DNA of 39,576 nt from a virus, in IMG/VR virus record IMGVR_UViG_3300017991_000208, positions 1 through 39,576 of that record. One strand, written 5' to 3'. How positions within the stretch are numbered: the first letter of the stretch is position 1; each line of letters begins with the position of its first letter. This document shows positions 1 through 39,576 of this stretch, one piece after another. A model generated the notes under the pieces. The model had not been told where the DNA came from. It was given only the letters and a program-made list of their open reading frames with translations, and did no database searches. A program made the translations under genes and the position numbers.

Positions 1-213
1 TAATTCCTCACTATTAGATATCCAATTAATTCTATCTTCAACATTTGGATATTCTGTACTAGCGTTATAAGGAATTCCTGCCTTACATTCACCAAGAAGT
101 AATAATCTAGATCCTGTTGCTGCACCAACATCTAAGCCAGATATATTTCTTTTTCCGTAATATCCTGGCCTGTAAAGATCTTTTCCATCAAATCTTTTGG
201 CTTCTACACCCAT
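1..213 (-). CDS. Tail sheath-like protein, N-terminal part (runs off the window)
   Basis: Only the first 71 codons are in the window; the frame is open to base 1. The start ATG is at 213, preceded by GGAGG seven bases upstream. The product begins MGVEAKRFDGKDLYRPGYYG and continues with a glycine-rich, hydrophobic stretch containing SRLLLLGECKAGIPYN. That pattern resembles the beginning of contractile-tail sheath proteins, which start with a short arm and then a strand with a conserved GE/GxxxGG-like segment. Its place right after neck and tail-completion genes is where a sheath gene is expected in myoviruses. The family call rests on a short N-terminus plus gene order, so it is tentative; another tail or baseplate protein is possible. 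Confidence 0.5.
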   Translation of the reverse strand, partial: MGVEAKRFDGKDLYRPGYYGKRNISGLDVGAATGSRLLLLGECKAGIPYNASTEYPNVEDRINWISNSEEL

Positions 214-238
214 TGTATTTACCTCCTATAGTAAATTT

Positions 239-445
239 TTAAACTTTATGTTTAAGAAAGTTCTTCATTTGTTTTTTCCAATAATCTATCTTAAATCTTT
301 CTAAAGCGCTTTTCTTTTCAATAATAATATACCATATTCTAAATCCATTTTTCACTCCATTATCTTCATTATTTGAATCAATAAATGATTCTAAATTTAA
401 CTCCTGATCAACTTCTGCAATTTTTTTTGTTTTCTTTTTCGCCAT
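239..445 (-). CDS. Small lysine-rich hypothetical protein (68 aa)
   Basis: I place the start at ATG 445 because AAGGAG lies just upstream. An in-frame upstream ATG at 484 would add 13 residues and overlap the preceding gene by 29 bases, with no better ribosome site. The product starts MAKKKTKKIAEVDQE, is acidic in the middle and lysine-rich at the end. There is no membrane segment or motif I recognise. It sits between the tail-completion candidate and the sheath-like gene, so a minor tail or neck role is possible, but nothing in the sequence shows it. Confidence 0.6.
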   Translation of the reverse strand: MAKKKTKKIAEVDQELNLESFIDSNNEDNGVKNGFRIWYIIIEKKSALERFKIDYWKKQMKNFLKHKV

Positions 446-455
446 GATTTTCTCC

Positions 456-1241
456 TTATGTTTCAGGATACTGCCCTTCTCCACCTATAGAAGTTAATTT
501 TGGCCCACTTTTTTCATTTTCTAAATGATGTTCAATAATTTTTAAAGTTTCAAGATCAGTATCTATTTCAACATTTTTATGTAAATTTATAAATGATAAA
601 TTAAACTCACTTCCAAATAATGTAGTTCCAAATTCATAATTATATAAAGCATTTTGTCCTTTTATCATTAAATTTTTTATACCTTTAGATGATAAATCTC
701 TTTTAGCTCTTTTTAATATACTTCTTAATATCATATATAATATTCTAGTTACCTCTATATGTTCACTCCATATAGAAATATTTATTGATATTCTTTCTAA
801 ATATCTATCAGACGATGCCCAAAGTTTTTCAGAACCTTTTGCGGTCTTAGCATCTTGTATATTATTCAAAACTGTGTTACTCATTATCGTACCATTATTA
901 AATCTATCTTTCAATTGAATTGCAGATACTTCATCTATAAAATCTTGAGTTACTTCTTCATTCTTATATCCAGCTCCTAATAATTGTCTTTCAAAAAGAT
1001 CATCATCTAAAAGTTCTACTCCAATTGCAGGAAGTATCGATGTATAATTTCCCTCTTCATCTGCTGCTAATGCATTTCCATATTCTATAGCTAATGGATG
1101 TGCTCCTTGAATAGACGGAATATCACCCGCGTTGCCGTTTGTAAGCTCACTTAATTTATATTCTGCGATATTTGCAGTTATAAAGTCAATAAAATATTTT
1201 ACTTCGTCAATAATAAATTGTGTAAAATGTATTTTACTCAT
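456..1241 (-). CDS. Tail terminator/completion protein candidate (261 aa)
   Basis: This soluble protein has no signal peptide or membrane segment. It is mixed alpha/beta, with a helix-rich centre (about residues 95-190) and a C-terminus predicted as strands. It lies after a gp10-like neck gene and before the sheath-like gene, where tailed phages encode the tail terminator that caps the tail tube and joins it to the neck. I do not recognise a family motif, so the assignment is from gene order alone. Its ribosome site is weak (AAAGG about 13 bases upstream), which suggests translational coupling with the 30-codon gene ending at 1244, three bases before it. Confidence 0.5.
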   Translation of the reverse strand: MSKIHFTQFIIDEVKYFIDFITANIAEYKLSELTNGNAGDIPSIQGAHPLAIEYGNALAADEEGNYTSILPAIGVELLDDDLFERQLLGAGYKNEEVTQDFIDEVSAIQLKDRFNNGTIMSNTVLNNIQDAKTAKGSEKLWASSDRYLERISINISIWSEHIEVTRILYMILRSILKRAKRDLSSKGIKNLMIKGQNALYNYEFGTTLFGSEFNLSFINLHKNVEIDTDLETLKIIEHHLENEKSGPKLTSIGGEGQYPET

Positions 1242-1243
1242 AA

Positions 1244-1336
1244 TTAAAATTTAAACCTTTTAAAAATAAATTCTATAATTTCTTTTCCAAAAATCAGTAA
1301 TATAATAAGAAAAATTAACATTATTAATTCCATCAT
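1244..1336 (-). CDS. 30-aa single-pass membrane peptide
   Basis: The start ATG overlaps the stop of the preceding gene (ATGATGA arrangement), with AAAGGA six bases upstream. The product, which begins MMELIMLIFLIILLIFGKE, is almost entirely a hydrophobic helix followed by a basic tail (IFKRFKF). Such tiny membrane peptides are common in phages and are often missed. Its position inside the neck/tail operon is unusual. Function unknown; a lysis-related or membrane-targeting role cannot be judged from sequence. The overlap and clean ribosome site make translation likely. Confidence 0.6.
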   Translation of the reverse strand: MMELIMLIFLIILLIFGKEIIEFIFKRFKF

Positions 1337-2118
1337 GTATTTTCCTTTATAAAATTTAATCCTTCTTCTATATCTAATTTTAAACCTGATTGTAATATAT
1401 CTTTAACTTTTTTATTCATTCTTCTTTTTAAATTCGGATATATTGGTACTGCTTGAGCACCCGGATATATCCATCCTGTTGAGTTTTTACTTACAATTCT
1501 AAAAGTACCATATACTGTATGTCTTGGAGATCCCGTCTTTACTAATCCTCCATAGATATCTTTTCCACTTGCTCCTTTATAAACTGCAGGCTTTGTATAT
1601 ACTCTACTTTGTAAAGAAGTTCCTGACATTAACGGGGTTGTTCCGTGAATACCCGTCACTCTATATCTTTTTCTTATATCGTTTTTATCTAGTTTTTTTA
1701 CAACAGCATACACAGCTTTAGGCATTGCAGAAACTTGATGAGCTGCAGGAGTAAACTTTCTCATGAATATTATATTATATGGCTCTCCTTTCTCATTTCT
1801 TCTTGCATGCGGACCATGCAAAAGACCGGGCTTCATATCAAATCTTTTAACACCTTTTTCTACAAAATTTACAAACATCCCTTTAGCAGATACTGATGCT
1901 TCCATTGGATCTGTTTGTTTATCTATATTAATACTTTCTTTATATTTTCTTTTCCAACCATCTTTAGCATTTGAATTCTCCACAGATTTAACCCATTCTC
2001 TCATCACTTCATTCGTTGCAATTCTTATAGATTGTACTAATCCAGGAAGTCTTTTAGACCCAAGTATAGAGATAAGATCACTTAATGGAGTTCCTTCTTG
2101 TGTCAAATATATTTTCAC
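1333..2118 (-). CDS. Neck / HK97 gp10-like protein (261 aa)
   Basis: Residues about 15-100 read as the start of the HK97-gp10/neck type family: a helix (LPGLVQSIRIATNEVMREW) and then a segment where the chain is described as a full-length match to a membrane-free beta fold (AKGMFVNFVEKGVKRFDMK). Proteins of this type form the neck ring between head-tail adaptors and the tail terminator. The C-terminal half, with GSPRHTVYGTFRIVSKN and WIYPGAQAVPIYPNL, is longer than the roughly 120-150 residues usual for simple gp10 proteins, so it probably carries an extra domain. It overlaps its neighbours on both sides by 4 bases. Family call moderately sure. Confidence 0.6.
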   Translation of the reverse strand: MKIYLTQEGTPLSDLISILGSKRLPGLVQSIRIATNEVMREWVKSVENSNAKDGWKRKYKESINIDKQTDPMEASVSAKGMFVNFVEKGVKRFDMKPGLLHGPHARRNEKGEPYNIIFMRKFTPAAHQVSAMPKAVYAVVKKLDKNDIRKRYRVTGIHGTTPLMSGTSLQSRVYTKPAVYKGASGKDIYGGLVKTGSPRHTVYGTFRIVSKNSTGWIYPGAQAVPIYPNLKRRMNKKVKDILQSGLKLDIEEGLNFIKENT

Positions 2119-3314
2119 AGTATATCTAACTCCTTAGATGTAAATTTATTGAACATTCTTAATAACATTGTTTGCGGAAATCTTTTATCTTCAGCATTCA
2201 TTAATTCAACCTCTCTTTTATAAACAATATAAGATGGATGATATCTATAAACAACAGTAAATTTTTTTCCTTGTATTGGTTTGTTTAATATCCAAATCAA
2301 ATCATTATATTCTGATAACATAAAATCTGTATCATTTATATATTCTACGCCATCTTCATCTAATATATTTCCAACTAATTCAACAACATCAAATTGAGGA
2401 ATTTCATCTTTAGTCCCTGCACCTCTTGTAATCACTGTACTTTCATTCAAAAAAGATGTCAATAAACTTAATATATTCCCTCTTTTTACAAAATGTCCGC
2501 CTGCTAAAGTACATTCTAAATCTCCTTGTTTAAGATCTTCTCCCCATTTTGTCAAAGCATTTACAACATTTACTCTACCAACAATTACTTTTATAGGTTT
2601 GATGTATTCATAATCTACTTGTAAAACGTCCAATACATCTGGAATAGGCGCGGCACCTCCATTATCATCTAATATTATTGATTGTTTTTTGAACGATAGA
2701 ACTGTATATGTATAATTCTGAGTTACATTATATACCCTAGAAACAGAACTTATATCTCCATGAATATTAAACGGATTTGAATTTTCTGCGTCTATTTCTA
2801 CTTCAGTCTCGATAGTATGAATTATAAAAGTTCCATCATGAATAGAATTTTCATTTAAAACTTCTTCTGGAATCCTGTATCTATAAGTTACTTTTAATGG
2901 CTCATACATTTTTGGTAAAGACCCATTATCAACTAATGTTATAGTGTCATCAGTAAAATTTAAAACATCATACAATATTTGATCTCCTCCGCAAAAATCT
3001 TTAACAGCTCTTTGTATTTTAATAACTTTAGATATAGGATTCCAAAATGGCTTCACTTCATTCAAAGAAGAGCACCCATGAGGGCTATTTTCATCTATAA
3101 TCTCATAATCTTCCTGAAAACTTAAAATATAACCTTTTCCATTACATAGATTACAAAATAAACTGGGCTTTCCATTTTTAATACAAGGGCATTTTTTTGC
3201 TTGTATTAAACGAGCATATTGACCATGACGTCTTATAACAGCTTCATGTTCTTCTGGTCTACCTTCTATACGTGCAAAAGTTTGATTTGCGTATGCGCTT
3301 GTATTTCTACCCAT
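2115..3314 (-). CDS. Neck/virion structural protein with DnaJ-like zinc motif (399 aa)
   Basis: Near the N-terminus (about residues 42-62) is a four-cysteine cluster, KKCPCIKNGKPSLFCNLCNG followed by KGY, i.e. CxC then CxxCxGKG as in DnaJ zinc centres. A similar cluster with GxGY is seen in several phage head-tail joining proteins. The rest is beta-rich and contains repeated DDxxTLVDNG / KKQSIILDDNG turns, as if two similar beta modules were stacked (about residues 120-230). No enzyme motif is visible. Position between a head-tail adaptor and the gp10-like gene points to a neck or collar component. The start overlaps the zinc-ribbon gene above (TAATG). Confidence 0.55.
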   Translation of the reverse strand: MGRNTSAYANQTFARIEGRPEEHEAVIRRHGQYARLIQAKKCPCIKNGKPSLFCNLCNGKGYILSFQEDYEIIDENSPHGCSSLNEVKPFWNPISKVIKIQRAVKDFCGGDQILYDVLNFTDDTITLVDNGSLPKMYEPLKVTYRYRIPEEVLNENSIHDGTFIIHTIETEVEIDAENSNPFNIHGDISSVSRVYNVTQNYTYTVLSFKKQSIILDDNGGAAPIPDVLDVLQVDYEYIKPIKVIVGRVNVVNALTKWGEDLKQGDLECTLAGGHFVKRGNILSLLTSFLNESTVITRGAGTKDEIPQFDVVELVGNILDEDGVEYINDTDFMLSEYNDLIWILNKPIQGKKFTVVYRYHPSYIVYKREVELMNAEDKRFPQTMLLRMFNKFTSKELDIL

Positions 3315-3460
3315 TAGTCGTCCTTCTTTTTATCTTTCTTGTTTTCTTTTCTAGGCTCCTTTTTATCTTCAACATAAGCCTGAAAATCTACACTGCCACA
3401 ATTATCACAAACATCAACCCTATCACTATGAACTTTACCACAATTTACACACTGTTTCAT
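3314..3460 (-). CDS. Small zinc-ribbon protein (48 aa)
   Basis: The protein starts MKQCVNCGKVHSDRVDVCDN and has two CxxC knuckles (C4/C7 and C18/C21), followed by an acidic and then strongly lysine-rich tail (KKEPRKENKKDKKKDD). That is a compact zinc ribbon with a charged tail. GGAGG lies upstream of the ATG at 3460, and the stop overlaps the next ATG (TAATG). Role unknown. Its position between two virion-structure genes is odd for a nucleic-acid-binding ribbon; it may be a small assembly factor. Confidence 0.75.
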   Translation of the reverse strand: MKQCVNCGKVHSDRVDVCDNCGSVDFQAYVEDKKEPRKENKKDKKKDD

Positions 3461-3472
3461 TATTTTTCCTCC

Positions 3473-4351
3473 TTATAATGCGGTGAATAAAACTCCTCCG
3501 TATTTATTTTTATTTGCTTTATAAAATCTTTTTAATTCTTCTCTGTATGAAATTATGCGTGCACCAAAAAGCGCGTTAGTTGCAGACATAGTCGTACTAT
3601 AACTTTCTGAAACTCCTGCTAACCCAATCGAACTAGATGCAATCGCCGCTGCTCTACCATCTCCATAATCATTTAAAAGATTTATTGCTGCTAACATGCC
3701 TATAATACTAAACATCTCTTTCCATTTTTTTCTTAAATGTCTTACTGTTTCAAATCCTGATGTAAAGTCTACAGAAAAAGCATCTGGATAATATTCTACT
3801 CCTGCTCCAAATGTTGTTGCTAAAAAAGTCTGTCCTAAAAATATAGGCAACGATTCTAAAGAACCCTGATTTGGAAAAAATTGCAAACTTCCTTTTTCAT
3901 GATTTATTTTAACCCAATTTGTTATATCTAAAATTTGATTACTAGCAACATCATTGAATTTTACGTTTTGTACATTTATAACAGGTCTGTGCCTCAATTT
4001 AATGAATATATATTCATTAAACTCTTTTCTATTAAAATCATAAGGTTCGTCCCATTCGTAATCTATACCTTCTTCTCCAGAAAGATCATCGCGAACAACT
4101 CCAAAAGCAGGCCTATATTTATATATTCTTTTTAATAATTTAACATTTAAATCTCTTTCACAAGCATCTACAGCATTATCTATATACCACTTTAAAGTAT
4201 CATCAGTTATTACTTGAGAATTTGGAGCAACTAATTCATTACCGAACGAATAGACATATCTTAATTCATCAGGTGTTATTATAGCACCCCATCCTCCATT
4301 TGAGACTAAATCGGGATCATTAAATGCATATCCTTTTCTACATTCTGCCAT
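3473..4351 (-). CDS. Head-tail adaptor (connector) protein (292 aa)
   Basis: The N-terminal third contains LKWYIDNAVDACERDLNVKL, typical of connector proteins where a helix pair marks trunk subunits that dock under the portal. The middle has a beta sheet (IKLRHRPVINVQNVKF, an RPV/NV-type strand), and the C-terminal part has a DFTSGFETV element and an alpha-helical segment that would insert toward the portal. Such proteins form a 12-subunit ring between portal and neck. It stands at the correct place in the order (capsid, decoration, adaptor, neck, terminator, sheath). Family call good; which exact adaptor type is not certain. Confidence 0.65.
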   Translation of the reverse strand: MAECRKGYAFNDPDLVSNGGWGAIITPDELRYVYSFGNELVAPNSQVITDDTLKWYIDNAVDACERDLNVKLLKRIYKYRPAFGVVRDDLSGEEGIDYEWDEPYDFNRKEFNEYIFIKLRHRPVINVQNVKFNDVASNQILDITNWVKINHEKGSLQFFPNQGSLESLPIFLGQTFLATTFGAGVEYYPDAFSVDFTSGFETVRHLRKKWKEMFSIIGMLAAINLLNDYGDGRAAAIASSSIGLAGVSESYSTTMSATNALFGARIISYREELKRFYKANKNKYGGVLFTAL

Positions 4352-4356
4352 CTAAT

Positions 4357-4512
4357 TTACTCCTTATTTTTTAAGGCCTTTTTTAAAAATTGATTTCTGT
4401 TTAAACATTTAAACGGCAATTTTTTTTTCAATTTTTTATCTTTTAATATAGTACTAATTTTTAATTTTTTACCGTATTTTTTTATTTCTTCTCCATTTAT
4501 ATATATACTCAT
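4357..4512 (-). CDS. Small very basic protein (51 aa)
   Basis: The ATG at 4512 has a strong AAGGAG site six bases upstream, and the stop at 4357 is just before the ATG of the adaptor gene. The product begins MSIYINGEEIKKYGKKLKIS and has 18 lysines in 51 residues, so it is strongly basic. There is no cysteine pattern and no membrane helix. It may bind nucleic acid or be a minor head component. Gene order and ribosome site support it as real; its function is unknown. Confidence 0.65.
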   Translation of the reverse strand: MSIYINGEEIKKYGKKLKISTILKDKKLKKKLPFKCLNRNQFLKKALKNKE

Positions 4513-4521
4513 GATATCTCC

Positions 4522-5007
4522 TTAATCAATCTTTTCTTCAGCAACTATTCTAAAATGAAAATTTATATTATTTTGACCGCTACTTTTGTAGCCTATTCTT
4601 AAAAAAAGACCTTGATAAATATCGAATTTTCCTCTTCTAACAAATTCAATTTCTTTCTCATCATATACATATATATTTCTTACAAAATGACCTAGTTCAA
4701 GAACATCAACACCTACAGTCAATCCATAAATAGAAAATAGACCTAATACATCATCTTTATCAATTACATAAAAATCCAAAATATCATCTTCATGAATATC
4801 GCTATTATTGATGAGTTTTATAATTCCACCTTGTAGCGCTATTTCAGTATCTATTTCGAAATCATTAAATGATTCAACACCAGCTTGTGCTATACCTCTA
4901 AATCCCTTCCATAAAGGATCATTCGGAGTAGTTTCATAAGTTGGAGCAACTATTTGATTTCCATCTTCTGTAAATTTGGGAAAATTTATTCCTTCTTCTT
5001 CTGCCAT
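4522..5007 (-). CDS. Unknown virion-region protein (161 aa)
   Basis: An acidic, soluble protein beginning MAEEEGINFPKFTEDGNQIV. From about residue 30 it is predicted as beta strands with turns (IALQGGIIKLINNSDIHEDD, GLFLRIGYKSSGQNN), and it ends in a strand FHFRIVAEE. There is no signal peptide, metal site or catalytic motif I can identify. The beta-rich composition and the position between fibre-like genes and the head-tail adaptor fit a minor head or neck-associated structural protein. I do not recognise the family. Confidence 0.6.
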   Translation of the reverse strand: MAEEEGINFPKFTEDGNQIVAPTYETTPNDPLWKGFRGIAQAGVESFNDFEIDTEIALQGGIIKLINNSDIHEDDILDFYVIDKDDVLGLFSIYGLTVGVDVLELGHFVRNIYVYDEKEIEFVRRGKFDIYQGLFLRIGYKSSGQNNINFHFRIVAEEKID

Positions 5008-5023
5008 TTTATTATATCCTCCA

Positions 5024-5509
5024 TTATATTCTTTTTAAATCTATAGCTTCAAAATCACCAGAAAGAGTTGAATATTGATAATTTTCTTCTAATCTAACTG
5101 TACCATCCATCCAATATTTTTTTATTGTATAACCCATTAATTTATTTGAATTATATGTATAGATTATCTCTTCAACTTTATTACTATATGTTCCGTCTTC
5201 ATTATTTGTATGATACCAAGTCTCTTTTATAAGTCTTTTAGAAGTGCTATATTCTCTTCTTCTATAATTTTTTTCTCCAATAGAAATAAAATTATCTTCC
5301 ATTTCTCTACTTTGTTCTATCAATAAATTGACTAAAATTTGTTCTTCAGATGTTAAAATTTCTTCATGAAAATTAAGAGTGCCTTCAGATCCATTAAGTA
5401 TTATATCGCACTCCTTCTCAAGAGAACTATCTCTTAATAAATTTTCAAGACATATTGTTTTTATGTCCCATGAATCATCTACTAAATTTCTTTGAAAATT
5501 AATTTCCAT
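5024..5509 (-). CDS. Unknown protein (161 aa)
   Basis: This protein starts MEINFQRNLVDDSWDIKTIC. The first half is acidic and helical (LTSEEQILVNLLIEQSREME). The second half has repeated short strands that look like a small beta meander (TWYHTNNEDGTYSNKVEEII, YTIKKYWMDGTVRLEENYQY). No motif is recognised. It lies directly after a fibre-like gene and may be an accessory factor or partner for that fibre, an inference from adjacency only. Confidence 0.6.
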   Translation of the reverse strand: MEINFQRNLVDDSWDIKTICLENLLRDSSLEKECDIILNGSEGTLNFHEEILTSEEQILVNLLIEQSREMEDNFISIGEKNYRRREYSTSKRLIKETWYHTNNEDGTYSNKVEEIIYTYNSNKLMGYTIKKYWMDGTVRLEENYQYSTLSGDFEAIDLKRI

Positions 5510-5518
5510 TTAAAACCT

Positions 5519-7177
5519 CTACTTTGATAAATATCTCATTCTTATACCCAAATAATGTAAATCTGTTCCAATATTTACATGAGCAAGCTGTATCCCACAA
5601 TAATCTCCTGCTTCAATGCTTGTAAATCTATTAGCTATATTAAATTGAGTTAATTGACCTGCAACAAAATTTAACAATGGAATTAACATACTTGATTCAG
5701 AATGATTATCATATTGTTCACCTATCGCACCATAATCAGAATAAGTTCTTATAGATTTAAAATTTTGTGATGTTTCAGGTATATATACTGCATATAAATG
5801 AACTAAAGAATTAAAATCTTCGGGAATTTGAAAAGTCATTCTGCATTGATCGCTAGATCCTACAGTTTTTACTTTAAAATCTCCTTTAGTACCATTATAG
5901 TCTGTAGTAAAAAAAACTTCTTTAATATAATTCTTAAATCTACTTTGATTTATATCAATAACATGATCAGCTGTTATTTTCATTATAGTACCGTCAACAC
6001 CGTCGCTTATCACATGATATTCTTGTGTTGTTGTCCCGCCTAATTGAAAAATGGCTTTTAATACATTAAAATATAAAGCTTGAGCATCATTACCACCCAC
6101 AGTTATAGAAGCGCTCCCACTTTCCCTTCTAATAGTAAGATATTGTGTATTGTCTGTATGATATAACTTTATATAATCTCCATCTGTTTTCGGTTTTATT
6201 ATAACAGACGCTTCTCTTTCAAATAATATACTATCTAACTCTGAAATTGCATACCCGCTATCTTTTGGAAGTCCATCAGCATTCAAAGTCATTATATTAT
6301 CTTCTGTTCCCGTTATTCCATTATGATCATTTGTTTCGTCTAAATCATGTAATCTATTATGATGGTCGTTTTCTGTTTGTCCTGTTGTGCTTGCATGAGT
6401 GTGTGTGTGGCTACTTGAAGCGAAATCTGATGCTTTTGAGCCAGAGTCTTTAGGCAATCCATTGGAATCAAATGTTATGAGATCATCTTCTATTGCTCCA
6501 CTAACTCCGTTATGATCTAATGTAGAATCTATATCATGAACTCTATCGTGTATTTCTCCTAGATCCACATCGTTATCTGGCATTGTAATAGTTCTTTCAT
6601 TGCCAGACATTATTCCACTCACTTCAAATTTTATTTTTTTAGTGTTATCTACATCGTCATATATTTCAAAATTCGTATCTTTAAATAAAGAAATTACATC
6701 ACCAAGTCTTGTCCATTCTACTCCATCGCTTCTATAAAATCCCTTTCTTTTTCTGTTTATTAAAAAAACTCCAGTAGCTTGAAGGACTATATATATCTCT
6801 CCTGAATGTAATGTTGGATCAGGAAGATCAGCAAATGTATTTACTTGAGGATATCCAGAAACTCCAGGAGTATCTAATTCTTCATATTTGACAATTACGT
6901 CGCTTCCTTTCTTCCCTTTTGTTGTAATTGTTATTAAAGAAGATTTTCCATTATATAATATAGCGGGTTTTATTGTAAGCCATTTCCAGCTTGAATCAAA
7001 ATTAATTATTCTATCTCCAACAGCTTCTAAATATACTTTAACATTTTTGGCTATATTTGCATCGAGATTATCTACACCTATCGATATATCACTCAAAACA
7101 GTAATTATCTGAACGTCTGCATCATTTAAATCTATAACATAATTATTTGAAATATTTCCAATGTGTTTTATATTCAT
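5519..7177 (-). CDS. Fibre-like structural protein (552 aa), paralogue of the 577-aa protein
   Basis: The first ~105 residues (MNIKHIGNISNNYVIDLNDA onward, with YLEAVGD, FDSSWKW and KYEELDT) align along their length with those of the 577-residue protein at 7573-9306, so the two share an attachment domain. A strand-rich segment follows (VNTFADLPDPTLHSGEIYIV), as in many tail or head fibre genes. Then come two copies of a ~40-residue repeat (HDIDSTLDHNGVSG...GLPKDSG and HDLDETNDHNGITG...GLPKDSG). The last 130 residues (FNIANRFTSIEAGDYCGIQL, ending YLGIRMRYLSK) look like a compact beta head domain. Its place among capsid and neck genes suggests a head or neck fibre. The host receptor is unknown. 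Confidence 0.6.
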   Translation of the reverse strand: MNIKHIGNISNNYVIDLNDADVQIITVLSDISIGVDNLDANIAKNVKVYLEAVGDRIINFDSSWKWLTIKPAILYNGKSSLITITTKGKKGSDVIVKYEELDTPGVSGYPQVNTFADLPDPTLHSGEIYIVLQATGVFLINRKRKGFYRSDGVEWTRLGDVISLFKDTNFEIYDDVDNTKKIKFEVSGIMSGNERTITMPDNDVDLGEIHDRVHDIDSTLDHNGVSGAIEDDLITFDSNGLPKDSGSKASDFASSSHTHTHASTTGQTENDHHNRLHDLDETNDHNGITGTEDNIMTLNADGLPKDSGYAISELDSILFEREASVIIKPKTDGDYIKLYHTDNTQYLTIRRESGSASITVGGNDAQALYFNVLKAIFQLGGTTTQEYHVISDGVDGTIMKITADHVIDINQSRFKNYIKEVFFTTDYNGTKGDFKVKTVGSSDQCRMTFQIPEDFNSLVHLYAVYIPETSQNFKSIRTYSDYGAIGEQYDNHSESSMLIPLLNFVAGQLTQFNIANRFTSIEAGDYCGIQLAHVNIGTDLHYLGIRMRYLSK

Positions 7178-7227
7178 GCTTCATCCTTAAACTTTCAAAT
7201 ACTAAACAAAAAATTCTTTCTTACATT

Positions 7228-7542
7228 CTAATATTCTTTTATCTTTAAACAAAGATCTAACATACTTTGTGTTATTTTATTTTCTTTATCTAATTTTTCT
7301 ACTTCTTTCTTCAATAAATCAATTTCAGATTTTGTAAATTCAATTTCTTTTTCTTTTGCTTTTTCATTATTCCAAACATAACTATTTCCATCTTCTCTAA
7401 CATTAAAATCAATTTCTTTCATTTCTTCTTGAGTAATTCTTATTTTTTTATCAATATCTCTAACTAATGTTTGAGATATTAAATTACCTTGATTAGGATA
7501 TAACTGTGTTATTACAATTCTTTCTTTAATTGATAGTTTCAT
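7228..7542 (-). CDS. Small phage protein of unknown function (104 aa)
   Basis: The protein starts MKLSIKERIVITQLYPNQGN and contains LVRDIDKKIRITQEEMKEID, then YVWNNEKAKEKEIEFTKSEI and a helical C-terminus (LLKKEVEKLDKENKITQSML). This layout, with an N-terminal IKERI segment, a strand with WN and KEIEFT, and a helix ending near LDLCLKI, is one I associate with a widespread small phage protein family. I do not know a verified function or name. It sits between the two paralogous fibre-like genes and has a good ribosome site (AAAGGAG). Confidence 0.65.
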   Translation of the reverse strand: MKLSIKERIVITQLYPNQGNLISQTLVRDIDKKIRITQEEMKEIDFNVREDGNSYVWNNEKAKEKEIEFTKSEIDLLKKEVEKLDKENKITQSMLDLCLKIKEY

Positions 7543-7572
7543 AATTTTCTCCTTTCAATACTTTCATATTTT

Positions 7573-9306
7573 TTACGGAAGAGCTGCTTTTAGTTCATTT
7601 AATGCACCAATAATAGATGTTGCTGTAAATCCTGAAAGTCCAGTTACTCCTGTTTCAGAAATGGTAACAGCTGCGGATAAATACTGATCTTGAAATTGAA
7701 CGTTACCACTATAGCTTTTTATTTGAACATTGCCAGTGGCCCATGGTAAGAGACTTCCTTCACATCTAAAAGAAATATTATCATCTACATCTATCTCCAT
7801 ATAATTATCATTATCTTTTTTTATCTTATATCCACCAAGACTTAAATCAGCAGTTAACGGATTTGATAATCCTCCTGCCTTCAATTCATTTAATGCACCA
7901 ATAATAGACGTGGCTGTAAATCCTGAAAGTCCAGTTGTTCCTGATTGTGATAATGTTATTGGGCTTGATAAAAATCCATCTCTTAACTGCATTATACCAT
8001 TTGCAGTGCCAAAAAACATAGCTCCATCAGCACCAAGCTTAAAGTTTAAACCATCTGTTGTATAAAATTCAAATCCACCAGCTTGATCTCCAAACCAAAA
8101 AATACAGTCATTTATATCTGTCTGCAAAGTTAAATCATCAGTGGTTTTAATACCGATGTTATTATTATTGATATCCAAATAACTATCAGCATCATACTGT
8201 ATCTTATATCCACCAGTTTCTAAATCAGCAGTAAGAGGGCTTGACAAAGCACTGGACATATCAGATGAGAGCGCATTTATAACACCCATCAATGAGCTTT
8301 TACCATCATAGACATTTAAAGCAGTAACACCAGCTTCATCTATAAGAGCAGGACTTCCCGCGCTAAACTCTCCTGATATACCACCTTTAAATTGAACTTC
8401 TTGTGCAAACCACGATTCTTCTCCTATCTGAAACCACTGATCCATACCTGCCCCATAAGAAATTCCAGAAGGAGTTATTTGGATATTACCATCTGTATCA
8501 TCACCAATTTTAAGAACAGGAGCACCATCCATATAAAGAAATATGCCTTTTTTTAAATCTTCACCGCCTTCATCCCAGTAATGAAAAGCACCCCATATTG
8601 TACCAAAAATTTCTTCATAATCTACAGTGGAATGTGCTTCAATAAATAAAGCATTATCAACTACATCATCAGTAACTTTTACCTTATATCTTATATTCTC
8701 ATCATCTACATTTATAACTCTTTCTACACCTATCTGTGAATCATATACTTCGTCAAATGTTACAGCTCCACCACCCGCTTTTAACTCATTTAAAGCTTTT
8801 ATAATAGACGTTGCTGTAAATCCTACAAGAGCATCAGTTCCTGTTTGTGATAATGGAATTGCTGCATTTAAAAAAGAATCTTTTAATAAAACACTTCCAG
8901 CTCCAATTTGAATGTATGTATTATTATCTTGTTTTATCTTATATCCGCCAGTTGCAAGATCTCCATCTAAAGGGTTTTCAACGATTCCACCTTCTACAGT
9001 ATCAAGTGTTATAAATTTAGCAATGATATCAGTTTTATTACTTCCTATAGATGTTATTTCTAATAATCCTAATTTTCCATCCTCAAGACTTGAAGGCTCT
9101 GAAGACACCCATCTCCAATTAGAATCAAATGTCAAATTTATGTTTCCTACTGCTTCTATATATAATTTTAATTCTTTTGATTTTTCTTTTTGTAAGCCTT
9201 CTATACCGATTACAATATCAGATATTGCAGAAACTATTTGAACTGGCGCCAGATCAAAGTCTACAACAAGACTTCCACCTATGCTACCCAGATGTCTAAC
9301 TTTCAT
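7573..9306 (-). CDS. Fibre-like structural protein (577 aa) with internal repeats
   Basis: The N-terminal ~100 residues (MKVRHLGSIGGSLVVDFDLA, YIEAVGN, FDSNWRW, ITLDT) are homologous to the 552-residue fibre-like protein next to it. The remainder is a chain of repeats: a DL.TGGYKIK..N.TY strand unit occurs three times, and GFTATSIIxALNELKA occurs three times, the last forming the C-terminus. Two copies are almost identical at DNA level, so the duplication is recent or maintained by recombination. Such repeat arrays build trimeric shafts. A role as a head or neck fibre is inferred from position between capsid and connector genes. A strong AAAGGAG precedes the start. Confidence 0.6.
   Translation of the reverse strand: MKVRHLGSIGGSLVVDFDLAPVQIVSAISDIVIGIEGLQKEKSKELKLYIEAVGNINLTFDSNWRWVSSEPSSLEDGKLGLLEITSIGSNKTDIIAKFITLDTVEGGIVENPLDGDLATGGYKIKQDNNTYIQIGAGSVLLKDSFLNAAIPLSQTGTDALVGFTATSIIKALNELKAGGGAVTFDEVYDSQIGVERVINVDDENIRYKVKVTDDVVDNALFIEAHSTVDYEEIFGTIWGAFHYWDEGGEDLKKGIFLYMDGAPVLKIGDDTDGNIQITPSGISYGAGMDQWFQIGEESWFAQEVQFKGGISGEFSAGSPALIDEAGVTALNVYDGKSSLMGVINALSSDMSSALSSPLTADLETGGYKIQYDADSYLDINNNNIGIKTTDDLTLQTDINDCIFWFGDQAGGFEFYTTDGLNFKLGADGAMFFGTANGIMQLRDGFLSSPITLSQSGTTGLSGFTATSIIGALNELKAGGLSNPLTADLSLGGYKIKKDNDNYMEIDVDDNISFRCEGSLLPWATGNVQIKSYSGNVQFQDQYLSAAVTISETGVTGLSGFTATSIIGALNELKAALP
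7594..7645 (-). repeat. 52-bp intragenic repeat, copy 1
   Basis: This segment encodes the last GFTATSIIGALNELKA unit of the 577-residue fibre-like protein. It differs from the copy at 7885-7936 at only two of 52 bases. A third, more diverged copy starts near 8786. The near-identity at DNA level suggests recent duplication or gene conversion. Confidence 0.85.
7885..7936 (-). repeat. 52-bp intragenic repeat, copy 2
   Basis: Second copy of the repeat described at 7594-7645, two mismatches, encoding the middle GFTATSIIGALNELKA unit of the fibre-like protein. Homologous recombination between the copies would delete 97 codons in frame. Confidence 0.85.
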
Positions 9307-9350
9307 AGTTTTTCTCCTTTATATATATTTTTAAAAATATAATTTCATTT

Positions 9351-9383
9351 AAAATGTAGCCGATAATTTTCATACCGGCTACA
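9351..9383 (-). terminator. Intrinsic terminator after the 160-aa head gene
   Basis: On the minus strand TGTAGCCG pairs with CGGCTACA (bases 9376-9383 with 9355-9362) around a 13-base loop, followed by TTTT. The stop of the 9393-9875 gene is just upstream. An A-rich run precedes the stem, so it could also work in the opposite direction. It separates the small head genes from the fibre-like genes. Confidence 0.7.
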
Positions 9384-9392
9384 TATATTTTT

Positions 9393-9875
9393 TTAGTCTT
9401 TCTTTATAACAAGAATAGTAACGAGTGCAATTGTACTTGCAATTACGTCACCAGCGCAAACTATCTGTAAAGTCCCATCTTTTGCAATTTCAGAATAGTC
9501 GTTATCAATTGTTGCAGGTTTAACCATCGTTTTATCAACAGCGCAAACCATTGCATTTGTAATATCATTAGTACCATCTGTTAATTTAATAGTACCATTT
9601 GCAGATGCACCTCGCGGCTGTACAATAACATCAACAATCTCAAATTTAAAAGGAGCGTCTGCATCAAAAATTTTGATATCAGCAGCTCCAGTTGTCACAT
9701 CCTCAACTATAGCAATTAAAGGAGCATCTTTACTTTCAAGAGTTCCTAATTTAGCAGCATCTACTTCATCATCACCAATATGACGATTTTCCACTGCTTC
9801 ATCAGAAATATCTTGAGGAGATACGCCTTCTATAGTTGAATCAGGATTATATGTACTAGCTGTTCTTTTAGACAT
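9393..9875 (-). CDS. Small head decoration/fibre-type protein (160 aa)
   Basis: The protein begins MSKRTASTYNPDSTIEGVSP, has a polar N-terminal arm, and from about residue 65 forms a beta sandwich: FKFEIVDVIVQPRGASANG, then TIKLTDGTNDITNAMVCA, and a strand-rich end (TLQIVCAGDVIASTIALVTI). The pattern of a long strand, GTIKLTDGTNDIT, a loop with conserved D/DxS, and a final GDV..S strand is one I have seen in phage structural proteins coded right next to the major capsid protein. It probably decorates the capsid. A terminator follows it directly. The exact family is uncertain. Confidence 0.6.
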   Translation of the reverse strand: MSKRTASTYNPDSTIEGVSPQDISDEAVENRHIGDDEVDAAKLGTLESKDAPLIAIVEDVTTGAADIKIFDADAPFKFEIVDVIVQPRGASANGTIKLTDGTNDITNAMVCAVDKTMVKPATIDNDYSEIAKDGTLQIVCAGDVIASTIALVTILVIKKD

Positions 9876-9890
9876 TTTATTTTTTCCTCC

Positions 9891-10175
9891 TTATTTTCTT
9901 ATTGTACAATAAACAACGGTAACAGAAGAACCTGCTGATGCTTGAAAACCCCCATCTAACTTTATTGGAAACCAAAAATCAACATCGCTTTCAATTACTA
10001 GAACTGTACCGCCATCTTTGTCTTTTAAGGTTGCTGCATTTGACCCTGTAGCTCCGTAAATACCTAGAATAAAAAAAGTAGCATTACTATCTTGTTTATC
10101 TAAAGAAGATCCTACTAAATATTCTTGATTATTTAAAGCAGCTATATAAAGGTCGTTTATATTATATATTCTCAT
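9891..10175 (-). CDS. Small head-associated protein (94 aa)
   Basis: I choose ATG 10175 (MRIYNINDLYIAALNNQEYL) because GGAG lies at the right distance. An in-frame ATG nine bases upstream (MENIMRIY) and a longer in-frame start at 10220 inside the terminator hairpin are less likely. The product is strand-rich and glycine-rich (LGIYGATGSNAATLKDKDGG, FQASAGSSVTVVYCTIRK), like a small beta-barrel decoration protein. It lies just after the terminator that follows the capsid gene. Function inferred from position only. Confidence 0.6.
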   Translation of the reverse strand: MRIYNINDLYIAALNNQEYLVGSSLDKQDSNATFFILGIYGATGSNAATLKDKDGGTVLVIESDVDFWFPIKLDGGFQASAGSSVTVVYCTIRK

Positions 10176-10189
10176 AATATTCTCCATAT

Positions 10190-10222
10190 AAAACCTATGC
10201 TGGAGTTTTATCTCCAGCATAG
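10190..10222 (-). terminator. Intrinsic terminator after the major capsid gene
   Basis: A perfect 11-bp stem, CTATGCTGGAG with CTCCAGCATAG (bases 10212-10222 and 10195-10205), with a six-base loop, is followed on the minus strand by GTTTTAT. It stands 20 bases after the stop of the capsid gene, so it would partly shield downstream small genes from capsid-level expression. Confidence 0.8.
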
Positions 10223-10242
10223 ATATTTATATTGTTAATCCA

Positions 10243-11715
10243 TTACAGATCAAGTAAAGGATTTCTAATTGCTTGATTTACACCTACGTTTTTAAATAAT
10301 ACATAACGTAAAGGTGCATACCATTTAGGTACAACATAGAAATTAACTGTACCCCATCTGTAAGGAGCGATCTTTGCATATTCTACCTTATGAATAGGAG
10401 CCAATTGTGAAAGAGACATAGTTCTAAGTTCTCCAGCAACTGTATTATCAAGTAATACAGACTGTGAAGTACCGGGAATCTCTTCATTCTTATCTTGATA
10501 TGATGCGGCTGCTGCCGTTACCGTTGTCAGATATCTAAAAACACCTGACGCGGGAGATGTTTCACCATAAATTTCATAAGCTGTAGGTGCATAAGGTCCG
10601 CCACCAGATGTTATAGTAATTGTCAAAGCTCCACCAGCTGCAACTGTTTTTACAGTTGTTGCTGCACAAGCTGCTGATTTACCATATTGATTGATGGCTG
10701 AGACTCTATATTGATAATCGCCTGCAATTCTTCCACCACTACCAGAAGCTGCCCATAATGAACCCACAACTGTAGGAGCATTTATTGCTACTGAAGCTGA
10801 AGGTGTTGCGGGAGCTTTTGTTGATGTTGCACCTTCTATTAAAGTAGAAGGAGTTGATGGATCTTTAATTTTAGGAACGCCTTGAGCTTCAACACTTAAG
10901 AAAATATCAGGCTTTAAATTGAAGTTCCCAAAAGCTGTCCTCATCTGTGTCACCGCGTGTCCAAGAGCAAGCAACCCGCTTGTTGCAGAAACTGCTTCTA
11001 CATTAATACGAGCATTGTTTGCTGTTGTACTCAATAACTGATCTATAGAAGTCTGTACAGCAAGTGAATTATACATGTCAGTTGGAACACCAAAATTAGC
11101 TGCAATTATTTCTGCTCCATCTCTCATGTTTGCTTCTGTAATTGTTGAACCTCTAAGATCTATAACGTGATCAGTCGAACCGTTATTCTTAATTGTCTTA
11201 ATAATACCATCAAATGACTGAGGTACCATCGTACTATCACCATAGAATAAATTCTTTTCAGTTGTTCTAAGAGCTCTCATCATAGCTGCCTGTACTGAAA
11301 GAACTTCTGCATTAGAAATTGTTTTGACATACGGTAATACATCAGAAACTTTCCAAAGCGTTCTCACATACTTAATGACAGCGTAAGCTCTTCGAAAATC
11401 AGGATCTCCTTCTTCTGGGTTTTCCATCTGACTTACAAAACCGCCTTCTGTTCCATATCCGTCCTGAACTGAATATTCTTCAAGAGTACTATAAGCTTTT
11501 GTTATACCTATATCCTTAAAGAGTTTTAAATGCTTTTCCTGAAATGTAAGCATTGCTAACGTACTTTCAAGAGATTGCATCTGGAGAGCTCCACCTTGAT
11601 TAAGTGCAGCGATATCAGTCACGCCTTCCTGAGCTTGAAGGGCTTTAACTAAATCATTAACTTCAGCAAGAGAGGATTCTCCATAGCCTTCAAACATTTG
11701 TTCACGAAAATCCAT
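10243..11715 (-). CDS. Major capsid protein (490 aa) with an inserted Ig/FN3-like domain
   Basis: The N-terminal part (LNQGGALQMQSLESTLAMLT, then KLFKDIGITKAYSTLEEY) and the EGGFVSQMENPEEGDPDFRR / YVRTLWKVSD segments match the HK97-fold capsid proteins of large phages. These usually have an N-terminal arm, a long spine helix (SVQAAMMRALRTTEKNLFYG) and a P-domain. At about residues 300-415 a Gly/Ala/Thr-rich beta segment (RIAGDYQYRVSAINQYGKSA, AYEIYGETSPASGVFRYLTT) looks like an inserted immunoglobulin/FN3-type surface domain. A strong AGGAGG site precedes the ATG. The gene is flanked by scaffold upstream and a terminator downstream, as expected for the most highly made protein. Confidence 0.85.
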   Translation of the reverse strand: MDFREQMFEGYGESSLAEVNDLVKALQAQEGVTDIAALNQGGALQMQSLESTLAMLTFQEKHLKLFKDIGITKAYSTLEEYSVQDGYGTEGGFVSQMENPEEGDPDFRRAYAVIKYVRTLWKVSDVLPYVKTISNAEVLSVQAAMMRALRTTEKNLFYGDSTMVPQSFDGIIKTIKNNGSTDHVIDLRGSTITEANMRDGAEIIAANFGVPTDMYNSLAVQTSIDQLLSTTANNARINVEAVSATSGLLALGHAVTQMRTAFGNFNLKPDIFLSVEAQGVPKIKDPSTPSTLIEGATSTKAPATPSASVAINAPTVVGSLWAASGSGGRIAGDYQYRVSAINQYGKSAACAATTVKTVAAGGALTITITSGGGPYAPTAYEIYGETSPASGVFRYLTTVTAAAASYQDKNEEIPGTSQSVLLDNTVAGELRTMSLSQLAPIHKVEYAKIAPYRWGTVNFYVVPKWYAPLRYVLFKNVGVNQAIRNPLLDL

Positions 11716-11716
11716 A

Positions 11717-12460
11717 TTAATTCACCTCCTGTTTTGATATATTACTTTTAATCAAATTAAGAGTATCGGGCTGAAGTGATTTCAGATCATACCCAGATAA
11801 CTCATATTTAGTAATCTCGGCAGAATCTACTGAACCTTCCTGAACTGCTTTCATGAGTATTCCTTTAACAGCCTTTTTTGAAGGCATATTAATTGAATCT
11901 TCATTAAATCCAGATTTTTCTAATACATCTTCTTTTGTTATTTTACCTTTTACTCTGTTTGGAGTATTACTGATCCCTTCTACTTCTTCTGAAATTGATT
12001 TAATCAATTCAGTTGAAGATTCAAAAGTTTCAGCAATACTTTTTTGAAGATCGTTTGCTTCTTCCTGTGATTTTTTTAAATCACTAATCTCTTCTTTCAA
12101 ACCTCCAATCTCGTCGATTGCAGTTGAAAGAACATCAATAAATGATTTAAGAACAGGAACAGCATCAATAACTTCTTCATTATCGGCAATCGTTTCTTTT
12201 AAAGATTTTTCAACTTTAGAACTTTCTTCTTCTTCTTCCTCATCTTCGTCTTCTTCGTCATATTCTTTCATATAATTCTTGATTTTCTTTCTCATTTTTT
12301 CACTTTTTAAAAGCTCTTTGATCTCGCTATGAGATTTAGATTTAATAAGATCTCCCATCTTTTCAAGATTTTCATCAAGAGTCTTTTTTAAATCTTTTTC
12401 TTCAGAAGACTGATCTTCCTGAGGAGCGGTTGTGGAATCAATTTTTTCCTTATCGCCCAT
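11717..12460 (-). CDS. Head scaffolding protein candidate (247 aa)
   Basis: The protein is very acidic with long helices: a run of D/E around residues 65-80 (YDEEDEDEEEEEESSKVEKS), a long coiled-coil stretch (VLSTAIDEIGGLKEEISDLK, and the following KSQEEANDLQKSIAETFES) and a helical end. It has no enzyme motif. Capsid scaffolds are typically acidic and coiled-coil, sit between protease and capsid genes, and are removed by the protease during maturation. The gene overlaps nothing but is one base from the capsid gene's start region, consistent with co-translation. Call based on composition and order. Confidence 0.7.
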   Translation of the reverse strand: MGDKEKIDSTTAPQEDQSSEEKDLKKTLDENLEKMGDLIKSKSHSEIKELLKSEKMRKKIKNYMKEYDEEDEDEEEEEESSKVEKSLKETIADNEEVIDAVPVLKSFIDVLSTAIDEIGGLKEEISDLKKSQEEANDLQKSIAETFESSTELIKSISEEVEGISNTPNRVKGKITKEDVLEKSGFNEDSINMPSKKAVKGILMKAVQEGSVDSAEITKYELSGYDLKSLQPDTLNLIKSNISKQEVN

Positions 12461-12475
12461 AATATTTACCTCCTC

Positions 12476-13378
12476 TTAAAATGTTAATTTAGCTATTGAA
12501 GCACTATTTGTTGCAATTAGCTTTATAATTTCTTCGGCTTCTTCTTTATTGAAGCCTTTATCTTCAAAATATTTTTGATAATCTGAATAATTTCCTTTTA
12601 AATTACCTGAGACAAGACTATCCATAATGAATGGAATTGCATTTCTTATTTTTCTATAATCAACGTTTTTCTTTTTCTTATCCCCTTCAATAGATTGCAT
12701 TTGAACAGCTTGTCCACCAGAAAGATTTGCTATATTTGTAACGCTCCCTGCTTCTAAAGCTTTATTTAAAAATTCTACATCAGAAAATGATTTTAAGAAT
12801 TCATCATAAGACGAAAATTGTATTTCATAGTTCTCATCTCCATTAAATGACTTTATTAAACTTACTGAAGTTTCTTGGTGAACAGCTTTCTGCAACGGAG
12901 TGATAGCGATATGTTTGAGACTTATCTTAGAAATTGAATTTATTTTTTTCTTCGTAGCTTTATCTACATCAGAAGATTTTTGTAATATTTTCCCTCCCAA
13001 AGAAGCTCCAAATATTTTACTTCCATTTCTTAATGCAGGCATTATTGCATTGTCTACATAAGGATTCCCTTTAAAAAGAAAACCGTGACATACGGGTACT
13101 CCTCTCTCTGAATCTATAAACAGTTTCTGAGGCTCACCAATTATTGCAGTCGCTCTTTCTACTGGAGTACTTCCTAAAATAGAAATATGATCATAGTCTA
13201 TTACACCATCATAAATGAAAGATTTTATACAATCATCATCAAAAGCTTTTAAAAGTATTTTATCATTTACTCTATCTATTGTAGGCTTGTTTGGAATAAT
13301 TTCGACTGGTATTCTTCCATTTGTTTCTTCTCCAGTCTTTTTAATTAAAGCAGGAAATGAAAATTGATTTAATTCCAT
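12476..13378 (-). CDS. Prohead maturation protease with C-terminal extension (300 aa)
   Basis: I take ATG 13378 (MELNQFSF) because GGAG lies five bases upstream; an earlier ATG at 13387 overlaps that site. Residues ~55-165 carry features expected of the prohead-protease fold: DYDHIS with the likely catalytic histidine, FGASLGGKIL with the likely serine, and LKHIAITPLQKA closing the core. The C-terminal ~100 residues contain VTNIANLSGGQAVQMQSIE, very similar to the N-terminus of the capsid protein, followed by a helical tail. It would cut scaffold and capsid (and perhaps tagged cargo) in the immature head. First gene of its operon, behind a promoter and an in-leader terminator. Confidence 0.75.
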   Translation of the reverse strand: MELNQFSFPALIKKTGEETNGRIPVEIIPNKPTIDRVNDKILLKAFDDDCIKSFIYDGVIDYDHISILGSTPVERATAIIGEPQKLFIDSERGVPVCHGFLFKGNPYVDNAIMPALRNGSKIFGASLGGKILQKSSDVDKATKKKINSISKISLKHIAITPLQKAVHQETSVSLIKSFNGDENYEIQFSSYDEFLKSFSDVEFLNKALEAGSVTNIANLSGGQAVQMQSIEGDKKKKNVDYRKIRNAIPFIMDSLVSGNLKGNYSDYQKYFEDKGFNKEEAEEIIKLIATNSASIAKLTF

Positions 13379-13391
13379 ATTCTCCATAAAT

Positions 13392-13430
13392 AAAAAAAAG
13401 TCCAGTATGCCCTCTTAAACATACTGGACT
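13392..13430 (-). terminator. Strong intrinsic terminator in the leader of the protease operon
   Basis: An 11-bp perfect stem (AGTCCAGTATG with CATACTGGACT) and a ten-base loop are followed by eight T on the minus strand, then directly by the ribosome site of the protease gene. It lies about 50 bases downstream of the promoter at 13486-13514, so it would stop that promoter's own transcripts unless relieved. It could also end transcripts from the upstream operon. Confidence 0.85.
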
Positions 13431-13485
13431 TGTGTCCTTAAAAATAAGATTGTATACAAAAAAACCTTTGTTACTTAATAAGTAC

Positions 13486-13514
13486 AATATATATCAGCTT
13501 CATTGAAAAGTAAA
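13486..13514 (-). promoter_or_regulatory. Sigma-70-type promoter for the protease-capsid operon
   Basis: On the minus strand the -35 is TTTACT (13509-13514), the spacer is 17 bp and the -10 is TATATT (13486-13491). The predicted start is near 13479. It is the only good promoter in the 190-base gap between the glycosylase-like gene and the protease. Its architecture is matched by the promoter at 28524-28552, including an identical upstream palindrome at the same distance. Confidence 0.65.
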
Positions 13515-13521
13515 CCTATTT

Positions 13522-13546
13522 TTTCAATATTTTTGAAACTTTTTTA
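13522..13546 (-). promoter_or_regulatory. Palindromic element upstream of the 13.5-kb promoter
   Basis: On the minus strand: AAAAAAG, then TTTCAA, five bases, TTGAAA, ending 7 bp before the -35. The same element with the same spacing is found at 28560-28582. An operator, activator site or A-rich UP element are possible; a weak AT-rich hairpin for transcript ends is another possibility. Confidence 0.5.
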
Positions 13547-13576
13547 GGTAAGAAATACTGTTAATATTTAATCTTA

Positions 13577-14134
13577 TCATTTATTTTTATTTTCATTTTG
13601 TCCCCTCATAATCCAAACATAAGGCAAATCATCTCTTATATCTGGAAAAAACTGTCTATAATATTTTGGATCCTTTCTGACGAGATTACTCTTGTGGCTA
13701 TCAGTAAATACCAAACTATGTATCCATAAAGGAAAATCAACATGACCGTTTATATTCTCATATTCCATATTATTTTTAAACCCTCTTGACATCCATACTG
13801 ATAAACAAATATTATAATATAATTTCAAAGCATTTTCATAATTATACCACATTTTTACTATAGGATGATTTATATAACCAAGCTTTTTTATTTTGCCACC
13901 ACATATTTTTGATAATTCCACATTAATAATATCATTTAATTTTACAGAAATACAATATGATTTTTTTTCTCTATATATAGCTCCACATTTATTACATTTA
14001 TATTCATACCTATTTTTTTTATTTTTTATTATATTCAATATTTGCTTAGCCTCTACTCTCTGTTTTCCAAGCCTCTTATTATCAAGTATAGAAATAGATT
14101 TATAAAAATCTGAATATGGTAAGAATGTCTGCAT
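13577..14134 (-). CDS. DNA glycosylase-like (MSMEG_6728 / pyrimidine-dimer glycosylase type) with inserted zinc ribbon (185 aa)
   Basis: The start MQTFLPYSDFYKSISILDNK followed by RLGKQRVEAKQIL, then HPIVKMWYNYENAL, LVRKDPKYYRQFFPD and DDLPYVWI match the conserved blocks of the small family annotated as pyrimidine-dimer DNA glycosylase (MSMEG_6728 type). In the family RVEAxQIL is followed closely by the HP.V.MW block. Here about 45 residues are inserted, with C47xxC50, C61 and C78 forming a likely zinc site. The biochemical activity of this family is not well established; a DNA-repair or base-removal role is the usual annotation. Last gene before the terminator/promoter region. Confidence 0.75.
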   Translation of the reverse strand: MQTFLPYSDFYKSISILDNKRLGKQRVEAKQILNIIKNKKNRYEYKCNKCGAIYREKKSYCISVKLNDIINVELSKICGGKIKKLGYINHPIVKMWYNYENALKLYYNICLSVWMSRGFKNNMEYENINGHVDFPLWIHSLVFTDSHKSNLVRKDPKYYRQFFPDIRDDLPYVWIMRGQNENKNK

Positions 14135-14140
14135 TATTAT

Positions 14141-14392
14141 CTACTCCTTTATAATATTTCCTCCAAAAAAATTATACTCTGGCAACAATGTTTCTCTTTT
14201 TTCTATATCTATTTTCATTATGCGTTCAACACTACCATAACACATATTATTATGTATATCGCCTTCAAATACTTTAACATATATATGCTCATCGTCTTCC
14301 TGAAATACATGGCCAATAACAAAACTCTCAATATATGAATAATATTCTGTGTCTCTTCCTTTTAATTTTATTTTTTGAATATTCCAATTCAT
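14141..14392 (-). CDS. Hypothetical protein (83 aa)
   Basis: A small, soluble, strand-rich protein beginning MNWNIQKIKLKGRDTEYYSY with IGHVFQEDDEHIYVKVFEGD and LPEYNFFGGNIIKE. Its start has AAGGAG and lies behind a likely promoter (14413-14440). It ends seven bases before the glycosylase-like gene and is probably co-transcribed with it. I do not recognise the family. The sequence FVIGHVFQEDDEHIYV suggests a small SH3-like barrel, a guess from strand pattern. Confidence 0.6.
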   Translation of the reverse strand: MNWNIQKIKLKGRDTEYYSYIESFVIGHVFQEDDEHIYVKVFEGDIHNNMCYGSVERIMKIDIEKRETLLPEYNFFGGNIIKE

Positions 14393-14412
14393 TTACTTCT
14401 CTCCTTATTTTA

Positions 14413-14440
14413 ATTATATACTACTAATAATATTTGTTAA
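14413..14440 (-). promoter_or_regulatory. Promoter candidate for the 83-aa / glycosylase genes
   Basis: Minus strand TTAACA (14435-14440), 16-bp spacer, TATAAT (14413-14418), followed by an AAGGAG ribosome site and the ATG at 14392. The gap to the next upstream gene also holds two inverted repeats: CTCTCT/AGAGAG around 14467-14487 and an 18-bp perfect palindrome at 14487-14504 (GATTTAATATATTAAATC). Confidence 0.5.
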
Positions 14441-14466
14441 CAACACCCTGCAATAATTGCTGAATA

Positions 14467-14504
14467 CTCTCTTATCACTGTAGAGAGATTTAATATATTA
14501 AATC
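14467..14504. promoter_or_regulatory. Overlapping inverted repeats upstream of the 14.4-kb promoter
   Basis: An 18-bp perfect palindrome GATTTAATATATTAAATC (14487-14504) abuts a CTCTCT/AGAGAG stem-loop (14467-14487). They are about 30-60 bp upstream of the -35 and just after the stop of the 97-residue gene. A repressor site is plausible, or the GC-poor stem could be a weak transcript end; there is no T run. Confidence 0.4.
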
Positions 14505-14515
14505 AATATTATATA

Positions 14516-14809
14516 TCAAAATTGTGTAATAACCCAAATTCTATAACTATCACAAAAATCATAAAACTCGTCCCAAAAGTTATTGAATTCTATTAAATTT
14601 TCTGAGCATTCAAGTTTATCAACTATTTCTTCATACTCCATTATAGCATCATCACCAAATATTTTTTCAATCTTTATATTATGTTTTCTAAGTACTTTAC
14701 AAATCTCATCTCTAGCTTGATTAAAAACTTCTACATGTAAATAAAGAGCTTGATCTGGATATTTTTTCCAAACATCCTTAATATCTAAGTGTAATTTCCA
14801 TTTTTCCAT
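14516..14809 (-). CDS. Hypothetical acidic protein (97 aa)
   Basis: The product begins MEKWKLHLDIKDVWKKYPDQ and is a mixed helix/strand protein rich in acidic and aromatic residues, with EIVDKLECSENLIEFNNFWD near the C-terminus. No motif is recognised. It is preceded by AGGAGG and an elaborate structured leader (14832-14913), whose internal CCTCC could pair with that ribosome site. It probably belongs to the early/middle accessory block. Function unknown. Confidence 0.6.
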   Translation of the reverse strand: MEKWKLHLDIKDVWKKYPDQALYLHVEVFNQARDEICKVLRKHNIKIEKIFGDDAIMEYEEIVDKLECSENLIEFNNFWDEFYDFCDSYRIWVITQF

Positions 14810-14831
14810 TTTACACCTCCTATGAAAAACA

Positions 14832-14913
14832 GGGTGGAGAAAACATACAGTCAGTTGAAACTGACGGGAGGGTATGTAAAAAACTCCACCCCTACATAAC
14901 GGTTAGGTTATGT
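14832..14913 (-). promoter_or_regulatory. Structured RNA leader/terminator with possible ribosome-site pairing
   Basis: Minus-strand pairings: ACATAAC/GTTATGT just after the stop of the 128-residue gene; an outer stem GGGTGGAG/CTCCACCC (14884-14891 with 14832-14839); a middle stem ACATAC/GTATGT; and an inner hairpin GTCAGTT/AACTGAC. The internal loop contains CCTCC, complementary to the GGAGG of the ribosome site at 14816-14821. After the outer stem comes TGTTTTTC. It could be a terminator of the upstream operon, a translation-control element, or both. Confidence 0.6.
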
Positions 14914-14914
14914 A

Positions 14915-15301
14915 TTATAATTTAATATCAAAATATTTAAGTATATAATCAAACACTTCATAGAAACTTTCTGGTTTAAAATACTTCGTTTTTGTTTCAT
15001 AGTCTTTTTCACAATTTTCATTATTCCATTCAAAAGGATATACTACAATACTATCAGAATTTCTATTTTCTGCAAATGATAATTCTTTTCTAGTAGTTTC
15101 TTTAGTTTCATTGTTTCTAATACTAATGCGCAAAGTGTATCCTCTTTCTCTACAATTTTCAAAATTAGAAATTACTAAGATCCTTCCATTTAAAACAAAC
15201 TTAATGCTATCTTTATGCTCCATTATCAAATTGTAAATACATTCAGCCTGCCAATTTCTTTTTACATTGTTAATAATAAAACCTTCTTTTTCTTTACTCA
15301 T
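14915..15301 (-). CDS. Hypothetical protein (128 aa)
   Basis: A soluble alpha/beta protein starting MSKEKEGFIINNVKRNWQAE, with a strand SIKFVLNGRILVISNF, then GYTLRISIRNNETKE and a C-terminus with FKPESFYEVFDYILKYFDIK. No family is recognised. It follows the 300-residue gene after 12 bases and is likely in the same transcript, driven by the 57-bp repeat promoter at 16231. Its product may be an accessory or host-takeover factor; there is no sequence support for a specific role. Confidence 0.6.
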   Translation of the reverse strand: MSKEKEGFIINNVKRNWQAECIYNLIMEHKDSIKFVLNGRILVISNFENCRERGYTLRISIRNNETKETTRKELSFAENRNSDSIVVYPFEWNNENCEKDYETKTKYFKPESFYEVFDYILKYFDIKL

Positions 15302-15313
15302 AATTGACCTCCA

Positions 15314-16216
15314 TTATTTTTTATTTTCATATTCTTCTTTTTTTACTTCAATAACTTCTGGGTCTTTTTCAAGAACATTTTCATTAAGCTTTGCACGAAG
15401 ATACTTACTGTAAATAATTTTTCCGTTATCTCGATAATCTTTATCATATTTATAAGTATTAATTAAATGATAAAATTCAATCAATTCTTCTTTACTAATT
15501 GATCTCTTATCATAATAAGATTCATCATCATACTTTGTTCTTCCACAAAGAATAGTAACTTTCTTATCAGTAATTTTCTTGATCTCTACATACTTGTAAA
15601 TTCCTCTTCCTATTTTGTAACATGAAACCCAACTCGCATTAAAATAAATCTTATCTCCTTCTTTGAAAAAATTGATCATCTCATCATTTTTGATTTTCTG
15701 AATTTCTATGTCTATTTCATTAATAGCTTTTTCTAATTCGTGTTTCTTTGATCTTAATTCTTTAATTTCTCCTCCGAATACATTATTATATCCTTTAATG
15801 AGAATACTCTTTAAAGGATGTTTTCCGTTTTTTAAGATCTCTGCAAGTTTTCCTAACATCATCAGATAATCTAGACATTCTCTTTCATTTTTCTCATCTT
15901 CTCTTGTTGAAAACCAGTTTAATTCTAAAGGAGAGTCTTCAATCTTTTTCTTTTCACTCCAACTTCGATGCAAATAAATATTAGCTTCATTGTCATATTG
16001 ATTTTCTCCAATCTTGCGAGAAAATAAAACAACTGTAATATTTCCGAGTGACATATTAACTCTTACATTCTTAGCTCCAACATCAAGAGATTTAGTAACC
16101 TCTTTGTTCGTTTGATCAATAGCATTTTTTTCAAATATGTACAATTTTTTACAGAGTACATCACGTTCTTTTTCAAAAACTTCCTTTCTTAAATTTAAAC
16201 TTTCAATCTTATTCAT
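15314..16216 (-). CDS. Hypothetical coiled-coil protein (300 aa)
   Basis: I use ATG 16216 because AGAGGAG is nine bases upstream. A longer in-frame start at 16255 would lie inside the conserved 57-bp promoter repeat. The protein begins MNKIESLNLRKEVFEKERDV (coiled coil), has a beta region around residues 55-110 (NVRVNMSLGNITVVLFSRKI), a second coiled coil near 165-190 (HELEKAINEIDIEIQKIKND), and a strand block with YKIGRGIYKYVEIKKITDKK and VTILCGRTKYDD that could be a small barrel. No catalytic motif is visible. It is the first gene after a duplicated promoter, so it is probably under the same control as the small genes at 35.8 kb. Confidence 0.65.
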   Translation of the reverse strand: MNKIESLNLRKEVFEKERDVLCKKLYIFEKNAIDQTNKEVTKSLDVGAKNVRVNMSLGNITVVLFSRKIGENQYDNEANIYLHRSWSEKKKIEDSPLELNWFSTREDEKNERECLDYLMMLGKLAEILKNGKHPLKSILIKGYNNVFGGEIKELRSKKHELEKAINEIDIEIQKIKNDEMINFFKEGDKIYFNASWVSCYKIGRGIYKYVEIKKITDKKVTILCGRTKYDDESYYDKRSISKEELIEFYHLINTYKYDKDYRDNGKIIYSKYLRAKLNENVLEKDPEVIEVKKEEYENKK

Positions 16217-16230
16217 AATTTTTCTCCTCT

Positions 16231-16287
16231 TTATTATTATAATACCAAGAAGCAACGAAATAGTTAACCGACTATTTTATTTATTTT
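16231..16287 (-). promoter_or_regulatory. 57-bp repeat containing an extended -10 promoter (copy A)
   Basis: Bases 16231-16287 are identical to 35786-35842. On the minus strand: AAATAGT-CGGTTA-ACTATTT palindrome, -35 TTAACT (16262-16267) inside its right arm, 17-bp spacer, TGG extension and -10 TATTAT (16239-16244). The predicted start near 16232 is right before the AGAGGAG ribosome site. The palindrome overlapping the -35 looks like a repressor site; it could also be the end signal of the gene upstream. Confidence 0.65.
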
Positions 16288-16498
16288 AAATATCTATTAT
16301 TTCTTTTACTTGAAGAATATCTGAAGATTTTGTAAAAGATAATGGAAGAGCAACAACATTTTTACATTTTAAACATCTGCCCAATACATTTCCATCGTTG
16401 TTTAAAAACACTAATCTAGATTTTATTACAATTTCTTTAGAAGTAATATTGCTATTATCAACGATATTACTTCCACAATGTGGACATTTATATATCAT
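16286..16498 (-). CDS. Small zinc-ribbon protein (70 aa)
   Basis: The protein starts MIYKCPHCGSNIVDNSN and has CxxC knuckles at C5/C8 and C42/C45 (GRCLKCKNVV), spaced by about 35 residues of strand. This is a classic zinc ribbon of phage type, likely binding DNA, RNA or a host protein. Its start overlaps the stop of the gene before it by four bases, and its last codons run into the 57-bp repeat. Function unknown. Confidence 0.75.
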   Translation of the reverse strand: MIYKCPHCGSNIVDNSNITSKEIVIKSRLVFLNNDGNVLGRCLKCKNVVALPLSFTKSSDILQVKEIIDI

Positions 16499-16689
16499 TT
16501 TATTAATATTTTCCTATTCTTTAAATTTACAATCATTGATTTTTTTATTCCACCACCTCCCATTTTCTTATAAACTGAAGTTACTATCGCCCAATATTGT
16601 TCATCAGACATCCCTTTTTCTCTTTTAACTGCAAATTTTGCTTTAGTCCAAATGCCCTCATCTTTTTTATTTCTTATAAATCCCGGCAT
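16495..16689 (-). CDS. Small phage protein with W.KAK...YW.IV..VYKKMGG motif (64 aa)
   Basis: The product starts MPGFIRNKKDEGIWTKAKFA and continues MSDEQYWAIVTSVYKKMGGG followed by a basic tail. This motif, with a W.KAK segment and then YWAIV..VYKKM.G, is one I recall from small phage proteins and from tails of larger phage-encoded proteins, but I do not know a verified function. It overlaps the zinc-ribbon gene by four bases (ATGA). Confidence 0.65.
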   Translation of the reverse strand: MPGFIRNKKDEGIWTKAKFAVKREKGMSDEQYWAIVTSVYKKMGGGGIKKSMIVNLKNRKILIK

Positions 16690-16699
16690 TTTATTTCTC

Positions 16700-17077
16700 C
16701 TATATTACTTTATATTTTAATTGTAATATTTTTTTATCTTTGTTATTATTGTCCAATCTATATAAAAACAAATTTTCTTTATATACTACTATATAAATTA
16801 ATCCTTCTATCATATTATCTATATCAATAGAAGAAAGTTTATTTGTATGAATATGAACATGATATATAGCAATTAAATTATAATTTGTAAAATATATTTT
16901 AAGCAATGATTTTAATTTACTACAAAATCCCATTTTAAATTTATTTTTATTTTTTGATTTATTTTTTACTGGAAATAAATTGTTAATCTTATTTACAATA
17001 CTAGTAGCAAAGCCACATTCTTCTCTTTCTTTTATATTTATTAATTTATGATATACTTCTTTATCTATTAATATCAT
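16700..17077 (-). CDS. JAMM/MPN-like protein (125 aa)
   Basis: The layout matches a minimal JAB/MPN domain: an N-terminal segment with E-E-C-G (residues 19-22), an interior strand (YNLIAIYHVHIH), and then a histidine pair H73-x-H75 followed by S82-S83-I-D85. JAMM metalloproteases use an upstream Glu and an H-x-H-...-S-x-x-D zinc site. The glutamate, histidines, serine and aspartate are all present, although the serine-to-histidine spacing is one residue shorter than in the canonical motif. The inserted basic stretch (residues ~36-60) is unusual. It could be a peptidase or an inactive scaffold. Part of the small-gene block. Confidence 0.55.
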   Translation of the reverse strand: MILIDKEVYHKLINIKEREECGFATSIVNKINNLFPVKNKSKNKNKFKMGFCSKLKSLLKIYFTNYNLIAIYHVHIHTNKLSSIDIDNMIEGLIYIVVYKENLFLYRLDNNNKDKKILQLKYKVI

Positions 17078-17404
17078 TTAATATATATCCGTTTTTTTAT
17101 TAGATTTTTCTATCGATTTATCTATATTCATTTTTTCTTCAGCTCTACTTTGCAACGTTCTTAAATTGTCATATTTGATTAATAAAATTTTAAGTTTCTC
17201 TATATTTTCTTCTTTTAAAGCTTGTATATTTATTTGATCAAAAAATAAATGTAATACAAATCCTCTCTCTCCATAATCAGAACATCTATCAAAATCTATT
17301 CTTTGTTTTTTTTCGAGCATTCTAAACAAATTCTCTATTTCTTTTTCTATTCCGTTCAATTCTATCCTGATATTTTGATATTCTGCTATATTTTCTACAT
17401 TCAC
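17078..17404 (-). CDS. Coiled-coil hypothetical protein (108 aa)
   Basis: The protein starts MNVENIAEYQNIRIELNGIE and is mostly a long coiled coil (KEIENLFRMLEKKQRIDF), with a short strand GFVLHLFFDQINIQAL in the middle and a second helix with LKILLIKYDNLRTLQSRAEE. It overlaps the YegP-like gene by four bases and touches the JAMM-like gene, so these are co-translated. No function is suggested by sequence. Confidence 0.6.
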   Translation of the reverse strand: MNVENIAEYQNIRIELNGIEKEIENLFRMLEKKQRIDFDRCSDYGERGFVLHLFFDQINIQALKEENIEKLKILLIKYDNLRTLQSRAEEKMNIDKSIEKSNKKTDIY

Positions 17405-17622
17405 TTTTCAACCACCTTTGCTTTTTTAGTTGTTATTTTCAAAGATTTTATTCCTTTCATTAAAGATTGTTTGGTTAAATACGCTTCACTATTCGCTATA
17501 ATTTTTCCATTTTTAGCTCTCACTCTAAATCTAAATTGTCCTTGAATATCTTTAAATGTTTCAATTAACGGTTCTTGATTTTCTTTACCAAAAATATTTT
17601 TAAAGAATTTTTTAATATTCAT
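17401..17622 (-). CDS. YegP-like (DUF1508) protein (73 aa)
   Basis: After a short basic N-terminus (MNIKKFFKNIFG) the protein contains IQGQFRFRVRAKNGKIIANS, then EAYLTKQSLMKGIKSLKI. This is the pattern of the YegP/DUF1508 fold: a strand with G.FRF.L.A.NG..I..S, followed by a helix containing Y..K.S...GI.SV. In bacteria these are small proteins of unknown role, sometimes two copies in one chain. Finding it here, with its neighbours, suggests a phage-encoded accessory version. Stop overlaps the next gene. Confidence 0.7.
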   Translation of the reverse strand: MNIKKFFKNIFGKENQEPLIETFKDIQGQFRFRVRAKNGKIIANSEAYLTKQSLMKGIKSLKITTKKAKVVEK

Positions 17623-17822
17623 TTCTTTCTCCTTAATATTAATTTTTTATCGTTGCCTGGCTTAAATCCAGAATGAAAAACCCAATGTCCAAAAGATTCT
17701 TTGCTTTCAAATTTATTTGTTATATTTCCTTTATTGTCTTCTATCGTCCAATATACTTTTTCTTTATTCTTGTTCATAAAAACATTGTAACTATTCCATT
17801 TTCCTATTTTAATTCTTTGCAT
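17619..17822 (-). CDS. Hypothetical basic protein (67 aa)
   Basis: A small basic protein beginning MQRIKIGKWNSYNVFMNKNK, with KVYWTIEDNKGNITNKFESK, then a GHWVFHSGFKPGNDKK segment and a basic end (LILRRKK). The strand pattern W..YNVF..KN..KVYW.I...G.I is loosely like the YegP-type strand seen in the neighbouring gene, so a diverged relative is possible, but I cannot show it. Overlaps its neighbour by four bases. Confidence 0.55.
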   Translation of the reverse strand: MQRIKIGKWNSYNVFMNKNKEKVYWTIEDNKGNITNKFESKESFGHWVFHSGFKPGNDKKLILRRKK

Positions 17823-18006
17823 TATATATAATCCTCAAACCTATTAATTGATCTTCTTTATAATCAAAAGTTCCATTCGTATCTGACAATAAATGAACTT
17901 TATATATTCTACCCTCTTTAGTTTCTTTTATATTCACAACGTGCCCAATTCTATAATGACCTATAATCCTAACATATTCATTTAATTTTATTTTTGTTTT
18001 TTCCAC
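17809..18006 (-). CDS. Hypothetical SH3-like small protein (65 aa)
   Basis: The product MEKTKIKLNEYVRIIGHYRI then GHVVNIKETKEGRIYKVHLL and GTFDYKEDQLIGLRII is a run of short strands with a GHVVNI turn, as in small SH3-like barrels of phage and ribosomal origin. It overlaps the 1128-residue gene by 19 bases and the 67-residue gene by 14. No function visible; a nucleic-acid-binding role is only a possibility. Confidence 0.55.
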   Translation of the reverse strand: MEKTKIKLNEYVRIIGHYRIGHVVNIKETKEGRIYKVHLLSDTNGTFDYKEDQLIGLRIIYNAKN

Positions 18007-21000
18007 TTTCCTTCCTTAAAACTTTCTTCCATATATGGAAGAATTTTTGTATCATTTTCTAATACAGTTATTTTTATTCCTTTCTTTTCTAAATGACTTT
18101 TTAGAATTTTGATATATTCCTTGTAATCTTTTGCTTGATTCATTTTGTCAGCAAATTTTTTATCAGTATCTTCAAGCTCTGTCATTAATCTTTCAGCTCC
18201 TAAATTTCCAATAATAACTTCAGCAAACATACTCGTAGGCACAAAACTTGGAAGATGCCCCTCATACTTTCCATGAGACTGTCTATTTAAATAATCATTT
18301 ATACTCCCTTGAGCTGCTATATCTTTAGCCATATATTCGTAATATTTAGGATTCTCTTTAGCATTAAGTTTTGATTTATTAAAATGAATATTTCTATCTT
18401 CTTGTCTTGGTTGTATAATTTGTTTTAATTCGACATTAAACATTCTTTCAAAATCTCTAAAGCTCTCTGTATAGATTTTCCCAATATTTTCTTTTTTGCC
18501 AGCACCCAGTTTTCCTTTAGCATTTATATATTTTATTTCTAATTCATCATTACCTTCATCTATCTTAATGATTTTGAATGTATATTTATCTTCTTGAAAT
18601 TCATCTCCAACTTTATATCCTCTTTTTTCTTTTGTCCATTCTCTATGATCATACATTTCCCCACTATAAAAACTAGTCCCAGCTACTGGCGTCATATTAA
18701 AATCTGGATGTTCCATTATCTCAGGCTTTAATATTATACTTATTTCTCCGTATCCACTACCATTTCCGTTTGGACCAAGTATACTAAAGACATGTTTATT
18801 TGTTCCTAACTCTTTATCTACCTCATACCCTATAGCACCCGTCTCTATTTCTTCCCAATTATCGTATAATTTATTTAAGATTTTTGCTAAACGTCCTCCT
18901 TTCTTTACATCATAATTTCCACCAAGAAATTTAACAAGATTTGCTCTTGTTCCAGCTATCTTTCCAACATCATTTATCTCCTTGTATATTTTCTCAGTTA
19001 TTTCATCACCAAATTCTGGTCTTATCTCACTTTCAACTATTGCATATCCAGCTTGCTTTCCACTCTCTCCCAATTGTTCTAACGATTTCAACCCTCCACT
19101 TTTCAATACTCTTATAAACTTTTCTGCTGATAAACTATGTACTGGAGTAAGATTTTTAGCAAAATCTTCTAATACTTCAAGATGACTCATTTCATGAAGT
19201 ATTTGTTTTCTTTCTTTAAGTCTTTCTTCTTTATTTTTTAGTACACGTTTAAGTTCATCACCTTTAATTTTTTTCATTGAATAATCTTCATGCCAATAAG
19301 TTTTATTTTTAATTGCATTTTTTATATCAGCAATTTGTATTTTATAATGGCTATAAAGTTTTTCATGACCTTGATAGATAGAAGAATTCTTATATGAATA
19401 TTCTTTAATTTCATCATTCAAGAACTTCTCATTAGCTTTAAAATCTATTCCTTTATTCAATCCCTTTACTGGAATTTGTTCTAATAAAAATTTTTCTTTT
19501 TTTGTTTCTGATTTCTTTTCTTTTATTTCTCCTACAAATTTCCAGGTCTTATTACCGACCTTTTTAAACTTTCCACCCTTCCAATTTCTCACTGTCCCTA
19601 TAGGAAGAGTTTTAGCTTTAAGAAAGTTATTTTTATCTGATATTCTTAATTGAAATTTAGACTTTTTTAATTTTTTTTTATTGATTCTTTTAAATACTTC
19701 TATTTCATTTTTATTTAAATAAAGATATGCTATATATCTATGTAATCCATCCATTATTTTATTATTTTCATCTACAACAATTGGATGTAATTTTATACCA
19801 TTTTTTATTTTATCAACTAACGAATGAATTATACCAAGAGATTCTTCTGCATCAGGATCATCAATATAATCGTTATAAGTTAAATTACTTTCTATGTCGT
19901 TTATATTTACTTTTTCTTTTATAAATTTATCATTTTTTTCTGAATCAAATATAATATTCGCAGATTTAACACCTTCAGACATAATATTTTCTACTTCTTT
20001 TAGTGTAAATTGTTTCTTATTTTCATCTTTTAAATCTTCTATTTCATCTTTTACATAATCTACAATTTCTTTTTTTGTTTTAAATCTTTTACTCCATTCA
20101 TGATCATTTCCTTCTTTCTTATTAGTAACATATAAATCCCATGTATTTTTCTCGTCTGTTCTTTCTATATGAAAAGTTGTATCTTTAAATTTTACTTCAT
20201 ATTCTCCAAAATCTATTTTTTTTATTTTAATGCTTTCTTTTTCGTTTGTTGTTAATTTTCCTGTCTTTGGATCTTTGTACCAGTATTTGTAATTTCCCTT
20301 AACCCCAGTTCTTTTAACATATTTATGATTTCTAGATTTAAAAAATAAAGATTTCTTTAATTTTTTTTTATATATCCCCTTTATATATTGTGCTGGAATT
20401 TTACTGAAATTATATTCTGATGGATCGTCAATATCATATCCTTTTGATTCTTTAAAATCAAAATTTTCAGCATCATTTAATGGAATCTTTATATATAAAA
20501 TCGTATCTGGCCCATAAGACTCTGCGAATTCAAAATTATCTGTCAAACTAATATCTTCTTGTCCTACACTCCCAGATATTATTCCAGTTTCAGACGATGG
20601 TAATAACCCTTCTTTTAATATTTTATCTTTATTTTTCTTTGATGTTCCATGAAAAGCTCCAATATATTTTACTCCATTTTCTTCAAACATTCCTGATCTT
20701 GGTAAATTATAATAATTAAATTCTTTAAGTTTCTTTTCTATTTTTTGCTCTTCTTTTACAGGTACCCACTTACCTTCGGCTACTTTTTTCAATCCAGTCT
20801 TCTGGCTTATGTAACCTATTGGATACTTTTTAGCTTTAAAAAAATATAAGCCTGTTGATTTCTGTAATTTCTCTTTATTTAAAATATCTTCTATTATAAG
20901 ATATCCTTCAGGACAATAATTTTTTAATACTGTTTCATAAGCTTCATCGATTATTTTTCCTGAAATATACCATTTAAATAATGTAGCTAATATCTCTTTC

Positions 21001-21374
21001 TCTTCTGAATATACATGATCATTAATAAATATTCTACCATCACCATTATTTTTTTGAAGCTTCTTCTTAAGATCTTTTAGTTTTATTTTTGTTAAAGATC
21101 TTAAATCATCATATCTACAAATCTGATGTGCAAATTCATGAATGAAATCTCCTCTCCAATCAGAAGTAGATTCATAAATGATTATTATGCCTTCATCATA
21201 TTCAGCTCTAATATCATTTTTTTTATTAATGTCTTTATATAAATGAATAATTATAGGATTTTTTAATTTTATATATTGTTCAAGCTTCTCCACGACATCT
21301 CTCAGTTCACCATCGAGTGCCTGGTAGCGTTCATTTGACCAGCCCATATTATCTATATACAATTTTACATTCAT
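17988..21374 (-). CDS. Giant polyvalent protein: metallopeptidase, ART-like, ParB-like modules and cargo tags (1128 aa)
   Basis: Residues ~1-165: zinc metallopeptidase-like domain with HEFAH (79-83) and a downstream glutamate (YSEEKEILATLF). 180-205: tag with FFKAKKYPIGYISQKTGLKK. 236-335: ADP-ribosyltransferase-like segment (AFHGTSKKNKDKILKEGLLP, ISLTDN, TILYIKIP), where HGT and SLT recall the H-Y-E type. 345-375: KYVKRTGVKGNYKYWYKDPK tag. 465-560: ParB/sulfiredoxin-like N-domain (LHPIVVDENNKIMDGLHRYI). 585-615: second PIGTV tag. 720-910: helical region with HEMSH and a YGEISIILKPEIM block like polyvalent-protein modules. It follows the MuF gene. I infer a capsid-packaged, injected effector. 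No signal peptide or membrane helix is seen. Confidence 0.65.
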   Translation of the reverse strand: MNVKLYIDNMGWSNERYQALDGELRDVVEKLEQYIKLKNPIIIHLYKDINKKNDIRAEYDEGIIIIYESTSDWRGDFIHEFAHQICRYDDLRSLTKIKLKDLKKKLQKNNGDGRIFINDHVYSEEKEILATLFKWYISGKIIDEAYETVLKNYCPEGYLIIEDILNKEKLQKSTGLYFFKAKKYPIGYISQKTGLKKVAEGKWVPVKEEQKIEKKLKEFNYYNLPRSGMFEENGVKYIGAFHGTSKKNKDKILKEGLLPSSETGIISGSVGQEDISLTDNFEFAESYGPDTILYIKIPLNDAENFDFKESKGYDIDDPSEYNFSKIPAQYIKGIYKKKLKKSLFFKSRNHKYVKRTGVKGNYKYWYKDPKTGKLTTNEKESIKIKKIDFGEYEVKFKDTTFHIERTDEKNTWDLYVTNKKEGNDHEWSKRFKTKKEIVDYVKDEIEDLKDENKKQFTLKEVENIMSEGVKSANIIFDSEKNDKFIKEKVNINDIESNLTYNDYIDDPDAEESLGIIHSLVDKIKNGIKLHPIVVDENNKIMDGLHRYIAYLYLNKNEIEVFKRINKKKLKKSKFQLRISDKNNFLKAKTLPIGTVRNWKGGKFKKVGNKTWKFVGEIKEKKSETKKEKFLLEQIPVKGLNKGIDFKANEKFLNDEIKEYSYKNSSIYQGHEKLYSHYKIQIADIKNAIKNKTYWHEDYSMKKIKGDELKRVLKNKEERLKERKQILHEMSHLEVLEDFAKNLTPVHSLSAEKFIRVLKSGGLKSLEQLGESGKQAGYAIVESEIRPEFGDEITEKIYKEINDVGKIAGTRANLVKFLGGNYDVKKGGRLAKILNKLYDNWEEIETGAIGYEVDKELGTNKHVFSILGPNGNGSGYGEISIILKPEIMEHPDFNMTPVAGTSFYSGEMYDHREWTKEKRGYKVGDEFQEDKYTFKIIKIDEGNDELEIKYINAKGKLGAGKKENIGKIYTESFRDFERMFNVELKQIIQPRQEDRNIHFNKSKLNAKENPKYYEYMAKDIAAQGSINDYLNRQSHGKYEGHLPSFVPTSMFAEVIIGNLGAERLMTELEDTDKKFADKMNQAKDYKEYIKILKSHLEKKGIKITVLENDTKILPYMEESFKEGKWKKQK

Positions 21375-21376
21375 TA

Positions 21377-21835
21377 TTATTTTAAATTTTCTCTTGCTTT
21401 ATCTAACTCTTTCTTTAAAGTCTTAAAGCTGTTATCAGTTATTTCAAAATAATCTTTTATTTCTTCATTTGTTATATCAGAAAGTTTTCCTTCTTTTACA
21501 CCAATTCCATCAACATCAAATTTAAATGTACCGTCTTTCTTTATTATAAAATTACCAGAATTGCCGTGTCCACTTACATTATTTAATTTACCCTCAAAAC
21601 CATTATATTTTTCTTTTTTTTGTACTGGCAATGGATCTTCAGTTTTCTTTTCTTTTTTATATGGAGAAGTTTTAAATCCTTCCTTCAATTTATGTGTCTT
21701 AGGATCCATGTACCAATATTTGTAGTCGCCCGGGACTCCAGTCCGTTTGATATACTTTGCCTTCATAAGATTTCCACTGTCATAAATTGCGTTTGATTTA
21801 AAAAATTCTTCATCATTTAAAAATGGTTGTTTTAT
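21377..21835 (-). CDS. Tagged cargo-like protein with probable AUA start (152 aa)
   Basis: The first ATG is at 21766 (MKAKYIKRTGVPGDYKYWYM), but the frame stays open upstream and encodes IKQPFLNDEEFFKSNAIYDS, clearly the same N-terminal module as the proteins starting at 25769 (MNKQPFLNDDNFF) and 25419 (MIQPFLNDSDFFK). At the equivalent point stands ATA (21833-21835) with AGGAG seven bases upstream. I therefore take an AUA start; if wrong, the protein begins at 21766 with 129 residues. The tag KYIKRTGVPGDYKYWYMDPK follows, then a beta/turn-rich C-terminal part (GHGNSGNFIIKKDGTFKFDV) of unknown function. It lies between MuF and the giant protein. Confidence 0.6.
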   Translation of the reverse strand: MKQPFLNDEEFFKSNAIYDSGNLMKAKYIKRTGVPGDYKYWYMDPKTHKLKEGFKTSPYKKEKKTEDPLPVQKKEKYNGFEGKLNNVSGHGNSGNFIIKKDGTFKFDVDGIGVKEGKLSDITNEEIKDYFEITDNSFKTLKKELDKARENLK

Positions 21836-21849
21836 TGTTTTTCTCCTAT

Positions 21850-23142
21850 TTAAATTTTATATACCACCTTATTAATTGAACTGTCCCATTCCTCTACTGT
21901 AGGATCAATTTCGGACCAATAGTGAATACATTGCGGATGGGCAGGAATACATATCCACCAATTGGCTCCATTTCTCCCCACATTATTTTTACCGCGCCAT
22001 ATAGCATATCGAGCGTGTGGGTCGTTTATTTCATCATCGCTTAATGGCTTATCTACATACTTTACTATTGTCCCTAACCAATTAATACATTGTTTTGATG
22101 ATGTTGGTATTATACCCCCTGAAAAAACAAAATACGTACTTTTGCCTTCTTTCTTTTTCTGTTGATTTACAGCTTCTAAGTATCCGTTATTTAATGCGTA
22201 TGAAATTTCTGTTATACTCACTCTCCTCCAATCTCTGTTTATTGCGTCAATTGTTTTTTGTGAAAATCTTCTTCCAAGTTCATCTGTAGGATCTATCCAG
22301 AATAATCTTTGTGTTAATTCTTGAGCTGTCAACCCATCCTCTAACCCGCCCGTTATTTGTTCTCTAACTAATTTAACTATTTTGTTTTTTAGACTTCCGT
22401 CTTCTATTGCAAGATGTTCTGCAGCGTGTTGTTTTGAATATTCAATTGCTGCAATTTCTGGGTCAGACAGGTTAAATTTCTTTACTGCATCTTCTGTATT
22501 ATCAGGAATATAACCATACCTTGATTCAACATCGTCATGCGACATTTTCTTTTGTTCGTCAATTGGAATCCCATCTTCTTCCATTACTTGCATTAGTTTT
22601 CCCATTAAACCTGCTTTTACAACAAGCTCTTCTTCTAATGTCCCTATTTTATCTCCTAGAAAATCTACAATTTCTTTTGTCAAATTATTCCATTCTTCTG
22701 TCGTTAATGGCATTCCTGTTTCTGGGTTATATTTTAGTTTTCCTTTTATATTTAATGGTTGTAATGGCTTTCCTTTATTGAACCCAAATTTCTTAAAGAA
22801 GTTCTTTGCTATAGTGAATTTCTCTTTTAAATTAGAAAAAAGAGATTTATAAAACAAAGCATTTTCGATCTCTTCACCATTAGCAGCTTTTTGAAGAATA
22901 TCTAATGAAACTTTAACAGATTTTTGCATTATATTAGAAGGATCTACATTCAACTTTAATCCAACACCAATTGCTATTTGTTTGAATACATCCTGAACAT
23001 ATTCCATCAATGCTTCTTGATATTCTCTTACCCATCTGAAATCACTTAATTCTGCTTTAGTTATTTCTTTATCGGCTTTAATTAAAAGTGATTGTATTTC
23101 CCATTCTTTATTTTGTAAATGATTTGGTATAAATAATTTCAT
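21850..23142 (-). CDS. MuF-type minor head / head morphogenesis protein (430 aa)
   Basis: The C-terminal domain has the MuF pattern: WRRVSITEISYALNNGYLEA, then VFSGGIIPTSSKQCINWLG, and the terminal HPQCIHYWSEIDP motif where MuF/SPP1 gp7 proteins have HP.C.H. The N-terminal ~150 residues carry a helical, charged region and a lysine-rich patch (KEKFTIAKNFFKKFGFNKGK). MuF proteins are minor capsid components carried in the head and thought to enter the host with DNA; in many phages they are fused to effectors. Here the effector-like modules are encoded separately by the adjacent genes. It directly follows the portal-cargo set, as in other phages. Confidence 0.75.
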   Translation of the reverse strand: MKLFIPNHLQNKEWEIQSLLIKADKEITKAELSDFRWVREYQEALMEYVQDVFKQIAIGVGLKLNVDPSNIMQKSVKVSLDILQKAANGEEIENALFYKSLFSNLKEKFTIAKNFFKKFGFNKGKPLQPLNIKGKLKYNPETGMPLTTEEWNNLTKEIVDFLGDKIGTLEEELVVKAGLMGKLMQVMEEDGIPIDEQKKMSHDDVESRYGYIPDNTEDAVKKFNLSDPEIAAIEYSKQHAAEHLAIEDGSLKNKIVKLVREQITGGLEDGLTAQELTQRLFWIDPTDELGRRFSQKTIDAINRDWRRVSITEISYALNNGYLEAVNQQKKKEGKSTYFVFSGGIIPTSSKQCINWLGTIVKYVDKPLSDDEINDPHARYAIWRGKNNVGRNGANWWICIPAHPQCIHYWSEIDPTVEEWDSSINKVVYKI

Positions 23143-24584
23143 TATTCACTTCGACCATGTCTTTGTTCTTTTTTAATAACTTCTTCTTGTTTATAATTAT
23201 ATAAAAAATCTTTTACTTTATCTTTATCAAATTCTTTAGATAATTCTTTTTTCAGATATTTATCAATCGTATCTTGATCTGCTTCATGAGGTTCTAATCC
23301 ACTAAACAAAACAAATTCATCAACTATATTCTTTTCGTCTTGTTTTGATAATTTCTTTTTACTTTCAAATAAAATTTTCTGTTTTTCTTTTATTTGTTGT
23401 ATTGCTTCTCTTTGTTGTTTCTGAAAATTAGCTATTGATTTTTTACTTGCTTCTGGCCAAATTTTTGCAGCATTAACAACATTGCTTTCCATCTCTTTTA
23501 TTTCTTTATCATAAGCATCCATTTCTTGTTTTGTTTTATTTTCTTCTTTTAACCCGTTATTTAAATCTTTAATCTCCACTTTATTTATAATACTACCATC
23601 TTCCCATTTTACTTTCAATGTTCCATCATTATTGTTTTTAATAACTACTCCCTTATCGATTAATCCCGGCTCAAAACTTATTTCAACAGAATCTCCTTTT
23701 TTATAATCTTTTGTTTTTTTCTTTAAATTTACTTCTTTTGATTTTATTGAATTTATAAATTCTTTTTTATTCATTCTAACCGGTTCACTGTCTTTATCAG
23801 TTATAAACTGAACAAATTTATCACCTTTTTTCGTAATTTTTATTTTATCATTCTTACGTATTATTACTGATTTTCCACTTCTAGTTACTACATTAATATC
23901 TTTTTTTAACGGTATAAAATCTTTCTTCTTAACTTTTAATTTGCCATCTTTTATGTCAGCACTAATAGTTTCTTTCTCTACTTGTTTTCCTATTTTCTCT
24001 TTCTTAATCGGTATCCACAAACCTTCTTTAACTTTCTTTCTACCCTTACTTACTGTGCCTATAGGCATCTTCTTTCCTTTGATTAATATTAAACTTCCAT
24101 CATTTTTATTTGCTAATAGAACTCCCATTCTATCACCTCCTAACGATTTAATCATGCTTCCTTTCCATTTATCTGAAAATATTTTTTCTTTAAACTCATC
24201 CATTCCCATTTCTGTCATGCTACCAAAAAACCCCGGTCTATCGTATTGATTCATATACGCTTTCTTCGCTTCATCTGCTGAATTAAAACCCACCATGACT
24301 TTATCTTCGTCGTACTGTCTCGAAACTGGATCGTTCTGATGTACGATGTAAACAACGTCACTGTTTTTATTATTCCCGATATACGCATCCAAATGCTGTT
24401 TATCTTTTCCAATGGTTCCTTTTATATATCCATAAGGATAATGCATTTTAGTTTTCCATTCGCGACCATCTTTATCTGTTCCAGATCGAACAGAGCCTTT
24501 TTTGTTCTCTATAGAAATATCTAGACCATTTATCTTTGTTCTTCCTTGAAGTTTATATCCTGAAAATGTTAATGATTTTTTCAT
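23142..24584 (-). CDS. Polyvalent protein with pyrophosphatase-like (InPase) domain and cargo tag (480 aa)
   Basis: Residues ~45-135 read GYIKGTIGKDKQHLDAYIGN, then VVYIVHQNDP, YDEDKVMVGFNSADEAKKAY and GSMTEMGMDEFKEKI. This is the InPase (inorganic-pyrophosphatase-like) domain found in phage polyvalent proteins, with the usual acidic residues preserved. It is followed at about 170-195 by LIKGKKMPIGTVSKGRKKVK and then EGLWIPIKKEK, the cargo tag. The rest has KOW/Tudor-like strands (GVVIKNNNDGTLKVKWEDGS) and a helical tail. It abuts MuF (stop/start share base 23142), supporting packaging with the head. Enzymatic activity is not proven. Confidence 0.7.
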   Translation of the reverse strand: MKKSLTFSGYKLQGRTKINGLDISIENKKGSVRSGTDKDGREWKTKMHYPYGYIKGTIGKDKQHLDAYIGNNKNSDVVYIVHQNDPVSRQYDEDKVMVGFNSADEAKKAYMNQYDRPGFFGSMTEMGMDEFKEKIFSDKWKGSMIKSLGGDRMGVLLANKNDGSLILIKGKKMPIGTVSKGRKKVKEGLWIPIKKEKIGKQVEKETISADIKDGKLKVKKKDFIPLKKDINVVTRSGKSVIIRKNDKIKITKKGDKFVQFITDKDSEPVRMNKKEFINSIKSKEVNLKKKTKDYKKGDSVEISFEPGLIDKGVVIKNNNDGTLKVKWEDGSIINKVEIKDLNNGLKEENKTKQEMDAYDKEIKEMESNVVNAAKIWPEASKKSIANFQKQQREAIQQIKEKQKILFESKKKLSKQDEKNIVDEFVLFSGLEPHEADQDTIDKYLKKELSKEFDKDKVKDFLYNYKQEEVIKKEQRHGRSE

Positions 24585-24913
24585 CTTTTTTCCTGTTTTT
24601 TACCATCTTTTATTATAGGTATAGAAACTACTGAATTTTCAATTATTCTTCTAATAGGTATCCATGTAATACAATTTTCATTTTTTAATTTTATCATATC
24701 TCCTTTTCTTTCTGTAACTCCTTCTAACCCATCTATTTTTACCCATCTATCTTCTGAGAGTATATTCATTGATTTTAATCGAGATATATAAAATACTCTT
24801 TTAACCCAATATGATACAAACTTCATTATCAACTGTGCTAAAAAAATTGATACAATTAAATATAATAAAGAAGAACCTATTATCTGTTTTATTGAAATTA
24901 CTAATTCTTCCAT
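24581..24913 (-). CDS. Membrane protein with MscS-like segment (110 aa)
   Basis: Residues ~10-40 form one hydrophobic helix (GSSLLYLIVSIFLAQLIMKF). After it comes DRWVKIDGLEGVTERKGDMI then KLKNENCITWIPIRRIIENS, which resembles the pore-helix exit plus beta domain of MscS channels (GD.V.I.G..G.V..I......T..G..V.IPN). The whole is far too short for a full MscS, so it would be a mini-version or a chance similarity. It overlaps the InPase gene by four bases. A channel-like peptide within a head operon would be unusual. Confidence 0.5.
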   Translation of the reverse strand: MEELVISIKQIIGSSLLYLIVSIFLAQLIMKFVSYWVKRVFYISRLKSMNILSEDRWVKIDGLEGVTERKGDMIKLKNENCITWIPIRRIIENSVVSIPIIKDGKKQEKR

Positions 24914-24924
24914 TCATTTTTTCC

Positions 24925-25419
24925 TTATTTTATTTTTCTATAAATAAATTGATATATGTCGTTGCTTTCAAAACCATCTTCTACTAAATCAGCGAATATA
25001 CCATTAACAGCTTTACTAAATTTATCATAATCATTTTCATTCACTAATCCTCTCATTCTATCATATCTACCGCCCGTAGGAGTTCTCATTGCTGTACTAA
25101 CAAGAAATCTTAAAATGTCTACTCGTTCAAATCCTTCTTTATCTAAATCCTTTAATATAGCATTTGAAGATTCTTTAAGATCTTTTAAATCTTTTATTTT
25201 TGAAAGACCTTCCATTCTCTGTTCAGGTTTTAATATCTCACCATTTACTTTAGAATCTTTTTTTTCGTTCTTTACTGGTACCCACTTACCTTCGGCAACT
25301 TTTTTGTAACCTTTAGATACTGTACCTATTGGCATCTTTTTAGATTTCATTAAGTTGCCACCCTCGTCAATCCCCACTGATTTGAAAAAATCACTATCAT
25401 TTAAAAATGGCTGTATCAT
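24925..25419 (-). CDS. Tagged cargo-like protein (164 aa)
   Basis: N-terminal module MIQPFLNDSDFFKSVGIDEG then GNLMKSKKMPIGTVSKGYKK and VAEGKWVPVKNEKK shows both the KQPFLND-type and PIGTV-type tags fused directly. The remaining ~110 residues (residues 55-164) are helical, with FERVDILRFLVSTAMRTPTG and DYDKFSKAVNGIFADLVEDG; I recognise no family. A strong GGAGG site precedes the ATG, which overlaps the previous gene. Role proposed: capsid cargo of unknown activity. Confidence 0.65.
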   Translation of the reverse strand: MIQPFLNDSDFFKSVGIDEGGNLMKSKKMPIGTVSKGYKKVAEGKWVPVKNEKKDSKVNGEILKPEQRMEGLSKIKDLKDLKESSNAILKDLDKEGFERVDILRFLVSTAMRTPTGGRYDRMRGLVNENDYDKFSKAVNGIFADLVEDGFESNDIYQFIYRKIK

Positions 25420-25769
25420 TTTTTTCCTCCATACTCTCTAATGTATTTCATAAAACCTGACTTCTCTTCTTTTCTAATTTCTTTAAGTGCATCATTAAGT
25501 TTCATTTCGTTCTTTAAAACTTTATGTGCTAATTTATGTGCTTCATCAGATATTTCGAATTCTTTTTCTTCTTCAACGGCTTCTTTTGATCCTAACTTCT
25601 CCATCTTTTCTCTATTACCTCCCGGGCCTGTTCCATCTTGTGGACCGCCTTGTGCTCCGATAGGATTTCCACCACATCTTCCTTTTTTACTTTTAATTAA
25701 ATTGCCACCTTCATCCATTTCAGTATTTTTAAAAAAATTGTCATCGTTTAAAAATGGTTGTTTATTCAT
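25416..25769 (-). CDS. Tagged small protein with Gly-rich linker (117 aa)
   Basis: Starts MNKQPFLNDDNFFKNTEMDE then GGNLIKSKKGRCGGNPIGAQ and a Gly/Pro-rich run (GGPQDGTGPGGNREK), followed by an acidic helix and a basic tail (DAHKLAHKVLKNEMKLNDAL-like). This carries the KQPFLND..FF module of its neighbours and a degenerate NPIGAQ version of the PIGTV tag. No catalytic motif. It is co-translated with its neighbours (overlaps by 4 and 8 bases). Probably cargo, or an assembly protein that interacts with the tag's receptor. Confidence 0.6.
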   Translation of the reverse strand: MNKQPFLNDDNFFKNTEMDEGGNLIKSKKGRCGGNPIGAQGGPQDGTGPGGNREKMEKLGSKEAVEEEKEFEISDEAHKLAHKVLKNEMKLNDALKEIRKEEKSGFMKYIREYGGKK

Positions 25770-25983
25770 GCTCTCCCTCCATAATTGCTAATTTATCATA
25801 ATAATCATTAAGCTCTTTTAAATGAACTAATGCTATTTTTTTTGCAAATTCATTTTTATCTATAGGCATTTTTATTCCTTTTGTCTTTAAATACTTTTCA
25901 AAGTAATTATACAAATCATCATGTTCTCTTTCAACTTTTATACCCGTATTCAATTGAGATTGAGATTTAAAAATCAATTTCAT
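25762..25983 (-). CDS. DUF5661-like small protein (73 aa)
   Basis: After a short N-terminus (MKLIFKSQSQLNTG) the protein reads IKVEREHDDLYNYFEKYLKT, then KNEFAKKIALVHLKELNDYY and DKLAIMEGEHE. That is the DUF5661 pattern: V-E-x-E-H near the start and I-A-x-x-H-L-x-E-x-x-x-Y-Y-x-x-L..E near the end. The family is common in phage and MuF-like contexts but has no known activity. The paired E/H and H/E residues could bind a metal. Located between sigma factor and tagged cargo genes. Confidence 0.6.
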   Translation of the reverse strand: MKLIFKSQSQLNTGIKVEREHDDLYNYFEKYLKTKGIKMPIDKNEFAKKIALVHLKELNDYYDKLAIMEGEHE

Positions 25984-25984
25984 T

Positions 25985-26740
25985 TTAAAACTCCTTTAAA
26001 AACTGAATAAATTCTTGCCATATTTTAGATTTAGCGAGAAATTCTTTTGCAATCGGTTTTATATGTTTATTGACTAATTTTGTTATATTCGCTTTTGATG
26101 TCTTTGTTAATCTTGAAATAGAAGCTTTATTATAACCTTGCAACATGTAATCTAAAATCTGTTTTGCTTCTTTGCTTTTTATTCTTTCTTTCATCAATTC
26201 TATATTTCTCTTAAATTCAACTTCTTCTATATCTTTCTTTTGTCTTGGATCTTCTACAATCTCTTCTATTCCTTTAGAAGTCTCTTCTTCTTTAGAAGAA
26301 AATGAAGATATATACGCATCTCTATCTAATCCTTTCATTTCTTTTGCTATTCCTTTGAATATATATCCTGTCATATAGCTTCTTACATAAGATAAAAAAG
26401 CTTTTGAAGATTTTTTTACATTAAATTTATCTATAGCTTTTATAAAGCCTATATTTGCATTTTGAACTGAGTCATCTACATTTTTTATTTTTGACATTAT
26501 TCTATTAATAACATCCCTAACGAATACTTGATTTTGTGTTATAAATTCATTCCTTAATTCTATATCTTCTTTAAGTTTTTTTATATCTTTAGAAGAAATA
26601 ACATCAAGTCTTAATTTGTTTTCTTTTTTACTTATAGATACCCACTTTCCTTTACTTATTTTTTTCAATCCAGTCTTTTGACTTATATGCCCTATAGGAT
26701 ATTCTTTTGATTTCTCTAATTTCAATATCAATTTTTTCAT
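25985..26740 (-). CDS. Sigma-70-like factor with cargo tag (251 aa)
   Basis: Residues ~68-132 are a sigma region 2: NQVFVRDVINRIMSKI, then VDDSVQNANIGFIKAIDKFN with the D(D)xxQ..xxGxxxAxxKF core, and FLSYVRSYMTGYIFKGIAKE. Residues ~178-232 (RNIELMKERIKSKEAKQILD, YNKASISRLTKTSKANITKL) fit a region 4-type helix-turn-helix. Before them, residues 10-40 carry the cargo tag (KSKEYPIGHISQKTGLKKIS, KGKWVSI) seen in neighbouring polyvalent proteins. So this looks like a sigma factor carrying a virion tag, encoded next to the portal. It might be packaged and injected to redirect host RNA polymerase. Fold assignment is good, packaging is inference. Confidence 0.7.
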   Translation of the reverse strand: MKKLILKLEKSKEYPIGHISQKTGLKKISKGKWVSISKKENKLRLDVISSKDIKKLKEDIELRNEFITQNQVFVRDVINRIMSKIKNVDDSVQNANIGFIKAIDKFNVKKSSKAFLSYVRSYMTGYIFKGIAKEMKGLDRDAYISSFSSKEEETSKGIEEIVEDPRQKKDIEEVEFKRNIELMKERIKSKEAKQILDYMLQGYNKASISRLTKTSKANITKLVNKHIKPIAKEFLAKSKIWQEFIQFLKEF

Positions 26741-28383
26741 GGTAAGATCTCTATATAATCTTGTTTTGATTTTTCAAATTTAAATTCTTCTTTGGGTTGT
26801 TCTTTTTCTTTAGGTGTTTCTTCTATATCTTCTTCAGGTTCTTCACCAAATTCATTTCCAACACTCATCCCTCCTTGCATCTCACTCATCTGTTTCATTT
26901 GTTGTGCTTGTAGAAAGTTTGGATTATTAATTATATCTCCACCGTCTATAGGCTTAAGATCTTTTTCTTTTCTCTTTTCATTTATTGTCATATATACTTG
27001 TGTTTGTTTCTCATCTACATTAAGTTCTGCTAATTGATCTTTAGCTTCTATTCCAGTGAATTCCATTCTATAAGGATCCCATTCTGGTACTCTTTCAATT
27101 ATCTTATTAAGAATACTTTGAACGAAAGCTAATATATCTTTTAACCCTCGATCTCTACTATAAGTTATTTCATTTTGTCTATTTTCATATAATGTAGCTT
27201 GTGTTCTATTAAATCTTAAACCTAATTCTGCTGGGTCTATTCCGTGAATCGCACATATCCATGAAGCTAATGTCTGTGTATATTCATTGAACTCCATATC
27301 TCTATTCGGAGGAGCTATTGGTATCCATTTTGCGTTGTGCTGCAAAAATGGAGTTCTCCACATTCCTTTTACGCCTCGAAACATTGATATCCATTGTCTT
27401 TGAAGTTCTTCTAAATCACCTTGTTCAATTTTCTCTCCTTCGAAAGAAATTACTCCTTTAGGCTGTGAAGACGAATTAAATATCTCTTTATTATATGCCA
27501 TTGCAAATAGCCAAGCAGTTATCATATCGAGAGACATTTCAATGTAAGAATATCCATATCCTCTTTGCCTTATGTCTGTTCTTCTATTCATAAAATAAAA
27601 TATTAGATCATCTTTTGTGAATGTCTCTACAAACCTTCCATTTACTTCTTGTACGAATGCAATACTTTTGTCTCCCTGAAAACCCTTGTCTTTCATCGTC
27701 CTTTTAATCGTAGCAGCATCTAATATCCAATAATCTAATATTTTATTTTTTTTATTTCTTCTAAGACTTATAGCTACTTGATCAATAGTCATCATTTCTC
27801 TTGTAATCAATTCAACAACATCTGATAAACCTTCTTCTCTTTCATCTGCACCCTCGAAGTTAGTATATCCAGAATATAATAAAAACTCTTCAATCTCTTT
27901 CATTATTTTTTCATCTTTCTTAGAAGGCGTTCCTTTTTTATCTTTCAATTTAACCCTAAACCCAACATCGTCATCATTATAACTTGTTTCAGAAAAAGGT
28001 CTTATCTGCATACATCTTACATTTTGTATTGTACTTATTGGAGCTGTTCTTTGAGCTATTTGTCTAAGTATTCTAAACGATAAATGAAAGAATTTTTCTC
28101 TTACTCCATGAATGCCGTATCCCCATTCTGCCATCCATTCTGCTGGCTCTATCATTCCTTTTGGAGCATTTATCGCGCCATTCCCTTTTCTATTTTGTTT
28201 ATAAAATAATAAATCATTTTGATAACTTTTTAAAAAATCAATCTGTTGAAGTCCTGCATTCTCTATAGCTTTTAATTTTGCTAATTCGTGAATTGTCTGA
28301 GGCTGTGAATCAGAAGAAATATCGTTTTTAATATTGAAAGCTTCTTTAAACTTTCTTTCGCCTAATGAAGATAAAGACAACAT
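26737..28383 (-). CDS. Portal protein (548 aa)
   Basis: The size and order (first structural gene after the terminase module) fit a portal. The sequence has a long alpha/beta core with GYSYIEMSLDMITAWLFAMA, EYTQTLASWICAIHGIDPAE and LYENRQNEITYSRDRGLKDI, typical of HK97/SPP1-like portals where the wing, stem and clip alternate; LGLRFNRTQA is a characteristic loop. The C-terminal ~60 residues are disordered and acidic (GEEPEEDIEETPKEKEQPKE). It forms the dodecameric ring through which DNA is packed and ejected. Strong GGAGG site; the leader contains a promoter and a terminator. Confidence 0.85.
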   Translation of the reverse strand: MLSLSSLGERKFKEAFNIKNDISSDSQPQTIHELAKLKAIENAGLQQIDFLKSYQNDLLFYKQNRKGNGAINAPKGMIEPAEWMAEWGYGIHGVREKFFHLSFRILRQIAQRTAPISTIQNVRCMQIRPFSETSYNDDDVGFRVKLKDKKGTPSKKDEKIMKEIEEFLLYSGYTNFEGADEREEGLSDVVELITREMMTIDQVAISLRRNKKNKILDYWILDAATIKRTMKDKGFQGDKSIAFVQEVNGRFVETFTKDDLIFYFMNRRTDIRQRGYGYSYIEMSLDMITAWLFAMAYNKEIFNSSSQPKGVISFEGEKIEQGDLEELQRQWISMFRGVKGMWRTPFLQHNAKWIPIAPPNRDMEFNEYTQTLASWICAIHGIDPAELGLRFNRTQATLYENRQNEITYSRDRGLKDILAFVQSILNKIIERVPEWDPYRMEFTGIEAKDQLAELNVDEKQTQVYMTINEKRKEKDLKPIDGGDIINNPNFLQAQQMKQMSEMQGGMSVGNEFGEEPEEDIEETPKEKEQPKEEFKFEKSKQDYIEILP

Positions 28384-28404
28384 TTAAAACCTCCATAAAT
28401 AAAT

Positions 28405-28443
28405 AAAAAAAAAGCCACGCACCGAGATCAAGGTGCGCAGCTT
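28405..28443 (-). terminator. Strong intrinsic terminator in the leader of the portal operon
   Basis: A 12-bp stem (AAGCTGCGCACC with GGTGCGTGGCTT, two G-U wobbles that pair only on the minus-strand RNA) and an eight-base loop are followed by nine T on the minus strand, then ATTTATTTATGGAGG and the portal ATG. It lies about 75 bases downstream of the promoter at 28524-28552, as in the protease operon, so read-through must be controlled. Confidence 0.85.
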
Positions 28444-28523
28444 ATAATCAATTGTATAATGGGATGAAAAGTATATCTAGCATTATCCTTAATAAGATTT
28501 TGCTTTTTTAACATTACATTTAT

Positions 28524-28552
28524 ATTATATATCTTTTAAGTTACAATGTAAA
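28524..28552 (-). promoter_or_regulatory. Sigma-70 consensus promoter for the portal operon
   Basis: Minus strand: -35 TTTACA (28547-28552), 17-bp spacer, -10 TATAAT (28524-28529), predicted start near 28517. It is in the only non-coding stretch between the secreted-protein gene and the portal. It shares its layout and an upstream palindrome with the promoter at 13486-13514. Confidence 0.75.
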
Positions 28553-28559
28553 CAAGAAA

Positions 28560-28582
28560 TTTCAATATTATTGAAACTTTTT
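28560..28582 (-). promoter_or_regulatory. Palindromic element upstream of the 28.5-kb promoter
   Basis: Minus strand AAAAAAG, TTTCAA, five bases, TTGAAA, ending seven bp before the -35, the same sequence and spacing as at 13522-13546 (one base different in the loop). It starts shortly after the stop of the secreted-protein gene. Shared operator, activator or UP element; a weak transcript end is an alternative. Confidence 0.55.
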
Positions 28583-28587
28583 TATAT

Positions 28588-29103
28588 CTATTTCCCGTAT
28601 ATTTTCATTAATGTTTGAATACTTTCAGGTAAAATCTCTTTCCATTCTTTAGTTCTTTTATAAACAGTAACTGAAGTTCTTATCGGGCCGTAATTCATAT
28701 TAGTCAACTTAAGATGAACTATAGTCTTCTTTAATCTCCATATAATATGTCTGGAATCTTCATAATCAGTAGTTGCTTCTAAATAATCTTTCCCATATTT
28801 CTTATTACATTCTCTTACTACATTAAAAAAATTGTGTCCTGGCTGATATGTTACAACCACTGAAAAAAGCTTCTTTTTCAAAAAGATATACATCACATTT
28901 ATAGCTTCAAATTTTTTCATCGTCTTTGTTATTAACATTGTCCCGTTATCAAATTTTTCTTTTCTTATAATCACAGTCTTTGACTCTTTAATAACTTTTT
29001 TCATTGACATTCCCCACTTTAAGTTCTCCCAACCAACTATATCTTTAGCATAAATATTAATACTAAAAATAAAAATAAAAAATATTATTGTAATTTTATT
29101 CAT
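28588..29103 (-). CDS. Secreted/periplasmic protein (171 aa)
   Basis: The N-terminus MNKITIIFFIFIFSINIYA is a clear Sec signal peptide, with probable cleavage after YA (before KD). The mature part begins DIVGWENLKWGMSMKKVIKE, resembling the W..L.WGMS..EV start of small periplasmic beta-rich proteins of Gram-negative bacteria, and contains VMYIFLKKKLFSVVVTYQPG and a central HxxWRLKK strand. No enzyme site. It is the last gene before the portal operon. A superinfection-exclusion or host-envelope function is possible; it may be a transferred host-type gene. It suggests, but does not prove, an outer-membrane host. Confidence 0.65.
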   Translation of the reverse strand: MNKITIIFFIFIFSINIYAKDIVGWENLKWGMSMKKVIKESKTVIIRKEKFDNGTMLITKTMKKFEAINVMYIFLKKKLFSVVVTYQPGHNFFNVVRECNKKYGKDYLEATTDYEDSRHIIWRLKKTIVHLKLTNMNYGPIRTSVTVYKRTKEWKEILPESIQTLMKIYGK

Positions 29104-29121
29104 ATTACACCTCCAAATTAA

Positions 29122-29469
29122 TTAATCTTTATATTCACCCATAAACTTATCTAAATTTTCTGACTCGCTTCCAAGCTCCTTTAAAGCTTTATTAATTCTA
29201 CTCAATTCATCAATGCGTTCATTCTGCATATTTTTTAAATATCTAACAGCAAATTGATACAACATTGATTTTGCTTCTTTTATTGACTTTACAGTACCAA
29301 TACCCGAGCCACCTTTAGATATTTTATATTCGTTTTTATTAGCAAAAAATTTACCCTTTTTATAAATTAATAACCAACATAGACAGTGAACTTGCTTGTT
29401 CTTACTCTGACCTCTTTTATAAGGTTCATCTGGATCGCCAATATAATAACTTTTCAAAACATCGCTCAT
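29122..29469 (-). CDS. Hypothetical protein (115 aa)
   Basis: Begins MSDVLKSYYIGDPDEPYKRG, then has a strand VHCLCWLLIYKKGKFFANKN with a CxC, and a helical C-terminal half (IKEAKSMLYQFAVRYLKNMQ ... SESENLDKFM). Not a recognised family. It follows the 54-residue zinc-ribbon gene closely and is followed by the secreted-protein gene. Function unknown. Confidence 0.6.
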   Translation of the reverse strand: MSDVLKSYYIGDPDEPYKRGQSKNKQVHCLCWLLIYKKGKFFANKNEYKISKGGSGIGTVKSIKEAKSMLYQFAVRYLKNMQNERIDELSRINKALKELGSESENLDKFMGEYKD

Positions 29470-29471
29470 TA

Positions 29472-29636
29472 TTACGCCTCCTTATAAATTGATTTTTGAT
29501 ATCCTTCTCTTTCTTCTTTTGTTCGGCTATTCCAGCAGTCATTACATAATACCGGATATCCATGTGGCTCTTCAAAATATATGCTACATTCAGCACAACA
29601 ATATCCTTCAATTATTAAATCAGCTATTTCTCCCAT
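29472..29636 (-). CDS. Small zinc-ribbon protein (54 aa)
   Basis: The protein is MGEIADLIIEGYCCAECSIY then FEEPHGYPVLCNDCWNSRT. It has C13/C14 and C17 followed by C30 and C33, a compact treble-type zinc site with the phage pattern C..C..YF..PHGYPVLC..C. A GGAGG site precedes ATG 29636. A longer reading in another frame over the same bases lacks any motif and is rejected. It overlaps the 74-residue gene by 17 bases. Function unknown. Confidence 0.7.
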   Translation of the reverse strand: MGEIADLIIEGYCCAECSIYFEEPHGYPVLCNDCWNSRTKEEREGYQKSIYKEA

Positions 29637-29844
29637 CTCTTACCTCCTTATTTTTATTTATTTCATAAAATTCTATTACTTTTTTGTATTTTTTAATTAT
29701 CTCATCAATCTCTTTAATATCTCCCTTTAATTGAACATTTAGTTTATTAATAGATTTTTCTAACTTAACTGCAATATTATGCAAATCATTTAATCTCTTT
29801 AATATACTTATCATATCATTTTTAATGTATACTAATATTTTCAT
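29620..29844 (-). CDS. Small coiled-coil protein (74 aa)
   Basis: Starts MKILVYIKNDMISILKRLND and is almost entirely helical coiled coil with heptad-like leucines (LHNIAVKLEKSINKLNVQLK, GDIKEIDEIIKKYKKVIEFY). Highly charged. No motif. Likely an oligomerising accessory protein. It overlaps the zinc-ribbon start. Confidence 0.6.
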   Translation of the reverse strand: MKILVYIKNDMISILKRLNDLHNIAVKLEKSINKLNVQLKGDIKEIDEIIKKYKKVIEFYEINKNKEVRDGRNS

Positions 29845-29855
29845 GTTCTCATCCT

Positions 29856-30113
29856 CTAAAATGGTATTTCGTCTCCATCATATTTTCTAGATCTAGATTT
29901 TGATTTCTTTTTATTCGGTTCAAATGCTCGTAGGCAATATTCGACTAAATTATATCCATATCTTTCCACAATTTCTGATAAGTAACTTAAACAATCGTTC
30001 ATTTCTTTCTCTTGAGCATGTTCTTCTTGTTGTTGTTTATATTCTAATTGTTCTTGTTGTAATGCTTGTTGATATTCATCTTCACTGCTATAATCCACTC
30101 TTTCAACTCCCAT
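29856..30113 (-). CDS. Glutamine-rich hypothetical protein (85 aa)
   Basis: Begins MGVERVDYSSEDEYQQALQQ and has a Q/E-rich helix (EQLEYKQQQEEHAQEKEMND), then a cysteine-containing helix (CLSYLSEIVERYGYNLVEYC) and a basic tail (NKKKSKSRSRKYDGDEIPF). The Q-rich helix suggests a coiled coil, and the tail may bind nucleic acid. The start overlaps the previous gene by 11 bases. Function unknown. Confidence 0.55.
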   Translation of the reverse strand: MGVERVDYSSEDEYQQALQQEQLEYKQQQEEHAQEKEMNDCLSYLSEIVERYGYNLVEYCLRAFEPNKKKSKSRSRKYDGDEIPF

Positions 30114-30474
30114 CCTTCTCCTCCTTCACCTTCCTTTTTAATTCTAACATTTCTGATATTAAACCCATTTGTAATAATGCCTTGCTTCCACTTTGAATTT
30201 TATCTTTTTCATATTTTTTTATCTCCTCATCAATCACCCTCAACACTCTTTCGCTTTCTGCATTCATTCCTTTATTATATCCCTCTCTTTGCCAAATAGC
30301 CCAAGCAGGAGTATTCCTTTCTCCTATGATCTTCTGCTCCAGCCATTCAGAATATTGTGTCCAATAATTATATGATTTTCGCCCATGTTCAAAAATAGCA
30401 TCTATATCTAATCTATCTTCAAATTTTTCAATTAATTCCTTTTCAAACTCTTTTCTCAATTCCTCAACTGTCAT
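30103..30474 (-). CDS. Hypothetical protein, tandem-paralogue group member (123 aa)
   Basis: Starts MTVEELRKEFEKELIEKFED, with a central GYNKGMNAESERVLRVIDEE and an end ELKRKVKEEKDGS. The GYN.GM..E...V..VIDEE and ELKRKVK pieces are shared, in order, with the two neighbouring proteins (30464-30721 and 30718-30987), so the three seem to descend from one gene. Mostly helical. No functional motif. Overlaps both neighbours. Confidence 0.6.
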   Translation of the reverse strand: MTVEELRKEFEKELIEKFEDRLDIDAIFEHGRKSYNYWTQYSEWLEQKIIGERNTPAWAIWQREGYNKGMNAESERVLRVIDEEIKKYEKDKIQSGSKALLQMGLISEMLELKRKVKEEKDGS

Positions 30475-30721
30475 TTTTCACCTTCCTTTTTAATCCTTCT
30501 TTTGCACTTTCAAATCCATCGCTAAATCCTTTAATATAACTTCCTGCACCACCCATGACAGAGTGCATATTATCAATCAGCCCCTCAATCCATTTCTGCA
30601 TTTCGTCAATGGCACAATTATAGCCTGCTGAATATAATTTATTTTTAGCATAAGCACAAGCTCCATCATATTTCAAAAATTTAATTACTCCTTCCTTTTT
30701 CTGTGGCTTCGGCTTATTCAT
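30464..30721 (-). CDS. Hypothetical protein, tandem-paralogue group member (85 aa)
   Basis: MNKPKPQKKEGVIKFLKYDG followed by GYNCAIDEMQKWIEGLIDNM and GYSDGFESAKEGLKRKVKND-like ending (its exact form is GFSDGFESAKEGLKRKVK). The AIDEMQKWIE..ID and ..LKRKVK blocks match the gene at 30718-30987, and a 30-base stretch is identical at DNA level (30584-30613 and 30835-30864). No function known. Overlaps neighbours by 4 and 11 bases. Confidence 0.65.
   Translation of the reverse strand: MNKPKPQKKEGVIKFLKYDGACAYAKNKLYSAGYNCAIDEMQKWIEGLIDNMHSVMGGAGSYIKGFSDGFESAKEGLKRKVKNDS
30584..30613 (-). repeat. 30-bp direct repeat, copy 1
   Basis: Identical to bases 30835-30864, encoding the EMQKWIE region of two adjacent paralogous genes. 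It marks a tandem gene duplication and could support recombination that deletes one copy. Confidence 0.85.
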
Positions 30722-30987
30722 TCTTTCACCTTCCTTTTTAATTCTTGTAATGCCTCTTTATATCCGGTTCTATAAACAACATCATGATACATATATTCTT
30801 TTTTAATTATTTTTATCTCTTCATCAATCAACCACTCAATCCATTTCTGCATTTCGTCAATGGCTTCATTATGCCCTTGATTCCAGTCAAGATTATACCA
30901 CCGAACTCTATCCTTTGTATGACTATATGTTCCATTGGTCATATCTGGATCACTTGTATATTCCGGCAATTTCTTCGGTCTCTCCAT
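30718..30987 (-). CDS. Hypothetical protein, tandem-paralogue group member (89 aa)
   Basis: Starts MERPKKLPEYTSDPDMTNGT and contains GHNEAIDEMQKWIEWLIDEE, then GYKEALQELKRKVKE. It is the clearest match to the 85-residue neighbour: the same ..AIDEMQKWIE.LID core and ELKRKVK end. Mostly helical and charged. It overlaps that neighbour by four bases. Function unknown. Confidence 0.65.
   Translation of the reverse strand: MERPKKLPEYTSDPDMTNGTYSHTKDRVRWYNLDWNQGHNEAIDEMQKWIEWLIDEEIKIIKKEYMYHDVVYRTGYKEALQELKRKVKE
30835..30864 (-). repeat. 30-bp direct repeat, copy 2
   Basis: Second copy of the repeat at 30584-30613, lying in the 89-residue paralogue. Confidence 0.85.
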
Positions 30988-30989
30988 GA

Positions 30990-31187
30990 TTATTTCTCCT
31001 CTTGCGTGCTTCTCAATAAATCAATATATTCCTTTTTCCAAAATTCAGCTTGAAACTTATAACACCTTGAAGCGCTTCTATACCCTTGCATTAATTCCCA
31101 TTGCCAAGCCCACATTGACCATCCCGATACTGTCAATATAAATCCAATTATCAAACTCCATATATATCTCTTTTTCCACTTATCCAT
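30990..31187 (-). CDS. Single-pass membrane protein (65 aa)
   Basis: I start at ATG 31187 (MDKWKKRYIWSLIIGFILTV), which has AAGGAGAAGAAGG just upstream; a longer in-frame reading to 31247 is only a run of arginines and lies inside the upstream gene. One hydrophobic helix (residues ~9-28), then a cytoplasm- or periplasm-exposed helical tail (SASRCYKFQAEFWKKEYIDL). Overlaps its upstream neighbour by eight bases. Function unknown. Confidence 0.6.
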   Translation of the reverse strand: MDKWKKRYIWSLIIGFILTVSGWSMWAWQWELMQGYRSASRCYKFQAEFWKKEYIDLLRSTQEEK

Positions 31188-31422
31188 CCTTCTTCTCCTT
31201 TGCATAACAATTCGTTGAATAATTTCCACTTGTCCATGTGATCTCATACCACGGTCTTATTGGATACGGATTAACCGGATACGGATATGGCTGTGGAATA
31301 TATTCTTTCTCTTTTTCAAAAATGTTTTTTAGCTCATGGTATAAACTTTTTGCCTCTGATTGTTCAAGTTCAATCTTTACTCCGTTTTTTGTCTTTATTA
31401 CAACTTTAATTTCTGCACTCAT
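31180..31422 (-). CDS. Hypothetical protein with Pro/Tyr-rich segment (80 aa)
   Basis: The first ~37 residues look like a small beta/alpha unit (MSAEIKVVIKTKNGVKIELE, QSEAKSLYHELKNIF), then a proline-tyrosine stretch (YIPQPYPYPVNPYPIRPWYE) and a polar end. The Pro/Tyr segment suggests a flexible linker or a binding motif. The start overlaps the 41-residue gene by four bases (ATGA). No function suggested. Confidence 0.6.
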   Translation of the reverse strand: MSAEIKVVIKTKNGVKIELEQSEAKSLYHELKNIFEKEKEYIPQPYPYPVNPYPIRPWYEITWTSGNYSTNCYAKEKKDG

Positions 31423-31544
31423 ACCTTCTCCTCCTTAACGCTATCCTTACATTGATCACAAACAACTTCTATCTCCTCCTTCACTCTCTTGATTATTTCA
31501 ATGGCTTTTTTAAGGCCATCTACAAGTATATCCAGAAACTGCAT
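31419..31544 (-). CDS. Very small helical protein with CxxC (41 aa)
   Basis: Reading from ATG 31544: MQFLDILVDGLKKAIEIIKR, then VKEEIEVVCDQCKDSVKEEK. A single helix with a C-D-Q-C pair near the end. The start lies within the end of the 69-residue gene, without a strong ribosome site, so it would be coupled; the stop overlaps the next gene's ATG. A GTG start further inside is possible. Moderate confidence only. Confidence 0.45.
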   Translation of the reverse strand: MQFLDILVDGLKKAIEIIKRVKEEIEVVCDQCKDSVKEEKV

Positions 31545-31719
31545 TGAAATAATTCGCCAATTTCAATAACTTCTCTTTTTCTCTTTGTCCACTATAATGC
31601 AATATTCTTTCATGCTTACGTCCATAGCAATCAATCATATCTAAAGAACCCCACTCATCCCCATTACATTCTGGATGTTTGTTTGCACTTAAAAACATTT
31701 TTGCTTTTTCATTACCCAC
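31510..31719 (-). CDS. Hypothetical protein (69 aa)
   Basis: Starts MGNEKAKMFLSANKHPECNG then DEWGSLDMIDCYGRKHERIL and ends with a helix and GYTCRWP. Three cysteines with His/Asp might form a metal site, but there is no clean pattern. A ribosome site in a conserved TGGAGGTG spacer precedes it. Function unknown. Confidence 0.55.
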   Translation of the reverse strand: MGNEKAKMFLSANKHPECNGDEWGSLDMIDCYGRKHERILHYSGQREKEKLLKLANYFNAVSGYTCRWP

Positions 31720-31731
31720 ACTACACCTCCA

Positions 31732-31866
31732 TTATTTAATATTTATTAATTCAAAATAATTATATTCATAATTAAATTTATATACTGCTGTTTTGACATC
31801 ACCTGTTTTTTCTCCAATAGAATAAATGTAATACATATATCCATCAGTAGTTGTCAATGTCACCAT
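31732..31866 (-). CDS. Small strand-rich protein (44 aa)
   Basis: ATG 31866 has GGAGGTGGAG directly upstream. Product MVTLTTTDGYMYYIYSIGEK, then TGDVKTAVYKFNYEYNYFEL and INIK. It would be a short beta hairpin pair, tyrosine-rich. No motif. The excellent ribosome site argues for translation. Confidence 0.6.
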   Translation of the reverse strand: MVTLTTTDGYMYYIYSIGEKTGDVKTAVYKFNYEYNYFELINIK

Positions 31867-31921
31867 ACTCCACCTCCATTATTTAGACTTCAGCTTTCTC
31901 TATCTTATTCATGGCTTCTCC
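31867..31921 (-). repeat. Inter-gene linker repeat, copy 1
   Basis: Minus-strand order: end of a gene as GAGAAGCCATGA, then a mini-ORF, AAGTCTAAATAATGG and the AGGTGGAGT ribosome site. It is nearly the same as 32122-32175, with partial copies near 32635, 31719 and 32447. It joins unrelated small genes. Confidence 0.75.
31883..31912 (-). other. Nine-codon mini-ORF
   Basis: Reads MNKIEKAEV then stop. The ATG overlaps the stop of the 70-residue gene (CCATGA) and has GGAGAAG upstream. It may be a remnant of a deleted gene, or a leader/mini-peptide. Its counterpart at 32134-32166 reads MNKTELLKSK. Confidence 0.4.
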
Positions 31922-32121
31922 TGTCCTACAGATTCCAACCATTTCTCTACTGGTTCATTCATCCACGCTTTCAATGCTCTATCAAATTCGCCATTATCCT
32001 CTGAAATAATTTTTTCATCCATACTCCCACAACTTGTACATCCTTTGAGTTTAACTGTGTCCGGAAAATAACAATTCTTTTTTCCGCAACCAAGACACCT
32101 AACAATTCTATATTTATTCAC
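31909..32121 (-). CDS. Small zinc-ribbon protein (70 aa)
   Basis: MNKYRIVRCLGCGKKNCYFP then DTVKLKGCTSCGSMDEKII. C9/C12 and C28/C31 make the zinc ribbon (C17 is an extra). The second half is acidic and helical (GEFDRALKAWMNEPVEKWLE). Its end uses the shared GAGAAGCCATGA linker. The protein could bind nucleic acid or regulate; no specific function known. Confidence 0.7.
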   Translation of the reverse strand: MNKYRIVRCLGCGKKNCYFPDTVKLKGCTSCGSMDEKIISEDNGEFDRALKAWMNEPVEKWLESVGQEKP

Positions 32122-32175
32122 ACTCCACCTCCATTATTTAGACTTCAGTAACTCTGTCTTATTCATGGCTTCTCC
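32122..32175 (-). repeat. Inter-gene linker repeat, copy 2
   Basis: Nearly identical to 31867-31921 (the central few bases differ). Contains the mini-ORF MNKTELLKSK, the TAAATAATGG stretch and the AGGTGGAGT ribosome site of the 70-residue gene. Confidence 0.75.
32134..32166 (-). other. Ten-codon mini-ORF
   Basis: MNKTELLKSK then stop. Its LLKSK end and following bases match the end of the 137-residue gene at 32645-33058, so the mini-ORF looks like an internal-deletion remnant that keeps the first and last codons of a gene. Translation is possible (GGAGAAG upstream) but not shown. Confidence 0.4.
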
Positions 32176-32447
32176 TTAATCAATTTAAAGAATCCATAAC
32201 CCCAGCTTGCAGACCATCTCCATCCTTCTTTCTTTCTTTTTGCAATATATTCATTCCACTTTTTTTCGTCTTCCTCATTATCGTATCGAACATAAGGCAT
32301 ATTCCAATCCAATAAAATAGCATCACCGTTATCCCCCTCTATTATAACTTCATCACAACCAAATTCCCTGAACCCCTCTGTCCAAGACTTTCCTACAAAA
32401 TTACCTAATTCTATATTTTTTCCCTTTGGTTTTATCTTTACTTTCAC
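32163..32447 (-). CDS. Hypothetical protein (94 aa)
   Basis: Starts MKVKIKPKGKNIELGNFVGK, with SWTEGFREFGCDEVIIEGDN and a tryptophan-rich end (KKEGWRWSASWGYGFFKLIK). A small beta-rich fold with an acidic centre. Not recognised. Start preceded by the conserved AATGGAGGTGGAGT spacer. Function unknown. Confidence 0.6.
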   Translation of the reverse strand: MKVKIKPKGKNIELGNFVGKSWTEGFREFGCDEVIIEGDNGDAILLDWNMPYVRYDNEEDEKKWNEYIAKRKKEGWRWSASWGYGFFKLIKEKP

Positions 32448-32475
32448 ACTCCACCTCCATTATCCTCTTTCTTTT

Positions 32476-32631
32476 TTATTTACTGCTTATCCACATATTT
32501 AAAAATCCAATTAATAAAACCCATATAGAGCCTGATAACTTAAAATTTGATTCCTGAATTATCCCAATTGTATACATTACCATACTAACAACAATACAAA
32601 TCATTCCGATTACCATATTTAATGCCCTCAT
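32476..32631 (-). CDS. Two-pass small membrane protein (51 aa)
   Basis: MRALNMVIGMICIVVSMVMY then TIGIIQESNFKLSGSIWVLL and IGFLNMWISSK: two hydrophobic helices joined by a short polar loop. ATG 32631 has GGAGGTGG in the conserved linker just upstream. Small membrane peptides of this kind may act in lysis, host-membrane effects or exclusion; nothing specific can be said. Confidence 0.6.
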   Translation of the reverse strand: MRALNMVIGMICIVVSMVMYTIGIIQESNFKLSGSIWVLLIGFLNMWISSK

Positions 32632-32634
32632 ACA

Positions 32635-32662
32635 TCCACCTCCATTATTTAGACTTCAGTAA
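32635..32662 (-). repeat. Inter-gene linker repeat, partial copy 3
   Basis: The TTACTGAAGTCTAAATAATG stretch followed by GAGGTGGA at the end of the 137-residue gene repeats the corresponding part of the linker copies at 31867 and 32122. It lacks the GAGAAGCCATGA part. Confidence 0.65.
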
Positions 32663-33058
32663 TCCATTGTCTTTAAGATAGATCCACATCTTTGCAAGGG
32701 CATTGCAGAGTTTTTTATCTACAAAGCTTACCTTTTCATCATTGATATAAAGAGTTCTTTCTTCCCACCTATCTTTATAAAAACATTCTGATTCTTTTTC
32801 ATATATTCTCAAATCAAGATAAAAATCATCATACACATCATTTTCCAATACTTTCGGCAACTCCATCAATAGTTCTTCGGCTGTGGGTGCTGAATATTTA
32901 TCTACATTACAATTCTTTGCTGTAGTTCTATCAAAAAGAACGACACCATCAGAAGGTCTTTTGGCTATAACCCATATCCATAATCCATCCTGCCTAAATC
33001 CCTTTTCCTTTAAACTCTTGCTTATCTCTAAATCGCAACAAATGTTTTCTAATTCCAT
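32645..33058 (-). CDS. Phage hypothetical protein, common family (137 aa)
   Basis: Begins MELENICCDLEISKSLKEKG then FRQDGLWIWVIAK, and later YSAPTAEELLMELPKVLEN and a final CNALAKMWIYLKDNGLLKSK. The layout (C..LE.SK.LKE.G...., YSAPTAEEL...LP, and LA.AL..M.I.L...GL) matches a small protein common in phages and prophages of several bacterial groups, without known function. Its upstream region is the GC-rich RNA-like segment. The end matches the linker repeat. Confidence 0.7.
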   Translation of the reverse strand: MELENICCDLEISKSLKEKGFRQDGLWIWVIAKRPSDGVVLFDRTTAKNCNVDKYSAPTAEELLMELPKVLENDVYDDFYLDLRIYEKESECFYKDRWEERTLYINDEKVSFVDKKLCNALAKMWIYLKDNGLLKSK

Positions 33059-33075
33059 ACCTACCTCCTTAAATC

Positions 33076-33302
33076 AGCCGAGCGGCTACAGCCGTTGAAC
33101 CTCCGCTTTCGATTTTTCTACTCGCTACCGGGTACCGTTTAAAGCACTGCTCCGCTCGACCTTTGACAGATACTCTGTCTTATTATTTCAGGCGGTGCTG
33201 ACGGAGACACCCAGTCAACCCTCTGGACTTACGCCTTATAAGTCGTGTGAACCCTATAATTATAGGTTGCTTATAATTATATTTCTGCTACGATTTCCCG
33301 CC
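33076..33302 (-). ncRNA. GC-rich, highly structured RNA candidate (~227 nt)
   Basis: About 95 of 180 bases between 33075 and 33254 are G/C, far above the AT-rich surroundings, with no coding frame. The minus-strand RNA can form: a 10-bp stem closing 33076-33161 (GGTCGAGCGG with CCGCTCGGCT, two G-U pairs that exist only on this strand); hairpins GACAGA/TCTGTC (33165-33179) and GACTTA/TAAGTC (33226-33244); CCAG/CTGG (33211-33226); palindrome CCTATAATTATAGG (33253-33266); and GGCGG/CCGCC enclosing 33191-33302. It sits in front of the 137-residue gene, whose ribosome site follows. A regulatory or virus-specific RNA is plausible; I match it to no known family. Confidence 0.6.
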
Positions 33303-33327
33303 AACACCTTATTTGATTTTAAAAGAA

Positions 33328-33711
33328 CTATTTCTTATTCGCTATCTTGCCTGCTTTAATCCAGTTTGACTTGATCCAATCCGTCAAAACATATCGTCTA
33401 TTAATCAGCCAAATAAACCTAGAGATTAAAAGAGTCAAAATTCCAAATGCTACTAATGAAATAGATCCTGTCAATATTCTGTTGTCAACAAATTGCGAAA
33501 TCATAATATCACCCTTTTCAACAAAAAGATTAGCTCCAGTTAAATTCCATATTGGTAATGTCATCCACCCAAGACTAAAAAGCAAACCCAATATAACCGA
33601 TGCAACTACCCCCATTATTAATACAGCTATCAAAAAATACCCTATCCATTTAAATAGAAATTTACCAATCTCCCACAACTTCAACCCTATAAATATCAAT
33701 ACTCTTTTCAT
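33328..33711 (-). CDS. Membrane protein (127 aa)
   Basis: Three hydrophobic segments: one within MKRVLIFIGLKLWEIGKFLF/KWIGYFLIAVLIMGVVASVI, one around ASVILGLLFSLGWM, and one around SISLVAFGILTLLISRFIWL, ending in a basic tail (DWIKSNWIKAGKIANKK). No signal of a holin or transporter family. Start overlaps the 76-residue gene (ATGA). Function unknown; it ends just before the GC-rich RNA-like segment. Confidence 0.6.
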   Translation of the reverse strand: MKRVLIFIGLKLWEIGKFLFKWIGYFLIAVLIMGVVASVILGLLFSLGWMTLPIWNLTGANLFVEKGDIMISQFVDNRILTGSISLVAFGILTLLISRFIWLINRRYVLTDWIKSNWIKAGKIANKK

Positions 33712-33938
33712 GTTCCCTCCTCTTCTATAAAATCTTTTAAAATTCCTATCTTTTTTACTTCATCATCATAATTAAATGAATAATTTTTTTGTGTTATCAT
33801 ACTTGTTGCTCTTCCATTTTCGTTTTTAACAAATGCGCTTATCCCTTGTTTCTTACTAGAAGGAAGTATCTTTACAAATACATCTTCAGCATTTAAATTT
33901 ATAAATGTACATATTTCATTATCTTTAATCTTTTTCAT
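33708..33938 (-). CDS. Hypothetical protein (76 aa)
   Basis: MKKIKDNEICTFINLNAEDV then FVKILPSSKKQGISAFVKNE and a C-terminal helix (YDDEVKKIGILKDFIEEEGT). Mixed strand/helix. It overlaps the membrane-protein gene by four bases and has AAGGAATAAAA-type ribosome sequence upstream. No function known. Confidence 0.55.
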   Translation of the reverse strand: MKKIKDNEICTFINLNAEDVFVKILPSSKKQGISAFVKNENGRATSMITQKNYSFNYDDEVKKIGILKDFIEEEGT

Positions 33939-33998
33939 TTTTTATTCCTTCTATCTTTGGAACTAAATATTCTTTTTTCAAATTCTTTTTCTTTTATA

Positions 33999-34370
33999 TT
34001 ATTTTCCTTTTAATAACTCTGGATTTTCGTATATGTTTCCGATTACTTTCATAAGTCCTACAAGATTAAATACAGCATAATTTTGAAACACAGTATCATT
34101 TTTCTTTATTGTAAACATTGTATTTTCCCGAATAATTTCCGTTACCGTTGTCCCTCTTTTTGTCTTTCCTCTTGTCCAATCATATTTAATTATATCCCCC
34201 TCATATATTTCAACACCATTCTTATCATGAAGCCCTATATATTGCATAGCCGTATCATTGGTTCCGCCATAATGAGTTGATTGAGACAACCATCCTTTTG
34301 AATTAATATTGACATCATAATACATTCTTTTTAAACCAGTGTGCCAAGCCCTGAATTTAACCTCTTTCAT
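33999..34370 (-). CDS. YopX-family protein, first of two paralogues (123 aa)
   Basis: The N-terminus MKEVKFRAWHTGLKRMYYDV, the central MQYIGLHDKNGVEIYEGDII and the end VIGNIYENPELL are the three conserved blocks of the YopX family (kFR.W......M...., QYTGLkDKnGkeIyEGDIv, ViGNiyEnpeLl). YopX proteins are abundant in phages and prophages; their function is not established. Adjacent to a second YopX gene. Confidence 0.85.
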   Translation of the reverse strand: MKEVKFRAWHTGLKRMYYDVNINSKGWLSQSTHYGGTNDTAMQYIGLHDKNGVEIYEGDIIKYDWTRGKTKRGTTVTEIIRENTMFTIKKNDTVFQNYAVFNLVGLMKVIGNIYENPELLKGK

Positions 34371-34371
34371 T

Positions 34372-34749
34372 TCATTCCTCCTCCCTCAATTCTGGATTTT
34401 CATATATGTTTCCGATTACTTCACAAAAACTTGCTTCGGGTCTTACTTCTCCTACATCATCATCTTCATATAGAGGACATAACAACTTCGCAAAAGGTGA
34501 AAACCCACATAAACTATTATCCCATTCTACTTTTTCTATATCTTTAGTAAAAGGATAGTTTCCAAGTCTAACAATATCCCCTTCATATATCTCTTTGCCA
34601 TTCTTATCCTTAAGCCCTGTGTATTGCATAAGAATACAAACTTTTCTTGGATGTATTGAATCTTCAGCGACATGATCTTCATTAAATTCATATACGGCAA
34701 ACATCCTTTTTTGTTCTTTCTCCCATACTCGAAATTTAATCTCTTTCAT
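34372..34749 (-). CDS. YopX-family protein, second paralogue (125 aa)
   Basis: MKEIKFRVWEKEQKRMFAVY, MQYTGLKDKNGKEIYEGDIV and FCEVIGNIYENPELREEE give full YopX blocks. The middle (IEKVEWDNSLCGFSPFAKLL) differs from its neighbour, so the two likely specialised after duplication. AGGAG precedes the ATG, and a promoter-like pair lies upstream at 34769-34796. Confidence 0.85.
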   Translation of the reverse strand: MKEIKFRVWEKEQKRMFAVYEFNEDHVAEDSIHPRKVCILMQYTGLKDKNGKEIYEGDIVRLGNYPFTKDIEKVEWDNSLCGFSPFAKLLCPLYEDDDVGEVRPEASFCEVIGNIYENPELREEE

Positions 34750-34768
34750 AACATTCTCCTATAATATA

Positions 34769-34796
34769 ATTATATACTATTCATATTTTTTTTAAA
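34769..34796 (-). promoter_or_regulatory. Possible promoter for the YopX genes
   Basis: Minus strand TTTAAA (34791-34796), 16-bp spacer, TATAAT (34769-34774) within TAGTATATAATTA, the same -10 context as the 14.4-kb promoter. It lies just upstream of the AGGAG site of the second YopX gene. AT-rich sequence makes chance matches likely, so confidence is low. Confidence 0.35.
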
Positions 34797-34800
34797 CACT

Positions 34801-34974
34801 TTAATATTTTTTATCTTTACTTAAATAATATATATTATTATCAAAATAATTTTCTTCATAGCTCCTTAATTTTGTGCTTCTAATTTCTTTCCTATGTTCA
34901 AAATAAACAGTGATCACAGATAATCCTATAGAAATAACAATAATCAATCCTAATATAAATATATAGAAAATCAT
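34801..34974 (-). CDS. Single-pass membrane protein (57 aa)
   Basis: I use ATG 34974 (MIFYIFILGLIIVISIGLSV), preceded by GGGAGGTTTTAAT; a longer in-frame reading from 35043 has no good site. One transmembrane helix at the N-terminus, then a charged tail (YFEHRKEIRSTKLRSYEENY). Function unknown. Confidence 0.6.
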   Translation of the reverse strand: MIFYIFILGLIIVISIGLSVITVYFEHRKEIRSTKLRSYEENYFDNNIYYLSKDKKY

Positions 34975-34990
34975 ATTAAAACCTCCCTGA

Positions 34991-35173
34991 TTAAAATGAG
35001 TATATACCACCAATATTTGGTTGTTCAAAATCAAACTCTTCAAAGTGTGTTCCTTTTACTTTTTTAATAGTTATTATAGTCTCATCAGTAATTTTCACAC
35101 CAGTATTTTTGAATGCTTCAAGAGTTTCTAAAAGATCTTTATCTTTGATGTTCTTATACTTTATTCTTTTCAT
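34991..35173 (-). CDS. Hypothetical protein (60 aa)
   Basis: MKRIKYKNIKDKDLLETLEA, then FKNTGVKITDETIITIKKVK and a polar end GGIYSF. Small mixed helix/strand protein with a basic start. It ends 16 bases before the membrane-protein ATG and has AAGGAG upstream. No function known. Confidence 0.55.
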   Translation of the reverse strand: MKRIKYKNIKDKDLLETLEAFKNTGVKITDETIITIKKVKGTHFEEFDFEQPNIGGIYSF

Positions 35174-35184
35174 TTTTTAACTCC

Positions 35185-35346
35185 TTATTCATTTTTTTTA
35201 CTACTTGTTTTGCTTTTTTTCTTTTCAAGACCAGAATCTAATAGTGTATTGCATCTTTTACAAATTGTTCCATAACCATATTTGTATGGCCATATTGTTC
35301 TTATTACTTCCCATTTGTGCTTACATATAGATTTAATTCTCTTCAT
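35185..35346 (-). CDS. Small zinc-binding-type protein (53 aa)
   Basis: MKRIKSICKHKWEVIRTIWP, then YKYGYGTICKRCNTLLDSGL and a lysine-rich tail. Cys8 and His10, with the later ICKRC (C29/C32), fit a small Cys/His zinc site as in short phage ribbons beginning with CKHKW. It has TGAGGT-type ribosome sequence upstream, and AAGGAG of the next gene overlaps its stop. Function unknown. Confidence 0.65.
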   Translation of the reverse strand: MKRIKSICKHKWEVIRTIWPYKYGYGTICKRCNTLLDSGLEKKKSKTSSKKNE

Positions 35347-35354
35347 ATTTTACC

Positions 35355-35600
35355 TCACTTATTTAATTTTTTCATTACTCTTTCGGGAGTGATATCTGAG
35401 AATACTTTTTTATTCATTTTTGAATTTTGAGTTTTATCTTCTATCGGAATTAATTCTTCAGCATCAATTAACTGTAATTGACGATGAGCTTCTTCAACTT
35501 TAGCGCATGCTTCTTGTACTTTTTTATTAGCTTCTGTAAAATGAAACCATACACCAATTATATCGTCGTACACCCATATCCAATACTTATGTATTCTCAT
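35355..35600 (-). CDS. Hypothetical protein (81 aa)
   Basis: MRIHKYWIWVYDDIIGVWFH, with an aromatic-rich start, then a helix (FTEANKKVQEACAKVEEAHR), and a polar end. No motif. AAAGG upstream. Downstream of the 50-residue gene and in front of the zinc-type gene. Function unknown. Confidence 0.55.
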   Translation of the reverse strand: MRIHKYWIWVYDDIIGVWFHFTEANKKVQEACAKVEEAHRQLQLIDAEELIPIEDKTQNSKMNKKVFSDITPERVMKKLNK

Positions 35601-35617
35601 AATATTTTTCCTTTAAA

Positions 35618-35770
35618 TTATTTATTTTTTTCTTTTTCTTTTAAAATTTCATTTACTATATCATTAGTCATATCTTTTTGAGGCAATGGCATTGTAAGAT
35701 CACCAAAATCTTTATCAACATCCCATTGATTTAAAAGAATACCATCATCTGATATTAATGTTAATTTCAT
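35618..35770 (-). CDS. Small protein (50 aa), first gene after a 57-bp repeat
   Basis: MKLTLISDDGILLNQWDVDK then DFGDLTMPLPQKDMTNDIVN and a charged helix. ATG 35770 has AAGGAG upstream. It is the first gene after copy B of the 57-bp promoter repeat, just as the 300-residue gene follows copy A. No motif; function unknown. Confidence 0.65.
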   Translation of the reverse strand: MKLTLISDDGILLNQWDVDKDFGDLTMPLPQKDMTNDIVNEILKEKEKNK

Positions 35771-35785
35771 AATATTTTCTCCTTT

Positions 35786-35842
35786 TTATTATTATAATAC
35801 CAAGAAGCAACGAAATAGTTAACCGACTATTTTATTTATTTT
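35786..35842 (-). promoter_or_regulatory. 57-bp repeat containing an extended -10 promoter (copy B)
   Basis: Perfectly identical to 16231-16287. Minus strand: palindrome AAATAGT-CGGTTA-ACTATTT, -35 TTAACT (35817-35822), 17-bp spacer, TGG extension and -10 TATTAT (35794-35799). It stands between the terminase stop and the ATG of a 50-residue gene. Two promoters with one sequence point to co-regulated accessory operons. Confidence 0.65.
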
Positions 35843-35850
35843 TGGCTGTT

Positions 35851-37776
35851 TTATAGAAGTGGATGTTCTTTAATGATATTCTCAGGCGTATCTGAAGATC
35901 CCTGGATCACTCCAGCAGACGTTGTTTTATAGATGTTATATAACTTATCAAACCCAATCTTTGCGTAATTGTCAGCATGTGCATAATGATCTTGTCCAGT
36001 CTTTCCTACAACTTCATATAACGCACCAGTCTTATCATCAATATATTTTTCTACGACTAAATTTGCATGATGCTCTACAAAATCTTCTATATTATTATCT
36101 AATCTTGGAAATGAAACTCTTTTTTCTTCGTATTCTTGAATTAATAGTTTAAATGTTCCAACTCTAGAAACTGTTATCGTCATCGCTCTTTCATTTACTA
36201 TAGGTGTTATTAGTTCTCTTTTTCTTTTTTGCCGCTGTATTTCGCCTGTATCATAAAAACACCCATAAGATTTTGTTGGAAATCTTCTAACAAGATACGA
36301 GTTTCTATCTACACCTATTCCATTAGCATCATTTATTATTATTTTAGCTCCAAAAAATTCGCATATTTGTTCTACTCTTTTTACATGTTCTGTTTGTAAA
36401 CCATGAAATCCATGCTTTCTTAAACTTTCATCGTCTATTTTTTCTACGTATATTACTTTAGAGTCTTTCATGTCTGGAGGAAAACCATTTGCTCTAACTA
36501 CTACCCAACTTGTTTCTCCCCAGTCAACGCCAACACTTACATTTTTTGCCATCCCTATTTTTCTATATTGATTTACAAACGTTCTATCTTGACATTGTTC
36601 AAAAAGATCTCTTGTTAATTTTGACTCAGGACTCACATACGCATATCCCATTACTTCATTCCAGAATTGATGCAAGAATCTAAATGTATGATATTTGTAT
36701 AATATTTCTTTTCCTGTTTTCCATGCTAACATCATATATGTAACTCTATATGATGATCTTGTAAGTCTTAAATGAGGTTTTTTTGAAATCCATCTTGAAG
36801 TTTTCAAATAAAATTGACTGTTTTTATCTATATACTCTCCACAATATTTACACCCTATATATACTTTATCTAATTTTTTTATATACTCAGGACTATTTGT
36901 ATCAGTATTATCTAATTCAAAAAAATTACATAGATTTTCTGGAAATTCCATTATTTGTTCTTTCTTACAACGAGGACAAGTTATATACCATTCATATTGA
37001 CATCCTTTCTTAAACGCTCCGTCTATTCCACTATTTGGAAATTTCGGAGTTGATATTCTAGCTCTTCTCGCTAATTCACTATGAGAAGTAGACTCTGAAT
37101 ATATATCCTCTATTTGTGGATTTTGACTTTCATATTCATCAAACGTTATTTTATCTGAAGACGGACCTCGTCCTTGATAATCAGTCCATGAACTATCTAC
37201 TGTATAAAAACTTCCATTTATAAAAGACTTAGAAGTTAAATTAAAAGGTTTTTTTACTAACCTTACTATTCTTGGAGATCTTTCTACTGCAATAGTTATC
37301 TTTTCTCTTGCCATCTTTTCAGACATTCCACTTGTAGGAAAAATATGTCTTACATTAGTATATGGCCTTGAACAGCATAAATATAAATTTTCATTTATCT
37401 CGCTTTCGCTAAATTCACTCTGACGACACTTGATGATAGATTTATCTTTCGACTTATCATTTATATATTGTGTCAAATATGGACGATGAGCTGCTGTAAG
37501 TTTTGTATCTTTTTCTCCAAGCATCATTTCGACATCAGCATTCTTATAATTAAAAGGATTTCCTTTAAGTATTCTATTTGATTCTACCCATTCTTGAAGA
37601 TTCCCTTTTCCTCTAGCAAACTCATTATATTCGTCTAATCCTATTCCAAATCCGTCGAATAACTTTGATGCTTCGTCAGAAATATTATCTTTATAATCAA
37701 TATTCAATAAATCATTTAAATCTTTTAATGCAGATTGTGGAGAAGTCTTATCTATATCGATAGTAGATTTTTTCAT
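35851..37776 (-). CDS. Terminase large subunit (641 aa)
   Basis: ATPase: IIKCRQSEFSESEINENLYL (about 116-135) takes the Walker A place and KITFDEYESQ (211-220) the Walker B. Four cysteines, C269/C272 (CPRCKK) and C311/C314 (CKYCGE), form a zinc-binding insert. Nuclease: VSVGVDWGETSW (aspartate 420), IIINDANGIG, and HYAHADNYAKIG near the C-terminus give an RNase H-type acidic centre. Length and zinc insert fit a GpA/large terminase of myovirus type. Walker A lacks the usual glycine (KCRQSEFSES). I prefer ATG 37776, but a TTG at 37782, overlapping the previous stop (ATTGA), would add two residues. Residue numbers are from the TTG form. It packages DNA through the portal. Confidence 0.85.
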   Translation of the reverse strand: MKKSTIDIDKTSPQSALKDLNDLLNIDYKDNISDEASKLFDGFGIGLDEYNEFARGKGNLQEWVESNRILKGNPFNYKNADVEMMLGEKDTKLTAAHRPYLTQYINDKSKDKSIIKCRQSEFSESEINENLYLCCSRPYTNVRHIFPTSGMSEKMAREKITIAVERSPRIVRLVKKPFNLTSKSFINGSFYTVDSSWTDYQGRGPSSDKITFDEYESQNPQIEDIYSESTSHSELARRARISTPKFPNSGIDGAFKKGCQYEWYITCPRCKKEQIMEFPENLCNFFELDNTDTNSPEYIKKLDKVYIGCKYCGEYIDKNSQFYLKTSRWISKKPHLRLTRSSYRVTYMMLAWKTGKEILYKYHTFRFLHQFWNEVMGYAYVSPESKLTRDLFEQCQDRTFVNQYRKIGMAKNVSVGVDWGETSWVVVRANGFPPDMKDSKVIYVEKIDDESLRKHGFHGLQTEHVKRVEQICEFFGAKIIINDANGIGVDRNSYLVRRFPTKSYGCFYDTGEIQRQKRKRELITPIVNERAMTITVSRVGTFKLLIQEYEEKRVSFPRLDNNIEDFVEHHANLVVEKYIDDKTGALYEVVGKTGQDHYAHADNYAKIGFDKLYNIYKTTSAGVIQGSSDTPENIIKEHPLL

Positions 37777-37778
37777 AT

Positions 37779-38267
37779 TCAATTTTTTTTATTTTCTTTT
37801 TCACTTTCAATAACGTTTTTAACTGTATTTAACATATTTTCAAATTGCGATATACTTTGATGCTTCAAACATATTTGATTCTTCTTTGATTCGTCTTGTT
37901 CAGTATCAAACCATAATCCTTCTGAATTTTTTAAATCACTCAATGCTCTTGATCCAACTATATAAAATTGAGACATTATTCTTAATAAATCTAAAACTTT
38001 ATATTTTTCGATATCTATTCCTATTTTTTTAAGTTTATTTTCTAATATCATCAATAAATTTTCTATCGAAATCTTTTCTATTAAATCTTCTTTTCTTAAA
38101 AATATCAATACGTTCTCGAATCCCGCGCTCCTTAACTCTTCTAACAAAAAATTCATTTCTAACATTGATACTTCTGGTGAACACTCTTTAAATATCAATA
38201 CATCATCTTCTTTTATTTTTAATTTCTGTACAGATTCTATAAGTTTAATTATTATTTTTTGATTCAT
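37779..38267 (-). CDS. Protein upstream of the terminase (162 aa), small-terminase candidate
   Basis: Starts MNQKIIIKLIESVQKLKIKE. Mixed alpha/beta: EVSMLEMNFLLEELRSAGFE, NVLIFLRKEDLIEKISIENL, a long helical part and a basic/lysine tail. No helix-turn-helix or other DNA-binding motif can be recognised. Gene order (directly before large terminase, stop coupled to it) is that of a small terminase or an accessory factor, but that is inference. Confidence 0.55.
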   Translation of the reverse strand: MNQKIIIKLIESVQKLKIKEDDVLIFKECSPEVSMLEMNFLLEELRSAGFENVLIFLRKEDLIEKISIENLLMILENKLKKIGIDIEKYKVLDLLRIMSQFYIVGSRALSDLKNSEGLWFDTEQDESKKNQICLKHQSISQFENMLNTVKNVIESEKENKKN

Positions 38268-38574
38268 TTTTTTCTTTAGCTATTTTCTCTCTTTCTTTTT
38301 CGATATTCTTTTTTGCTTTTTCTTCTTCTAATTTAAATTTTGCACGTTGTTCTTTTCTTACGTTATATCCTTTTTCTAATTGTTCAAAAGGAATTTTACT
38401 CATAATTTGAGCTACTTTATTTGTAGTATTCATTTCTTCAGCAAATAAATTATAATACTGATCCCACACTTTTGACATCCATACGTCCATTGAAAAATGA
38501 TCACCAATTCCATTTTTGTCTAACCATTTAATAAAATCATCAAATACTTTTTCTTTAAGTTCTTTAGCTTTCAT
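38245..38574 (-). CDS. Helical charged protein (109 aa), terminase-region
   Basis: MKAKELKEKVFDDFIKWLDK, GDHFSMDVWMSKVWDQYYNL, and a C-terminal lysine/glutamate coiled coil (KFKLEEEKAKKNIEKEREKI). An all-helical protein near the terminase; a small-terminase role (DNA recognition by helices) is possible but not shown. It overlaps both neighbours by 11-23 bases. Confidence 0.55.
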   Translation of the reverse strand: MKAKELKEKVFDDFIKWLDKNGIGDHFSMDVWMSKVWDQYYNLFAEEMNTTNKVAQIMSKIPFEQLEKGYNVRKEQRAKFKLEEEKAKKNIEKEREKIAKEKNESKNNN

Positions 38575-38725
38575 CGATATTCTCCTTCTTTTTAATTTCT
38601 ATTCTTGTAAATAAGTTACATTTCAGACATTGATATTGTCTATACCGTTTTTTATCTTTATCAATTTTAATTCCAATAAACTTAATTAACTGTGTTTTAC
38701 AATGCTTACATTTTGGTTGATTCAT
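38564..38725 (-). CDS. Small zinc-ribbon protein (53 aa)
   Basis: MNQPKCKHCKTQLIKFIGIK then CLKCNLFTRIEI. C6/C9 and C33/C36 make a zinc ribbon, with a basic strand between. The start overlaps the membrane-protein stop (ATGA) and the end overlaps the next gene. Function unknown. Confidence 0.75.
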   Translation of the reverse strand: MNQPKCKHCKTQLIKFIGIKIDKDKKRYRQYQCLKCNLFTRIEIKKKENIDES

Positions 38726-38985
38726 TTCTCTTCTTCCTTATCTTTATTTACATTAACTTTTATAAATTTCTTCTTATCTAAACCTTCTCTAAAATAATCA
38801 ATAATCATAACAATTAAAAAAAACACAAAAAAAAGTTCTACAATGCTAAAAACTATTACTAAAATAATCTTCAACCAAGCAATATTAATAAATTTCAATG
38901 ATATAAATGAAAATATAAAAGCAATAGCAAAATAAAATGCACCCCAAAAAATTAATCGTTGATATTCATTTCTTTTTATTATCAT
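38722..38985 (-). CDS. Two-pass membrane protein (87 aa)
   Basis: MIIKRNEYQRLIFWGAFYFA then IAFIFSFISLKFINIAWLKI and VFSIVELFFVFFLIVMIIDY: hydrophobic stretches suggest two or three helices, ending in a basic tail (KKFIKVNVNKDKEEEK). Not a recognised holin. It overlaps both neighbours (the zinc-cluster frame ends inside it). Function unknown. Confidence 0.6.
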   Translation of the reverse strand: MIIKRNEYQRLIFWGAFYFAIAFIFSFISLKFINIAWLKIILVIVFSIVELFFVFFLIVMIIDYFREGLDKKKFIKVNVNKDKEEEK

Positions 38986-39157
38986 TTCTTTTCTTCCTTA
39001 CATTTCGTATTTTTTTAGTACATTTTTCACAATAATGATATCCACTACAATCACAATATATTACTTCATCATCTCGTAAATCTTCATCACAACAATCACA
39101 AGCTACTATATCATCACTACATCGAGAACATGTTTCAACTTCTCTTGTTAATATTTT
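38966..39157 (-). CDS. Cysteine-rich zinc-cluster segment without a normal start codon
   Basis: The frame reads ETCSRCSDDIVACDCCDED, then YCDCSGYHYCEKCTKK: cysteines at C10/C13, C20/C22/C23, C35/C37, then H41 and C43/C46 (counting from 39157). This is a cross-brace zinc module, so the frame is surely coding, yet it contains no ATG, GTG or TTG before the cysteines. It begins where the DUF3310 gene ends (AAA AAG TAA A): a +1 shift at that stop would fuse DUF3310 to it, or a non-AUG start (ATA 39154) could be used. Coordinates are the open segment after the DUF3310 stop shift. Confidence 0.45.
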   Translation of the reverse strand, partial: KILTREVETCSRCSDDIVACDCCDEDLRDDEVIYCDCSGYHYCEKCTKKIRNVRKKRNDNKKK

Positions 39158-39404
39158 ACTTTTTATTAATCGTCCCGTCTTCTCTCTCCATTTTGTTGAT
39201 ATATCTATTCAAATACCATTGTGCTTTTTTAAGATCTTCTAATTGATTACTTTTTATTTTATGTCTTGAAATATATTTTATAACATTACCTAAGTGAAAT
39301 CCTAAATCCCAATCTTCTATTACATCAATAGTTTCAAATTGGCCCGAAATATAATGTCTAGGATGATTTATATTGTCCGTTTTCTTTTCTTTCTTTTCTA
39401 ACAT
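39156..39404 (-). CDS. DUF3310 protein (82 aa)
   Basis: MLEKKEKKTDNINHPRHYIS then GQFETIDVIEDWDLGFHLGN, VIKYISRHKIKSNQLEDLKK and AQWYLNRYI match the DUF3310 pattern (NHP.HY..G..E.IDVI......F.LGN.IKYI.R...K...EDL.KA.WYL.R.I). DUF3310 proteins are common in phages and have been linked by annotation to nucleotide kinase-like roles without firm evidence. A TTG three bases upstream (39407) could also start it. Ends at AAA AAG TAA where a frameshift could extend it. Confidence 0.85.
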   Translation of the reverse strand: MLEKKEKKTDNINHPRHYISGQFETIDVIEDWDLGFHLGNVIKYISRHKIKSNQLEDLKKAQWYLNRYINKMEREDGTINKK

Positions 39405-39516
39405 CAATTTCTGCCTCTATAAATCTTTTTATTTTTTCTCCTGATGTTTTATTATATAGATCTATTAGTTCATTATCAGTAAGTTCTTTTAATTTATATA
39501 AATCTTTATCTTTCAT
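39358..39516 (-). CDS. Small charged protein (52 aa)
   Basis: MKDKDLYKLKELTDNELIDL then YNKTSGEKIKRFIEAEIDVR, charged and helical. ATG 39516 has AAGGA upstream; an ATG at 39531 is in frame too. It overlaps the DUF3310 start by 47 bases in a different frame, which is large but both have good signals. Function unknown. Confidence 0.5.
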   Translation of the reverse strand: MKDKDLYKLKELTDNELIDLYNKTSGEKIKRFIEAEIDVRKERKENGQYKSS

Positions 39517-39527
39517 ATTATCCTTAT

Positions 39528-39576
39528 TCATGTATTGATATAACTAGATAAACCTTCAAAAACATCAAACCCAGAA
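39528..39576 (-). CDS. C-terminal fragment of an upstream gene (runs off the window)
   Basis: Only the last 15 residues are visible (SGFDVFEGLSSYINT and stop). Its stop overlaps a following ATG (ATGA arrangement). Too short to assign a family. Confidence 0.5.
   Translation of the reverse strand, partial: SGFDVFEGLSSYINT

Follow-up and report, generated by a model that had tools for sequence, protein, structure and literature searches.

Bacteriophage lambda has one late operon, and its pR'-tR' region, like those of the Q21 and Q82 systems, places a promoter, a short leader and an intrinsic terminator before head and other late genes. According to PMC7171158, Q is loaded at a DNA element in conjunction with a promoter-proximal pause, and according to PMC7969949 and PMC11150451, Q, AlpA and GafZ all act from elements between the -35 and -10 boxes. 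AlpA of Pseudomonas aeruginosa serves two operons, alpB and PA0807, and in each of them intrinsic terminators are predicted just ahead of the first gene (PMC7969949). The Caulobacter gene transfer agent combines an upstream activator with antitermination for phage-like structural genes (GafY/GafZ; PMC11150451), and at Pm of phage Mu the inverted-repeat site of the activator Mor lies just upstream of a sigma-70 promoter, with a partial UP element (PMC4390567).

Here we describe a related arrangement in a 39.6-kb piece of an AT-rich tailed-phage genome (29% G+C; IMG/VR record), the whole of which was analysed and is referred to as the window. The first-pass annotation had placed a promoter, a leader and a terminator before the protease-capsid operon (A) and again at 28405-28582, where the portal operon (B) starts, and the sequence bears this out. 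All genes treated here are on the minus strand of the window. Operon A comprises, in the direction of transcription:

13522..13545, minus strand: upstream element (UAS) A, AAAAAAG + TTTCAA-N5-TTGAAA, 7 nt before the -35 box
13486..13514, minus strand: promoter A, TTTACT-N17-TATATT
13432..13485, minus strand: leader A, 54 nt, containing AATCTTATTTTTAAGGA (13451-13435)
13392..13431, minus strand: intrinsic terminator A, a 34-nt hairpin (13431-13398, -19.7 kcal/mol) and a T run
13376..13385, minus strand: GGAG ribosome site and probable protease start ATG (13378-13376)
12476..13387, minus strand: head maturation protease, first gene of operon A (phrog_3698)
11717..12460, minus strand: probable scaffold, by position only, with no family match
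10243..11715, minus strand: major capsid protein (phrog_752, E 1.6e-84)
10193..10224, minus strand: terminator just 3' of the capsid gene, with no promoter before it

The corresponding features of operon B are:

28560..28583, minus strand: UAS B, AAAAAAG + TTTCAA-N5-TTGAAA, 7 nt before the -35 box
28524..28552, minus strand: promoter B, TTTACA-N17-TATAAT
28444..28523, minus strand: leader B, 80 nt, containing AATCTTATTAAGGA (28499-28486)
28428..28514, minus strand: possible 28-codon leader ORF, its ATG 9 nt after the -10 box and its TGA in the terminator loop
28405..28443, minus strand: intrinsic terminator B, a 32-nt hairpin (28443-28412, -19.5 kcal/mol) and a T run
28381..28394, minus strand: GGAGG-N6-ATG, the ribosome site and portal start (ATG 28383)
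26737..28383, minus strand: portal protein, first gene of operon B (PF04860, E 1.5e-18; phrog_12 and others)
25985..26740, minus strand: sigma-70-like protein, second gene of operon B (PF04542, E 9e-6; phrog_351)

The likeness to lambda lies in the order of promoter, short leader, intrinsic terminator and head genes. There are also differences: the Q element sits within the -35/-10 region and is associated with a promoter-proximal pause, whereas the element shared here lies upstream of the -35 box, and two separate head operons take the place of the single late operon of lambda. The Q family (PF06530, PF03589) was matched in none of the 8 records searched, all of them fragmentary; the controls were positive. 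In layout, AlpA is the nearest known system, with one factor, two operons, terminators before the first gene and a common promoter element; it differs in that its element is of another sequence and lies in the -35/-10 spacer, and in that it belongs to a chromosomal cell-death system (PMC7969949). In GafY/GafZ, the terminator follows the first gene and consists of 150-bp repeats, and the GafZ element is in the spacer (PMC11150451). The Mor site is centred at -43.5, as against about -51 for UAS A if transcripts start 7 nt after the -10 box, and the available part of PMC4390567 mentions no terminator for Pm. The gates of the window would work like the Q, AlpA and GafZ systems, but their membership finds no support in the spacers, which share no convincing element (A-B 9/17 positions, P 0.045; C-D, the two promoters of a relative introduced below, 5/17, P 0.64). 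No description of the arrangement in this phage group was found in the literature outside subscription papers.

The process we favour, with confidence evenly balanced for and against, is that each head operon is under the control of one copy of the same promoter-attenuator gate, which a putative read-through factor would open. Sigma-70-like, host-type promoters with a UAS would start transcription of both operons; early in infection most polymerases would halt at the in-leader terminator and release a short RNA; later, a putative phage factor, or a host factor recruited by the phage, in either case probably brought to the promoter by the UAS, would permit read-through and thereby turn on portal, protease and capsid at the same time. 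Read-through itself is what we infer from the layout, and constitutive partial read-through would give the same sequence picture.

Relatives were gathered by scans with the protease, portal and capsid. Three contigs (G005, G006 and G007; loci L004-L007) are near-identical to the window, have the same leaders and were left out of independent counts. Four close relatives (G001-G004) have portals 57-62% identical where present, and the 97-kb relative G008 (L083) has a portal and a protease each of 51% identity. G003, which begins within the portal gene, and G004, which stops within the protease gene, are without a leader. The comparison comprises a small set of seven leaders from four phages: A and B (protease and portal of the window), C and D (protease and portal of G001), E (portal of G002), H (protease of G008) and the G008 portal leader. 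Protein, DNA-pattern and alignment scans of viral contigs, and one scan of genome contigs, yielded no further leaders of the group.

The protease is 25-27% identical to five phage proteins, of which three carry an annotation as capsid or head maturation protease. Its translation probably begins at ATG 13378 rather than at the 5'-most ATG 13387, because the former sits behind GGAG and agrees with the start in G001. The scaffold candidate has conserved counterparts in G004 and G008. The protease leader is immediately preceded by a gene for a pyrimidine dimer DNA glycosylase-like protein (13577-14134, minus strand; PF03013, E 5.7e-22).

Terminators A and B both have the GC-rich hairpin, with a T run directly after it on the transcribed strand, that defines an intrinsic (Rho-independent) terminator; the T run of A is followed by GGAGAATATG. 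The perfectly paired arms comprise 12 bp, one more than first reported. Only three strong coding-strand terminators occur in the window, namely A, B and the one just 3' of the capsid gene, and all those found in G001 (2) and G002 (1) are leader terminators. An in-leader terminator is present in six of the seven leaders (A, B, C, D, E and H), behind a leader of 41-81 nt, and is absent from the G008 portal leader. In A-E the stems range from -16.4 to -20.4 kcal/mol and the terminators lie 19-28 nt before the start codon. The hairpin of H, too long for the automatic scan and found by reading the sequence, has a 15-bp stem and a long loop that encloses the ribosome site and start codon, followed by T8. 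The stems are unrelated in sequence and the leaders are not conserved between phages, while a T run follows every in-leader stem. Diverged relatives retain the layout although their stems have changed, which suggests selection for having a terminator in this position, and on these comparisons the succession of promoter, leader and terminator is a real and conserved regulatory layout.

A short RNA would be the product of every such promoter-terminator pair, and the G008 hairpin has both ribosome site and start codon within its loop. The promoters might then mainly make short stable RNAs, or the hairpin might mainly protect or shape the mRNA 5' end, termination being secondary. We regard this as highly improbable, as a functional small RNA would usually need conservation of the leaders between phages, which is not seen, and as the T run found after every stem is needed for termination only.

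A simpler purpose, raised as an alternative in the first-pass annotation, is that each terminator only ends upstream transcripts. This would predict a terminator ahead of the promoter, where the previous gene ends. Those of the window lie 144-145 nt after the end of the previous ORF and close to the next start codon, and the alternative is weakened accordingly. In G008, a separate terminator (24185-24206 of the contig) precedes the promoter, 23 nt past the previous gene, and the in-leader hairpin still follows; a role confined to stopping upstream transcripts is unlikely, because that upstream terminator already closes the previous operon.

A broader form of the same idea is a constitutive attenuator or insulator, where a fixed fraction of polymerases passes, read-through from upstream is stopped, the levels of portal and head genes are tuned with no regulated factor, and timing comes from the promoter and UAS alone. 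Intrinsic terminators leak, those of A-E would also block upstream transcripts, and a plain terminator 3' of the capsid gene is found both in the window and in G004. In distant phages with the same portal motif, all five unique upstream regions with a near-portal terminator have it after the previous gene, with no sigma-70-like promoter between that gene and the terminator, showing that promoterless terminators before the portal do exist. We nevertheless judge this explanation to be possible though somewhat unlikely: the hairpin retained in G008 would be superfluous as an insulator, the siting away from the previous gene's end does not suit one, and a very strong terminator would seem a costly way of tuning bulk genes such as the capsid.

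A second class of promoter, an exact 58-nt repeat at operon starts, is also relevant here:

35785..35842, minus strand: second promoter class, copy 1, at an operon start; short leader, no terminator
16230..16287, minus strand: second promoter class, copy 2, at an operon start; short leader, no terminator

These promoters carry an inverted repeat, AATAGT-CGGTTA-ACTATT, over the -35 box and have TGGTATTAT as -10 box; a relative occurs in G001 (locus entry L022:728, plus strand). Because this class is without a terminator, and the terminators of the distant phages are without a promoter, the in-leader terminator belongs to the promoter class of the head genes.

The exact promoter form of the head genes, TTTACW-N17-TATAWT, has two matches on both strands of the window, which are sites A and B (expected 0.33), and two matches are reached in 6 of 100 shuffles. 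A looser sigma-70 scan gave nothing clearly over chance (126 vs 118.8; 95 vs 112.6), so lone promoter matches mean little in such a composition.

Over the 38 nt preceding the -35 box, blocks A and B are identical at 26 positions, and C and D, both from G001, at 32, agreement that none of 5000 shuffles reached in either case; the same holds for A and H (25/38; 0/5000). B-C (25/38; 1/5000), B-D (24/38; 4/5000) and B-H (23/38; 20/5000) follow. The rest of the fifteen pairs, A-B being set aside, are weaker, among them A-C (339/5000), A-D (1283/5000) and every pair with E (A-E 17/38; 232/5000), and the G002 block matched no better when moved by one base. Blocks from one and the same phage are the most alike, as would be expected if the site follows its binding protein. 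The -35 box and its distance from the UAS are conserved in the relatives. Before the G002 portal gene, AAAAAGTTTCAA is present, but the second half-site is degenerate and the -35 and -10 boxes are irregularly spaced. Both UAS copies in G001 overlap the stop codon of the preceding gene. The G008 portal leader has TTTACA-N17-TATAAT without the UAS block and without a terminator; UAS and terminator therefore go together, both being present in six leaders (the UAS of G002 in degenerate form) and neither in this one.

Several features first taken to be shared were confirmed in part. The spacing at the two sites of the window is identical from the UAS to the -10 box, but the leaders, both AT-rich, differ in length (54 vs 80 nt). 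The palindrome is perfect in A and B, where by itself it is marginal (P 0.02 and 0.05 for the two copies), but it is not kept as a palindrome in the relatives, and a conserved palindrome was rejected as the common element because perfect copies occur in A and B only; CAA-N5-TTG is kept in A-D and absent from G002 and from the G008 protease leader. Further copies in the window, the search for which had been suggested, are at chance level when 2 mismatches are allowed (15 vs 15.9). Similarly, the stretch said to be common to the two leaders exists as an exact 9-nt match of marginal significance (P 0.04) with no counterpart in the relatives. In 9 of 10 pairs, the first 25 transcribed nt show no sharing beyond chance. 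The suggestion of attenuation or antitermination fits the conserved layout with its terminator, although neither the palindrome nor the leader stretch is conserved and read-through stays conjectural.

An UP element was considered as sole cause of the shared block. Between -59 and -38 the six promoters match the full UP consensus at 7 to 12 of 14 positions, and just one of the six, C, beats shuffles (P 0.027), so that an UP element as the only cause was dropped, while some UP-element character of the block is conceivable.

Could the leader RNA itself open the gate? In ribosome-mediated attenuation, a ribosome on a short leader ORF would cover the 5' arm of the terminator and let the polymerase through. 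Leader B has its 28-codon ORF ending in the terminator loop (shuffle P 0.004, the ORF having been picked after the fact), G002 has a 27-codon ATG ORF with its stop in the 5' arm (P 0.003-0.0045, likewise chosen after the fact), and the G001 portal leader has a 17-codon ORF that ends before the stem (P 0.19); in all three the ATG is 9-10 nt after the -10 box. The peptides, however, are not convincingly alike, the ORFs of B and G002 are without a Shine-Dalgarno site, and the protease leaders offer at best a TTG ORF (A, P 0.05), with none in G001 and, as read by eye, no ATG ORF into the hairpin in that of G008. ATG-started leader ORFs overlapping the terminator are thus confined to B and G002 and are not kept across the group, and we consider this mechanism quite improbable.

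The remaining RNA-based route, antitermination by a folded leader alone as in put, is to our mind extremely improbable. Small hairpins with A-rich inner loops can be drawn in the leaders of B and G002, but leaders A-E, taken without their terminators, are not more stably folded than shuffled sequences (z +0.36 to -1.61), those of the window having no stable fold of their own (z -0.90 for A, -0.39 for B). Hairpins picked by eye in B, the G001 portal leader and G002 as candidates for a put-like or riboswitch-like leader do not beat shuffles, and pairing of the leader with the 5' arm of the terminator as an antiterminator does not exceed shuffles in A-E (P 0.15 to 0.91). Rfam gave no match, either in the window or at those leaders of relatives that were searched.

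Returning to a protein factor acting through the UAS, the same 8 fragmentary records that were searched for Q had no match to NusG (PF02357; controls positive), and a search for PF06323 gave no match, its control being silent. An unlikely but specific version of the favoured process is antitermination of a new kind: a phage protein, bound as a dimer at the 24-bp UAS, would both activate the promoter and make the polymerase pass the terminator before portal and protease, with the UAS co-evolving between the two promoters of each phage. If regulated read-through is right, it sets the timing of head genes in a phage group so far undescribed, with paired gates coordinating portal and capsid, an addition to the few non-lambdoid systems with antitermination of virion genes. 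The signature, a shared upstream block and a terminator abutting the ribosome site, could then help to trace the factor.

The sigma-70-like protein encoded behind the portal gene has a tag in its N-terminal region, K.KK.PIGTVSKG.KK..EGKW.P..KK, that recurs in other proteins of the head region. The tag is found by pattern in four ORFs of the window (25985-26740, minus strand, 17988-21374, 23142-24584 and 24925-25419) and in relatives, where seven ORFs of G003 carry eight copies between them and G001, G002 and G004 have one each; alignment also places it in the sigma homologue of G001. It resembles a head-targeting tag, and packaging of the sigma factor in the virion is a possibility. The structure model of this protein is weak (pLDDT 69.9); sigma factors are among its top structural matches, none with E <=0.001, and by sequence it matches solved sigma factors at E 4e-4 and weaker.

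Elsewhere in the window, about 250 nt at 33059-33327 (minus strand) have 45% G+C, compared with 29% in the phage, and a strong predicted fold of -80.2 kcal/mol (z -3.1); Rfam yields nothing for it at the gathering score, nor anything convincing with E allowed up to 10. At the start of the G008 protease gene, an ORF with a protease-like N-terminus runs into what by eye looks like a GIY-YIG-like endonuclease, after which a second protease start follows. The same contig carries, at L083:8338-8403 and 9407-9467 (minus strand), one match to the type II hammerhead ribozyme over the gathering score and one to twister P5 just under it.

What the first reader, a model, noticed from the sequence alone, without database searches (positions are those of the whole stretch)
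25985..26740. Sigma factor carrying a virion-cargo tag, encoded next to the portal
Seen: a sigma region 2 signature (VDDSVQNANIGFIKAIDKFN) and a region 4-like helix-turn-helix in a protein whose residues 10-40 carry the same PIG.ISQKTGLKK.S.GKWVS tag as the giant polyvalent protein. Known: phage sigma factors are normally made after infection; some phages inject RNA polymerases or regulators with the DNA. Inference: this sigma factor may be packaged and act at once in the new host.
Basis: partly seen in the sequence, partly recalled or inferred. Interest (0 to 1): 0.75.

Follow-up and report, generated by a model that had tools for sequence, protein, structure and literature searches.

The report
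Sigma factor carrying phage-cargo tag
This virus gene encodes a genuine bacterial-type sigma factor (the part of RNA polymerase that picks which genes are read) fused to a short tag found on proteins that the virus probably loads into its particle, so the virus may bring its own gene-selection switch into the cell rather than making it after entry; the packaging is inferred, not shown.

Summary
ORF 25985-26740 (-), 251 aa, is a sigma-70-family factor: TIGR02937 55.3 bits (cut-off 42.9) over residues 62-232, i.e. regions 2 and 4; Foldseek hits are sigma factors. Its N-terminal tag matches a profile built only from 30 non-sigma tags at E=8e-14. In the window and the loci searched with that profile, the tag occurs only on genes of the portal-MuF block, among them InPase, SNF2-helicase and zeta-toxin proteins; elsewhere it sits on NUDIX, ADP-ribosyltransferase, DdrB-ParB and topoisomerase proteins. 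Many of these are classic polyvalent (injected) domains.

New here: two further phages, L041 and L008, encode an orthologous sigma (45% and 42% identity) in the same portal-adjacent block. L041's tag is intact; L008's holds an in-frame TGA. IMG/VR scans gave no fourth member. Hydrophobic-hydrophobic-K-[S/A] sites, resembling K|S prohead-protease sites, are enriched in scaffold, protease and cargo, and many precede the tags.

Best reading: a virion-cargo sigma, made late with the portal, packaged, injected, then loading host core RNA polymerase. Sigma identity and tag are shown; packaging and immediate action are inferred. The early region is missing and the host unknown, so target promoters could not be tested. 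New variant of a known kind.

The parts
25985..26740 (-). tagged sigma-70-family factor, 251 aa
   Evidence: TIGR02937 5.9e-15 over cut-off; PHROG351 sigma 9.1e-10; Sigma70_r2 over cut-off; AlphaFold/Foldseek
26633..26713 (-). tag, residues 10-36 (EKSKEYPIGHISQKTGLKKISKGKWVS), predicted beta-hairpin
   Evidence: profile of 30 non-sigma tags, E=7.9e-14; strands 25-29 and 32-35 in the model
26339..26557 (-). sigma region 2 (residues about 62-134)
26036..26179 (-). sigma region 4 helix-turn-helix (residues about 188-235)
   Evidence: TIGR02937 coverage to profile position 163/165; helices 190-200, 205-212, 216-235 at pLDDT 83-89
26737..28383 (-). portal protein, overlaps the sigma start codon by 4 nt
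   Evidence: PF04860 1.5e-18
25762..25983 (-). 73-aa DUF5661 protein; fused behind a tag in L004's 1211-aa SNF2 protein
   Evidence: PF18905 6.3e-9; same domain in L004
25416..25769 (-). 117-aa protein with the QPFLNDxxFFK leader
   Evidence: sequence
24925..25419 (-). 164-aa cargo candidate: leader plus tag
   Evidence: tag E=6.4e-19
23142..24584 (-). InPase polyvalent-type protein with tag
   Evidence: PF18823 3.4e-44; tag E=1.6e-14
21850..23142 (-). MuF-like head morphogenesis protein
   Evidence: PHROG head morphogenesis, weak; L041 orthologue matches Phage_Mu_F at 6.5e-4, below cut-off
21377..21766 (-). 129-aa protein, second tag type; leader upstream in frame with an ATA codon in start position
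17988..21374 (-). 1128-aa giant polyvalent-like protein with two tag copies
   Evidence: tag iE 1.9e-16 and 2.5e-5
12476..13387 (-). probable prohead protease; its C-terminal part resembles the capsid protein's N-terminus
   Evidence: genome position and sequence; PHROG3698 unknown function
11717..12460 (-). probable scaffold, 6 hhK[SA] sites against 0.3 expected
10243..11715 (-). major capsid protein
   Evidence: PHROG752 1.6e-84
28384..28587 (-). promoter-like site, leader and terminator-like hairpin ahead of the portal-sigma operon

Best explanation
The gene makes a compact two-domain (regions 2 and 4, ECF-like in layout) sigma factor with an N-terminal head-cargo tag. It is translated from the late portal operon together with a set of tagged polyvalent-type proteins. 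Those proteins are drawn into the prohead, probably through the tag/leader region, and partly trimmed by the capsid maturation protease at hydrophobic-hydrophobic-K|[S/A] sites. They are packaged with the DNA and injected. In the new cell the sigma binds host core RNA polymerase and directs it to phage promoters before any phage protein is made. Shown: sigma family membership, the shared tag, gene location and conservation in three phages. Inferred: tag function, cleavage, packaging, injection and early action.
For: Sigma family over the curated cut-off across both domains, with PHROG and PDB profile matches and fold matches. Sigma tag matches a profile built without any sigma. The tag is confined to the portal-MuF-cargo block in the 2605 frames searched. 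Other tag bearers are polyvalent-type domains: InPase, SNF2, NUDIX, zeta toxin, ART, ddrB-ParB, topoisomerase IB; Iyer et al. 2017 (PMC5512222) argue InPase polyvalent proteins are packaged. Orthologous sigmas in L041 (intact tag) and L008 lie in the same block, with pN/pS 0.35 between them. hhK[SA] sites: cargo 11 vs 2.7, head proteins 13 vs 1.9, other genes 4 vs 5.4 expected; replicated in cargo of three relatives, 28 vs 6.6. T4 precedent: diverse internal proteins share only a capsid targeting sequence (PMC3012670).
Against: No particle proteomics exists for this phage group and the tag was never tested as a packaging signal. The L008 sigma has an in-frame TGA inside the tag, so by the standard code it makes a sigma with half a tag. 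The sigma lacks the QPFLNDxDFFKS leader that several cargo proteins have. The cleavage motif was chosen after looking at the sequences, and once tag-adjacent sites are left out the window cargo excess is weak (7 vs 2.7, P=0.02); the 'other' group of the relatives also leans up (5 vs 2.4, P=0.09). Phage sigmas are normally made after infection.
Confidence: 0.55

Rival explanations
1. It is an ordinary late sigma factor that sits in the portal operon and keeps late transcription going in the same cell. The tag is a duplicated linker with no role in packaging, or packaging is incidental.
For: Known phage sigmas act after infection (phiEco32-type in PMC9965538; Listeria CKA15 in PMC12282133). A relative, L004, carries two untagged sigmas away from the head genes. 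L008 has a stop inside the tag. The tag could spread by duplication, since its DNA is similar between genes.
Against: A sigma made only from the late operon would come too late to switch that operon on. The promoter-like site ahead of the operon resembles a host-type TTTACA-17-TATAAT. The same tag is otherwise confined to the cargo block.
Confidence: 0.25
2. The protein is packaged but works as a decoy or blocker: it binds core RNA polymerase and shuts off the host sigma rather than initiating at phage promoters.
For: The promoter-melting tryptophans of region 2.3 (WW in sigma-70) read S-Y in all three orthologues (own reading), and the region between domains 2 and 4 is predicted disordered. 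T4 Alt is a packaged protein that modifies host RNA polymerase (PMC5512222).
Against: One aromatic is kept, and region 4 is the best-predicted part of the model; a pure blocker would not need a DNA-binding region 4.
Confidence: 0.12
3. The sigma-like fold has been reused for DNA binding or head assembly and no longer binds RNA polymerase.
For: L008's region 2 scores below the Pfam cut-off, and its best Pfam match is a KorA-like repressor HTH, also below cut-off.
Against: L008 and L041 still match the PHROG sigma family at 1e-10 and 2.8e-11, L041 matches TIGR02937 at 2.8e-17, and the core-binding stretch Q[EN]AN.G..KAI.KF is conserved in all three.
Confidence: 0.08

Closest known systems
Phage sigma factors (SPO1 gp28, phiEco32 gp36, Twort-like Sig)
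   Same: sigma-70 family, would redirect host RNA polymerase
   Different: those are encoded outside the head genes, untagged, and act on middle or late genes after synthesis (PMC9965538, PMC12282133); Sig was seen in fRuSau02 particles, but its authors judged it co-purification (PMC5618024)
Virion-packaged RNA polymerases (N4 vRNAP, phiKZ/SPN3US vRNAP)
   Same: the idea: transcription machinery enters with the DNA
   Different: those are whole polymerases; here only a specificity factor that would use the host core
T4 internal proteins and Alt with a capsid targeting sequence
   Same: diverse cargo sharing a short N-terminal element, some of it aimed at host RNA polymerase, and trimming by the head protease
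   Different: the tag sequence is unrelated, its function is untested, and the T4 set named in the sources read here holds no sigma
Polyvalent proteins (Iyer et al. 2017)
   Same: same co-tagged domains: InPase, ART, ddrB-ParB, helicases, encoded beside portal and MuF
   Different: the term 'sigma factor' does not occur in that paper; here the sigma is a separate small tagged protein
Leptospira phage LE1 head module
   Same: similar portal, capsid and DarB-like gene order, and a second tag type at the start of gp15
   Different: no sigma region 2 match in the whole record

Membership tests
sigma-70 family | region 2 match above a curated cut-off | tested here: met
   PF04542 25.8 bits vs 24; TIGR02937 55.3 vs 42.9. 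Relatives by Pfam alone are below cut-off, but L041 passes TIGR02937
sigma-70 family | region 4 helix-turn-helix after region 2 | tested here: met
   TIGR02937 spans profile 2-163 of 165; three helices at pLDDT 83-89
sigma-70 family | sigma fold by structure | tested here: met
   top PDB and viral matches are sigma factors, probability 0.9-1.0. Whole-chain E-values are only 1e-3 to 6e-5 and TM-scores low (about 0.2-0.3) because domain placement is uncertain
sigma-70 family | binding to core RNA polymerase and promoter-specific initiation | not testable with these tools
   needs in vitro work
tagged cargo set of this phage group | tag present | tested here: met
   E=7.9e-14
tagged cargo set of this phage group | gene lies in the portal-MuF block | tested here: met
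   window and L041; the L008 contig ends before MuF
tagged cargo set of this phage group | presence in particles | not testable with these tools
   no isolate, no proteomics
polyvalent proteins | several effector domains in one chain | tested here: not met
   a single sigma unit plus tag; it resembles the solo, unfused cargo instead

The most novel reading that the evidence does not exclude
A phage lineage carries a dedicated sigma factor inside its head and injects it, so that host RNA polymerase is re-aimed before any phage gene is expressed; a short modular tag, shared with restriction-evasion and host-modifying enzymes, is the loading signal.
Probability: 0.5. Interest if true: 0.82.

Novelty: new variant of a known kind. 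Interest (0 to 1): 0.66.

Why it matters
Virion delivery of whole RNA polymerases and of polymerase-modifying enzymes is known, but delivery of a promoter-choice factor is not reported in the papers read here. If true, early transcription of such a phage need not depend on host-type promoters, and the tag would give a simple way to list virion cargo directly from sequence across a whole phage group, and perhaps to load chosen proteins into heads.

Tried and rejected
Chance resemblance of the tag was rejected. A degenerate sigma look-alike was rejected. Genetic code 25 for L008 was considered because its in-frame TGA falls where Gly stands in most tags of this form; it was rejected as a genome-wide code because portal and terminase have no in-frame TGA, so the stop is a mutation or an assembly error. 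Sigma-only scans of IMG/VR found no fourth tagged member; the other hits (L048-L050) are untagged sigmas or unrelated neighbours. A portal scan of genome contigs gave no relative, and the tag pattern there gave 4 hits, of which three held no tagged ORF under a looser motif test and one (L047) only a poor match, so the host stays unknown. The tag has no match in the annotated phage collection by tblastn (the query is K-rich and low-complexity masking may hide hits). A shared promoter of the phage sigma could not be tested: the early region is not in the window. Rfam and tRNA scans were empty.

Full report
What is there. The window is an IMG/VR virus record of 39,576 bases, 29% GC, a fragment of a tailed phage whose major genes all run on the minus strand. 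Portal, capsid and terminase are distantly related to SPO1-like Herelleviridae; portal and capsid also to Leptospira phage LE1. The finding's ORF, 25985-26740 (-), starts inside the last codons of the portal gene (ATGA overlap) and encodes 251 aa.

It is a sigma factor. NCBIfam's sigma-70 superfamily model TIGR02937 matches at 55.3 bits against a cut-off of 42.9, over residues 62-232 and profile positions 2-163 of 165, so regions 2 and 4 are both covered. Pfam Sigma70_r2 passes its cut-off and PHROG351 'RNA polymerase sigma factor' matches at 9.1e-10. A profile of the three orthologues matches solved sigma factors at 4e-6. AlphaFold models of the window protein and of the L041 orthologue (mean pLDDT about 70, three-sequence alignments) give sigma factors as the top Foldseek hits in PDB and BFVD. 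These fold matches are moderate by E-value because domain placement is uncertain, so the sequence match is the stronger evidence. The layout, region 2, a disordered linker and region 4 with no recognisable region 3, resembles ECF sigmas.

The tag is real and modular. I built a profile from 30 tags taken only from non-sigma proteins. Against 2605 frames of at least 30 aa from the window and nine other loci (portal relatives, two tagged relatives and LE1), it found the window sigma tag at E=7.9e-14 and the L041 sigma tag at 8.6e-17. All hits were in genes of the portal-MuF-cargo block, none in terminase, tail or other genes. Tag bearers include InPase; SNF2 helicases, NUDIX and zeta toxin; ADP-ribosyltransferases, DdrB-ParB and topoisomerase IB. 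Several of these are the domains that Iyer et al. (PMC5512222) describe for polyvalent proteins carried in virions or transferred with DNA. In the models the tag is a beta-hairpin.

The tagged sigma is conserved. A tag-pattern scan and follow-up found L008 and L041. L041 (12.5 kb) shows the whole block: portal, two tagged proteins, tagged sigma, tagged 176 aa, leader protein, membrane protein, MuF, then more tagged proteins, including relatives of the pieces that are fused in the window's 1128-aa protein. L008 shows terminase, portal, two tagged proteins and tagged sigma. The sigmas are 45% and 42% identical to the window's, with pN/pS 0.35 between L041 and L008. In L008 an in-frame TGA splits the tag, although a ribosome-binding site stands in front of the full-length start. 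Two further scans aimed at sigma itself found no fourth member, so the family is small in current data. The relative L004 lacks a tagged sigma: directly behind its portal lies a tagged SNF2 protein, and it has two untagged sigmas elsewhere.

A clue to packaging. Many tags are preceded by [hydrophobic][hydrophobic]K[S/A], and several cargo proteins begin with a shared leader, (K/N)QPFLNDxDFFKS...LMK[S/A]KK. The motif is 13 observed against 1.9 expected in head proteins (scaffold, protease, portal, MuF, capsid), 11 against 2.7 in cargo, and 4 against 5.4 in the other genes of the window. In cargo of three relatives it is 28 against 6.6. In LE1 it is also raised in protease (3 vs 0.26) and scaffold (2 vs 0.25), and a site sits near the capsid N-terminus in LE1 (NFMKSF) and the window (DLVKAL). 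HK97-type proteases cut at K|S (my own knowledge, not tested here). I read these as maturation-protease sites, which would place the cargo, sigma included, inside proheads. Caveats: the motif was chosen after seeing the sequences, cargo sites not next to a tag are only weakly enriched (7 vs 2.7, P=0.02), and the sigma itself lacks the leader. The precedent is T4, whose internal proteins share only a capsid targeting sequence (PMC3012670), and SPN3US, where the head protease trims many head proteins (PMC10052503).

How it most likely works. Late in infection the sigma is made with the portal, enters the prohead through its tag region and leaves with the DNA. In the next cell it takes host core RNA polymerase to phage promoters. 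The first part rests on location and tag, the second on family membership; neither is shown. The promoter-like site before the portal operon is host-type, so the operon need not depend on this sigma, which fits a role elsewhere. The main rival is a late sigma whose tag is only a linker.

Comparison with the literature. In the papers found, phage sigmas act on middle and late genes after synthesis (PMC9965538, PMC12282133). Sigma factors appear in two particle preparations (PMC5618024, PMC4281155); the authors of the first regard theirs as co-isolated with host RNA polymerase, and the second was a single peptide among other non-structural proteins. I found no report of a dedicated packaged sigma. 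The held library omits most subscription papers, so absence there is weak evidence.

Noticed in passing
window 13388-13576 and 28384-28587 (-); L008 1940-2146: Both head operons share AAAAAAGTTTCAA-N-ATATTGAAA (near-palindrome), a TTTAC[A/T]-17-TATA[A/T]T promoter-like site, a leader of about 100 nt and an intrinsic-terminator-like hairpin just before the start codon. L008 shows a similar layout, with the palindrome only half kept. This suggests antitermination or attenuation control.
   Followed up: partly
window 21767-21849 (-): The leader peptide KQPFLNDEEFFKSNAIYDSGNLMKAK continues in frame upstream of ORF 21377-21766 with an ATA codon in start position behind a GGAG site.
   Followed up: no
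window about 16211-16255 and 35760-35800 (-): A repeat of about 40 bp, AAATAAATAAAATAGTCGGTTAACTATTTCGTTGCTTCTTGG, lies upstream of two separate genes and contains an inverted repeat.
   Followed up: no
window 17988-21766; L018 13136-19051; L036, L037, L040: A second tag type, K.KYIKRTG..GDYKYWYMDPKT-like, occurs on the 1128-aa and 129-aa proteins and at the start of LE1 gp15.
   Followed up: partly
L008 5341-5343: In-frame TGA in the middle of the sigma tag, at the place where Gly stands in most tags of this form, followed at once by ATG; mutation or assembly error not resolved.
   Followed up: partly
window 12476-13387 and 10243-11715: The C-terminal part of the probable protease (KALEAGSVTNIANLSGGQAVQMQSIE) resembles the capsid protein N-terminus (KALQAQEGVTDIAALNQGGALQMQSLE).
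   Followed up: partly
window 13577-14134: Pyrimidine dimer DNA glycosylase (Pyr_excise 5.7e-22) encoded just upstream of the protease-scaffold-capsid operon.
   Followed up: no
window 32448-32644 (-): Noncoding, G+C-richer, structured-looking stretch ahead of ORF 32163-32447 or beside it; no Rfam match.
   Followed up: no
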